Part shown: positions 1 to 44,232 of the stretch, piece after piece
Position numbering within the stretch: the first letter of the stretch is position 1
Layout of the letters: the number at the start of each line of letters is the position of its first letter
NCBI GenBank assembly: GCA_903857685.1
Contig: CAIOFO010000057.1
Location: forward strand, 1 to 44,232
Origin: an uncultured Alphaproteobacteria bacterium
GTDB lineage: Bacteria; Pseudomonadota; Alphaproteobacteria; Micropepsales; Micropepsaceae
Direction: 5' to 3'
DNA: 44,232 bases
The notes under the pieces: generated by a model
Seen by the model: the letters and a program-made list of their open reading frames with translations, nothing else
Database searches by the model: none
Told to the model about the DNA's origin: nothing
Made by a program: the position numbers and the translations under genes

Positions 1-479
1 AATAAACGGGCTTCGAAGACCTGGACCTGGCGGGGTTCCAGCACCACCTCTTCCCCCTCCCGGGCCAGGTCATAGGCCCGTTCCCCGGCCACCTTGATGG
101 CGGAATAGGCGGGCGGCACCTGGGTGAGGCTGCCGGTAAAGCGGGGCAGCATGGCGGTGATCTGCTGCGCCGTGGGGCGCACCGGGGATGTGCCGGTGAC
201 CTTGCCTTCGGCATCGTCGCTGTCGCGGGCCTCGCCCCAGCTGGCGGTGAAGCGGTAAATCTTGGCGGCGTCCTGGACGAAGGGCACGGTCTTGGTCGCC
301 TCGCCCAGGGCAATTGCCAGGATGCCGGTGGCCAGCGGGTCGAGGGTGCCGGCATGGCCGGCCTTCTGGGCGTCGAAAATCCGGCGGACGGCGGCGACGG
401 CCTGGGTGGAGGTCATGCCCACCGACTTGTCGAGGATCACCCAGCCATGAACCGGATTGCCTTTTTTCTTTTTAGACAT
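1..479 (-). CDS. truB: tRNA pseudouridine(55) synthase TruB (3' part cut by window edge)
   Basis: TruB converts U55 in the T-loop of tRNAs to pseudouridine. About 159 N-terminal residues are visible; the rest lies left of base 1. The family signature [12 protein letters not shown] is present at about residues 41-52, with catalytic Asp47. It is followed by conserved TSTQAV upstream and a YSAIKV segment (KxxGxRAYxxAR region) downstream. The ATG at 479-477 lies inside the end of rbfA, giving an 8-bp overlap and likely translational coupling. It is the last visible gene of the metK-to-truB cluster, in the order usual for bacteria (rbfA-truB, then rpsO). Confidence 0.95.
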
Positions 480-954
480 CGTCCGGTTCGCCATCCTCAT
501 CGGGAGCGGCGAGGTCGCGCTGCACTTCCGGCGATTTGAGGATGGTCTCGATCTTCTGCGCTTCGGCAAAGGAATCGTCTTCGACAAAGCGCAGCTCGGG
601 CGTGAATTTTGTCGCGATCATGTGCCCCATCTCGCCGCGCAGAAATCCCTTGTGGCGGTTGAGGGCGGCGACGATCACCTTGCCGTTCCGGCCGCCCAGG
701 GGTTCGCAATAGACCGTGGCATAGCGCATGTCGGGCGACGGCTTGACCTGGGTGATGGTCACCGAGACGCCCTGAAGATCGGAATCCTGGATGTCATTGC
801 GGCGCAGGATTTCCGCCAGCGCATGGCGCAGCGCCTCGCCCACCCGCAGCTGGCGCTGGGACGGCCCAAGATCGCCGCGCGGGGTGCGGCCGCGGGATTG
901 ACTGGAACGGTCGCCGCCGCGCGGGGAACGATGTCGGGACATGGGAGAACTCAC
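472..954 (-). CDS. rbfA: 30S ribosome-binding factor RbfA
   Basis: RbfA is a KH-fold protein that binds the 30S subunit and helps mature the 5' end of 16S rRNA. The 160-residue product has a basic Ser/Arg-rich N-terminus, then the conserved [14 protein letters not shown] helix and the [14 protein letters not shown] segment typical of the family, and ends in an acidic tail. The listed start is a GTG at 954; an in-frame ATG at 942 (MSRHRS...) is an equal candidate, and neither has a strong Shine-Dalgarno. The gene follows infB after 47 bp that contain a perfect inverted repeat, and overlaps truB. Confidence 0.93.
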
Positions 955-960
955 TTGTCA

Positions 961-977
961 TTCCCGCCGGGCGGGAA
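961..977. repeat. Perfect 17-bp inverted repeat between infB and rbfA
   Basis: TTCCCGCC-G-GGCGGGAA is a perfect palindrome around one central base in the infB-rbfA gap. There is no following T-run, so it is not an obvious intrinsic terminator. It may be an mRNA stability or processing hairpin, and it lies just upstream of the rbfA GTG. Function is inferred only. Confidence 0.5.
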
Positions 978-1001
978 TTCAGGAATCGGACCTGACGAAA
1001 A

Positions 1002-3512
1002 TTACAGCGCGCGCTGGATGGTTTCGACGTCGAAACATTCGATGACGTCACCCTTTTGCATGTCCTGGTAATTGGCGAAGGCCATGCCGCATTCCTGGCC
1101 GCCCTGGACCTCTTTCACTTCGTCCTTGAAGCGCTTGAGGGTGGAGAGTTCGCCTTCATGGATCACGACATTGTCGCGGATCAGGCGCACCTTGGCGCCG
1201 CGCCGCACCACGCCTTCGGTGACGCGGCAGCCCGCGACCTTGCCCACCTTGGAGATCGTGAAGACCTCCAGGATTTCGGCATTGCCGAGGAATTTCTCGC
1301 GCGTCTCCGGCGTGAGCAGGCCCGACAGCGCCGCCTTCACGTCATCCACCACATTGTAGATGATATTGTAGTAGCGCAGGTCCACGCCATCGCGCTTGGC
1401 GCGCTCGCGCGCCTGGTTGTTGGCGCGGACATTGAAGCCGATCACCGCCGCGCCGCTGGCATGCGCCAGGATGACGTCGCTTTCGGTAATGCCGCCGACG
1501 CCCGATTGCAGAATCTGCGCGCCGACTTCATCGGTGCCCAGCTTGGCGAGCGCGCCCTGGATGGCTTCCGCCGAACCCTGGACGTCGGTCTTGAGCACCA
1601 GCGGCAGCAGGCGCTTTTCGCCCGATGCGCGGGTCTGGAGCAATTGATCCAGCGTCTGGCGGCTGGAGGAAGCCTGGCGCGCCTCGCGGCGCTTGCGGCC
1701 GCGATATTCCGCCACTTCGCGGGCGCGGGCTTCGGATTCCACCACCACCATTTCATCGCCGGCTTCCGGCGCGGCGGAAAGGCCGAGCACTTCGATCGGC
1801 GTCGAGGGACCGGCTTCCTTGACGGTTTCGCCGCGATCATTCTGGAGCAGGCGCACCCGGCCCCATTCCGAACCGGCGACCACGATATCGCCCACCTTGA
1901 GGGTGCCGCGCTGGACCAGGACGGTGGCGACGGGGCCGCGGCCCTTGTCGAGCTTGGCCTCGATCACCGCGCCTTCGGCGGGGCGGCCGGGATTGGCCTT
2001 GAGGTCGAGAATTTCAGCCTGCAGCAGGATGGCTTCTTCCAGCTTGTCCAGGCCGATGCCCTTGGTGGCGGAGACTTCGACGGCCTGGGTCTGGCCGCCC
2101 ATGTCCTCGGTCTGGATTTCATATTGCAGCAATTCGGTCTTGACGCGAGTGGGGTTGGCGTCGCCCTTGTCCACCTTATTGATCGCCACGATCATCGGCA
2201 CGCCCGCCGCCTTGGCATGGGCGATGGCTTCCACCGTCTGGGGCATGACGCCGTCATCGGCGGCGACCACCAAAATAACGAGGTCAGTGACCTTGGCGCC
2301 GCGCGAACGCATGGCGGTAAAGGCGGCATGGCCCGGCGTGTCGAGGAAGGTGATCTTCTGGCCGGATTTGAGCTTCACCTGGTAGGCGCCGATATGCTGG
2401 GTGATGCCGCCGGCTTCGCCGGCCACCACATCGGTCTTGCGCAGGGCGTCGAGCAGCGAGGTCTTGCCGTGGTCGACATGGCCCATCACGGTGACGACGG
2501 GAGCGCGCGACACCATGGCGCCCGCTTCATCGGCGGCGCCGGTGAGGCCTTCGAGCACATCGGATTCGGCGACCCGCTTGACGGTATGGCCGTAATGCGC
2601 AGCCACCAGTTCGGCGGTGTCGGCGTCTATAATGTCGTTGGGCGTCGGCGTCATGCCGTTTTCCATCAGCACCTTGATGACATCCACCACCCGGCGGGCC
2701 ATGCGGTTGGCAAGTTCGGAGACGGTGATGGTCTCGGGGATGGTGATGTCGCGCGGACCGGCGGGGCCGGCCGGCTGCTGCTGGTGGGATTTGTTGACGC
2801 GCTGGAGATGGCGGCGATAGGCGGCCACCGAGCGCATGCGCTCGTCATCGCCTTCCAGGGCGCGGGTGACGGTGAGCTTGCCCTTGCGGCGTTCGCCCTC
2901 GCCGACTTTCTTGGGCGTGGGCGCCTTGACCGGCACCATCTTGCCGCCGATTTTCTTGGCGACGGTTTCTTCTTCTTCGTCCTGGGCCGGGCGGCGGCGG
3001 CTGACTTCACCGGCCAGCGGTGCGGAGGGCTTGGGTTCGACGCGGCGCGCGACTTCTTCGGCAATGCGGCGGGCTTCGATGTCGGCGGCCTTGCGCGCCT
3101 CTTCCTCGACTTTGCGCTTTTCCGCGGCGGCGTGTTCGGTCTTGAGCTTTTCTTCCTCGGCGGCCCGGCGGCGGGCATCGCTTTCGGCGTTGCGGCGGGC
3201 CTCAACGTCGGAAACCTTGGCATCGGCCAAGGCGGCGGCCCGGCGGGCCTTTTCCTCGTCCGACAGCTGGCGCAGCACCACGCCGCGCACGGCAGGCTTG
3301 GCGGCCGGCTTGGCTTCCGGGGCAACGGGCTTTTCGGCCACCACGGGCTTTTCCGCCGGCGCCTTGGCGGGCGCGGGCGTGCCCAGAGTGCGTTTCTTCT
3401 CGACCACCACCGCCTTGGTGCGGCCATGGCTGAAGCTTTGCTTGACGGTGGATGTTTCCGTCTTCTTCAACGACAGCGTTTTGGGGCGCTTGGTCTCGTC
3501 AGTATCGCTCAT
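1002..3512 (-). CDS. infB: Translation initiation factor IF-2
   Basis: IF-2 is the GTPase that brings fMet-tRNA to the 30S subunit and promotes subunit joining. The 836-residue protein has a long low-complexity N-terminus rich in Ala, Lys, Glu and Arg (to about residue 250), an IF2_N segment, then the G domain with GHVDHGKT near residue 340, DTPGHAAF and NKVDK. Domains II, III and IV follow (ECGMAF near the C-terminus). The start ATG at 3512 overlaps the end of ylxR. Length and layout are normal for alphaproteobacteria. Confidence 0.98.
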
Positions 3513-4138
3513 CGTTTACTTTCGTTCCGCAGGGCTTTGAGGCGCTGCATATCCAGGGTCAGACGTTCGGCCAGACCGCCCGGATGGACGGCGGCATGTA
3601 TCACATTCTCGCGCCCCAGCGCCAAGCCCAATTCGGCGCTGGTCAGGCACTCGGCCACCATGGGTTTGAGCTCGCGCGCATGCGCGGCGTTGTAAAGTTT
3701 GCGCTTGCCGTCCTTGGCGCCATCCGATGCCTCGATCAGCAGGCTGGGCGGCGCCTTGGGGCCGTCCAGGGCGCGCAGCACATTGTCGAAACCCAGCACC
3801 AGGGTGCCCGAGCGCCGGGCGATGCCGAGGTCGCCCACAATGCGCGCGACCAGGGCTTTTTCGGCGCGGTCGGCCAGATCGGCAGTGGCGCTCACCTGCG
3901 CCTTGGCGGCGCGGGCGAACAATTTTTTCTCGACCGCCATTGCAATGGCCTTGCGCGTGGCTTCGACCCACAGCCCCCGTCCCGGCAGCTTGGCCGCCGC
4001 GTCGGGCACGATGACGCCGTCCGGCGCGGCGACAAAGCGGATAAGGCGATGCTCGGGCATGATTTCGCCCGACACGATGTCCCGCCGCTGGCGGTCATCA
4101 TGTTCCTCGTCTTCCATCTTGTGCGCCACTGCCGTCAT
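3509..4138 (-). CDS. ylxR: YlxR/DUF448 RNA-binding protein with L7Ae-like C-terminal half
   Basis: This 209-residue protein sits between nusA and infB, the usual place of ylxR. The N-terminal half is DUF448-like (RRDIVSGE, then LIRFV and GRGLWV). The Cys often found in the family's R-x-C-I-V motif is Asp here. The C-terminal half ([20 protein letters not shown], residues about 90-190) resembles the ribosomal L7Ae/L30e-like domain commonly fused to YlxR in alphaproteobacteria. The stop overlaps the infB start by 4 bp, and the start shares one base with the nusA stop (TGATG). Role inferred: RNA binding linked to transcription or translation factors. Confidence 0.88.
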
Positions 4139-5751
4139 CAGGCCTGCTCACCCTCTTCCGGCGCGTCTTCCAGCACGGCTTCTTCTTCGGGCGGCAGTTC
4201 TTCGATCCAGCCGATCTTGACCCGCGACTTCATGATGATGGCGTTGGCGTCATCGGAGGAAAGGTTGAAGCCTTCCAGCGCGCCGGGAATCCGCACCCGT
4301 TCCTTTTCCTTGTTGGTCTCGTAATAGCCCAGCAGGTCGTCGGTGGCGGCGCCGGCAAGATCTTCCAGCGTCTTGATATCATGCTCGCCCAGCGCCACGG
4401 CCATGGCCGGGGTGACGCCTTCGACTTCCAGCACCTGATCCTCGACGCCGAGGCCCTTGCGCTTTTCATCCAGAGCGGCATTGCGCGCATCAATGAATTC
4501 GATGGCGCGGTTCTGCAGCTCGTTGGCGGTTTCCTCGTCGAAGGCTTCGATCTGCGCCAGCTCGCCGGCATCGACATAGGCGACGTCTTCGATGGAGGCG
4601 AAGCCTTCGGAGGCCAGGAGCTGGGCCACCGTCTCGTCCACATCCAGCGATTCCATGAAGAGCGCCGTGCGGGTGGTGAATTCCTTCTGGCGGCGTTCGG
4701 ATTCCTCGGCCTCGGTGAGGATGTCGATCTGCCAGCCGGTGAGCTGGGAGGCGAGGCGCACATTCTGGCCGCGGCGGCCGATGCCCAGCGACAATTGTTC
4801 ATCGGGCACCACCACTTCGACGCGGTGGGTGTCTTCGTCCAGCACCACCTTGGTGACTTCGGCGGGGGCCAGGGCGTTGACGATGAAGGTCGCGGCCTCG
4901 TTCGACCACGGGATAATGTCGATGCGCTCGCCCTGCAGTTCCTGCACCACCGCCTGCACGCGCACGCCGCGCATGCCGACGCAGGCGCCGACCGGATCAA
5001 TCGAGCTGTCCTTGGAAATCACCGCGATCTTGGCGCGGCTGCCCGGGTCGCGCGCCACGGCGCGGATTTCGATCACGCCGTCATAGATTTCCGGCACTTC
5101 CTGGGCGAACAGGCGCACCATGAATTGCGGATGGCTGCGGGACAGGAATATCTGCGGCCCGCGGGCTTCGCGGCGCACATCATAGATGTAGGCGCGGATG
5201 CGGTCGCCGGCGCGGAAGCTTTCGCGCGGAATCATTTCGTCGCGGCGGACGACGCCTTCGGCCTTGCCGAGGTCCACCACCACCGAACCGAACTCGGAAC
5301 GCTTGACCACGCCGTGCACCACTTCGCCGATGCGGTCCTTGTATTCGTCATACTGGCGCTCGCGTTCGGCATCGCGCACCTTCTGCACGATCACCTGCTT
5401 GGCGTTCTGGGCATTGATGCGGTTGAAATCCACCGGCGGCAGTGTTTCGGCGATGATGTCGTCAATCTGCGCATCGGGATTGCGGCGGCGGGCATCGACC
5501 AGAGAAATCTCGGTCTTGTCGTTCTCGACCAGTTCCACGACATGCAGGTAGCGCGAGACATGGGTCTCGCCGGTCTTGGGGTCGATGTCGACCTTGATGT
5601 CGTTTTCGGTGCCGTAATGGGCCTTGGCGGCGCGCTGCATCGCCTCTTCCATGGCGGCGAGCACCACCTGCTTGTCGATGGACTTGTCGCGCGCGACGGC
5701 GTCGGCGATCTGCAACAATTCGAGCCGGTTTGCGGCAATTGCGGTGGCCAT
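4138..5751 (-). CDS. nusA: Transcription termination/antitermination factor NusA
   Basis: NusA binds RNA polymerase and nascent RNA and controls pausing, termination and rRNA antitermination. The 537-residue protein shows the N-terminal RNAP-binding domain (start [20 protein letters not shown]), the S1 domain ([16 protein letters not shown]), KH1/KH2 ([14 protein letters not shown] and [16 protein letters not shown]), and two C-terminal helix-hairpin repeats ([35 protein letters not shown]) with an acidic tail. Its ATG at 5751 shares a base with the rimP stop, so rimP, nusA and ylxR are tightly coupled. Confidence 0.98.
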
Positions 5752-6272
5752 TACACTCTCTCCTGGTTTTGGGCTTTGCGGCCCTTCAAGTCTTCCTGAA
5801 TCAATTTGTCGGTAAGAACGAGTTTGGCTTCCACGATGTCGTGGAAGGGAAACTGGATTTTATTTTCGCCGGCGGCGATGACCACGTCATTGCCGTCCAG
5901 GCCCTCAAGCCGGCCGCGAAAGCGCTTGCGCTCGCCATTGGCGGTGGGCAGCGGCGCATTGAGCTCGATCTTGGCTTCGTGGCCTTTCCAGCGATTGAAA
6001 TCACCCAGGCGCGTGAGCGGCCGGTCAATGCCCGGCGAAGAGACTTCGATTTCGTAGTCGCCTTCCATGGGATCCTGCGTCTCGATGAAATCGAGCAGGG
6101 CATGGCTGAGGGTGGTGCAGCCTTCCACATCCATACTGCCATCAGGCCGTTCGGCCATGATCTGCAGCGTCTTGGAAGCGCCGCCCATGACGCGCAGGCG
6201 CACCAGCTTGAAACCCGCCTGTTCAATGACGGGTTCGAAGATCGGTTCGAGATGCGAGGCGGTGGTGAAGAT
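5751..6272 (-). CDS. rimP: Ribosome maturation factor RimP, probable AUC start codon
   Basis: RimP assists 30S assembly. The conserved body is clear (RLRVMGGASKTLQI, then EIEVSSPGIDRPLT). The first conventional start, GTG at 6203, would remove helix 1 and strand 1 of the fold, although the upstream codons in the same frame encode exactly that region (LEPIFEPVIEQAGFKLV). Between the in-frame TGA (6287-6285) and 6203 there is no ATG, GTG or TTG. The ATC at 6272-6270 is preceded by GGAG with 6-nt spacing and would give a 173-residue protein of normal length. The 5' end is therefore an inference; a sequencing error (ATG read as ATC) is the alternative. Confidence 0.85.
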   Translation of the reverse strand: MFTTASHLEPIFEPVIEQAGFKLVRLRVMGGASKTLQIMAERPDGSMDVEGCTTLSHALLDFIETQDPMEGDYEIEVSSPGIDRPLTRLGDFNRWKGHEAKIELNAPLPTANGERKRFRGRLEGLDGNDVVIAAGENKIQFPFHDIVEAKLVLTDKLIQEDLKGRKAQNQERV

Positions 6273-6398
6273 GGGCGGCTCCGGTCAAATGCAAAGGCCC
6301 CGCCTGACGCGAAGCGGCAGGCAAGGCGAAAAGGACTTCTCCCGCGGCGGCCCTTCCGGACTGCCACACAACCTATTCTTGTTGTTTGGGATGGCGGC

Positions 6399-6427
6399 TA
6401 TGTACGCCCGCAAGGGCTTTAATTCAA
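6399..6427 (-). promoter_or_regulatory. Candidate sigma70 promoter of the rimP-nusA-infB operon
   Basis: On the minus strand TTGAAT (6427-6422) and TACATA (6404-6399) are separated by 17 bp, directly after the stop of the upstream small gene. It would give a leader of about 120 nt before rimP, including an imperfect hairpin at 6302-6322 (GCCTG/CAGGC outer stem). The match is moderate and no start site is known. Confidence 0.4.
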
Positions 6428-6431
6428 GCCG

Positions 6432-6707
6432 CTAATGCCTGGCCGGGGCGATACCCACGGTGACCACGCCGGAGGCCACGGCGTCGTCGATTGCCTTTTG
6501 GCGCCTGGCTTTTTCGGCCTTGGCGAGGGTGGCGGCGCTGTCTTTGGCGGCGGCGGTGTCGAATTTATCAAGCCCCTTCAATGGGGCCGGGCTGAGCATC
6601 AGCCACAGGAAGCCGAACAGAAAAAACAGCGCAATGGCGATGACGCCCAGATCGCCATAATGCAGGCCGAATTCAGAGGCCGGTCTAACTTTGGGCGCAT
6701 CTGTCAT
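6432..6707 (-). CDS. Small single-pass membrane protein, unknown function
   Basis: A 91-residue protein with one clear hydrophobic helix (about residues 20-42, VIAIALFFLFGFLWLML) after a polar N-terminus. An Ala/Lys-rich, probably helical stretch follows (residues 50-75). Its ATG overlaps the trmB stop in an ATGA, so the two are probably translated together. I do not recognise the family. Its position between trmB and rimP suggests it is simply carried in the operon. Confidence 0.7.
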   Translation of the reverse strand: MTDAPKVRPASEFGLHYGDLGVIAIALFFLFGFLWLMLSPAPLKGLDKFDTAAAKDSAATLAKAEKARRQKAIDDAVASGVVTVGIAPARH

Positions 6708-7423
6708 GGCGTCACCTTAGCGGTGCGGCGGAAGCGAAAAAAGGCCGGAGGACCCTTGATAGCCTTGGTTTCATAACGCGTTGGCGGCCAATCGGCGGGC
6801 CGGGCCAGCCAATCCTGGGGTCCTGTTGCCAGCCACTCGAACTTGGGATGGGCCAGGAGCCTTTCAAGGGCATAGGGCAGATAGGATTTGTCGTCGGTGG
6901 CGAATCTGAGTTCCGCGCCTGGAACCAGCACCCTGGCCAGTTCGTCCAGCATGGAGGCCTGAAGGAAGCGGCGCTTGTGGTGGCGGGTCTTGGGCCAGGG
7001 ATCGGGAAAGAGCAGGAAAAAACGGCCCAGGCTGGCGTCCGGCAGGGCGGCGATGATCTCCCGGCCATCCCCCTCGAAGATCCGAACATTGTTCAGGGTC
7101 TTGTCCTGAAGCTTGGTGAGGAGCTTGGCCACGCCCATTTCATAGGGTTCGGCCCCAATCAGGCCTATTTCCGAACGCTGTTCGGCCTGCCAGACCAGAT
7201 GCTCGCCAGCCCCGAAACCAACCTCCAGCCAGAGTTCCTTTACACTGTTCGGAAACTGGCTGAACGGGTCTTTTGCCGGGTCATAGGCAAGTTCCGGTAA
7301 CAGCGTTCGGCGCAAGCCCGACTGCCGTTCGGACAGTTTGGGCCCCTTGCGCCGGCCATACAGAAGGCCGCGTTGACGCGAACGCTGTTCGGCTTCAGAC
7401 GGCAGCTTTGAGCTTGTCGGCAA
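6704..7423 (-). CDS. trmB: tRNA (guanine-N7-)-methyltransferase TrmB
   Basis: TrmB makes m7G46 in the variable loop of tRNAs using S-adenosylmethionine. The motifs are [11 protein letters not shown] near the N-terminus, the SAM-binding [14 protein letters not shown], then [17 protein letters not shown] and the C-terminal ATDD. The reading frame is open far into metK, so the start is uncertain. I chose TTG at 7423, which gives 239 residues and a 29-bp overlap with metK, because family members begin shortly before the YGRR motif. The adjacent metK makes the methyl donor. Confidence 0.9.
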
Positions 7424-8585
7424 GGTCGGTCTTCTCCCAGGAGAAGCCACCCTCGCTGTCGGGCTCGCGGCCGAAATGGCCATAGGCGGAGGTGCGGGCA
7501 AAGATCGGCTTATTGAGGTCCAGATGCTCGCGGATGCCGCGGGGCTTCAGGTTCATCAACTGGGGCAGGATCTTCTCCAACTTGGCCTCGTCCACCTTGC
7601 CGGTGCCGTGGGTATCAACATAGAGGGACAGCGGCTCGGCCACGCCGATGGCATAGGCAAGCTGGAGGGTGCAGCGGTCGGCCAGGCCGGACGCCACCAC
7701 ATTCTTGGCCAGGTAGCGCGCCGCATAGGCGGCCGAGCGGTCCACCTTGGTGGAATCCTTGCCGCTGAAGGCGCCGCCGCCATGAGGCGCCGCACCGCCG
7801 TAGGTGTCGACGATGATCTTGCGGCCGGTGAGACCGCAATCGCCATCGGGGCCGCCGATCACAAAGGAACCGGTGGGATTGATGTGCCAGATGGTCTTGT
7901 CGTTGATCCAGGCGGCGGGCAGCGCCTGGCGGATGTAGGGCTCGACGATCTTGCGGATGTCGGCCGAGGTCTGGGATTCCAGCGCATGCTGGGTGGAGAG
8001 CACGATCTGGGTGGCTTCCACCGGAACACCATTCGCATAGCGCAGGGTCACCTGCGACTTGGCGTCGGGCAGCAGGGTCTTTTCCTTGCCGGCATGGCGC
8101 GCATCGGCCAGCAATTTCAGGATTTTATGGCTGTAGAACAACGGCGCCGGCATCAGCGCCGGGGTTTCGCGACAGGCATAGCCGAACATGATGCCCTGGT
8201 CGCCCGCGCCTTCATCCTTGTTGCCGGAGGCGTCAACGCCCTGGGCAATATGGGCTGACTGGGCATGCAGCAGGATTTCGACCTGGGCATGCTGCCAATG
8301 AAAGCCGTCCTGCTCGTAACCGATGTCCTTGATGGCGGCGCGGCACACCGCTTCAATTTCCGCAGGGCCGACCGATTTGGGGCCGCGGGTTTCGCCGGCG
8401 ATCACTACCCGGTTGGTGGTGCAGAGGGTCTCGCAGGCGGCGCGGATGTCCCAGGGGCTCATGCCGTCCTTGGGGCCTTCGCGGAAGAACAGGTCCACCA
8501 CTTCGTCCGAAATGCGGTCGCTTACCTTGTCGGGGTGACCTTCGGAAACGCTCTCGGAGGTGAACAGATAATCGGACCGCGCCAT
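7395..8585 (-). CDS. metK: S-adenosylmethionine synthetase MetK
   Basis: MetK makes S-adenosylmethionine from methionine and ATP. The ATG at 8585 opens [21 protein letters not shown], the hallmark N-terminus. Later signatures include [12 protein letters not shown] and [16 protein letters not shown]. It is about 396 residues, normal for the family. An AAAGGA lies upstream of the ATG. An upstream TTG extension adds eight residues that are not conserved and is rejected. It is the first gene of the minus-strand cluster and faces hisB across 160 bp. Confidence 0.97.
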
Positions 8586-8653
8586 GCCTCTAATCCTTTG
8601 ATCTCGCAAATTGGGTGGCTTCCTTTACAGGGAATCGGGCGGGGGTCAAAGGG

Positions 8654-8677
8654 GGATATGCCGATTTTGACATATCC
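8654..8677. promoter_or_regulatory. Inverted repeat in the metK-hisB divergent promoter region
   Basis: GGATATG (8654-8660) and CATATCC (8671-8677) form a 7-bp inverted repeat separated by 10 bp. It lies next to a TTGACC on the minus strand (8649-8644) that could be the metK -35 box. The spacing, about one helical turn between half-sites, suits a dimeric regulator. No regulator can be named. Confidence 0.35.
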
Positions 8678-8693
8678 GGTATGCCAGGAGGGA

Positions 8694-8722
8694 TTCACGG
8701 GGCGGGAGGGCCCTGCTATACA
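8694..8722 (+). promoter_or_regulatory. Candidate hisB promoter
   Basis: TTCACG (8694-8699) and TATACA (8717-8722) are spaced by 17 bp and end 23 bp before the hisB ATG. An AGGAA sits upstream of the start codon. The -35 match is weak. Confidence 0.35.
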
Positions 8723-8745
8723 CGCTGCGAATCCGAGGAATTCCC

Positions 8746-9333
8746 ATGCGAACCGCCACTGTCGAGCGCAAAACCCGCGAAACCGAGATTGCCGTCTCGC
8801 TCGACCTGGACGGCACCGGGGTGTGCGACATCGACACCGGCATCGGCTTTCTGGACCATATGCTGGAGAGCTTCGGCCGCCATTCCATGATGGACCTGAA
8901 GGTGCGGGCCACCGGCGACCTGCATGTGGACTTCCACCACACCACCGAGGACACCGCCATTGTCATCGGCCAGGCGGTGAAAAAGGCGCTGGGCGATTTT
9001 TCCGGCATCATCCGTTTCGGCAGCGCCCTGATCCCGATGGACGAGGCGCTGACGCGGGTGGCGATCGATGTCTCCAACCGGCCTTACCTGGTGTGGCGCG
9101 TCACCATCCCCAAGCCCAAGCTGGGAGAGATGGACACCGAATTGTTCAAGGAATGGTTCCAGGCCTTCGCCCAGAATGCCGGGGTGTGCCTGCACATTGA
9201 AAATCTCTATGCCGACAACAGCCATCACATCGTCGAGACCTGCTTCAAGGGCCTGGCGCGAGCCTTGCGGCAGGCGGTGGCGCCGGACGAGCGGCTTGAG
9301 GGCGGAGTCGCATCCACCAAGGGTTCGCTCTAA
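8746..9333 (+). CDS. hisB: Imidazoleglycerol-phosphate dehydratase HisB
   Basis: HisB catalyses the dehydration of imidazoleglycerol phosphate to imidazole-acetol phosphate in histidine synthesis. The 195-residue protein is a monofunctional IGPD with the metal-binding motifs [18 protein letters not shown] and DNSHHIVE, and the C-terminal STKGSL. No other his gene is in the window, so it is separated from the hisHAF genes that often follow it. The ATG is preceded by GAGGAA. Confidence 0.97.
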
Positions 9334-9345
9334 CCTATAGGGCGC

Positions 9346-9885
9346 ATGATCAGTTCATCAACCGCAGCGGAAGTGGCGCGCGGCGTATCGCGGCTACTCA
9401 TTCAGGAAGGCTATTCGCCGATCCTGGAATTCACCTTGCCCAATGGACGGCGGCTGGACGTGGCGGCACTGGGCCCCGGCGGCGAGATGCTGGGCGTGGA
9501 GATCAAGGTGGCGCTGGCGGATCTGCGCGGCGACAACAAATGGCCGGAGTATCTGGATTATTGCGACCTGTTCTATTTCGCCATCCCGCCGGATTTTCCG
9601 CCCGAGCATGTTCCCGCCCAGACCGGGCTGATGATCGCCGACCGTTATGGCGGCGCCATCGTCAAACCGGCCGAGGTGCAATCGCTTCACGCCAGCCGCC
9701 GGAAGGCGGTGACGCTGAGTTTCGCCAAAGTGGCGGCGGAAAGCCTGGCGGCGATGATGGAAGCGTTGGCGCAAGCGGCAGTCCCCAATCTGGTGATGCA
9801 GCAACCGCCAGGAAAAGTGCGGCCTCGCGGTTTTCCGTCCGGCGGTGCGACCAAGGAAGAAGCTGATGGCACTGACGAAAGCTGA
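9346..9885 (+). CDS. mmcB: MmcB family DNA repair protein (PD-(D/E)XK-like)
   Basis: MmcB-type proteins are alphaproteobacterial DNA-damage proteins with a nuclease-like fold. The core motif is visible: RRLDVAALG, then GVEIKVALADLRGD, KWPEYLDYCDLFYFA and PAQTGLMIAD. The Asp of RLDV and the E-x-K of VEIK match the PD-(D/E)XK pattern. The core ends around residue 150. The last 25 residues (GKVRPRGFPS...) are encoded by a palindromic repeat that also occurs downstream of another gene, so this tail is probably acquired rather than functional. The end overlaps the next gene by 20 bp. Confidence 0.85.
   Translation: MISSSTAAEVARGVSRLLIQEGYSPILEFTLPNGRRLDVAALGPGGEMLGVEIKVALADLRGDNKWPEYLDYCDLFYFAIPPDFPPEHVPAQTGLMIADRYGGAIVKPAEVQSLHASRRKAVTLSFAKVAAESLAAMMEALAQAAVPNLVMQQPPGKVRPRGFPSGGATKEEADGTDES
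9811..9854 (-). repeat. Dispersed palindromic repeat, copy 1 (inside mmcB)
   Basis: These 44 bp match the complement of 14834-14876 with two substitutions and one single-base gap. The unit can fold: GGAAAA (9811-9816) pairs with TTTTCC (9831-9836), and GCG/CGC pair inside. Here it is read through in frame as the C-terminal tail of MmcB and ends beside the Shine-Dalgarno of the next gene. Confidence 0.7.
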
Positions 9886-10240
9886 AGCCCGCAAGATCGC
9901 GCTCTCCATCGCGGGCACGTCCGAGGGACCCTATTTCGGCAAGCCGGCGATTTTCCTGGGCGAGGAATATCTCTGCCGCGTGCACGACAAGGAAGCGGCT
10001 ATGGTGCTGCGCAGCGGCTCGATGGAAATGCGCGAGGTCATGCTGGAAGCAGAGCCGAAGCTTTTCTACATCACCGATCATTATAAGAGTTTTCCAGTGA
10101 TCCTGGCGCGGCTTTCGGCGCTGGACAAAGAGACCCTGAAGGATTTGCTCGCCGCCCGCATGCTGCGGATCGCGCAAAAGGGCGCGAAAAAGCAAAGGCG
10201 CGCCGTAAAGAAGGCCGTGAAGAAAAAGAAGAAGGGCTAG
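9866..10240 (+). CDS. MmcQ/YjbR-like protein with lysine-rich tail
   Basis: A 124-residue protein of the YjbR/MmcQ double-wing type: start MALTKAEARKIALSIAGTSE, then KPAIFLGEEYLCRV and FYITDHYKSFPVILARL. These proteins have a fold resembling DNA-binding domains, but their role is not settled. The last 20 residues are strongly basic (KKAVKKKKKG), which could add nucleic-acid binding. ATG 9866 is chosen because AAGGAAG precedes it; the GTG at 9845 lies in the repeat. The stop overlaps the convergent regA stop by 4 bp. Confidence 0.75.
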   Translation: MALTKAEARKIALSIAGTSEGPYFGKPAIFLGEEYLCRVHDKEAAMVLRSGSMEMREVMLEAEPKLFYITDHYKSFPVILARLSALDKETLKDLLAARMLRIAQKGAKKQRRAVKKAVKKKKKG

Positions 10241-10767
10241 CGCGGCGAGCGCTTGGCCAGGATGCGCTGAAGCGTGCGGCGATGCATGTTCAGGCGGCGC
10301 GCGGTTTCCGAAACATTATGGCCGCACAATTCATAGACGCGCTGGATATGTTCCCAGCGCACCCGGTCGGCAGACATGGGATTTTCCGGCGGCTTGGGCT
10401 TGGAGCCCGGTATCGCCATCAGGGCGGCGAGAATATCGTCGGCGTCGGCCGGCTTGGGCAGATAGTCAATCGCGCCATATTTCACGGCCGCCACCGCGGT
10501 GGCGATATTGCCGAAACCGGTCAGCACCACGACCCGGCTCTCGGGCCGGATGGTGTGCAGCGTCTCGACCACATCCAGGCCGTTGCCGTCATCCAGCTTG
10601 AGGTCCACCACGGCATAGGCGGGCGGGGCTTCCTTGGCCTTGGCCTTGCCCTCGGCCACCGATTCCGCGATCGCCACTGTAAAACCGCGTGTTTCCATGG
10701 CACGAGCAAGCCGCTCACGCAGGGGCCGGTCATCTTCGACGATCAGGAGGGTCTTTTCTTCAGACAT
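10237..10767 (-). CDS. regA: Redox response regulator, ActR/RegA/PrrA family
   Basis: This is the DNA-binding partner of the ActS/RegB kinase encoded upstream and controls redox-responsive genes. The receiver domain has the acidic pair in IVEDD, the phosphoacceptor Asp55 in VVDLKLDDGNG, the TG pair in VVLTGFG and the Lys of YLPKP. After a Pro-rich hinge comes a Fis-type helix-turn-helix (NVSETARRLNMHRRTLQRIL). I place the start at ATG 10767 (MSEEKT); ATGs at 10782 and 10791 are also in frame and none has a clear Shine-Dalgarno. Eight G's (10771-10778) lie just upstream. Confidence 0.9.
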   Translation of the reverse strand: MSEEKTLLIVEDDRPLRERLARAMETRGFTVAIAESVAEGKAKAKEAPPAYAVVDLKLDDGNGLDVVETLHTIRPESRVVVLTGFGNIATAVAAVKYGAIDYLPKPADADDILAALMAIPGSKPKPPENPMSADRVRWEHIQRVYELCGHNVSETARRLNMHRRTLQRILAKRSPR

Positions 10768-10826
10768 GACGGGGGGGGACATAGTACCCATGGCGGGGCC
10801 GCGTCAATCAGTCTCTATATGCCTCT

Positions 10827-12227
10827 CTAATCGGGCGTCGTGGCGGGGGGCTGGGCGCCGTCTATCACGCCCCGCGGCCACACAATCGAGACGCGCGCTC
10901 CCCCTCCAGGGGGGTTGACCGCCTTAACCACGCCGCCGGTCTGTTCCAGCAGGACCTTGGCGATAAAGAAGCCAAGGCCCATGCCCTCATGTTCGTCCAG
11001 CGAGCCGCGCGGGCCCATCTCGGTTTCGCCCAGGGCGTGATGCCCCGGCCGCGAGGTGACATAGGGCTCGCCGATGCGCTCATAGATTTCCGGCGCAAAG
11101 CCGGGGCCGTCATCCTCGATCACCACCGACAGGCGGGCTGCTTCCCATTGTGCGGCGATGTTGACCTTGCTGCTGGCGAAATCGGCGGCATTTTCAATGA
11201 TGTTGCCGAGCCCGTGCAGAAGCTCGGGGGCGCGCCAGACTTGCGGTTCGGGAAGGCCGGGCGACTCGCCGGCATCGGCGGCGGAGACCGCAATCTCAAT
11301 GCCATCGCCGCGATAGGCGCTGGCGATATCGTCGAGCAGCGCGCCCAGCGGCAGGCGCTGGGTGGCGCCCAGCATGCCTTCTTCCGGATTGGCGAGCCGC
11401 GCGATGATGGCGCGGCAGCGTTCGGCCTGGGCGCGCAGCAGGCGGACATCCTCGATCTCGGGGGAATTTTCCTTCATGCCGCGTTCCAGTTCGCGCGCCA
11501 CCACCGCGATGGTGCCCAGCGGCGTGCCCAGCTCATGCGCCGCGGCGGTCGCCAGCGCGCCGATGGAGGCCAGGCGATGTTCGCGCGACAGCGCCAGCTG
11601 GGTGGCGGCAAGACCCGCCGACATGCGGGTGCTTTCCGAAGCAATGCGCCAGGCATAGACGGAGGTAAAGCCGATGCCCAGGATCAGCGCCGCCCAGATG
11701 CCGGCCTGATAAAGCTGCGGCAGCAGCAGCGGTTCACCCGGCGGCCAGGGCAGCGGCCGATGCACCATGCCGATGATCGAAACCGAGATGAAGGCGATAA
11801 AGGCCAGGATCAGTGTGTTGCCTAGATTGAGCGTCGCCGCCGCGATCACCACCGGCGCCACGAACATCAGGGCGAAGGGATTGGCGATGCCGCCGGTGAA
11901 ATAGAGCAGCGCCGCGAGCTGCACCACGTCGAAGGCGAGATAGAGCGTGGCTTCGCGGTTGGCGAGACGGTGGCTGGCCGGATAGCGCACCGCCAGCACC
12001 ACATTCAGCACGATGCTGGCGGCGATGGCCGCCACGCAGTAGCTGAGCGGCAGGGGATAGCCGAGCGCGAAATAGACCAGGAACAGCGCCGCCGACTGGC
12101 CGGCGATCGCGAGCCAGCGCAGGTTCGACAGGGTGCGCAGCCGCACCCGCCCCCGCTCGACCCCGATGGGGGACGGAAAATACACCCGCGGTCTTGCCGA
12201 TTTTGCGCGTTCCCTTGCCGCCGCCAC
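10827..12227 (-). CDS. regB: Redox sensor histidine kinase, ActS/RegB/PrrB family
   Basis: This membrane sensor phosphorylates RegA under reducing conditions. It has about six transmembrane helices, with the quinone-site motif GGIANPF in the membrane part, then the H-box AAAHELGTPLGTI. A Cys in RAQAERCRAII lies exactly 40 residues after the H-box His, the spacing between His225 and the redox Cys265 of Rhodobacter RegB. N-, G1- and G2-type boxes follow (ENAADF, DDGPGF, GMGLGF). The frame is open far upstream; GTG 12227 with AAGGAA upstream gives 466 residues, normal length, and clears the divergent sco1 start. Confidence 0.9.
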   Translation of the reverse strand: MAAARERAKSARPRVYFPSPIGVERGRVRLRTLSNLRWLAIAGQSAALFLVYFALGYPLPLSYCVAAIAASIVLNVVLAVRYPASHRLANREATLYLAFDVVQLAALLYFTGGIANPFALMFVAPVVIAAATLNLGNTLILAFIAFISVSIIGMVHRPLPWPPGEPLLLPQLYQAGIWAALILGIGFTSVYAWRIASESTRMSAGLAATQLALSREHRLASIGALATAAAHELGTPLGTIAVVARELERGMKENSPEIEDVRLLRAQAERCRAIIARLANPEEGMLGATQRLPLGALLDDIASAYRGDGIEIAVSAADAGESPGLPEPQVWRAPELLHGLGNIIENAADFASSKVNIAAQWEAARLSVVIEDDGPGFAPEIYERIGEPYVTSRPGHHALGETEMGPRGSLDEHEGMGLGFFIAKVLLEQTGGVVKAVNPPGGGARVSIVWPRGVIDGAQPPATTPD

Positions 12228-12273
12228 CTGGGGCACTTCCTTCTTTGTGCGGCGGACATTAGAACATGGCTCC

Positions 12274-12885
12274 ATGTTCAAGACCAAGGAAGCTTTGATC
12301 CCATATCTGCTGCTGGTCGCCGCGATGGCGGGCGGCCTGATCTGGCATGAGAGCGAAAACGTCCCCGGCCTGGGCCGCACCGTCACCAGCGGCAAGGTCG
12401 AAGTCGGCGGCCCGTTCACCCTCACCGACCAGGACGGCAAAACGCGTTCCAGCGGCGATTTCCGCGGCAAGTACCAGCTCATTTATTTCGGCTACAGCTA
12501 CTGTCCCGATGTCTGCCCCACCACTTTGGGCGTGATTTCACAGGCCCTGGACCAGATGGGCGCGGATGGACGCCGCATCGTTCCCCTCTTCATCACCATT
12601 GATCCGGAGCGCGATACGCCGGCGATCCTGAAGCAATATATGTCCGCCTTCGGTCCGCGCTTTGTCGGCTTTACCGGCAGCGTCAGCCAGATCACGGCGG
12701 TGGAAAAGGAATACCGCGTCTATGCCAAGAAGCAGCCGCTGGACAAGAACAATCCCAAGGGCGGTTACGGCTTGGACCATTCCAGCGTTATCTATCTGAT
12801 GGGGCCGGACGGGCGGCTGGTCACATTCTATGACGAGCTGATTGCGCCCGATGCGCTGGCGAAAGATTTAAAGGCAAAAATCTAG
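12274..12885 (+). CDS. SCO1/SenC copper chaperone for cytochrome oxidase
   Basis: SCO proteins deliver copper to the CuA site of cytochrome c oxidase and have a thioredoxin fold. The 203-residue protein has an N-terminal membrane anchor (residues 8-23), the CPDVC motif (Cys77 and Cys81) and the downstream copper ligand His in GLDHSS. It is divergent from regB with a short gap, recalling the regB/senC/regA cluster of Rhodobacter, where SenC is linked to redox signalling. Its stop overlaps the convergent folD stop by 4 bp. Confidence 0.93.
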   Translation: MFKTKEALIPYLLLVAAMAGGLIWHESENVPGLGRTVTSGKVEVGGPFTLTDQDGKTRSSGDFRGKYQLIYFGYSYCPDVCPTTLGVISQALDQMGADGRRIVPLFITIDPERDTPAILKQYMSAFGPRFVGFTGSVSQITAVEKEYRVYAKKQPLDKNNPKGGYGLDHSSVIYLMGPDGRLVTFYDELIAPDALAKDLKAKI

Positions 12886-13766
12886 AACGCCGGGACCGGC
12901 AGGCCGTTCTGATGACTGGCGGCAATCAGGGTATTTTGCATCAGGCAGACAATCGTCATGGCGCCGACGCCGCCCGGCACTGGCGTGATGGCGCCCGCCA
13001 CCTCTTTCGCCGCGCCAAAATCCACATCGCCGACCAGCCTGGTTTTGCCGTCACCAGCATCGACCCTATTGATGCCGACATCGATCACCACCGCGCCCGG
13101 CTTGATCCAGTCCGCCTTGACCATTTCCGGCTTGCCAATGGCCGCCACCAGGATATCGGCGCGACGCGCGATGGCGGGCAGATCGCGGGAACGCGAATGG
13201 GCCATGGTGACGGTGGCGTTGGCGGCCAGCAGCAATTGCGCCGCCGGCTTGCCGAACAGCAGCGAGCGGCCGATCACCAGCACATCCTTGCCGGCGATGT
13301 CGCCGACATATTCCTTGAGCAGCAGCATGACGCCCGCCGGCGTGCAGGACACCAGGTGCGCCCGCCCCGAGAGCAGCAGCCCGGCATTGGTGGGGGTGAG
13401 GGCGTCCACATCCTTGGCGGGATCGAGCGTGTCGAGCACCGAAGTCTCGTCCAGGCCTTTTGGCAAGGGCAGCTGGACAAGAATTCCGTGTACGGATTTA
13501 TCGGCGTTGAGGTCGCGCACTTTCGCCAGCAAAGTCTGCTGGCTGGTGTCCGCCGGCAGCGCGATATGCACCGACTTGAAGCCCAGACCTTCGGCGGTCT
13601 TGCCCTTGTTGCGGACATAGACTTCGGAGGCCGGATCGTTTCCCACCAGCACGGTGGCAAGTCCCGGCACAAGTCCGTGCGCGGCTTTGAGGCGGGCGGC
13701 CTCGGCGGCAATCTTCTCGCGCAGCTTGGCGGCGCTGGCCTTGCCGTCAATGAGGATGGCGGTCAT
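12882..13766 (-). CDS. folD: Bifunctional methylenetetrahydrofolate dehydrogenase/cyclohydrolase FolD
   Basis: FolD interconverts 5,10-methylene-THF and 10-formyl-THF with NADP. The 294-residue protein has YVRNKGKT (with the catalytic Lys region), GILVQLPLPKG, DVDALTPTNAG, VLVIGRSLLFGKPAA (usual GRSxxVGKP) and the C-terminal TPVPGGVGAMT. It follows yggT after 3 bp, so the two form an operon. Confidence 0.96.
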   Translation of the reverse strand: MTAILIDGKASAAKLREKIAAEAARLKAAHGLVPGLATVLVGNDPASEVYVRNKGKTAEGLGFKSVHIALPADTSQQTLLAKVRDLNADKSVHGILVQLPLPKGLDETSVLDTLDPAKDVDALTPTNAGLLLSGRAHLVSCTPAGVMLLLKEYVGDIAGKDVLVIGRSLLFGKPAAQLLLAANATVTMAHSRSRDLPAIARRADILVAAIGKPEMVKADWIKPGAVVIDVGINRVDAGDGKTRLVGDVDFGAAKEVAGAITPVPGGVGAMTIVCLMQNTLIAASHQNGLPVPAF

Positions 13767-13769
13767 GGC

Positions 13770-14063
13770 TCAGAGGGTACCGCGGAACGAAGCCCAGGTG
13801 ATGCAATATTGCAGGAACCAGATACCCACGAACACCACGATGGGCGAAAAATCGAGCCCGGAGATCGGCGGAATGACTTTGCGCACCTGGCGGAACACCG
13901 GCTCGGTCAGGGCGAACAGGATGCGCAGCAGCGTGCGGACGAAATTGTTATGCACATTGATGACGTTGAAGGCCGTCAGCCAGCTCACAATCACCGCCGC
14001 GATCACCACCCATTTGTAGATTTCCAGGATTTCGATGAGCAGGGCGGCGATGGGGTTCAGCAT
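13770..14063 (-). CDS. YggT family membrane protein
   Basis: A 97-residue protein with two hydrophobic helices (about residues 7-30 and 70-90) and the family motif FALTEPVFRQVRKVIPPISG followed by LDFSPIVV. YggT proteins are inner-membrane proteins linked in other bacteria to osmotic stress or cell-division functions. ATG 14063 is chosen; the open frame runs further upstream from a TTG with no conserved residues. Confidence 0.9.
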   Translation of the reverse strand: MLNPIAALLIEILEIYKWVVIAAVIVSWLTAFNVINVHNNFVRTLLRILFALTEPVFRQVRKVIPPISGLDFSPIVVFVGIWFLQYCITWASFRGTL

Positions 14064-14175
14064 GGGAAACTTGTAGCCAGCCAGCCCCGCCCCCGGCAAG
14101 CGGCGGCTTGACCTGTGGGGGCGGTATTCCTAAAACCCACGCCCTGCCCGGGGTTTTGCCCGGCAGGATCGGTTC

Positions 14176-14251
14176 GGGGCTGTAGCTCAGTTGGGAGAGC
14201 GCCTCGTTCGCAATGAGGAGGCCAGCGGTTCGATTCCGCTCAGCTCCACCA
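14176..14251 (+). tRNA. tRNA-Ala (anticodon CGC)
   Basis: A full cloverleaf: acceptor GGGGCTG pairs with CAGCTCC (one G-T), a D-arm, and an anticodon stem CCTCG/TGAGG around loop TTCGCAA. This gives anticodon CGC, which reads GCG. The T-arm GCGGTTCGATTCCGC follows and CCA is encoded. It stands alone between yggT and a plus-strand gene. Confidence 0.95.
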
Positions 14252-14395
14252 TCCTTCCCGGATGGGCACCCGAACCGAACTATTTCTGATACGAGCCCCG
14301 GCCTTCGCAGACCGTTCGGCCTGGAAAGGCCGCCGGATCGCTGCTTTTCGCCCAAATTAAAATTTGATTTACCAATCCGGGTCTTAGCTGTGCGG

Positions 14396-14827
14396 ATGAG
14401 ACCACTGCCCCGCTTATGCCTCGGCCTGGCCGCCCTGCTGATGGCGGCAGCGCCTGCCCTGGCGGATGACGCCGCAGGCGGCAAGAAGCCGGAACACAAG
14501 ATCACCCAGTCCGAAAGCTACCTGTCGGTGGAACCCTTCTACACCACCATCGTCACCGACAATCATGCCGGCGGCATGCTGATGGTCGGAATCGGCCTGG
14601 ATGTTCCCGGCGCCGCGTTGCGGGACGAAGTCACGCGATCCCTGCCGGTGCTCAGGGATGCCTATCTGCGCAGCCTGATGGCTTTTACCGCCAGCGCCGT
14701 TCGCACCGATGCCCAGCCCGATGTGGCGGCCATTGCCGACCGGCTGCAAGGCGTGACCGACCGCGCCCTGAAGAAAAAAGGCGCGCGGGTGCTGCTGGCA
14801 CAGGTTGCGCTGAGGGTAACGCGCTAG
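14396..14827 (+). CDS. Secreted FliL-like protein
   Basis: A 143-residue protein with a signal peptide (hydrophobic LCLGLAALLMAAAPALA, cleavage probably after ALA). The rest resembles the FliL-like 'Tat pathway signal' proteins of alphaproteobacteria: YLSVEPFYTTIV, a VGIGLDVP strand, RSLPVLRDAYL, and the C-terminal GARVLLAQVALRV. No flagellar genes are nearby, so a flagellar role is not implied. A near copy of its last 12 codons recurs downstream after a palindromic repeat. Confidence 0.65.
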   Translation: MRPLPRLCLGLAALLMAAAPALADDAAGGKKPEHKITQSESYLSVEPFYTTIVTDNHAGGMLMVGIGLDVPGAALRDEVTRSLPVLRDAYLRSLMAFTASAVRTDAQPDVAAIADRLQGVTDRALKKKGARVLLAQVALRVTR

Positions 14828-14833
14828 TTTTTG

Positions 14834-14876
14834 TTGGTCGCACGGCCGACGGAAAACCACGAGGCCGCACTTTTCC
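14834..14876 (+). repeat. Dispersed palindromic repeat, copy 2
   Basis: These 43 bp match the complement of 9811-9854 almost exactly. This copy is non-coding and lies 7 bp after the stop of the FliL-like gene, directly between that gene's 3' end and a second version of the same 3' end. Confidence 0.7.
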
Positions 14877-14883
14877 CGGCCGA

Positions 14884-14920
14884 TGCTCCTGGCGCAGGTT
14901 GCGCTGCGGGTAACCCGCTA
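14884..14920 (+). pseudogene. Second copy of the 3' end of the FliL-like gene
   Basis: These 37 bp match 14790-14826 at 33 positions. Both encode the same peptide, LLAQVALRVTR, followed by a stop (TAG in the first, TAA here). All four differences are synonymous. This fragment has no upstream gene of its own; between the copies is the palindromic repeat. Confidence 0.7.
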
Positions 14921-14997
14921 AAGAAATCTGAGGCCCGGCGCGGACGTTTCTGCCCGGCGCCAAGCGATGTAGTCTCGCCCCCGGCACGAATCGCCGG

Positions 14998-17121
14998 ATG
15001 GCCATGAGTTTCGTAAAACCGATCACCGGACTGATGCCGCCGCTGCTGCTGCTGGGCCTGTCAGCGGCAACCCTGTTGTTCGACCCGTTCGGCGCCGCCA
15101 CATCGGTGCGCGGCACCCTGTTCGACTTTTATGAAAACCACACGCCGCATGCCGCGCCGGTGGATGCGCCCGGCCGTGTGGCGCTGATCACGCTGGATTC
15201 CGGCAGCCTGGCCCATTATGGCCGCTGGCCCTGGACCAATCAGGGTCTTTCGGATCTGACCCGCGCCGTCGCCCTGACCGGCGCGGGAGCGATTGTCTTT
15301 ACCAGCCCGCTCGACCGGCCGGAGAACGGCAGCTTTCCAGCGCCGCTGCAATCGCTCCCGGCGGTGGTGCCGATCTTGCTGGGTGTGGGGGGCCTCACGC
15401 CGCAGCCCAGCACGCATTTTGAATATCGCGGCAGCAAGAATCCCTTCGCGGCTGCGCCCGGCTTCAGCAGCGGCGCCGGTCCCTTGCAGGCCGTTGCGGT
15501 CGCCGCCAAGGGCATGGGCGCGCCCAATCTGATTGCGGACCGGGACGGGGTGGTCAGGCGCATGCCGCTGCTGTTCCGGCTGAACACCGAACTGGTCCCC
15601 TCGCTGGCCGCGGAAGGCGCAAGGCTGGCGGCGGGCGAAAAGTTCCTGACCTTCACGACCGACCAGGGCGATCTGTTTGCCGTGCATTGGGGCGTCACCG
15701 GAATAGCAAGCCTGCAAAGCAATGGCCATGTCATTCCCACCGATAGCGATGGCGGTTTCTGGATCGATTATTCCGCGCCACCCGAACAGATTTCCGCAGC
15801 AGCCCTGCTGTCGCAGGAGTTGGGACCGGAAGCGCTGAAAAACAAGATCCTGGTGCTGGACACGCCCGGCGACATGGTCGCAACCCCGGGCGGGCCGGCA
15901 ACGCGCGGCGCGGTGATCGCGCAAGGCATGGCCGATCTGATTGCCGGCACATCGCTGGCGCGGCCCAGCTTCGCCCTTGTCGCCGAATTGTGGGGCCTGA
16001 TCCTGGCGGGCGGCGGCGCCATTCTGCTGATGGCAAGATTTCGCACCCACTGGGCGGCATTGTTCGTGGCCGTCACGGTGGCTGCGGCCTTTTATGCCTC
16101 ATGGTTTGCCTATGCGCGCGCCCGCCTGCTGATGGATGCCGCCACACCCGATATCGCGCTGGTCATGATTTTCACGTCGGGCGCGCTGATGCGGCTGAAC
16201 GAGATCCGGGCGGCGCGGACGGGCCTGCGTCTGGCCTTTTCGGATTCCCTGCCCAGCGCCAGCATCGAGAAAATCGCCCACACGCCGGCGCTGCTTTCCA
16301 TCGAGGGCGAGACGCGCACCATCACCTATCTGGTCTGCGGCGTGCGCGGGCTGGCCGAGATGGCGGCGTCGCTACGCGACAATCCCAAGGCCTTCACCCA
16401 GATCATGCAGCAGATGATGACGCCGCTGATGGACCAGGCCCTGGCGCATGGCGGCACCATAGACCGGCTGACCGCCGACGGATTCGCCGCCTTCTGGAAC
16501 GCGCCGCTGGATGATGCCGACCATGCTCTGCATGCCTGCGAGGCCGCCAGCGGCATGTCGATGATGGCATCGCGCATCAGCGAGCAGATCGCGCTGGAAC
16601 GCGGGCTGACCGGCATGCCGCCACTGGAGATCGGCGTCGGCGTGGCGAGCGGCCCGGTGATCGCGGGCGGCTTCGGCGGCGCGGGACGAATGGGTTATAG
16701 CGTCAATGGCGGCGTGGTGCAGCTGGCGGGACAGATCCAGGCGCTGTCGCCGCAATACGGCCCGGCGGTGATTGTCGCCGAGAATACGCTGGCGGCCGCC
16801 AGCCGCGGCTTTGCCTTCCTGGAAGTGGATTATATCGCCACCGGCGCCGAGGATGCGCCGGTGCGGCTCTATGCGCTGCTGGGCAATCCGGTGATCCGCG
16901 CCTCGCCGAAATTCCGCGCCCTGATCGCCTTTCACGAACACATTTTCGCTTCCCTGCATCACCAGCAATGGGCCAAGGCGCGCGCCCTGATCGCGCAATG
17001 CCGCAAATTGTCGGGCGCCAGCCAGAAGCTTTACGACTTGCACCTGACGCGCATCGGCTATTTTGAATCGAACCCGCCCGGTCCTGACTGGGACGGCGCG
17101 TTCAGGCCGATTCTGAAATAG
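14998..17121 (+). CDS. CHASE2-domain membrane protein with a degenerate adenylate/guanylate cyclase domain
   Basis: A 707-residue protein: one N-terminal TM helix (residues 10-28), an extracytoplasmic CHASE2 sensor domain (about 35-320; VALITLDSGSLAHYGRWPW is typical), about three TM helices (325-400), then a class III nucleotide cyclase domain (about 440-640). Key catalytic residues are missing. The first metal Asp is Gly448 (CGVRG), and the Asn and Arg of the usual VNLAAR motif are Gln575 and Gln579. The second metal Asp is present (Asp494). It is probably a non-catalytic sensor or nucleotide-binding protein. ATG 15004 is an alternative start. Confidence 0.88.
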   Translation: MAMSFVKPITGLMPPLLLLGLSAATLLFDPFGAATSVRGTLFDFYENHTPHAAPVDAPGRVALITLDSGSLAHYGRWPWTNQGLSDLTRAVALTGAGAIVFTSPLDRPENGSFPAPLQSLPAVVPILLGVGGLTPQPSTHFEYRGSKNPFAAAPGFSSGAGPLQAVAVAAKGMGAPNLIADRDGVVRRMPLLFRLNTELVPSLAAEGARLAAGEKFLTFTTDQGDLFAVHWGVTGIASLQSNGHVIPTDSDGGFWIDYSAPPEQISAAALLSQELGPEALKNKILVLDTPGDMVATPGGPATRGAVIAQGMADLIAGTSLARPSFALVAELWGLILAGGGAILLMARFRTHWAALFVAVTVAAAFYASWFAYARARLLMDAATPDIALVMIFTSGALMRLNEIRAARTGLRLAFSDSLPSASIEKIAHTPALLSIEGETRTITYLVCGVRGLAEMAASLRDNPKAFTQIMQQMMTPLMDQALAHGGTIDRLTADGFAAFWNAPLDDADHALHACEAASGMSMMASRISEQIALERGLTGMPPLEIGVGVASGPVIAGGFGGAGRMGYSVNGGVVQLAGQIQALSPQYGPAVIVAENTLAAASRGFAFLEVDYIATGAEDAPVRLYALLGNPVIRASPKFRALIAFHEHIFASLHHQQWAKARALIAQCRKLSGASQKLYDLHLTRIGYFESNPPGPDWDGAFRPILK

Positions 17122-17893
17122 GCGCCGAGCCGTAAAAGGCATGCGGCGCGCCGGTCAGCGCCGCCCACATCTGGTCACCCCATGAAAAATGCCACCATTC
17201 ATCGGGATGGCCGGCGAACCCTTCCTCCACCATCAGCCAGTGCAGCAGGCGGCGATTGGCGCAGGCTTCCTGGTCGGAGAAGGAAAAATTCTCCGGCCCG
17301 AGATTTTCAAAGCGCTCGCGGTTCGCCATGGCGGTGACGTCATCAAACAGCGAGCCCATCCACAGGGCTTCGCCGTCTTTCCAGCGCAGCGTCAGGTCCA
17401 CCGCCCCGCCGGTGGCGTGGGGCGCGGGAGAATTTTCGTCGCTGGAAGGCGCCGACCAATAGCGTTCCACTTCCTCGGTCAGGGCCGCGCCGGAGAGGCT
17501 GGGATTGCGGCGCAGGAGCTCGCGCGGCACCCAGACATCGTGAAAGAAGGCCTGCACCGCGCGGGGGCGCCAGGCGTCGAACACAAACAGCTCCAGCCCG
17601 GCCTGCGCCAGCCGCGCATTCACGCGCGACAGCTTTTCGGCCAGGCTGGCACGCAGCAGCAGTTTTTCGGTGGCGCCTTCCACCCGCTGCCAGTAAGGCG
17701 GATTTTTTTCGCTGGCGTAGAAATTCTCGCCCTTCAGGCCGTGATCGCGCGCTTCGACCATGGCTTCGCCGAACAAGGCATTGTCGCGCCGGATCGGGAT
17801 GCGGGTGCGGAAGCCCTGGCGCGCGGCGCGGGCGGTCTGTTGCTGCCCGATGGGGCGGCGGCGCAAATCCTCAAGATTTTTAAATGCGGTCAT
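17102..17893 (-). CDS. ddpX: D-Ala-D-Ala dipeptidase (VanX/DdpX family)
   Basis: A zinc dipeptidase of the M15D family that hydrolyses D-alanyl-D-alanine. The zinc ligands and the catalytic residue are visible in PHATGGAVDLTL (S/P-x-H-x(6)-D) and DEWWHFSWG (Glu and His). FDAWRP, a family motif, lies upstream. The start ATG at 17893 (MTAFKN) gives 263 residues; a longer frame reaches 17944 but would collide with the divergent gene. The 3' end overlaps the convergent CHASE2 gene by 20 bp. No vancomycin-resistance genes are nearby; peptidoglycan recycling is the likely role. Confidence 0.9.
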   Translation of the reverse strand: MTAFKNLEDLRRRPIGQQQTARAARQGFRTRIPIRRDNALFGEAMVEARDHGLKGENFYASEKNPPYWQRVEGATEKLLLRASLAEKLSRVNARLAQAGLELFVFDAWRPRAVQAFFHDVWVPRELLRRNPSLSGAALTEEVERYWSAPSSDENSPAPHATGGAVDLTLRWKDGEALWMGSLFDDVTAMANRERFENLGPENFSFSDQEACANRRLLHWLMVEEGFAGHPDEWWHFSWGDQMWAALTGAPHAFYGSAPISESA

Positions 17894-17927
17894 GGCGGCT
17901 TTCTGATTCCCCGCTAGAATAACGGTC

Positions 17928-18443
17928 ATGGATGCCAACGCCAATTTCGCCGGGGGCTATCGCCAGGGGCGGCGGGACTTCATCGCCGCCTGCGAGAAAG
18001 CCGGCGCCGACGCCATCAGCCGCGTCCATCCCGCCATGGGGCCGGACGGCAAGCCGCTATTTTGCGACAGCGCCGCCTTCGGGCCGCGCGGCGCGGGCCG
18101 GGCGCTGCTGCTGATCGCCGGGCCGGACGGCGTGGTCACGGCGATGCTGGCGCGGGGAATTGTTCTGCCCAAGACGGTGGGGCTTGTGGTGGTGAACGCC
18201 CTTGATCCCCATGCCCGTGCCTGGGGCGGGCCCGGCAACCCCCCGGATTGGCCGCGCAAGACCCTGGCCGCCATCGCCGCCGAGGATCTGGCGCACTGCC
18301 GGGAACTGGTGGCGCTGGACATGGATGGCAGCGGCGACAAGGCGGTGCTGGCGGCGGCCCTGCCCAAGGCGGCCATCCTTTTTCGCAGCGTGGCGGCGGC
18401 GGATGCGCAAACGCTCATCCTGGCGGCGATTGCCGCGCTTTAG
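17928..18443 (+). CDS. Short DUF2817-like protein
   Basis: 171 residues. The N-terminal part ([20 protein letters not shown], then [20 protein letters not shown]) matches the start of DUF2817 proteins, which resemble M14 zinc carboxypeptidases. The usual HGVEG segment that carries zinc ligands is replaced by [11 protein letters not shown], and the protein is about half the family length. It is probably catalytically dead or a divergent subfamily. Divergent from ddpX with 34 bp between. Confidence 0.6.
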
Positions 18444-18476
18444 GTTTTTCCGGGCTTGGGCTATAGCTCCGCTCAG

Positions 18477-18553
18477 GCGCCCGTAGCTCAGCTGGATAGA
18501 GTGCTGCCCTCCGAAGGCAGAGGTCACAGGTTCGAATCCTGTCGGGTGCGCCA
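18477..18553 (+). tRNA. tRNA-Arg (anticodon CCG), integration site of the element
   Basis: Acceptor GCGCCCG pairs with CGGGTGC (one G-T pair), the anticodon stem CTGCC/GGCAG encloses CTCCGAA (anticodon CCG, reads CGG), the T-arm is ACAGGTTCGAATCCTGT, and CCA is encoded. The segment from the anticodon stem to just past CCA is repeated at 35256-35307, marking insertion of a genetic element into this gene. Confidence 0.95.
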
Positions 18554-18556
18554 TTA
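18505..18556 (+). repeat. attL (3' half of tRNA-Arg)
   Basis: 52 bp identical to 35256-35307 except at 18547 (T) versus 35298 (C). It runs from the 5' side of the anticodon stem to three bases past CCA. This copy completes the functional tRNA and presumably came from the element. Confidence 0.9.
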
Positions 18557-18601
18557 GAATCAATGACTTAGTGACTTTGCTGGGGCTCAGGATTTAGTCC
18601 A

Positions 18602-18621
18602 AGCAAACACATAGCAAACAG
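18602..18621 (+). promoter_or_regulatory. Putative integrase arm-type sites next to attL
   Basis: AGCAAACA occurs at 18602-18609 and 18613-18620, 11 bp apart. The same octamer is clustered next to attR. Repeats at both ends of a tyrosine-integrase element suggest arm-type binding sites. Confidence 0.55.
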
Positions 18622-18970
18622 ACGGACGAGCTAGAGCTGTCCCCTTAGAGGGGGGACGCATTGGTAGAAGTCATGACCAGGCCCGGGCCGCTGGCGATCC
18701 ACCAGGAGGGGTATGTGTCCCCACGGGTCCAGATCAAGCTTTCGACGGGCAGCCCAGTGGCATAACGGCCCCTAATCGATAGGCTTTGCATTTGCCCAGC
18801 ACTGAGTAGGCTTCTGTCTGCCTCCGGTCGGATCCATCCCCAACTCCTATCCCGCGCCACACAAAGGTCATGCCGTGCCCAGACCTATTGAATACACTCA
18901 GAATCGATTTTGCCAATCGCTGATTAGCTTCACAAAGCTGAATTGGCTAGGGCCGTGTGACACGTGTCCG
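18622..18970. other. Element left end: no convincing gene
   Basis: About 350 bp between the left arm sites and the first small gene. Short minus-strand frames exist (for example 18860-18645) but have no recognisable motif or ribosome-binding site. A GC-rich palindrome-like stretch is near 18640-18655. Nothing firm can be called. Confidence 0.4.
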
Positions 18971-19222
18971 TCAGAAGCCGAAGGCCTCAGCCATCTCCGC
19001 CGCAGCCTCGGTCGTAAGACCTGGATGACGGCTCATCGCCGAAGCAATGGGATCGAACGACTTGGGGGGAGGCGGCTCCATGGATGGCCCATTTTTCTTC
19101 TTTAGCGATGCCTCAAGCATTGCGACGTCGGCGATCTTGTCCGGCTTCGGTACCAGTAACGCCTGATCGTGCCGCGCCTGCGGGTCCATCCGGCTGATTG
19201 GCTTTCGCGTATTGGTGACCAT
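18971..19222 (-). CDS. Small protein B of a tandem paralogous pair
   Basis: 83 residues, hydrophilic and Pro/Lys-rich, ending in PIASAMSRHPGLTT followed by EAAAEMAEAFGF. The upstream neighbour has the same C-terminal pattern. ATG 19222 follows the stop of that gene by one base, with its Shine-Dalgarno GGAG inside the end of that gene, so the pair is translationally coupled. No family recognised. Its place next to attL is typical for element cargo. Confidence 0.7.
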   Translation of the reverse strand: MVTNTRKPISRMDPQARHDQALLVPKPDKIADVAMLEASLKKKNGPSMEPPPPKSFDPIASAMSRHPGLTTEAAAEMAEAFGF

Positions 19223-19223
19223 A

Positions 19224-19571
19224 TTACTTCTCCTCCGATTGCGGAGCCGTACGTGGTTTCTCGTCGTAGTCTGGATCCTTCGAAAAGCCGAAAGCTTCTG
19301 CCATCTCCTCGGCTTCGGCGCGCGTAAGCGCGGGATGGGCGCTCATGGCCTGGTCTATCGGCCCCACAAATTCGGGTTGTGGCAGAGCCTGGTTGGCTTC
19401 CTTGAGGAGAAAGCTTGAGACCGGCAGCATTTGACCGGGTGGCTGTCCCGGCCCGCTCAGATCCATGGGGAACATGTTAACCCGCGCCATTCCTTCGAAG
19501 AGCTTACGCCCGGTCTCCCAAGGCTCCGCTTCGGTCGGAGCGTTGCCGGGCGGTACTGATTTCTTGGGCAT
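19224..19571 (-). CDS. Small protein A of a tandem paralogous pair
   Basis: 115 residues from ATG 19571 (MPKKSVPP), chosen because AGAGG lies 6 bases upstream; an open frame continues to 19679. The N-terminal part is low-complexity. Residues about 80-105 carry PIDQAMSAHPALTR and then EMAEAFGF, shared with protein B (18 of 26 positions identical in that segment), and a charged tail follows (KDPDYDEK...). No function assigned; the shared motif may be a small helical interaction element. Confidence 0.7.
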   Translation of the reverse strand: MPKKSVPPGNAPTEAEPWETGRKLFEGMARVNMFPMDLSGPGQPPGQMLPVSSFLLKEANQALPQPEFVGPIDQAMSAHPALTRAEAEEMAEAFGFSKDPDYDEKPRTAPQSEEK

Positions 19572-19858
19572 ATTTGCCTCTTTCGTTGCCAGCATTGCTG
19601 GCCGCATCCCAAAATTGGGTGGCACCTTGCCGAGGATGGCAGGTTGCTGGAGCCGATATGGCTCGCTCTTGATGCGCAAATATCATTTCACACGCGTTGC
19701 AACGACACAAGCAACCTAAGTAGTGGTGCTGGTCGAAATAGGCCTCTCATATTTGAAAACCGGCCACATAACCCTTTCCAAGCCCCCACCCGCGACGGTC
19801 TGACCTAAGTCAATACGGCAAAACCTCGGGAAATCCGCCTAACTCACAAAGCTCGCGC

Positions 19859-20074
19859 GCCCATGAAAGCGCTGCTACGTTCGCTCTTGGAACGGCTCAT
19901 GGGCCATTCTGGGGCTTGATAACCCTTCCATAGGCGGCGTTTGTGCCGCCGCCAAAAGGCACTCCTCCACCGTAAGGTCGAGGAGGCCTGCGCGCATGTT
20001 CAGGGCGAAAGCCCAAAGGCGCAGGCGGCTCTCCTATGGAAGCTTATCAACTCCCCGATCACCAGGTCGGAGGG
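19859..20074 (+). ncRNA. Structured leader RNA (riboswitch-like candidate) of the lipoprotein gene
   Basis: A long helix closes the structure: 19916-19922 with 20044-20050 (7 bp) and 19926-19933 with 20034-20041 (8 bp). Inside are GGCGGC/GCCGCC (19933-19938 with 19945-19950), CTCCTC/GAGGAG with an inner CC-GTAA-GG (19962-19985), and GCCTGCGC/GCGCAGGC (19986-19993 with 20019-20026) capped by GGGC-GAAA-GCCC. Both inner loops are GNRA-type. Upstream, 19859-19866 pairs with 19897-19904. Downstream, CTCC (20051-20054) can pair with GGAG (20069-20072), the ribosome-binding site. No known riboswitch class is recognised. Confidence 0.55.
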
Positions 20075-20082
20075 AAAGATGA
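19996..20082 (+). CDS. Possible 28-residue arginine-rich leader peptide
   Basis: An ATG at 19996, with AGGAGG nine bases upstream, opens a 28-codon frame containing nine Arg codons, four of them consecutive. Its TGA (20080-20082) overlaps the lipoprotein ATG as ATGA. This could be a coupled upstream ORF or an attenuator peptide, or a coincidence within the folded RNA, since the Shine-Dalgarno is part of a stem. Confidence 0.3.
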   Translation: MFRAKAQRRRRLSYGSLSTPRSPGRRER

Positions 20083-20660
20083 AATTCGGTATATCGATAT
20101 TGGCGGTGGCGCTGCTTCTGAGCGGCTGTGCGCAAAGGGGGATGCCGGCGGAGGACGCAGATTATTTTAGTAAATTCTTTGGGCTCACTATTTACTCAGA
20201 GCCTAGCGGCGCCTTGATTTACGGCGAGGACGGAACAGCCTGGGGCGTGACGAAAGCAAATGTGCCCGGCGGGCCGGGATTACAAAAAGCCTTCACCTTT
20301 TCGAGTCACGAGGCTCAGAAGCAGGGAACAACCACATTTATCACGGCGGTATGGGCCAGTGGAGCCAAGTCCAAAGTTAAGTTGGCAATAGGGGGGGCGG
20401 GCAGGCCGCTAGTCGGGAGCTGGACTTTCTCGAGGCCAATGGATGCTCCTGGGCTTGATATTGATTTAAAGGCTGCCAGCCTATCGCAAGTTCAAACCCA
20501 AACACCGCCCCAAACCCAAAGCGAAAATTCTGCTGCAGCGGCCGCGCTCACTGCGTTCGGAATAGGTTTGGCACAGGCCCGAGCAGCGGAAGCCGCAAAT
20601 AGACCCGCGATGTGCACCAGCACCCAAGCCAACGGCATCGTCAATACTTTGTGTCAATGA
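20079..20660 (+). CDS. Lipoprotein, unknown function
   Basis: 193 residues. The signal sequence MKFGISILAVALLLSGC has a lipobox (LLSGC, Cys17). A folded middle part follows (FFGLTIYSEPSGALIYGEDG; PSGALIY resembles PEGA-like surface repeats), then a Gln/Thr/Pro-rich linker and an Ala-rich helix, ending in a segment with two Cys. ATG 20079 is chosen for the lipobox and GGAGGG upstream; the frame is open further but that part is the leader RNA. Likely anchored in the outer or inner membrane facing the periplasm. Confidence 0.8.
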   Translation: MKFGISILAVALLLSGCAQRGMPAEDADYFSKFFGLTIYSEPSGALIYGEDGTAWGVTKANVPGGPGLQKAFTFSSHEAQKQGTTTFITAVWASGAKSKVKLAIGGAGRPLVGSWTFSRPMDAPGLDIDLKAASLSQVQTQTPPQTQSENSAAAAALTAFGIGLAQARAAEAANRPAMCTSTQANGIVNTLCQ

Positions 20661-20738
20661 ACATTGAGACTGGATTAGAAGGGATGGGCTAGCGCAAAAA
20701 ACAGCAGCGCAATGTCATGCGCAAGGCGTGAGCCGTTT

Positions 20739-21407
20739 TCATCGTTCAAGCCAATCAGCCAGCCTCTTCACGGCGCGTGCTTCATAGCGCTCGCCATTCT
20801 CGCGGATACGATCATAGGTGCGCCAGTGCATCCTTGGCGGCTTGGCAGGGAACGGTTCGAACAGGCTCGGCGACCCGCCGAGGCCTCGCCGGATGCGCTG
20901 CGCGATCAGGCGCGGGCGCTCGGCGCTGGCCTGTAGCTGGCTTCTGTACGCCAGCCCAAGGCAAGATCGGCAAAGGACCCTGCCGTCATCGAAGTACAGT
21001 TTGGCGCACCGCTGGCTGCAGCCGGGACATGCAAACCATGAACGCCATCCCCCGTAGTTACAGAGTGTCCGTAACAGCGAAATGGACAGGGTCTTCGGCT
21101 GCACGTGATCGGTCACGTCCGTCAGCACGGCATGGTCGCGGTGGAAAACTATGTTGACGTAGCAAAGGGTCAGGCTGTTACGATTGAATTGCCAAGAGAT
21201 CCGGCCCTCTGGTCGATCAATGAGCTCGCGGACGCGTGGGTGGCGGATGTCGATCGCTGGGGAATCGTTACAGCGGCGACGCCCGCCTCGCGCAGAGACG
21301 TAACTGGGGGGCAATTCCGAAATCATCAGGCAGCAGTGTTTTGTAACATTGCGCTCCCCTTTCGTAACGGCGTCTGGTTGGCCGTCAAATAGCGTCAAGC
21401 CGGGCAT
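20739..21407 (-). CDS. Zinc-ribbon protein common on mobile elements
   Basis: About 222 residues. The core is WFACPGCSQRCAKLYFDDG followed by LCRSCLGLAYRSQ: two C-x2-C pairs forming a probable zinc ribbon. The C-terminal part KPPRMHWRTYDRI matches a family of uncharacterised proteins often seen in alphaproteobacterial islands and plasmids. The start is uncertain: ATG 21407 is used, but ATG 21326 is possible, and the usual N-terminal GSGR-type motif is only weakly seen (SARGGRRRC). Function unknown, nucleic-acid binding likely. Confidence 0.65.
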   Translation of the reverse strand: MPGLTLFDGQPDAVTKGERNVTKHCCLMISELPPSYVSARGGRRRCNDSPAIDIRHPRVRELIDRPEGRISWQFNRNSLTLCYVNIVFHRDHAVLTDVTDHVQPKTLSISLLRTLCNYGGWRSWFACPGCSQRCAKLYFDDGRVLCRSCLGLAYRSQLQASAERPRLIAQRIRRGLGGSPSLFEPFPAKPPRMHWRTYDRIRENGERYEARAVKRLADWLER

Positions 21408-21643
21408 CGGGGAGCCCAACCTGACGACCAGTTTTGTAACTTAATCATCTTCGGCAGCCGACTGTGAGAATTCAAATTGGCCTACCCATGACAGCCATTG
21501 CAGTGTTTATAATACGTATGCGTAGTATACGTTAGTGCAAGCGTCACCCAGCTGGGGATTGCTGCGCGTGGTGGCTGCGCGATAACGCTGCGTCACGAGA
21601 GCTGCGCGGCGGCCATCGAAGACGACAAACCACCAAGTGAAAA

Positions 21644-21786
21644 CCTAATTCGCTTATTTCGCTTATTTCGCACCACGGGGTTCGTGTATTTCTCCGCAGG
21701 AAATAATCCAAAAAGTACAAAAGAAGTACATATGAGTAATTTTGACTTCTACCGGATCGCGAAATAAGCGAATTAAGCGAAATAGG
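21644..21786. repeat. Iteron-type inverted repeat, candidate replication origin
   Basis: Two 28-bp arms (21644-21671 and 21759-21786) are inverted copies with 26 of 28 positions matching. Each is built from about three 9-bp units of the form WTTCGCTTA. The 87-bp centre is AT-rich and holds a repeated AAGTACA. The structure lies 20 bp past the stop of the DUF3987 helicase gene. The 387-bp gap (21420-21806) has no convincing gene. Confidence 0.55.
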
Positions 21787-21806
21787 CCTCCACTGGCCCG
21801 ACAAGT

Positions 21807-23528
21807 CTAGATGACGCGCCAGACCTCCTCGGATCGTCCACCTGTCGCCCGTGTTTCCATTCTGACTAGCTGCCGCGCCAGCAAGACGTTCAAAGCGCGC
21901 GCCAAGTCCTGACCCGACTTGTGGCGATCGAATAATGAGCTGATCTGGGTCCGCGTCATGCCCGCCGTACCCGCTGCCCGCAGCGCCTGCAGCACTGTGT
22001 CTACCGCGCTGTCGCCGAAAGCGTCACCCCAGATGTATGCTGCCGATTGCTCACAGTAGCGCCAAACCTCTAGCGCAGCGCGAAGGTGGACGACCTCCAT
22101 GATATTCGAACCATCGAGAAGTGCGTAGATGAGTGCCAGTCTGCAAACTTGGGCCTCGGCGCGACCAGTGATTGAACCAAACATACCCGGGTGGCCTTCA
22201 GAGAGTTGCGGATATACGCTCTCCCAAAGTGCTCGAGCATCGCTACTCCAAGTCAATTCCGGATTGAACGTGCTGGATGTGTCCCCGAAGGTGTGCGCAA
22301 ACGATCTCCGGCGTAGAGTGTCGACGAGTGTCGTCACCTTTTGTCCAACTTCGGCGATAACGTCAGAATCTTTCCCACCAAAGGGTAGAATCTTGCTGCG
22401 CTTAACGCAGGCGTAAAGGTAACGGTTGGCGAAACCATTTGCTGCGTCAGTCTGGGTAAGTTCTCTCCTCAGTTCGTCTTCTGTGATGTGGCCCACCATG
22501 GAGATATGTGCTCCTGTCGCACGTAGTTGGGAATTTTTCGTCATGCTCGCCAGATTTCCGCGATCCCATGCATCCCGGATTAGGCGCGACAGTGTGTTGC
22601 CCTCGCGTTTCTTAACATTTAGTACGCCAGAGAATTCAGTCTCTTGCACAAGGAGGCGTTTATCATTGACACCCGCATCTTCAATCTTCTCTTCGAGTTG
22701 TTTGGTCTTGCTGTCCCACATCATTTTCTTTACTGGATCGCGAACCGGATAAATCATCCCTTCGCCGCTAGATAATCCGCCATCGGTACGATGTTCGAGC
22801 CAATCACCGGCTCCTTGAAAGAGTGGGCGAATTCTTCCCCACGATGTTCCCTTTCGAGCCTTGGAGCTTTGCCCGACGATGACGGCGAAAAGATTGGGGT
22901 AATGGCGGTCGCCTTCCACCATGTAATAATAGATCCGCCCTACGCAGTTGCCGAAAGCGACCAAAAATTGAAGCAGAAGCGCGACGGGATCAGCCTCCGT
23001 TTGAGGTTCGATGGCACGAACAACCTCGCCAGCTAACCCGTGCAAAGCATGCTCACCTAGAGGCTCAGGCCATTTTCGCAGACCTGGTTTCGATTGCGGC
23101 GTCGCCTTTGGGTTCCAGCCCATTGTTTCAGGGCTGATCCCAAGCCAGCGTAGAAGCGCGAAGGCAGCTTCTTGCGGCGTTGATGCTCCGCCATATTCGA
23201 TCACGACATCTGTGGGCGTCAGCCCTGTTTCTTCGCCGAAGTCACGTATGCCATCAGGGTGCAGCGAGAGATCTTCATCGAGATCGCGTCCAAGATCAGC
23301 GCTGGAGACTCGGTAAGCCTTCGTTCCCGGCTGAAACTTCGCCGTCGGGAAAATTTCCTGAACCCATGCGGGGAGATTGGCAAGTGCGGCGTTGTTGATG
23401 TTTTTGAAGAAGTTGTCGGTCTTTTCGCACGGGTGCTCGCGAGGATTTCGCGGCTGCTCACCGGCAAACTTTGGCCCATAGTCTTTGAGCAGCCAGTCAA
23501 ACTGCCCTGTGTTGAAGTGGTTCAGCAT
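21807..23528 (-). CDS. DUF3987-type helicase/primase-associated protein
   Basis: 573 residues. A Walker A-like segment VIVGQSSKARKGTSWGRI lies in the middle, after an YYYMVEGDRHYPNLF strand region. ETEFSGVL (Walker B-like), LIRDAWDRGNLAS and an arginine-containing NRYLYACVKRSKILP follow, the typical layout of phage/plasmid DUF3987 ATPases. The C-terminus looks like a winged helix. ATG 23528 overlaps the stop of the prim-pol gene (ATGCTGA). In many relatives the primase and this helicase are one chain; here they are two. Role inferred: replication of the excised element. Confidence 0.8.
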   Translation of the reverse strand: MLNHFNTGQFDWLLKDYGPKFAGEQPRNPREHPCEKTDNFFKNINNAALANLPAWVQEIFPTAKFQPGTKAYRVSSADLGRDLDEDLSLHPDGIRDFGEETGLTPTDVVIEYGGASTPQEAAFALLRWLGISPETMGWNPKATPQSKPGLRKWPEPLGEHALHGLAGEVVRAIEPQTEADPVALLLQFLVAFGNCVGRIYYYMVEGDRHYPNLFAVIVGQSSKARKGTSWGRIRPLFQGAGDWLEHRTDGGLSSGEGMIYPVRDPVKKMMWDSKTKQLEEKIEDAGVNDKRLLVQETEFSGVLNVKKREGNTLSRLIRDAWDRGNLASMTKNSQLRATGAHISMVGHITEDELRRELTQTDAANGFANRYLYACVKRSKILPFGGKDSDVIAEVGQKVTTLVDTLRRRSFAHTFGDTSSTFNPELTWSSDARALWESVYPQLSEGHPGMFGSITGRAEAQVCRLALIYALLDGSNIMEVVHLRAALEVWRYCEQSAAYIWGDAFGDSAVDTVLQALRAAGTAGMTRTQISSLFDRHKSGQDLARALNVLLARQLVRMETRATGGRSEEVWRVI

Positions 23529-24178
23529 GACCTGCCACCGTGCTTTTGGCCTGTGACAGCGAACCAACGCCCGGCTGAATAGAATTCAATCTGGGGTCCG
23601 TGCTGCGCCGACGGGTCACGGCTTGCCATCTTAAAAACCTTGCTTCTTCGAAGGTCACAGGCGCTCCCGTCGATCAAAAAGAACCCTTTGAATCCAGTCT
23701 GGCTCGGGCTGATTTCCCAGTAGCCCGGGTAGTGAGCCATGACCTCCTGCGCCCACGGCGCGATAGCGCGGCTCTGCCGATCGCGGCAACTGTCCAGATC
23801 TATGCCGCCGAGCCAGAAATTCCCGTGGTCGCCAAGGACTATGCCAATGCCACCGCCCTGCGGCTTATCGATCCTTCTATTACATGCTTGTGCCTCAGCG
23901 AGGGTGCCCCATTTTCTGGGATCGCTGACATCACCCGCCCCGTTGCTGTGAACGTCGAAGGGCAACTTACGGAGCCTGCCTGTCTTCTTGTCCAGCCTGT
24001 TGGCCCAAGGATGCCATATCGATATGTCCTTGTACGCACTCAGGTCGCCTACGCTGCATTCATCTGTGTACGTCTCTTCCTGATTTTCTTCGTGAGCCTG
24101 GTTATTCTTTGCGTTGTTGTTTGAGCATTCTTCTGAGCCGTCGGGGTCGCGCCCGGCGGCTTTTCTTTGGTTAGTCAT
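23522..24178 (-). CDS. Bifunctional primase-polymerase (prim-pol) domain protein
   Basis: 218 residues from ATG 24178, which has GGGGAGG seven bases upstream. After a charged N-terminus come ISIWHPWANR, a GIGIVLGDHGNFWLGGIDLD segment with the catalytic Asp-x-Asp, WEISPSQTGFKGFF and IEFYSAGRWFAVTGQ, all typical of the prim-pol fold in phage and plasmid primases. The chain ends right after the last prim-pol strand, and the helicase continues in an overlapping frame. It overlaps the HTH gene upstream by 8 bp. Confidence 0.82.
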   Translation of the reverse strand: MTNQRKAAGRDPDGSEECSNNNAKNNQAHEENQEETYTDECSVGDLSAYKDISIWHPWANRLDKKTGRLRKLPFDVHSNGAGDVSDPRKWGTLAEAQACNRRIDKPQGGGIGIVLGDHGNFWLGGIDLDSCRDRQSRAIAPWAQEVMAHYPGYWEISPSQTGFKGFFLIDGSACDLRRSKVFKMASRDPSAQHGPQIEFYSAGRWFAVTGQKHGGRSC

Positions 24179-24515
24179 CGCGAGCCTCCCCGCATATCCA
24201 AGTTTGAGCGGAGCCTTCTGGTTTTTCCGGTCCTTTGTCCTTCTGTTTCCCCTTGTGTGAACCGGCTCCCGCGCCATGAGCGGCAACCTCGGAAGAAGCG
24301 CGGTGGGGCGGCGACATTCGTGCTTCTGTCCACGCGATCACGTCGGCCCAACGATAGAGCACCGTCCGCCCGAATGTTCGAAACGGTGGCCCCCCGCCAC
24401 GGCTAACCATCGACGCCAACGAAGCCGTTGCGATCGGATAGCCCGCGCTGGTGAGGACTTCTGCCACTTGCGACCGGCGCAGTAAGGCATCGGGGTTGAT
24501 TTTATTCGTAAGCAT
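24171..24515 (-). CDS. Helix-turn-helix DNA-binding protein (MerR/excisionase-like)
   Basis: 114 residues. The N-terminal 65 residues match small winged HTH proteins: LLRRSQVAEVLTSAGYPIA, then ASLASMVSRGGGPPFRTFGR, and VLYRWADVIAWTEAR (the usual 'xYrxxDLxxWl' end). The tail is basic and low-complexity. It is the first gene of a three-gene operon with the primase and helicase. It may regulate that operon, recruit the primase or act in excision. Confidence 0.75.
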   Translation of the reverse strand: MLTNKINPDALLRRSQVAEVLTSAGYPIATASLASMVSRGGGPPFRTFGRTVLYRWADVIAWTEARMSPPHRASSEVAAHGAGAGSHKGKQKDKGPEKPEGSAQTWICGEARDD

Positions 24516-24889
24516 TGTTGGCCCATCGCGTGAAATTGCGATTGGACGATGCCCTTAGAAGCCCGGTTGGAAAATTGGTGCATTGGGCTGGTACAGTTTG
24601 CACTAGGTGCAACGGCGACCAATGCCGCGCCAGCGCGACCGCGGCGGCCACGCATCCAGTAGGACTTGGAAGGGACCCTGGCAGCGCAGCAACAAATAGA
24701 TTCTAAGAGCCCGTCGGTGTGCCGTCACCACATCGCGGGGCCGTATCTTGCCGCGCATGCCGCTGAGATGGATTGGCGCTAGGATAACTGCCGCGTTGCC
24801 AATGGCGACCAATACCGCGCCATCGTGACGGCGGCAGCGAAGCACCCTGTTAGCCGCCAGTGGAAAGGTTGTTGGCAGCGCCGCGCGGC
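24516..24889. other. Gene-free gap with a diverged 25-bp direct repeat
   Basis: About 370 bp upstream of the replication operon. A 25-bp unit occurs at 24615-24639 and 24805-24829 (three mismatches, 190 bp apart), beginning GCGACCAAT. It may be a regulator or replication-protein site. Short frames here show no protein features. Confidence 0.4.
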
Positions 24890-25120
24890 CTAATCTTCCG
24901 CAGCCTCTGATTCGTCATCTTCCGCTTCTGGATTTTCCCCAAACTCCAGCGCATGGCGCTTCGGGATTACTCCTGCCTCAACGGCCTGCACTATTCCAAC
25001 TTGGATGAAGTGGCGCATCACCCCGGCCTTTGCCTTGCCGTAGGCTCCGGTTTTGGCCAAATCCACTAAATAGGCATGAAGGATCGGCCGCAGCCGCGTT
25101 TTGGCTTCCTTGTTGGCCAT
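24890..25120 (-). CDS. Small hypothetical protein
   Basis: 76 residues. It begins MANKEAKTRLRPILHAYLVD, followed by a helical stretch (TGAYGKAKAGVMRHFIQVGI) and an acidic tail. The middle resembles ribbon-helix-helix-like small proteins found on alphaproteobacterial elements, but that is a weak inference. GAGG precedes the ATG by five bases. Confidence 0.6.
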   Translation of the reverse strand: MANKEAKTRLRPILHAYLVDLAKTGAYGKAKAGVMRHFIQVGIVQAVEAGVIPKRHALEFGENPEAEDDESEAAED

Positions 25121-25990
25121 TTGCGCCTCAAAAATGCAATTTTGCTCCGCAATTGGCTTGAAAAGCGAGTCAAAAGGCGTAGGATTCGACTCAGCCCGGC
25201 GCGTCGTGCTTGGCTAAAAACGTGGCGCTTAATGCGCCGAAGCCCGCGCCCTCTAGAAGGGTCACGGGCCTCGACTACTCTCCCCCGCTACAATTGGGGG
25301 CGTGCGCACCTCGTCCGATGGCCTTCGCGAAAAGGTAACTCCATCTGGACTTCGGCTCTTACCGAGTATGTCTCCCGGCAGACGGCGATTCGAAAGAATC
25401 GCCGATTTTGCTTATAGCCCTTTCGGGCCATGTTCGGCAGGGCGCTAACCTTGGTTACCCCTACTAGATGACAAATCAGAGCACCCAGCCGCGATATCTA
25501 GCGGAGCATTCTTGAGTTCCGTCAAGACGTTTTGGCATGTGGATAAGCCCCAAAACGCAAAAATATGGGCGTGGGTTGGGGACTCAGCCCATGTTTAAGC
25601 TGGCGCGGTCTTCGCGTTATTGGAAGTGTTAGGGGCGCGCGCAAAGCCATGAGCAGGCGTTGTCGCCGTCCTGTTTTCGTGTCCTGACCGATGCACTGGC
25701 GCTCCATTGTTTGACGCGGTGACCATTTCTCCCTTGCTGCGGGCGAGAACCTACGGGCGGGTCCGGTCCTTCCGAAACCATCGCGGATCAGGTTTTTTCC
25801 CCGCCGTGCTCGCCCCTTCGGTGCTTGCGCGCGGCTCCTCGCGCACGGGCTATTGCCCTCCAAAAAACCTGCCCGCTCCGGTCGTCCGCTGCGCTTCCGC
25901 CCTTTGGGTTCGGGTGCCCGTCCGCCGCCCGAAACGGTTCGCCATCGCAAGGGAGATGGTCTCCCTGCGAAACCAAAAATGGAGATACCA
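25121..25990. other. Long gene-poor region with hairpins upstream of DUF736
   Basis: No convincing ORF in 870 bp. It holds a CCCCC/GGGGG hairpin near 25276-25294, a terminator-like hairpin at 25383-25409, a GCCC-TTTC-GGGC hairpin near 25417-25428 and a TGCGCG/CGCGCA stem (25826-25831 with 25840-25845). The GC-rich stretch from about 25690 up to the DUF736 gene resembles leaders seen upstream of DUF736 genes on other alphaproteobacterial elements (from memory, not checked). Confidence 0.45.
25383..25409 (+). terminator. Intrinsic terminator-like hairpin with no recognised upstream gene
   Basis: A perfect 9-bp stem (CGGCGATTC/GAATCGCCG) with a GAAA loop is followed by ATTTTG. On the plus strand it could end a transcript starting between 25121 and 25380, a stretch without a recognised gene. 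Confidence 0.55.
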
Positions 25991-26314
25991 ATGCCTGCAA
26001 TCGGTCATGTCACAAAGCAGAAGGACGGCAACTTCAAGGGCCAGCTCAAGACACTTTCCTTCCGCGCCCCGGTCGATATTCTGCTCAATCCTGCCAAGAA
26101 TGGCGACACGCAGCCCGACTATCGCGTCTACAGCCAAGCCGTCGAGGTTGGCGCGGGTTGGATCAAGAAGGGCAAAACGTCCGGCGAAGACTATATTTCG
26201 CTGAGCCTGGCCGACCCCGCTTTCGGTCCGAAAAAGCTCTATGCCAACCTGGGGCGTGCTGCCGGCCAGGACGATGACAGCGTGTTCGCCGTGATCTGGA
26301 ATCCCGCAGACTGA
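25991..26314 (+). CDS. DUF736 family protein
   Basis: 107 residues: MPAIGHVTKQKDGNFKGQLK, then DYRVYSQAVEVGAGWIKKG, YISLSLADPAFGPKKLYANL and VIWNP, the full DUF736 pattern. These proteins are very common on alphaproteobacterial plasmids and integrative elements; their function is unknown. ATG 25991 has GGAGA upstream. A strong terminator follows the gene. Confidence 0.93.
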   Translation: MPAIGHVTKQKDGNFKGQLKTLSFRAPVDILLNPAKNGDTQPDYRVYSQAVEVGAGWIKKGKTSGEDYISLSLADPAFGPKKLYANLGRAAGQDDDSVFAVIWNPAD

Positions 26315-26324
26315 GCGAGCCAAA

Positions 26325-26361
26325 GGCCCCTGCGCCGGTGGCGCGGGGGCCTTCTCTTTTT
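26325..26361 (+). terminator. Intrinsic terminator of the DUF736 gene
   Basis: GGCCCCTGCGCC (26325-26336) pairs with GGCGCGGGGGCC (26340-26351), interrupted only by one T-G pair, with a 3-base loop. It is followed by TTCTCTTTTT. It lies 10 bp after the DUF736 stop. Confidence 0.85.
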
Positions 26362-26504
26362 GATACGGCTTGATACGGCGAATTTCGCGAGTCGCGGTAT
26401 TCGCCAGTATGCAACCACAGGATTAGCGCGACACACTCGATTCGGGGGGCACGATGCGGGCCTCCGTAATCGTGCCTCGACAAAAACAAAACAAAGGCGT
26501 TGGC

Positions 26505-26741
26505 ATGATGGAAATGAAACAGGGCGTGCCCTCGGCGCGCGCTCTAAGTCCCTTCTTTACCCCTGTTCAGGCGGCGGATTTCGTCAAACTGTCCTGGCGC
26601 ACACTCGAACGGATGCGTCAGAACGGCGAAGGTCCAGCCTATCGGAAGCATGGCCGATACATTCGCTATCACATTGATGATCTTGAAGCGTGGTCAAACA
26701 CGCACGCGATGACCAAGACCGATGCGTTGCCGCGTTCTTAG
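26505..26741 (+). CDS. AlpA/excisionase-like HTH protein
   Basis: 78 residues from ATG 26505 (ATG 26508 is also possible; an AAAGG lies upstream). The pattern FFTPVQAADFVKLSWRTLER, then GEGPAYRKHGRYIRYHIDDL and EAWSNTH is the HTH_17/AlpA winged-helix form. Such proteins act as excisionases or as regulators of integrase or primase genes in integrative elements and P4-like satellites. Confidence 0.82.
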   Translation: MMEMKQGVPSARALSPFFTPVQAADFVKLSWRTLERMRQNGEGPAYRKHGRYIRYHIDDLEAWSNTHAMTKTDALPRS

Positions 26742-26960
26742 CCTCGCGGCTGGCGCGCTCGTAGCAGGATGTTTGATCGAACTGGTGTCGATTCCGCGTC
26801 CACTTTTGGTGTGGAACGTCACGCATAGCGCCCCAATCGGGCTTTCCTCAGCAACCCGCCTTCAATGCGCGTGATCGCCGCAATTTCGTCACGATTGAGA
26901 AGAATGTGGCGCAAGCCCTAAGCGGCGCATAAGTGGTAGCTTGAGGTCAAATACTGACTA

Positions 26961-28103
26961 TCAGGCGGCGATCTGGTTTTCGCCGGACCTAATTCGGGTT
27001 CCAGGCAGGGCGACGGTCACGGTCGTACCACTGCCCGGTACGCTGGCAATATCAATGGTGATGCCCAGTTGCCGGGCCGTCGCATAGCTAATCGCTAGCC
27101 CCAACCCCAGCCCGGAAAATTTGCGCTGTAAGTGACCCTCGACCTGGAAAAAGGGCTTTCCGAGCCAGCCGAGAACTTCCGCATTTATGCCAATGCCGTG
27201 GTCGCGAATGACCACTATAGCTTGTTCTTCGAATCGAGTTTGAATCTCAACTACGCTGTTTTCGGACGAAAATTTGATCGCATTGTCCAGAACACGCACA
27301 AGAATGTCGTGGAATGCCGCAACGTTAGTCACCGCGATAACCCCATCGTTGTAGGGGGTCCGAGCCAATTCTATCTTCGCAGCGCCAGCCTTGTCTTGGA
27401 CGCGCAGCAGCGCATCGTCCACTACCATTTGGACATCCACAATTTCAGTTTCGAATGTTTTGTCGCCTCCTTCGATCCGCGACATCTCGATGACGTCGTT
27501 GATGGTTGTCAGGAGCGCCTCGCCGCTATGATGAATGTGTCCGGCATATTCTTCGTACTGCGCGGCTCCCAACGGTCCGAACAGTCTGCCCAGCAGAATG
27601 CCGGAAAAGCCGAGAATCGCATTCAGCGGAGTGCGCAGCTCATGACTTATTGTCCCGATGAAGACTGAGCGGGCACGGCATTCCTGGCGCAGCAGGGCAG
27701 CTTCCGAGTTCCGCCGCTCCAACTCCAGTATAGTTGCACCCCAGCGCTTCAATGTAAGGGACAGCAATATGCCGATCAGAATCGCCACTGATACTGCAAA
27801 TGGCGCGATGGATAGCGCGAAGGCGCTGCCCGGAGTTCGCGGCTTCCACCAAAGGAATCCGATCGGTTCGCCAGCGGCATCCCGCAGATCTATGCGGGCG
27901 TAGCCTGGAGGTGGCGGCCGGAGAGTCAATGAGACTGACGCGAGGTTAAAATCGCGTTGTACCTTGGCAATGCGGGAGGCGCCGAAATTCTGCAGATAAA
28001 CTTCCACATTGCTTCGCGGAAGCGACTTAAAAGCCCGCTCGTCGTTGGGAACGATACGCGAGGCGGCACCAAGGTAAATGCGGTCGCCAATCCTGCACCG
28101 CAT
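26961..28103 (-). CDS. 5'-truncated CHASE4 sensor histidine kinase
   Basis: 380 residues. The protein starts in the middle of a CHASE4-type sensor (RIYLGAASRIVP, then LRDAAGEPIGFLWWKP) and has only the second TM helix (about 95-117). A kinase core follows: H-box FIGTISHELRTPLNAILGFS, N-box DNAIKF, G1 RDHGIGI, G2 FSGLGLGLAI. There is a stop codon two codons before the ATG, and the first half of CHASE4 and TM1 are missing. A neighbouring frame upstream (from 28176) encodes RATKDLLGIMIDAVQDW, which could be a shifted remnant. It is probably decayed, although a soluble or mis-oriented kinase could still be made. Confidence 0.75.
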   Translation of the reverse strand: MRCRIGDRIYLGAASRIVPNDERAFKSLPRSNVEVYLQNFGASRIAKVQRDFNLASVSLTLRPPPPGYARIDLRDAAGEPIGFLWWKPRTPGSAFALSIAPFAVSVAILIGILLSLTLKRWGATILELERRNSEAALLRQECRARSVFIGTISHELRTPLNAILGFSGILLGRLFGPLGAAQYEEYAGHIHHSGEALLTTINDVIEMSRIEGGDKTFETEIVDVQMVVDDALLRVQDKAGAAKIELARTPYNDGVIAVTNVAAFHDILVRVLDNAIKFSSENSVVEIQTRFEEQAIVVIRDHGIGINAEVLGWLGKPFFQVEGHLQRKFSGLGLGLAISYATARQLGITIDIASVPGSGTTVTVALPGTRIRSGENQIAA

Positions 28104-28533
28104 CGATCATAATGCCGAGAAGATCTTTGGTGGCCCGCTCGGTTGACATGTACGCGGATGATGACATTGCAATACCGCTAAGTTAGTCCCCAAGTTTATA
28201 GGCACAACCGTGCAGAAACGTTAAAGTCCGGCGGCCATTGGGTTCCCGTTAAGCGCTTAGTAACCTTCATTTCAGCCGAATTAGCGGACTCAGAAATTGC
28301 CGTTTTCTTCGGAGAAATATTCCAGTGAAAAGCCGCTCGTTGCATTGCACTACATCGCGCATGGTTCACCGGAACGCTACGTCATTGTGCAAGGCGATTT
28401 GCGATTGCTCTAACCTGCAAGCCCAAGGTGGGATGCCGCGCTCAAAAAGAACCGGGAAAATAGTCACATTGAATGAATATTCCCTGTTCCGCTGACGGCG
28501 GCATTCAGCCATCTTCGCGCCCGTTTGGACTGT
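28104..28533. other. Gap upstream of the histidine kinase
   Basis: 430 bp, AT-richer than the flanks. The part next to the kinase contains a frame-shifted 45-codon reading frame that may be the lost kinase N-terminus. The rest shows no ORF, repeat or clear promoter. Confidence 0.4.
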
Positions 28534-28746
28534 TTATACTTCCAAGTTGCGAACCTGCCAGGCGACACGGATTTCGGCCTCGCCCAAGAGATGCTTCTCC
28601 CCCATATAAATGGCAAACGCCTCCCCCTCGCGCCGTACGAAAAGATAATGGGCCCGCTCGATCGCATTTAGAAGCGTTTGACAGTCTTCGACGAGCTGGC
28701 GCGTTCCGTCCCGAAATCTCAGTTGAATGTCCACGGCAATATCCAC
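28534..28746 (-). CDS. Small hypothetical protein
   Basis: 70 residues from GTG 28746: MDIAVDIQLRFRDGTRQLVE, then AIERAHYLFVRREGEAFAIY and EIRVAWQVRNL. It looks like a compact alpha/beta domain with alternating strands. It directly follows the 28750-29898 gene, whose stop lies just before it, so it is probably in the same operon. No family recognised. The start codon is uncertain (GTG 28734 also possible). Confidence 0.55.
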   Translation of the reverse strand: MDIAVDIQLRFRDGTRQLVEDCQTLLNAIERAHYLFVRREGEAFAIYMGEKHLLGEAEIRVAWQVRNLEV

Positions 28747-28749
28747 CCA

Positions 28750-29898
28750 TTAGACCGAAATACATGCTTCTCTAATGCCCGGCTGGATCTCGGCGTCTTC
28801 CTGACCAAAGCTTCTCACAAAGTCTTCAAAAATAGCGGTCAACTCATCTACGTCGGTCGATTTCGGTGACCCGGCTGGAAATCTATACTGCCAAAAGCTC
28901 GTTACATGGCCCAGGGTGCCCATCTTTTCGCCGATCTCCAAGAAGAGCGACGGAGCGCTTAACAGAAATTCTCGAAACATTTTGGGATCTTGCCGATCAA
29001 TCAGGCTCGCATAGGCGTCATCATATATACCAATGATCTTGCGAATCGCATCATTGCTCGCCTTGGCTCCCCTCAGAATGTGATTTTTGCTTTCCGCAAA
29101 AAATGTCCTTTGAGCTGCATTGGTATTTCCAACAGGGGTAATGACTTTAATTTCGCGCAACGATTTGATCAAATTCGGCCAAAATTCCTGCAGGCTCCAT
29201 TTGTAATATATGAAGCCGCGCCAACTGAAGACACCTTCACAAAACTCCTCGGGTCCAAGGTTAAGGGTCATCCTCATGGGTTCGAGCTTCTCGTTTACCT
29301 CGCTGGAAAGAAGCGCAGAGACCATGCGAGCAGTTGAGTTATCGACCCGACCCGAAGTGTTGCCATTCGCCAAAGCCGTGAGCCGGCCTATTTCGAGGGC
29401 AGCATAGTCGTGCATCCGCTGCTGGTCCGACGCGGAAATCGCGAAATACCAGGAATCGGCTTCAATGCCATTGCTGCGCAACTGCTCTCGCAGCAGAAAG
29501 GGGTCGAGCGATGGAATTCTGTCAATCAGACGAAGGACGTCAAGATCACATTTCAAGTCCGCCGCTTCCTTGTAATTGCCGACTTCGGCTATGAGCTGTT
29601 CGAAACTACGCTGATCAACAAACATGGACCGTCCGCCCGCACTCAAATTGTTTCTTTCGAAAGGGACGATTATTTTGGTCGCGAGCGCACGACGAGAAGG
29701 AAACAAATCTAGCTCGTCGGCCCTCAGTCGATGTTTCAGAACGATGGCATTGTTTAGGATATTCGACCGTAGCAACGGCTTATGGCCCGCGTCATCGCTC
29801 CCTAGCCGCGCCTGCCCGATAGCGGTCAGATTCAGAACCCGGCTTGAGGAAGCGCCGCTTAATGCACTCAGGCAGCGAACCGTTCTATCATTCGCCAT
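28750..29898 (-). CDS. Hypothetical protein linked to a tandem PilZ protein
   Basis: 382 residues, soluble, no signal peptide. It opens MANDRTVRCLSALSGASSSR, has an FVDQRSFEQL segment, a central GVFSWRGFIYYKWSLQEFWP stretch and a C-terminal helical part. I do not recognise the family. The start overlaps the PilZ gene by 11 bp, so it is co-translated with a c-di-GMP receptor and probably acts with it. Confidence 0.72.
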   Translation of the reverse strand: MANDRTVRCLSALSGASSSRVLNLTAIGQARLGSDDAGHKPLLRSNILNNAIVLKHRLRADELDLFPSRRALATKIIVPFERNNLSAGGRSMFVDQRSFEQLIAEVGNYKEAADLKCDLDVLRLIDRIPSLDPFLLREQLRSNGIEADSWYFAISASDQQRMHDYAALEIGRLTALANGNTSGRVDNSTARMVSALLSSEVNEKLEPMRMTLNLGPEEFCEGVFSWRGFIYYKWSLQEFWPNLIKSLREIKVITPVGNTNAAQRTFFAESKNHILRGAKASNDAIRKIIGIYDDAYASLIDRQDPKMFREFLLSAPSLFLEIGEKMGTLGHVTSFWQYRFPAGSPKSTDVDELTAIFEDFVRSFGQEDAEIQPGIREACISV

Positions 29899-30487
29899 CG
29901 GAGTGCCGCTGTGCTAGTTCCAAGAATTGTATGGCAATACCTTCGCTGTGATGTCGCACCACCCGTCCATACATTCGGCCGAGATTGATCAGATCGCCGA
30001 TGGGCGGGCGCGAAACTGTTCTCAGCGATATTCCCTGAAGGGAAATGTCCAGCACATCACAACGAACCTGTTCGCCATTTGGCCGACCAAAGTATCCGGA
30101 CGAAAGCGAAGGCGTCCTCAGATGGCGCCGTAACCTCGTTTTCGAGGAGCCACCCTCTCTCACAAAGGTTTCAATATCTTGTAACAGGCGCTGCCGCTTG
30201 AGTTCCCGACAAACGAACCGCAAACCCAATTCGCCCTGGCGGTGTCGGGTGGTTATCGCTTCAAATCTACCAAATCCGTCAATAAACAAGACGACGAAGG
30301 TTTGGAGGGTTGGCGGTTCCTCGCACTGAACGCCGGCATCCCCGCCCGAGATATTCAATATGTGGCAATCCAGCGTGGTCTGTTCTGCAGGCACAAATAT
30401 CTTGCCTTCAAGCGCAATGGAGTGCCGCGTGAATTCACGCTGCTCCTGGCTCAGTGCTTGGTCGGAGACGCTGGTTAGAATGCCCAC
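29888..30487 (-). CDS. Tandem PilZ-domain protein (c-di-GMP receptor)
   Basis: 199 residues from GTG 30487. Two PilZ-like halves are visible: the first has REFTRHSI (R-x3-R) and ILNISGGDAGV (N/D-x-S-x2-G); the second has RRHLRTPS and VLDISLQGISL. The second half keeps the D-x-S-x2-G pattern best. PilZ proteins bind cyclic di-GMP and control motility, surface polysaccharide or attachment. First gene of a three-gene minus-strand operon, divergent from a DUF2336 gene. Confidence 0.82.
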   Translation of the reverse strand: MGILTSVSDQALSQEQREFTRHSIALEGKIFVPAEQTTLDCHILNISGGDAGVQCEEPPTLQTFVVLFIDGFGRFEAITTRHRQGELGLRFVCRELKRQRLLQDIETFVREGGSSKTRLRRHLRTPSLSSGYFGRPNGEQVRCDVLDISLQGISLRTVSRPPIGDLINLGRMYGRVVRHHSEGIAIQFLELAQRHSDGE

Positions 30488-30836
30488 GTGAACCTGTTCG
30501 CTTTTGATGGCGGCTTGGGCGGACTGTATGTGACAATAATTAAGGGCCGATTTCTGTTAGAGTTGATGCTGCATTAGAGTTAACGGTTGGTAATCGTTCA
30601 ACGGGCCCACGGGACAACCATGTGATCCTGCGATAAGCGATCAAAATATGTGCACCTGACACTGCTAAGGCATCGGCGCGGATGGCGCAGCGCAGTTGGC
30701 GGTGTCGCTGCGTTCTATTGAGATAGTCTGTGATTTCCGCGCAGTTTAAATAACTACTTAACGTCCGCCGGCCATAGTCTAGCTCCTATTGTCACGTAGT
30801 CGTTTCATTATTACGATCTAATCGATTGAGCTGGCG
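30488..30836. other. Divergent intergenic region between PilZ and DUF2336 genes
   Basis: 349 bp, AT-rich, presumably holding both promoters. No convincing -35/-10 pair, repeat or ORF stands out. Confidence 0.4.
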
Positions 30837-31919
30837 ATGACAGAAAGTCCGTCAAGTTTTGCATTGTTGGCAAGCATGTCTGACGACATGCCCAGCGAAC
30901 AGCGCCGCAATCTCTTGCGTCAAGTGACGGCGAAATTTGGGCAGAGCGCAGAGCCAGGAGACGATGCCGGTCTTGCCCCCCTCGATGAAATTCTTTCAGC
31001 GCTTTCCGCGGACTTTGCGTTGCACGTCCGGGCCGAATTGGCCCATCTTGTTGCGGCCACGTCGCGGTTCGAGCGCACGGCCGCGAAGTTTGCCATAGAC
31101 GATATCGAAGTCGCAGGCCCCATTCTGAAACATAGCCGTGCGTTGAGTGAGGCGACACTTTTGAAAGTTGTCGCCCAAAGGTCCCAACCCCATTTGATGG
31201 CGGTCACGAAACGGCAGGAGATTAGTCCCATCGTGTCGCACGCCTTGGTTGAGGCTGGCGACGACACCGTAGTCGTGTCCCTCCTCGCTAACGATGGGGC
31301 TCAAATAGCGCAAGATACCTTCGAAGTGGTTGCGACTCGGGCCCAAGGCAGCAGCACTTTGCAAGCCCCTTTCATCCGGCGCCAGGATGTTCCGTTGGAG
31401 CTGCTGAATGACCTTTACGCCAAGGTGGAAAACGGCCTGCGATTGGAGATCGTTTCCAAGTTCAATTCGGTTTCCAGCGAAGAAATCGAACGAGCATTTC
31501 AGCGCAGCCGGACGCGGCTGGCCAAGACAGCGAACGGGGTGCCCGAGGATTTTGACAAGGCGCAAGGCCGTATTGATGATCTAGACCGGCGCGGCTTTCT
31601 CAACCCGCCGGGTCTTGCCACGCTTATGCGCGAAGGCGCAAAGGGCCGTACGGCTTTCAATATTGCGTTTGCGCGGCTGGCGCACGTCGAATTTGATCTG
31701 GTCCAGCGCACGGTAGAGGCTCGTGACCTTGATACGGTGGGGCTCCTCTGTCGTGGCGCGGGTTTCGACCGCGCTCTTTATGTGTCGATCGCGATTGCCC
31801 TAAAAAATCCCGAAGACCGTGAGCCGACACCTGAGAAGCTAGGTAAGCTTTACGAAAGTGTGCCCATTCAGGCGGCGCAGCGCGCGTTGCGCTTCTGGAA
31901 GGCCCGGGTTGCGGCTTAG
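30837..31919 (+). CDS. DUF2336 domain protein
   Basis: 360 residues of mainly helical, HEAT-like character: LLRQVTAKFGQS, then LSADFALHVRAELAHLVAAT, DDIEVAGPILKHSRALSEAT and KRQEISPIVSHALVEAGDDT, the recurring DUF2336 layout. The C-terminal part adds LDRRGFLNPPGLATLMREG and LCRGAGFDRALYVSIAIAL. DUF2336 proteins are mostly alphaproteobacterial and often linked with signalling genes; function unsettled. It faces the PilZ operon. Confidence 0.85.
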   Translation: MTESPSSFALLASMSDDMPSEQRRNLLRQVTAKFGQSAEPGDDAGLAPLDEILSALSADFALHVRAELAHLVAATSRFERTAAKFAIDDIEVAGPILKHSRALSEATLLKVVAQRSQPHLMAVTKRQEISPIVSHALVEAGDDTVVVSLLANDGAQIAQDTFEVVATRAQGSSTLQAPFIRRQDVPLELLNDLYAKVENGLRLEIVSKFNSVSSEEIERAFQRSRTRLAKTANGVPEDFDKAQGRIDDLDRRGFLNPPGLATLMREGAKGRTAFNIAFARLAHVEFDLVQRTVEARDLDTVGLLCRGAGFDRALYVSIAIALKNPEDREPTPEKLGKLYESVPIQAAQRALRFWKARVAA

Positions 31920-32180
31920 CCCGCAAGTCATGCTACTTGTCTAAATTAGGTCAGGAAAAACCTACTAAGGGCTTCCGGTATCACGACACCTACTTAGAAT
32001 TTGTAAACTAGACCAAGGCAGCATCGATGGTGCCAAAAGTTATACATGGGCGTTTTCGCGGTCTTACGACAGCCGGCGCACCTTGGTTTCCCCGCTTGCC
32101 GAACTCTTCGTCATTGCGAGAGCTTCAACGGCGAGCGTGTGAGGGAGAGTTGTTTCTCTAATTGGCGCTGGCTAAAGCGG

Positions 32181-32462
32181 CTAACTCTCCCAAGCCTTGT
32201 TCAACGTTTTTGCTACCAGAGCAGCCTTGTCATTGGGTAAAAAACGGGCATAGTGTTTCTGGACCATGTTCGATGAATCTTGTATGGCAAAACCGGCCTG
32301 CTCATAGGACCCGGTCGTCTTGAGAACGTGGGTAGCTAGAACGTCGCGAATACAATGCGGGCCGTGGGGTAACAGCCCCTCGACGGCACCCTTACCCGTG
32401 TAAGGGTTGAATATCCCATAGCGTTGAATAATACAGCGCCAGGCCTCGTAAAAAGCGCGACG
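32181..32462 (-). pseudogene. C-terminal remnant of an older tyrosine integrase
   Basis: The frame encodes the last ~93 residues of a phage-type integrase: RRAFYEAWRCIIQRYGIFNP, then LPHGPHCIRDVLATHVLK (H-x2-R region), and DSSNMVQKHYARFLP with the catalytic-Tyr region. The N-terminal and core domains are missing; the frame upstream of 32462 is unrelated. It points to an earlier insertion or recombination inside the element. The gap 31920-32180 holds nothing recognised. Confidence 0.7.
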
Positions 32463-32862
32463 GGTATGCTCGCCGACCTGTCCGGCAAGAAGGCCGCAGA
32501 CAAGCTGGTAAGTGCAAAATTGAAAGACCAGAAGGCCGCTCTTGTCACTGCCGCCGCCGGAAATGCAGCGTGGTTGCCCGGCTGGATGGCGTTCCCCGCG
32601 TCCTAAATTCGGATGATACCGCCGCGCCCCCAACCGGGCGCGGCGGCTCCTTTCCGCTCGCGCCGGGTAGCCGTTCCGATACGTAGCCGTCCTTGGTCCG
32701 TTCGCGCCGCTGGCATCGTCCGGCCCTTGCGTGGGCCAGGCTCGTGAAATGTCGCCGAAAGCCCTGCCGATCCACCGCTACCCACCGCGCATGTCTGCCG
32801 CATTCGGTCTGCCCGCCATTGTCTTGCAGTTGATCGAATAGCGTCGGTGTTATTTCGTGCTG
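32463..32862. other. Gap with a possible plus-strand gene fragment
   Basis: A plus-strand frame ending at 32606 encodes GMLADLSGKKAADKLVSAKL and more coding-like residues. It has no start of its own: it runs out of the integrase remnant at about 32462. It may be the 3' end of a lost gene. The rest (32607-32862) has no convincing ORF. Confidence 0.35.
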
Positions 32863-33057
32863 TTAGCGCACGATTTCCCAAAGCAACTGCTGCCCGATGC
32901 CCGGCATGGACCGGATAAGGCCGCGCTTACTCTGCCAGGGCTTTAGGTTCGCCGTGGTGCGCTTCATCATCAACCGGCACAGTGCCTTGTCATTGGTGTC
33001 TAAGTTGCGGGCCTTCATCACGGGATCGCAGACTTGGGCCGTGGTGAGTGGGCGCAT
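32863..33057 (-). CDS. Small hypothetical protein, HTH-like
   Basis: 64 residues: MRPLTTAQVCDPVMKARNLD, then LCRLMMKRTTANLKPWQSKR and a MPGIGQQLLWEIVR end. The pattern (a 'T-A-x-V' helix, a middle helix, then a beta-hairpin ending in LLWEI) resembles small winged-helix-like proteins common on alphaproteobacterial islands. No good Shine-Dalgarno. Function unknown. Confidence 0.55.
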   Translation of the reverse strand: MRPLTTAQVCDPVMKARNLDTNDKALCRLMMKRTTANLKPWQSKRGLIRSMPGIGQQLLWEIVR

Positions 33058-33097
33058 CGCCGATGTGCTGGACCTGAGCGTGGTCGACCAGGCTGAG

Positions 33098-33826
33098 TTA
33101 GCAAGGGCGCCGCGTTCGTCCTGACCTGTCAGTTTTGGGTGGGCTTATTGTCGGAGTAAGGCGTTCTGGTGTTGGGGGATAGTATAAAAGGGTTGACCGC
33201 CTATGCATGAAATGGCTCCTAACTGCCTTCTCGCTCGGCGTTTCCCCTGTAATTAATGGCGCAATTGCCATGATGAATCGGTATGCCCCTTCTTTGCGCG
33301 CTTCGGGAATGGCGCTGAGAAATATCTGTTGTAACGCTTCTGCGAAATACTTCCATTCTCTGGCGTACATGGTCTCGGAAAATAGCCTGTTATTGCTTGG
33401 AAAATAGGCCTCTCTAAATGCATCCACAGCGGCAATAAGGGCATCGAATTTGACTAAGTCATTATTAATGCAGCGCTGCAGTTGCTTCTCCGTCCACCCT
33501 CTTGATTTCCTGGGTTCTGATTCTTTTTTTTCTGCGGCGAGGTAATCGGCTCGGTATTTCGGCAGTTCTGTTTCCAATACGTTTAACGACTTTTGGATTG
33601 TATCCACGCGTTTTTGCTCTTCTCTCCCGGGGCCATTATGTGCTCGCGCTTCCCTCCTAATGTCTTCCGAGATTAGCGCGAGAGTTTTGACCGATGGATC
33701 GGTCGCCTTGGGCGGGACAACGAAACCTTTCAGTACCTTTTCGCGCAGCAGGTCATGCACCACTTTGGGCGTGATGGCTTTGTCAGGGACAGCCGTCGTC
33801 TTCTTTTCAGAACTTCGGCCCATCAC
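33098..33826 (-). CDS. Hypothetical protein coupled to the integrase
   Basis: 242 residues, charged and mostly helical, without signal peptide or TM segment. Residues 60-110 (EEQKRVDTIQKSLNVLETEL) look coiled-coil-like. The ATG overlaps the integrase stop (ATGA), so it is translationally coupled to int and may assist recombination or be cargo of the same transcript. Family not recognised. Confidence 0.7.
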   Translation of the reverse strand: MMGRSSEKKTTAVPDKAITPKVVHDLLREKVLKGFVVPPKATDPSVKTLALISEDIRREARAHNGPGREEQKRVDTIQKSLNVLETELPKYRADYLAAEKKESEPRKSRGWTEKQLQRCINNDLVKFDALIAAVDAFREAYFPSNNRLFSETMYAREWKYFAEALQQIFLSAIPEARKEGAYRFIMAIAPLITGETPSEKAVRSHFMHRRSTLLYYPPTPERLTPTISPPKTDRSGRTRRPC

Positions 33827-35109
33827 CCCACCCCACGCAGTGACACCACATCAGCGCCGGGCACGGTGTCGCCCATCAATTCCGATGTTCGCCGCGCCAC
33901 GGCATCGGCGGCGGCAAGCAGCACTGCATCGGCGGAATGGACATAGCGGCTAGTAATTGAGTGCCCCTTGTGTCCAACAAGGACGGCGATCGTTAGCTCG
34001 GAATAACCGAGGTCCCCTGCCAGAGAAGCAAACGAATGGCGCAGTGTGTGTGGAGTTACGTCTTTCGGCAATTTGCCTAACTTAGCGATACGCGCCCAGA
34101 GCTTCGGAAACCCAGTCATTCTGACGTCGCTACGCGTCGCGGGGAACACCAGATCGGTATCGTTTAAGCGCGTGACTTTACGCAGAGCGGCACATGCTGC
34201 TCGCGATAGCGGTCGGATAGACAGGCCAGTCTTTGTGTCTGGTAATGTCGCCGTGCGCCTTGGGAAATCAATCTCATTCCAGCGTAGGCCCAGCGCCTCC
34301 CCGCTACGCCAGCCTGTTAGAGCCAGAAATCGAGCGGCGGCTATCGCTGGTGGCCAAATGTCCGCCTCCTCAGCCTTCCGCAACGAGTTGCCAAGGACCT
34401 TGTATTCGCCATCACTAAGTCGCCGTTTGCGCTGGCCGTCGGCAAAGCGCATTACACCATGGACGGGATTGTCTGCCCGCATGCGGTGACGAACCGCATA
34501 GGAAAAGATCCCGCCTAGTAACCCGGTGGTGCGGCTTGCGGTGCCCTTGCCCCCGCGCACATGCGACAACCCTCGCTTTTTCTCTGTCTTGACCCTTTTT
34601 GCTGTTTTGCCCTCCGCCACGTCATGCATGAAGGCTTCAATGTCCTCTCGCGTAACCGCAGCGACCGCCCGCCTGCCCAATAGGGGCTTAATGTGGCTTT
34701 CGATGCGCCCGCGATCTGTTTCAATCGTACTGCGCCTCTTTGCAGTCTTGCGCCGGGTAAGCAGCCGCCCAGCATTGGCGTCGACGAGGTAAAGGTCACA
34801 AAGCTCTGCTACCGTCTTGGCGTTGCGCTTCGAGCTTTTCTCTGCGGCGGGGTCAGCGCCTTCAGCTACATGACCTAAGATGCGTTTCGCCGCCGCGCGT
34901 GCCGTGTCAGGGGTCCAAGGTGAGCCGTGCCGACCAATCGTCTGCCAACGTTGGCGACCCTCAGCAGTTCGATAAACGACGATGTAAGAGACTGTCTTGC
35001 TCTGCTGGCGCCTCGCATGGAAGCCACCAACGGCGTCATCCCAAACGATCTCACCAGGCTTGAGCGCCCGAATTTCTTTAAGTCCGATCCGCTTCTTGCG
35101 AACCACCAT
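33823..35109 (-). CDS. int: Tyrosine site-specific integrase
   Basis: 428 residues. An N-terminal arm-binding domain of the DUF4102-like type (IVWDDAVGGFHAR, then WQTIGRHGSPWTPDTARAAA) precedes an SAM-like core-binding region. The catalytic residues are visible: Arg in TGWRSGEALGLRW, Lys region in LPDTKTGLSI, HTLRHSFAS (H-x2-R), VGHKGHS and the Tyr in SRYVHS. It is complete. The gene starts 146 bp from attR; repeated AGCAAACA octamers lie between its start and attR, so it may regulate itself. Confidence 0.95.
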   Translation of the reverse strand: MVVRKKRIGLKEIRALKPGEIVWDDAVGGFHARRQQSKTVSYIVVYRTAEGRQRWQTIGRHGSPWTPDTARAAAKRILGHVAEGADPAAEKSSKRNAKTVAELCDLYLVDANAGRLLTRRKTAKRRSTIETDRGRIESHIKPLLGRRAVAAVTREDIEAFMHDVAEGKTAKRVKTEKKRGLSHVRGGKGTASRTTGLLGGIFSYAVRHRMRADNPVHGVMRFADGQRKRRLSDGEYKVLGNSLRKAEEADIWPPAIAAARFLALTGWRSGEALGLRWNEIDFPRRTATLPDTKTGLSIRPLSRAACAALRKVTRLNDTDLVFPATRSDVRMTGFPKLWARIAKLGKLPKDVTPHTLRHSFASLAGDLGYSELTIAVLVGHKGHSITSRYVHSADAVLLAAADAVARRTSELMGDTVPGADVVSLRGVG

Positions 35110-35121
35110 GGGTGGGCCTTT

Positions 35122-35238
35122 AGCAAACAGTTAGCAAACAACTTCGCGCAAACTGTAGCAAACCAAAGGCAATGGTTGCAAGGTCAAAAGCCCCAAAATA
35201 TAGGTATTTTACGAGCGGACGCAGTTTCTAGCAAACAG
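35122..35238 (+). promoter_or_regulatory. Putative integrase arm-type sites next to attR
   Basis: AGCAAACA-like octamers at 35122-35129 and 35133-35140 (11 bp apart), GCAAACTG at 35148-35155, AGCAAACC at 35157-35164 and AGCAAACAG at 35230-35238. The first cluster sits in the probable integrase promoter. Confidence 0.55.
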
Positions 35239-35255
35239 TTACAAATCCAGGGAAT

Positions 35256-35307
35256 TGCCCTCCGAAGGCAGAGGTCACAGGTTCGAATCCTGTCGGGCGC
35301 GCCATTA
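35256..35307 (+). repeat. attR (displaced 3' half of tRNA-Arg)
   Basis: 52 bp matching 18505-18556 except C at 35298. CGGGCGC here would pair perfectly with the tRNA acceptor GCGCCCG, so this is probably the host's original 3' end, displaced by integration. Confidence 0.9.
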
Positions 35308-35392
35308 AATTCCGCTCGCCGTGCGAGCGAAATCTAATGCCAAGCCGCAGCCAACGTCAGCGTCGTGCGGCGGCGCGGCAGTGGTGAAGCAG

Positions 35393-35806
35393 TCAAAACT
35401 TGATCGCTGCCGAATACCCCGCCGCCGCGGCGACCGCGCTGGCGAAAGTGCCCCAGGAAATATCGATGATGGAGACTTTCACCGACCACAGCTTCAGGAT
35501 CGCCAGGCTGGTGAGGTCGAAGGTCATATAGGCGAGGAAGCCGAGGAACGCGCCACTCCCCAGCGCGGTGGCGAGGCTGGCGGCGCGCAGGCCCGGCAGC
35601 ACGGCAAAGAACACCAGGCCGGCAGCGAAGAAGACATAGAACAGTCCCGCCGCCACGAAATTGGGTTTGTCGGTCAGCATCTCGCCCACGGCAGGACGGA
35701 AAAAGGCATCGCTGGCATAGCGCAGCCAGACAAGGTCGAGCACCAGCAGCACGACAAGACATGCGCCATAGGCCAGAAGCGCGCGCGGAAGCTCGCTTGC
35801 CGTCAT
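35393..35806 (-). CDS. DUF2177 family membrane protein
   Basis: 137 residues with about four TM helices. Motifs: LVVLLVLDLVWLRYASDAFF near the N-terminus, LGFLAYMTFDLTSLAILKLW and VDISWGTF-like end (IIDISWGTFASAVAA). Start ATG 35806 overlaps the chrR stop. DUF2177 genes are often found in RpoE/ChrR-type operons; the role is unknown, possibly membrane protection under oxidative stress. Confidence 0.88.
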   Translation of the reverse strand: MTASELPRALLAYGACLVVLLVLDLVWLRYASDAFFRPAVGEMLTDKPNFVAAGLFYVFFAAGLVFFAVLPGLRAASLATALGSGAFLGFLAYMTFDLTSLAILKLWSVKVSIIDISWGTFASAVAAAAGYSAAIKF

Positions 35807-36426
35807 GCCAGCAGCCGCATCAAGAGGCCGGGCAATCCCAGCGGCACGCCCCGGGAGGCGATGACGCAGACACATTCCTCGTTGGCGCCGACCATCAGGG
35901 CATGTTCGTCATCGCTGCCGGCTTCCAGGAAATCGCCGGGGCCGTAGCGCGTGCCGCCATCGTAAAATTCGCCGGTCAGCACCTGGGTCATTTCCACGCC
36001 GCTATGGCCGTGGCGGGGAAGCGCTTTGCCGGGCGCGGCGCCCAGCAGATAGACCCGCGTGCCTTCGGCGGGGTCTTTCAATACCGGGCGAATCCAGATG
36101 CCGGGCGCCAGCCAGCGCCGAGCGCCGATGCGCTGATGCTGCAAGTTGGCGGGCAGCGCCATGGCAATGCCGGCCTGGGGCGGCGCCGCCGCTTCGGCAA
36201 TGGGCGCGCCCAGCCGGGACAGCACACTGGAGAAAGCACCCACATCCAGTTCGGCGGGCGCTTCGGTTTCCAGCAAGGCGCCGCCCACGGCTTCGGCCAG
36301 AAAAAGCGTGCGGCAGCATTGGGCGCAGCCATCCAGATGCGCGCCGAGCGCGAGCGCCAGGGTGCGGCCGAGCGAGCCATTGGCATAGTCCAAAATGCTT
36401 TCGTCGGAGGGGTGGTGATGGATCAT
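35803..36426 (-). CDS. chrR: ChrR-type anti-sigma factor with cupin domain
   Basis: 207 residues. The N-terminal zinc anti-sigma domain has His ligands near residues 3-5 and the H-x3-C-x2-C motif (His30, Cys34, Cys37). The C-terminal cupin domain has His139, His141, Glu145 and His175, each two residues lower than the metal ligands of Rhodobacter ChrR. In that system ChrR holds the sigma factor inactive and releases it upon singlet oxygen. It overlaps the sigma gene by 4 bp. Confidence 0.93.
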   Translation of the reverse strand: MIHHHPSDESILDYANGSLGRTLALALGAHLDGCAQCCRTLFLAEAVGGALLETEAPAELDVGAFSSVLSRLGAPIAEAAAPPQAGIAMALPANLQHQRIGARRWLAPGIWIRPVLKDPAEGTRVYLLGAAPGKALPRHGHSGVEMTQVLTGEFYDGGTRYGPGDFLEAGSDDEHALMVGANEECVCVIASRGVPLGLPGLLMRLLA

Positions 36427-36965
36427 TTTGTTTCTTCCAGCGCCGCCCGCAGGCGGTTCATCGCCAGTCTGAGGCGCGACTTCACGGTGCCCAGCGGGAT
36501 TCCCAGCTGGGCGGCAATGACGGGGTGGGGTTTTTCCTCGAAAAAGGAGAGCTTGATGACTTCGGCCTGGTCAGCCGGCAGCACCGTCAGCGCCCGCGTA
36601 ACCTGGCCATCGCGTTCCGCGGACAGATAATCGTCGCCGGCGGAGGGACAAAATTCCTCCTCCGAATAATAATCGCGGGAAAGTTTCGCGCGCCGAAGAT
36701 GATCGATGCGCAAATTGCGGGCGATGGTGAAAATCCAGGTGGCCGCAGCGGCGCGGGCCGGATCGAAACGGTCGGCCTTGCGCCAGACCATCAGCAGGGT
36801 TTCCTGCGCCAGTTCGTCGGCCAATTGTCCGGCCAGCCCCAGGCGCAGGAGATAGCTTTTCACCCGCGGGGCGAAATGCAGGAACAACAGGCGGAAGCTT
36901 TCGCGATCGCGCTGCCGCGCCACGGCGACGACCAGCCGGGAATATTCTTCGGGCTGCGGCGTCAT
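36423..36965 (-). CDS. rpoE: ECF sigma factor, RpoE/ECF11 type
   Basis: 180 residues from ATG 36965 (MTPQPEEYSRLV); an upstream ATG at 37061 would put the coding start at or before the predicted promoter, so it is rejected. Region 2 (FRLLFLHFAPRVKSYLLRLG, LADELAQETLLMVWRKADRF, TWIFTIARNLRIDHLRR) and region 4 (VIKLSFFEEKPHPVIAAQLG, TVKSRLRLAMNRLR) are intact. In the same operon as chrR. Its own promoter carries the sequence also found upstream of 38057. Confidence 0.93.
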   Translation of the reverse strand: MTPQPEEYSRLVVAVARQRDRESFRLLFLHFAPRVKSYLLRLGLAGQLADELAQETLLMVWRKADRFDPARAAAATWIFTIARNLRIDHLRRAKLSRDYYSEEEFCPSAGDDYLSAERDGQVTRALTVLPADQAEVIKLSFFEEKPHPVIAAQLGIPLGTVKSRLRLAMNRLRAALEETK

Positions 36966-37065
36966 TGCGCCCGGCGGGCGGGGATTGCGCCAGACCAGGG
37001 TTGGAGCGGCGCAGCGGGGAACGAGGCCCTGCAAGTTCCCGTCATGAGCAAGCGCATCCATGGCC

Positions 37066-37095
37066 CTTATACGGCAGGCGTGGCGATCCGGATCA
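37066..37095 (-). promoter_or_regulatory. ECF11 sigma-type promoter of rpoE-chrR
   Basis: On the minus strand TGATCC (37095-37090) and TATAAG (37071-37066) are separated by 18 bp, matching the known RpoE promoter form TGATCC with a TA-rich -10. It would give autoregulation. It lies about 100 bp upstream of the sigma ATG. Confidence 0.7.
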
Positions 37096-37139
37096 CGGCA
37101 GCCATCGCCCCTGACAGAATGCTTATAACAGACGCGCCG

Positions 37140-38006
37140 TTAATGGGCGCGAATGAAATTCGCCATGTCATCGCGCAGGCTGGTGCGGCCGCGGAAGGGG
37201 CGCGCCAGGGACAATATCAGGCCGATATGGCCCACGCCCGGATAGAGCTTGACCTGGACGGGGCTGGCGAAACTTTGCAGCTTTGCCGCCATGCGGTTGG
37301 CGTTGCCGGGATCCACGGTCTCATCCGCCGTGCCGGCCGCCAGCAGCATGGGCGGGCGCTTGCCGTCAATATGGCTGATGGGCTGGGTTTCCTTGCGCGC
37401 CCGGCCGCCGAACATGGCGATCAGGCCGGGATCGGTGAGCGGCAGGAAATCATAGGGCCCTGCCAGCCCGATGGCGCCGCGCAGCTGGGAAATGTCGGCG
37501 CCCGCGTCCTTCAGATAATGCGGGTCGGAGGCCAGCATGATGGCGTTGTAGGCGCCGGCCGAATGACCGGCCAGAAAGATGCGGTTTGGGTCGCCGCCAA
37601 ATCGAGCGGCATTGCCGTGGACAAAGCGGAAGGCTGCCGCGCCGTCCTGTAGAAAGACGGGGTATTTGACCGCCGGATAAAGCCGGTAATCGGCGATGGC
37701 GACGACAAAGCCTTCGCTGGCGAAGGCCTGGCCGAACGCCAGATAGAGATCCTTGGAGCCGCTGTCCCAGTTGCCGCCGTAAAAGAACAGGAGGACCGGC
37801 GCGGGCGCGATCAGGCCGTCCGGCACATAAATATCCAGGTTTTCGCGGGGCGCGGGGCCATAGACCAGGTCGCGGTGCACGCTGTAGCCGGCGCGCGGCA
37901 CGGTGATGTTCAGGAGGGCGGGCGAGCAGGCGCCCACCGCCAGCGTCAGCAGGGTGGCCAGTATTTTGCCAAAAGAGCGGATCGCGGCCTGCTGACTGGA
38001 ATTCAT
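37140..38006 (-). CDS. Alpha/beta-hydrolase lipoprotein (esterase-like)
   Basis: 288 residues. A lipoprotein signal ends in LAVGAC (Cys about 27). The hydrolase fold shows LLFFYGGNWDSG (oxyanion region, HGG-like), AGHSAGAYNA (nucleophile Ser) and the late Asp and His (TADETVDPGN; YPGVGHIG). It resembles carboxylesterases/BD-FAE-like enzymes. It is divergent from the oxidoreductase gene and ends 45 bp before the sigma promoter. Substrate unknown. Confidence 0.88.
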   Translation of the reverse strand: MNSSQQAAIRSFGKILATLLTLAVGACSPALLNITVPRAGYSVHRDLVYGPAPRENLDIYVPDGLIAPAPVLLFFYGGNWDSGSKDLYLAFGQAFASEGFVVAIADYRLYPAVKYPVFLQDGAAAFRFVHGNAARFGGDPNRIFLAGHSAGAYNAIMLASDPHYLKDAGADISQLRGAIGLAGPYDFLPLTDPGLIAMFGGRARKETQPISHIDGKRPPMLLAAGTADETVDPGNANRMAAKLQSFASPVQVKLYPGVGHIGLILSLARPFRGRTSLRDDMANFIRAH

Positions 38007-38021
38007 GCCTTGTTATACGCA

Positions 38022-38051
38022 TGATCCGCCGGATGGATTTCCGCGTATAAG
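38022..38051 (+). promoter_or_regulatory. ECF11 sigma-type promoter of the oxidoreductase-DUF1365 operon
   Basis: TGATCC (38022-38027) and TATAAG (38046-38051) with an 18-bp spacer, identical in form to the sigma operon promoter. It ends only 5 bp before the ATG at 38057, so the mRNA would be leaderless or nearly so if this start codon is right. Confidence 0.7.
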
Positions 38052-38056
38052 GCTTC

Positions 38057-39397
38057 ATGGCGAAGATCGCGGTGATCGGCACGGGAATTTCAGGGCTGGC
38101 CAGCGCCTATTTGCTGAGCGCCAGCCATGACGTCACCGTCTATGAGAAAGACAAAAGAGTCGGGGGCCATACCCGCACCCTGAACGTGCGGCATGGCGAC
38201 CGGAATATTCCCGTTGATACCGGCTTTATCGTCTTCAACCAGCCCAACTACCCCCATCTGAGCGCCATGTTCCGGCATCTGGGCGTTGCGACCCACAAGA
38301 GCGACATGACCTTTGCCGCCAGCATCCGGGACGGCTGGTTCGAATGGAGTGCGGAAAATCTCAACACCGTGTTCGGCCAGCGCCGCAACATGCTGCGGCC
38401 GGCATTTTACGGCGTCTGCCGCGATGTCATGCGCTTCAACGCGGAGGCGGTGGAAACCGTCGAGCGGCATCCCGGCCTGACCCTGGAAGGGCTGATCACC
38501 AAATTGAAATTGGGCGAATGGTTCCGGCGCTATTACCTGTTGCCGATGGGCGGAGCGATCTGGAGCTGCCCCCTGTCGCAGATGCTGGAGTTTCCGGCGC
38601 GCACCTTTGTGCGGTTTTTCCAGAATCACGGGCTTTTGGCGTTCAATGGCCAGCCGCAATGGTACACCGTCACCGGCGGGGCGCAGAATTATGTCACCCG
38701 TCTTACCGCTTCCATGGCGGGACGCATCCGCACCGGCTGCGGTGCAGCCCATGTCACGCGCTTCGATGGCGGGGTGCGCATTGGCGACGATAGCGGAGAC
38801 GCCGAGAATTTCGATCATGTTGTGTTCGCCTGCCACGGCGACGAGGCGCTGGCGGCGCTGGGCGATGCCGATGACGCGGAGCGGCAGACGCTGGGCGCCT
38901 TCCGCTATCAGCGCAATGAAGCGGTCCTGCACAAGGATAGCAGCGTCATGCCCCGGCGCCGGCGCTGCTGGGCGAGCTGGAATTATCGTTCGGACGGCGA
39001 AGGCGAGGCCGCCGCGGTTTCGGTGTCCTACTGGATGAACCGGCTGCAGGGCATCGATCCGGCCTATCCGGTTTTCGTCACGCTCAATCCCACCCAGGCG
39101 ATTGCCGAGGAACATGTCTTTGACCGGCACGTCTTCGATCATCCGGTGTTCGACAATCAGGCCATCGCCGCCCAGGGCCGGGTGCAGTTGATGCAGGGCG
39201 CGCGCAACACCTGGTTCTGCGGTGCGCATCTGCGGCACGGATTCCACGAAGACGGCTTGTGGAGCGCGGTGACGGTCGCCAGGCGGCTGGGTGCCGCGAT
39301 CCCTTGGGCGGTGGCCGAGACCGCGCCGGTACGCGAGCCCGCCGCCGCATTGGCCGGGGCGCAAGCCCGCCCGGCCTATGATAGCGTCTCTTTCTGA
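38057..39397 (+). CDS. FAD-dependent amine-oxidase-like oxidoreductase
   Basis: 446 residues. The N-terminus is a dinucleotide-binding motif, IGTGISGLASAYLL (G-x-G-x2-G), followed by VTVYEKDKRVGGHTRT and DTGFIVFNQPNYP. The C-terminal FAD part has WFCGAHLRHGFHEDGLWSAV. With the next gene it matches the RSP_1091-1090 type pair of the Rhodobacter RpoE regulon, which has been linked to fatty-acid modification (furan/cyclopropane lipids); that is from memory and tentative. If expressed from the promoter above, the true start could lie slightly downstream. Confidence 0.85.
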   Translation: MAKIAVIGTGISGLASAYLLSASHDVTVYEKDKRVGGHTRTLNVRHGDRNIPVDTGFIVFNQPNYPHLSAMFRHLGVATHKSDMTFAASIRDGWFEWSAENLNTVFGQRRNMLRPAFYGVCRDVMRFNAEAVETVERHPGLTLEGLITKLKLGEWFRRYYLLPMGGAIWSCPLSQMLEFPARTFVRFFQNHGLLAFNGQPQWYTVTGGAQNYVTRLTASMAGRIRTGCGAAHVTRFDGGVRIGDDSGDAENFDHVVFACHGDEALAALGDADDAERQTLGAFRYQRNEAVLHKDSSVMPRRRRCWASWNYRSDGEGEAAAVSVSYWMNRLQGIDPAYPVFVTLNPTQAIAEEHVFDRHVFDHPVFDNQAIAAQGRVQLMQGARNTWFCGAHLRHGFHEDGLWSAVTVARRLGAAIPWAVAETAPVREPAAALAGAQARPAYDSVSF

Positions 39398-39412
39398 AGG
39401 GACTGAATTTCG

Positions 39413-40168
39413 ATGGCGAAGATCGTCACCGCGCAGGTATTCCATGCGCGCACCCGGCCCAAGCGCAATGCCTTCCGCTATGGCGTTTATTATCTGCGGC
39501 TGACGCTGGACGAGCTGGCGGCGCCGGCAAAGTGCGCCCTGTTTTCATTGGACCGTTTCAATCTTTTTTCCATCCATGGCGGCGATTACCGCACCGGGCC
39601 CCTGGCGGCGCGGCAGGCGGTGGCGGCGGCGCTGGAAGAATTCGGCGTGACCGAGGCGGACGGGCAAATCGAATTGATCACCATGCCGCGCGTGCTGGGC
39701 TTTGCCTTCAATCCCGTGAGCTTCTGGCTGTGCCATGACCGGCAGCAAAATCTCCGCGCCGTGATCGCCACCGTCAACAACACTTTCGGCGAGCAGCATC
39801 GCTATCTGTGCTGCCACAACGATCACCGTCCGATCCTTGCCGAGGACTGGCTGGAGGCAAAGAAGATTTTCCATGTTTCGCCGTTCCTGGCGGTGGACGG
39901 CAGCTATCGTTTCCGCTTCGCCTGCCCGCCGGACAAGGTGGCGATCTGGATCAATCACCATGATGGCGAAGGGCTGCTGCTTTCCACGTCGCTGATCGGA
40001 AAGACCGAGCCCCTGACATCGGCGCGGCTTTTGTATTATTTTTTCCGCTATCCGCTGGTGACGCTGAAAGTGGTGGCGCTGATCCACTATCAGGCGGTTA
40101 AGCTTTTCCTGAAGGGCATGCGGCATTACCGCAAGCCCGCGCCGCCGCTGTCGGAGATTTCGCGCTAG
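39413..40168 (+). CDS. DUF1365 family protein
   Basis: 251 residues: QVFHARTRPKRNAFRYGVYY, then SIHGGDYRTG, ITMPRVLGFAFNPVSFWLCH and VNNTFGEQHRYL, clear DUF1365 hallmarks. These proteins are usually encoded right after the FAD-dependent oxidoreductase found here, and often with cyclopropane-fatty-acid-synthase-like genes. 15 bp separate the two genes. Likely role: lipid modification in the same stress regulon. Confidence 0.93.
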   Translation: MAKIVTAQVFHARTRPKRNAFRYGVYYLRLTLDELAAPAKCALFSLDRFNLFSIHGGDYRTGPLAARQAVAAALEEFGVTEADGQIELITMPRVLGFAFNPVSFWLCHDRQQNLRAVIATVNNTFGEQHRYLCCHNDHRPILAEDWLEAKKIFHVSPFLAVDGSYRFRFACPPDKVAIWINHHDGEGLLLSTSLIGKTEPLTSARLLYYFFRYPLVTLKVVALIHYQAVKLFLKGMRHYRKPAPPLSEISR

Positions 40169-40171
40169 CGG

Positions 40172-40828
40172 TTACTGGCAGGCGGGCGCTTCGTGCTGCC
40201 TGGCGGCGTAGACATCGCCCTTGCGCTGATAATCCACATGCAGCTTCCAGGTGCCGGCATATTCCAGGGCGAAGCTTTTGCCGCGCTCGCCCGGCAGCAG
40301 TTTCGCCCTGGCATGATAGGGCGGTGAATGATCCGGGTCCGGGCCGGGATCATAATGCACCGCCATCAGCAGGTTGGCCCGCACCACCGGCTTGTCGGGC
40401 GTCAGTGCGATGATCTGGCTGTAGGTCTGCTGGCAATCCGGTCCGCCCTCGTCATGGCTGGCCAGGATGGCAGGGCCGCCTTCCAGATCGGGGCGCAATG
40501 TCCAGGACACGGACTGGCCGGTGGCGCCGCCGATGGCAGGCCAGGCCTTGATCAGGGAATAATCCTTGCCGCTGCGCCTCAGGTAATGGATCGCCAGGGT
40601 GCCGGAACAGGTGTCGCAAGCGCCCTTGCCCTTGGAGATCAGCGCCACCACGCCGGGGGCGACATCAACCAGCCCGGACGGCGTGTAGGTCACCGGATTC
40701 TTGGAAGCAGCGATGAAGGGGGCGGCATGTCCGAAAGCGACGGAAAATGCCTTGTCCATCTCGGCCGGAGCGGCGGCGGCCGGCGCGGCGAGCAACAATG
40801 CAGACAGGCACAAATTTGCGAACTTCAT
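40172..40828 (-). CDS. Secreted protein, unknown function
   Basis: 218 residues from ATG 40828, preceded by AAAGGAGG. Signal peptide FANLCLSALLLAAPAAAAPA. The mature part holds four or more Cys, including GACDTCSG and a Cys near the C-terminus, which suit periplasmic disulfides. Family not recognised. It sits 23 bp after the carbonic anhydrase gene on the same strand. Confidence 0.8.
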   Translation of the reverse strand: MKFANLCLSALLLAAPAAAAPAEMDKAFSVAFGHAAPFIAASKNPVTYTPSGLVDVAPGVVALISKGKGACDTCSGTLAIHYLRRSGKDYSLIKAWPAIGGATGQSVSWTLRPDLEGGPAILASHDEGGPDCQQTYSQIIALTPDKPVVRANLLMAVHYDPGPDPDHSPPYHARAKLLPGERGKSFALEYAGTWKLHVDYQRKGDVYAARQHEAPACQ

Positions 40829-40851
40829 GGCGCCTCCTTTGACGCGAGGGA

Positions 40852-41463
40852 TCAAAGCTTACCCAGGTCGCCCGGACCTTCAACGGTTACATTCTGATCG
40901 TTCACCAGCCCGGTGGAAAGGGAATAGACCCAGCCATGGACGCTGAGGCTTTGGCCACGGGCCCAGGCATCGTTGACAAAAACGTCGGATGCGACATTGC
41001 GGACCTGACGCTTGACGTTGAGTTCGCAAAGCCGCTCAAGGCGTTTTTTCTCGTCGGGGATGGCCGCCAGTTCGGCGTGATGGTCTTCATAGACTTCGCG
41101 GATCGGATGCAGCCAATGGTCCACCAGGCCAAGCCGCTTGCCGCTCACGGCCGCCGCCACGCCGCCGCAGCCATAATGGCCGACCACGATGATGTGGCGG
41201 ACCTTGATGACGTCCACGGCGAATTGCAGCACCGAAAGATAATTGGCGTCCTGCGGCGGGGCGAGGTTGGCGACGTTGCGATGGACGAACAGTTCGCCCG
41301 GCGCCAAGTCCACGATCTCGTTGGCGGGGACGCGGCTGTCGGAACAGCCGATCCAGAGATATTGCGGGCCCTGCTGGCGTTCCAGCCGCTTGAAAAATTC
41401 CGGGTCGAGCGAAACCATGCGTGTCGCCCAGGCGCGGTTGTTGGCTTTAAGGTCGTCGAGCAT
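40852..41463 (-). CDS. can: Beta-class carbonic anhydrase
   Basis: 203 residues. It interconverts carbon dioxide and bicarbonate. Zinc ligands Cys40 (WIGCSDSRVPANEI, with the Asp42-Arg44 pair), His96 and Cys99 (VVGHYGCGG) are all present. FVHRNVANL and HGWVYSLSTG are family motifs. ATG 41463 starts MLDDLKANN. Probably cotranscribed with the secreted protein downstream. Confidence 0.96.
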   Translation of the reverse strand: MLDDLKANNRAWATRMVSLDPEFFKRLERQQGPQYLWIGCSDSRVPANEIVDLAPGELFVHRNVANLAPPQDANYLSVLQFAVDVIKVRHIIVVGHYGCGGVAAAVSGKRLGLVDHWLHPIREVYEDHHAELAAIPDEKKRLERLCELNVKRQVRNVASDVFVNDAWARGQSLSVHGWVYSLSTGLVNDQNVTVEGPGDLGKL

Positions 41464-41508
41464 TCGGGCCTCAAGTGGCGAAGCGGCAGGCCATTAACAA
41501 GGCGCTCT

Positions 41509-41961
41509 TTAAAGGGGTTTGCGCCGCCAGACCAGAAGCTTGGAGGTCTGCAGCTGCAGAACCTCGTCCTTCTGGTTTTTGGTCTCGCTTTTCAGGGTGA
41601 TGAAGCCCCGGTCGGAACGGGAACGGGAGGGCGTCACCTCCAGTATTTCACTTTCGACATGCAGCGTGTCGCCGGGCCGCGTCGGCCGGGGCCAGGACAT
41701 CTCCACGCTGGCGCCGATCATGCCGCCGGCCAGAGGCGGGCCGGAGTCCACCTGCAGCCGCATGGTGATTGCGGCGGTGTGCCAGCCGGAGGCGGCAAGG
41801 CTGCCGAAGAAACTGTGCCGGGCGGCCTCGGGGTCAATATGAAAGGGCTGCGGGTCGTATTCGCGGGCAAAGGCCAGGATCTCATCCTCGGTCAGGGGAT
41901 GGCCGTGGGTCCTGAAACGCTGGCCAGGCTTGAGGTCTTCCAGATAAAGCATTTCGCGCAT
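41509..41961 (-). CDS. MaoC-like dehydratase
   Basis: 150 residues. Hotdog-fold MaoC pattern: AFAREYDPQPFHIDPEAA (hydratase motif with Asp and His), FGSLAASGWHTAAITMRL, then GASVEMSWPRPTRPGDTLHV. Such proteins hydrate enoyl-CoA substrates, though the exact one is unknown. In-frame ATGs at 41961 and 41952 are both possible. It lies between wrbA and the carbonic anhydrase gene without obvious coupling. Confidence 0.9.
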   Translation of the reverse strand: MREMLYLEDLKPGQRFRTHGHPLTEDEILAFAREYDPQPFHIDPEAARHSFFGSLAASGWHTAAITMRLQVDSGPPLAGGMIGASVEMSWPRPTRPGDTLHVESEILEVTPSRSRSDRGFITLKSETKNQKDEVLQLQTSKLLVWRRKPL

Positions 41962-42024
41962 CGCGGCGGCCTTTTGAACCGCCGCGAATATAGCAGGCCG
42001 AATGCCTGCCTGTGCGCTGCCCTG

Positions 42025-42633
42025 TTATGCAAAAAGTTTCTTGGCGACCTGCGTGACGCGGCGGCCCTGGAAACGGGCGACGTCCAGTTCTTCCGGGGTG
42101 GGTCCCGACGGCGGATTTCCCGACACCACCGAGGCGCCATAGGGCGTGCCGGCGCCCTTGAACATGGCGGCGTCGGCAAAGCCGGTGGGCACGATGATCA
42201 GGCCCAGATGCGCCATGGGATTGTAGAGCGAGATGATGGTGGACTCATTGCCGCCATGCGGCGTGGCGGAGCCGCCAAAGGCCGAACCCAGCTTGCCGTT
42301 GAGCGCGCCTTTCGCCCACAGCCCGCCGAGGCTGTCGATATAGGCCTTCAATTCCGCCGCCACCGCGCCGAAGCGGGTGGGCGAGCCGAAGATGATGGCG
42401 TCCGCCCAGACCGCGTCGTCGGCGGTGGGGGCTTCATGGCGGGCGTTCATGGCGTCGGCCTGCTCTTTCCAGCCGGGTGCCTGGGCCATGACGTCGGGGG
42501 GGACGAATTCGCGGGCGCGGCGCAGGCGCACCTCGCCGCCCTCGGCGCTCGCACCTTCGGCGATGGCCTTGGCCAGCCCCTCAATGGTGCCGGTGCGGGA
42601 ATAGAAGGGGATGAGAATTTTGGGTTTGGACAT
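42025..42633 (-). CDS. wrbA: NAD(P)H:quinone oxidoreductase WrbA
   Basis: 202 residues. FMN-binding flavodoxin-like enzyme that reduces quinones by two electrons: PFYSRTGTIEGLAKAIAEGA, IIFGSPTRFG, YIDSLGGLWAKGALNGKLGS and HGGNESTIISLY are the WrbA signatures. Divergent from a LysR regulator across about 94 bp, a layout that often means direct regulation by that protein. Confidence 0.95.
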   Translation of the reverse strand: MSKPKILIPFYSRTGTIEGLAKAIAEGASAEGGEVRLRRAREFVPPDVMAQAPGWKEQADAMNARHEAPTADDAVWADAIIFGSPTRFGAVAAELKAYIDSLGGLWAKGALNGKLGSAFGGSATPHGGNESTIISLYNPMAHLGLIIVPTGFADAAMFKGAGTPYGASVVSGNPPSGPTPEELDVARFQGRRVTQVAKKLFA

Positions 42634-42727
42634 GGGGGCTCCAGCAGGGATCGCCGCAAGAGATAGGACGCTTGGATTGTTCTGATAATTGGTATAATTT
42701 CGATAAAAGTGTTCGAAAAAGTGGAAA
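42634..42727. promoter_or_regulatory. AT-rich wrbA/lysR divergent promoter region
   Basis: In a GC-rich setting this 94-bp gap is AT-rich from 42670 to 42720. It contains TATAAT (42693-42698) on the plus strand, two GATAA repeats and AATT-GGTAT-AATT, which suit a LysR operator and overlapping promoters. A clear T-N11-A site is not proven. Confidence 0.45.
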
Positions 42728-43615
42728 ATGGAGACTTCCCGGCCAACCCTGGATCAGATTGGGGTGTTCCTGGCCATCGTGGAGGCGGGCAGCTTTACCG
42801 CCGCCGCCAGGAAACTGAACCGCGCCACCTCGGTGATTTCCTACGCCGTCGCCAACCTGGAAGCGCAGCTCGGCGTCAGCCTGTTTGAACGCGCCGGGGC
42901 GCGGCGGCCGCGCCTGACCGAAGCGGGCCGCGCCATCCTTTCGGACAGCCGGGGCATCGCCCTGGCGCTCAGCGGGCTGGTCGCCAAGGCGCGCGGACTG
43001 ACACAGGGTCTGGAAGCGGAAGTTTCGCTGGTGGTGGACGTGATGCTTCCCGCCAAGCGGCTGGTGCGGGCACTGGACGAGTTCCGTAACAAATTTCCCA
43101 CCGTGGCGCTGCGCCTGCGCGTGGAGGCACTGGGGGCGGTGACCCAGGCGGTGACGGAGGGCCTCGCAGCGTTCGGAATTTCGGGACCGCTGCCGATCGA
43201 AAGCGATGCCATCACCCGCGGACCCGCCGGTTCGATCAAGCTGATCCCGGTGGCGGCGCCGGAGCATCCCCTGGCCGGGCAAGGCAAGATCAGCGCCGCC
43301 CTGTTGCGCGACCATGTGCAACTGGTGCTGACCGACCGCTCGGCGCTGACGCAAGGCCGCGACTTCGGCGTCCTGGCGGTCAGGAGCTGGCGGCTGGCGG
43401 ACCTGGGCGCCAAACATGCGCTGCTGCTGGCCGGACTGGGCTGGGGCAACATGCCCAAATGGGTGGTTTCGGACGACATCAAGCGCGGGCGGCTGGTGCG
43501 GCTTGCAATCGAAAGCGATGGCGAGCTGGTCTATCACTTTCATTCGCTCTATCGCAGTGACGCGCCGCCCGGCCCCGCCGCCTATTGGCTGATGGAACGA
43601 CTGTCGCAGTCGTGA
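42728..43615 (+). CDS. LysR family transcriptional regulator
   Basis: 295 residues. The N-terminal HTH is typical: VFLAIVEAGSFTAAARKLNR, then VISYAVANLEAQLGVSLFER. The substrate-binding domain starts around residue 90 (LEAEVSLVVDVM, then HVQLVLTD). It probably controls the divergent wrbA in response to a quinone or redox signal. Inducer unknown. Confidence 0.94.
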   Translation: METSRPTLDQIGVFLAIVEAGSFTAAARKLNRATSVISYAVANLEAQLGVSLFERAGARRPRLTEAGRAILSDSRGIALALSGLVAKARGLTQGLEAEVSLVVDVMLPAKRLVRALDEFRNKFPTVALRLRVEALGAVTQAVTEGLAAFGISGPLPIESDAITRGPAGSIKLIPVAAPEHPLAGQGKISAALLRDHVQLVLTDRSALTQGRDFGVLAVRSWRLADLGAKHALLLAGLGWGNMPKWVVSDDIKRGRLVRLAIESDGELVYHFHSLYRSDAPPGPAAYWLMERLSQS

Positions 43616-43666
43616 CTTACCGTGGCTTAGCCGTGTAGGCTACAGCCCCTTTCCAACGGAGATCCT

Positions 43667-44029
43667 ATGGCTAAAGCGAAGAAAAAATCCAAGGCGAAAA
43701 AGTCCAAGGCTAAACCGGCGAAAAAGAAAGCCAAGAAGTCCGTAAAGCGCGCCGCCGCACGGGCCCCGGCCAAGGCGAAAAAGAGCAAGAAGGTTGCCGC
43801 CAAGGCCAAGAAGCCGGCCCCGAAAAAAGCTGCGAAGAAGAAGATTGTCGGCGAAGGCGATTACGCCGCCAGCAGAAAATTCGACAAGGATCAGGCCAGC
43901 TTCGTCAAGCGCAACAAGGCGAAAATTCCCGCCTTGGGTAAGGAAGCGGAAGCGGCCCTGGACGGATCGGAAGGCGCCAATCTGCGAGCCGCCGAACAGG
44001 AAGCGATAAACCGCTCCGTTATCGAGTGA
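43667..44029 (+). CDS. Lysine-rich histone H1-like protein
   Basis: 120 residues. The first 60 residues are Lys/Ala/Pro repeats (KKSKAKKSKAKPAKKK and similar) like eukaryotic H1 tails and bacterial Hc1-like proteins, and suit DNA binding. The remaining 60 form a conserved acidic-neutral module (GEGDYAASRKFDKDQASFVK, then ALDGSEGANLRAAEQEA). ATG 43667 has GGAG upstream. Probably a nucleoid-associated protein; not tested. Confidence 0.82.
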   Translation: MAKAKKKSKAKKSKAKPAKKKAKKSVKRAAARAPAKAKKSKKVAAKAKKPAPKKAAKKKIVGEGDYAASRKFDKDQASFVKRNKAKIPALGKEAEAALDGSEGANLRAAEQEAINRSVIE

Positions 44030-44079
44030 GCCAGTGGCGCGCATAGCGCGTGAGCTGGTCCTGTGCACCTGCGTTAACT

Positions 44080-44232
44080 GGCGAACGCCGCGAGTTTAGG
44101 CGAGCGGCCATGAACACGCCGCGGCTGCCCACTGCCGATCCAATTGGATCGGCAGTGTTTGTCTGATTGGCGGCATCCGCCGCCGGGCCGCGGCGTGTTC
44201 ATGGCCGCTCGCCTAAACTCGCGGCGTTGGCC
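44080..44232. repeat. Nested palindromic element with 42-bp inverted arms (may continue past the window)
   Basis: The arms 44084-44125 and 44187-44228 are perfect 42-bp inverted repeats (46 bp with one mismatch, 44080-44125 versus 44187-44232). Between them are a perfect 28-bp palindrome (44130-44157) and a GGCGG-CAT-CCGCC hairpin (44170-44182). This forms a branched cruciform. No ORF inside. It looks like a MITE or large bacterial dispersed repeat; the right boundary may lie outside the window. Confidence 0.85.

Follow-up and report, generated by a model that had tools for sequence, protein, structure and literature searches.

Genomic setting of the leader RNA

Within the window, by which we mean the whole stretch of 44,232 nucleotides analysed here, a leader RNA lies on the plus strand at 19911-20064, directly before a mobile-element lipoprotein gene whose product has no Pfam match (Table 1). 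A 16.75-kb island at tRNA-Arg, bounded by 57-bp direct repeats (18505-18561 and 35256-35312) and equipped with an integrase of the tyrosine type (33823-35109), contains the leader 1.35 kb inside its boundary. This integrative island at tRNA-Arg(ccg) occupies 18477-35312, and its gene content comprises the integrase, an AlpA-like HTH_17 protein, DUF3987, DUF736, a histidine kinase, PilZ and DUF2336. It also carries a SAM-I/IV riboswitch (RF01725, 65 bits) at 19572-19680 on the minus strand, heading a pair of small paralogous ORFs (19224-19571 and 18971-19222; 51% over 39 amino acids) that match no Pfam family and for which the remaining 68 genomes of the genus hold no homologue.

Upstream of the leader lies a weak promoter-like site, assigned by position only. 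Relatives of the leader reach a sigma-70-like promoter score of at least 8 in 60% of cases versus 18% of shuffles, with the -10 element mostly beginning 31-38 nt before the GGGG hairpin. The window's own site is a poor match, and the automatic scan chose a different one. We infer that the promoter of the window copy probably lies at this site, where most relatives have theirs, and that transcription would start just upstream of the leader.

Fold and parts of the leader

The minimum free energy of 19900-20090 is -89.4 kcal/mol, compared with -69.0 ± 4.7 kcal/mol for shuffled sequences (z = -4.35; 0 of 200 shuffles as low). This bears out the initial annotation, which had proposed a structured leader RNA in front of a mobile-element lipoprotein gene; the features it described are in place, including two hairpins with GNRA loops (GUAA at 19972-19975 and GAAA at 20007-20010). 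The closing helix is made of two recognition pairings, a1 with a' and b1 with b'; the first has the 7 bp originally given, and the second has 9 bp instead of 8. The GGGG pairing at the start of the 5' strand (alignment columns 1-4 with 151-154) is present in 99% of cells and nearly invariant, and the GUGC/GCAC connector helix is likewise almost invariant and so without covariation support. A small connector hairpin, CGGC/GCCG, was weak and not above shuffles. Two unpaired stretches, AUGUNCA and AAAG, are conserved.

Table 1 Features of the leader RNA and of the gene it precedes, in window coordinates
Feature	Position	Strand	Basis or remark
Weak promoter-like site CTCGCG - 18 nt - TACGTT	19852..19881	+	By position only
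GGGGC, start of 5' strand	19911..19915	+	Possible partners of GGGG: local CCC, or CCCC 20053-20056
a1 (TTGATAA)	19916..19922	+	Pairs with a'
b1 (TTCCATAGG)	19926..19934	+	Pairs with b'
GUGC/GCAC connector helix, 19943-19946 with 19959-19962	19943..19962	+	Pairing in 99% of cells
P3 hairpin CTCCTCCACC/GGTCGAGGAG, GUAA loop	19962..19985	+	Arms 19962-19971/19976-19985; excludes P0
C4-like core (model R1)	19976..20064	+	Covariance model and pair conservation
P0, acceptor-like outer stem	19976-19985/20051-20060	+	Part of C4-like core
P4	19986-19993/20019-20026	+	Part of C4-like core
GAAA hairpin	20003-20014	+	Part of C4-like core
P5	20028-20031/20040-20043	+	Part of C4-like core
b' (CCTATGGAA)	20033..20041	+	Recognition loop of P5
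a' (TTATCAA)	20044..20050	+	Single-stranded recognition segment preceding the 3' arm of P0
P0 3' arm CTCCCCGATC, also anti-Shine-Dalgarno	20051..20060	+	CUCCC(C)/Shine-Dalgarno hairpin in most relatives
ACCA, like the tRNA 3' end read by RNase P	20061..20064	+	Sequence
Shine-Dalgarno GGAGGG of lipoprotein gene	20069..20074	+	Sequence
Lipoprotein gene	20079..20660	+	193 aa, lipobox LLLSGC

P3 and P0 share one strand (19976-19985), and each is kept at about 96%; P3 is paired in 96% of cells, with changes that are mostly one-sided. Conservation supports two competitions, one between P3 and P0 for the strand GGUCGNGGAG and one between P0 and the Shine-Dalgarno for CUCCCC. Copies of the shared strand with A at the sixth position (GGUCGAGGAG, including that of the window) form a better P3 and lose one P0 pair; an A-C mismatch in P0 is found in 11 of 46 copies, the window among them. 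Mutually exclusive folds had been proposed in the initial annotation and do exist, with a different identity from the one suggested: the GCCGCC/GGCGGC pairing it put forward (19945-19950 with 20024-20029) is present in 61.6% of cells, the same as in shuffles, and shows no double change.

The pairing of CTCC (20051-20054) with the Shine-Dalgarno, also suggested from the outset, holds up. In the window, 12 nt separate the end of CUCCCC, part of the P0 3' arm, from the Shine-Dalgarno; the CUCCC(C)-Shine-Dalgarno pairing is possible in most copies, and in Microvirga CUCCCCGACCACCAG...CUGGUGGUCG...GGGAG forms a long hairpin. Anti-Shine-Dalgarno pairing averages -11.8 kcal/mol versus -9.3 kcal/mol with a shuffled RBS region, and own partners are no better than swapped ones because any C-rich arm pairs with a generic purine-rich Shine-Dalgarno.

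A widespread family in Alphaproteobacteria

The window copy reaches the gathering score of no Rfam family, in keeping with the initial impression that it belongs to no known class, and at E ≤ 10 Rfam returns only two weak matches on the opposite strand, none to C4 or sRNA-Xcc1. The leader is nevertheless no orphan, as it had been called, and belongs to a widespread family. With blastn, a second copy was found in the same genome (L002, 77% identical), and homologues of 70-84% identity occur in 18 of the 69 genomes of the genus, one of which is cut short (L018) and one spurious (L019). Similarity stops at about 20066, just before the Shine-Dalgarno, and the genes beyond differ. A pattern scan retrieved 46 stretches from Microvirga, Tardiphaga, Bradyrhizobium, Chelativorans, Caulobacter and uncultured Alphaproteobacteria, together with 20 viral contigs, most of which hold a real copy; these loci were chosen by the GAAA hairpin and AACTCCCCG, so conservation at those positions is partly imposed. 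The core covariance model R1, against which the window core scores 98.9 bits (E 1.5e-18) as a member of the model's own training set, matches 44 of 385 alphaproteobacterial genomes, or 38 of 276 genera, which places the branch in about one in seven of the genera sampled, with up to seven copies per genome among the matches listed. Named phages gave no blastn match to the leader, and plasmids gave four weak ones, in Shinella and Paracoccus. One relative (L125) has the core in two tandem copies in a single leader (1382-1469 and 1501-1589, minus strand).

The genes led by these relatives encode lipoproteins, small membrane proteins, six Xre-type regulators, one Sie-like protein, an endonuclease and a methyltransferase, and share no common pathway. 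Immediately after the 10-bp P0 stem, RCCA is present in 53 of 65 relatives.

Covariation and variable recognition strands

Across 46 cores, 96.9% of cells are paired and 13 of 26 pairs have changed on both sides, whereas only 35-45% remain paired when the partner is shifted by 1-3 columns. Compensatory changes in the closing stem, named beforehand as the support to look for, were found: in 30 aligned complete leaders, a1 pairs with a' in 100% of cells (columns 7-12 with 142-147), and three columns have changed on both sides. The b1:b' pairing shifts within the alignment and was therefore tested alignment-free, which gave a perfect 7-mer in 53 of 59 loci. The same 59 loci hold 53 distinct b' sequences on a fixed scaffold.

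Partners are specific to their own locus. The a1b1/b'a' duplex has a mean energy of -31.7 kcal/mol with its own partner versus -21.1 kcal/mol with partners exchanged among loci, and the best of 20,000 such permutations reached -23.4 kcal/mol. Duplex energy against shuffled flanks proved too blunt a target test in GC-rich DNA, and exact partners were counted against permutation instead. By this count, an exact upstream partner of at least 6 nt exists for a' in 52 of 58 loci (10 by permutation) and an exact upstream partner for b' in 47 of 58 (3.4 by permutation), while both segments have 6-nt upstream partners in 47 of 58 loci, compared with 1.4 expected and a permutation maximum of 7. Judged from sequence, hypervariable complementary strands on a fixed scaffold are the pattern of an antisense recognition loop, not of a metabolite pocket. 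At the ribosome-binding site, a partner for a' was found in 0 of 60 window-type loci and the b'a'-RBS duplex of the window branch is no better than shuffled; a search for a second b'a' target elsewhere in the window returned nothing above GC-rich chance duplexes. The second copy in the same genome (L002) has the same a' (TTATCAA) as the window leader and a different b'.

Kinship to sRNA-Xcc1

The literature presents sRNA-Xcc1 (RF02221), an integron-cassette small RNA of Xanthomonas, as a trans-acting sRNA located upstream of symE in integrons, and also as a virulence-linked or vesicle-exported sRNA. It is a mapped transcript of 88 nt (PMC2996969). Its gathering score of 53 bits is not reached by any window-type relative, the best of which (L008) nonetheless gives a full-length, sub-threshold match of 31.7 bits (E 0.007 scored alone). 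Four intermediate loci match both sRNA-Xcc1 and R1: L132 scores 37.2 bits against sRNA-Xcc1, below threshold and at R1 coordinates, and L134, L135 and L122 likewise give full-length sub-threshold matches there. In the other direction, R1, whose training cores are of the window type, picks up sRNA-Xcc1 cores at their own coordinates (L104 with 45 bits, E 9e-7; L092, L114, L101 and L097 with E < 1e-3). These reciprocal sub-threshold matches at matching coordinates indicate that the 87-nt core is homologous to sRNA-Xcc1.

The likeness extends beyond Rfam's 87-position model. As in the window, sRNA-Xcc1 loci have an a1b1 strand upstream: partners of at least 6 nt for both a' and b' are present upstream in 25 of 30 loci (permutation mean 1.7, maximum 5). 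In 16 of 30, partners also lie near the RBS (a2b2; permutation mean 1.3, maximum 6), as in L099, with CGAAAACCCCAATAGTAGCGG upstream and CGAAAAGGAGAATAGTAGCC before the ATG. Genes after sRNA-Xcc1 loci include antirepressors (Rha, Bro-N, KilA-N, P22_AR_N) and SymE. Unlike the window leader, sRNA-Xcc1-type leaders have a2b2 at the RBS in about half of cases and, judged by eye, a hairpin resembling an intrinsic terminator that separates a1b1 from the core. In L088-L117 this hairpin has a conserved CCCG(T/A)CAG loop and five to seven T after it, so leaders of this type may be controlled in part by transcription attenuation.

Weighing the explanations

The best overall explanation, to which we assign a probability of roughly two in three, is that the leader belongs to the C4-type antisense-RNA leaders, in an alphaproteobacterial branch absent from Rfam, and operates through two alternative folds. 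For its identity taken by itself, as a C4-type antisense leader and sister to sRNA-Xcc1, we have high confidence. A purely cis-acting translational switch that responds to a protein, temperature or some other cue, makes no small RNA and retains its C4 likeness from an ancestor whose antisense function was lost would accommodate the two exclusive folds, the anti-Shine-Dalgarno pairing in most leaders with its long hairpin in Microvirga, and the lack of a2b2 at the RBS in all 60 window-type loci. Such a switch needs pairing, not a fast-changing code, yet a' and b' keep exact partners while varying from copy to copy, nor has it any need of an acceptor-like stem with RCCA, kept in 53 of 65 relatives; we consider it unlikely, though with a chance worth keeping in mind.

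We think the C4-type reading also fares far better than a metabolite-binding riboswitch, which appears very improbable. The multi-helix junction, the GNRA hairpin, the conserved unpaired AUGUNCA and AAAG, and the anti-Shine-Dalgarno are all features that a riboswitch would have, and the initial annotation had called the leader riboswitch-like. In the ligand sense this did not survive, because the variable complementary strands change together and differ in almost all copies and the downstream genes share no pathway; the kinship to sRNA-Xcc1, the C4-like layout and the position outside any known class, at the Rfam gathering score and at E ≤ 10 alike, point the same way. A similarly slim chance attaches to a DNA-level element, such as a recombination site or the end of a small transposon, whose inverted repeats would mimic RNA stems. 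Patchy spread on mobile elements, dispersed copies and transposase-like ORFs beside some of them (translations inspected by eye) would suit such an element, but the position and orientation are fixed directly before a start codon, G-U pairs are kept on the plus strand (33 of 46 at P0 pair 2) where the other strand would have A-C mismatches, promoter-like sequence lies upstream in relatives, and the related sRNA-Xcc1 is a mapped transcript (PMC2996969). That a coding feature accounts for the conservation, be it a 28-codon Arg-rich frame overlapping the lipoprotein start or a longer TTG-started frame, is hardly credible: the shorter frame, a rival from the beginning, has the window's ATG at 19996 and its ATGA overlap in its favour, yet the frame from the conserved ATG stops after 6 codons (GCC TAA) in 60 of 62 copies and extends to 28 codons only in the window, and the changes in the helices are compensatory.

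A proposed model of two folds and its implications

For the C4-type leader we propose a working model in which a closed fold is off, the C4 fold, possibly cut by RNase P, is on, and the core acts in trans in a code-specific manner; we judge its chances to be evenly balanced. The transcript would begin just upstream and run through the target-like 5' strand (a1b1) and the C4-shaped core into the lipoprotein gene. In fold A, the 5' strand would capture a' and b', P3 would form, and the freed CUCCCC would cover the Shine-Dalgarno and turn translation off. In fold B, which would exclude fold A, the core would close through the acceptor-like P0 ending in ACCA, and CUCCCC would be consumed in P0, leaving the Shine-Dalgarno open. 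In calculations restricted to nested folds, fold A (a1b1 closed) has the lower energy in 55 of 59 leaders, with a mean difference of 10.3 kcal/mol from fold B. Fold B has the shape that RNase P would be predicted to excise as a small antisense RNA, as for the C4 of phages P1 and P7; the GG start and the frequent RCCA are sequence hints of such recognition.

A released core would bind the a1b1 strand of any leader with a matching a/b code, and cross-talk between element copies should accordingly be governed by that code. If the model is true, the window leader and its second genomic copy (L002) should not fully cross-talk. It is also conceivable, although distinctly doubtful, that the leader is an RNase P-gated on-switch, in which excising or folding the antisense RNA would remove the anti-Shine-Dalgarno, so that antisense production and lipoprotein translation would become one event and a matching core from other copies would drive more leaders into the same state. 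The variable a/b strands amount to a code that can be read, from which one might predict the resident elements that regulate a given incoming one.

Comparison with C4 and related RNAs

C4 of P1/P7 is a classic antisense immunity RNA, with which phage P1 silences genes of its own, and offers a precedent for RNase P processing and for action through a' and b' (PMC5320573), and Rfam's C4 model is blind to the branch described here. The window does not reach the C4 gathering score (RF01695, 45 bits) and R1 does not find P1 C4; the proposed kinship is based on a shared layout, not on a significant score in either direction. According to the Rfam alignment, P1 C4 has the same order of parts, namely outer stem, tetraloop hairpin, loop hairpin, single strand, outer stem and ACC. 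The outer stem of C4, which Rfam groups with c4-a1b1 (RF03163) in clan CL00128, begins with GG, as does that of the window core. Both have a1b1 upstream of the core in one leader (about 120 nt in P1), and in the window branch this strand is complementary to a' and b'. By contrast, C4 has a2b2 over the RBS of the gene it controls, whereas the window branch is without a2b2 and uses CUCCCC against the Shine-Dalgarno; in the window branch an additional hairpin, P3, competes with the outer stem; and C4 leads an antirepressor, the window branch a lipoprotein gene.

Another member of the C4 clan, c4-2 RNA (RF02944), gives no match to the window. A sub-threshold c4-2 match (34.8 bits; L097:2890-2958, minus strand) lies within a 3-kb locus that also holds an sRNA-Xcc1-type leader and an antirepressor-like gene. 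Rfam prints no clan for sRNA-Xcc1, while C4, c4-a1b1 and c4-2 carry CL00128, and in the literature searched a single paper mentions sRNA-Xcc1 together with C4 antisense RNA, giving each its own annotation.

The C4-like Group 1 sRNAs of Acinetobacter baumannii resemble the window branch in their many dispersed copies, fixed scaffold and variable a' loop, and are apparently processed from longer transcripts at GG (PMC5320573). Unlike the window branch, they are gammaproteobacterial, are recognised as C4 by Rfam and were reported as sRNAs rather than as leaders of small lipoproteins (PMC5320573). sRNA-Xcc1-type loci, for their part, share C4's arrangement of a1b1, a'b' and a2b2. With a1b1 upstream, a2b2 at the RBS and antirepressors or SymE downstream, sRNA-Xcc1 is tied to the C4 architecture, and its reading as a trans-acting, virulence-linked or vesicle-exported RNA can now be tested against a function in mobile-element control.
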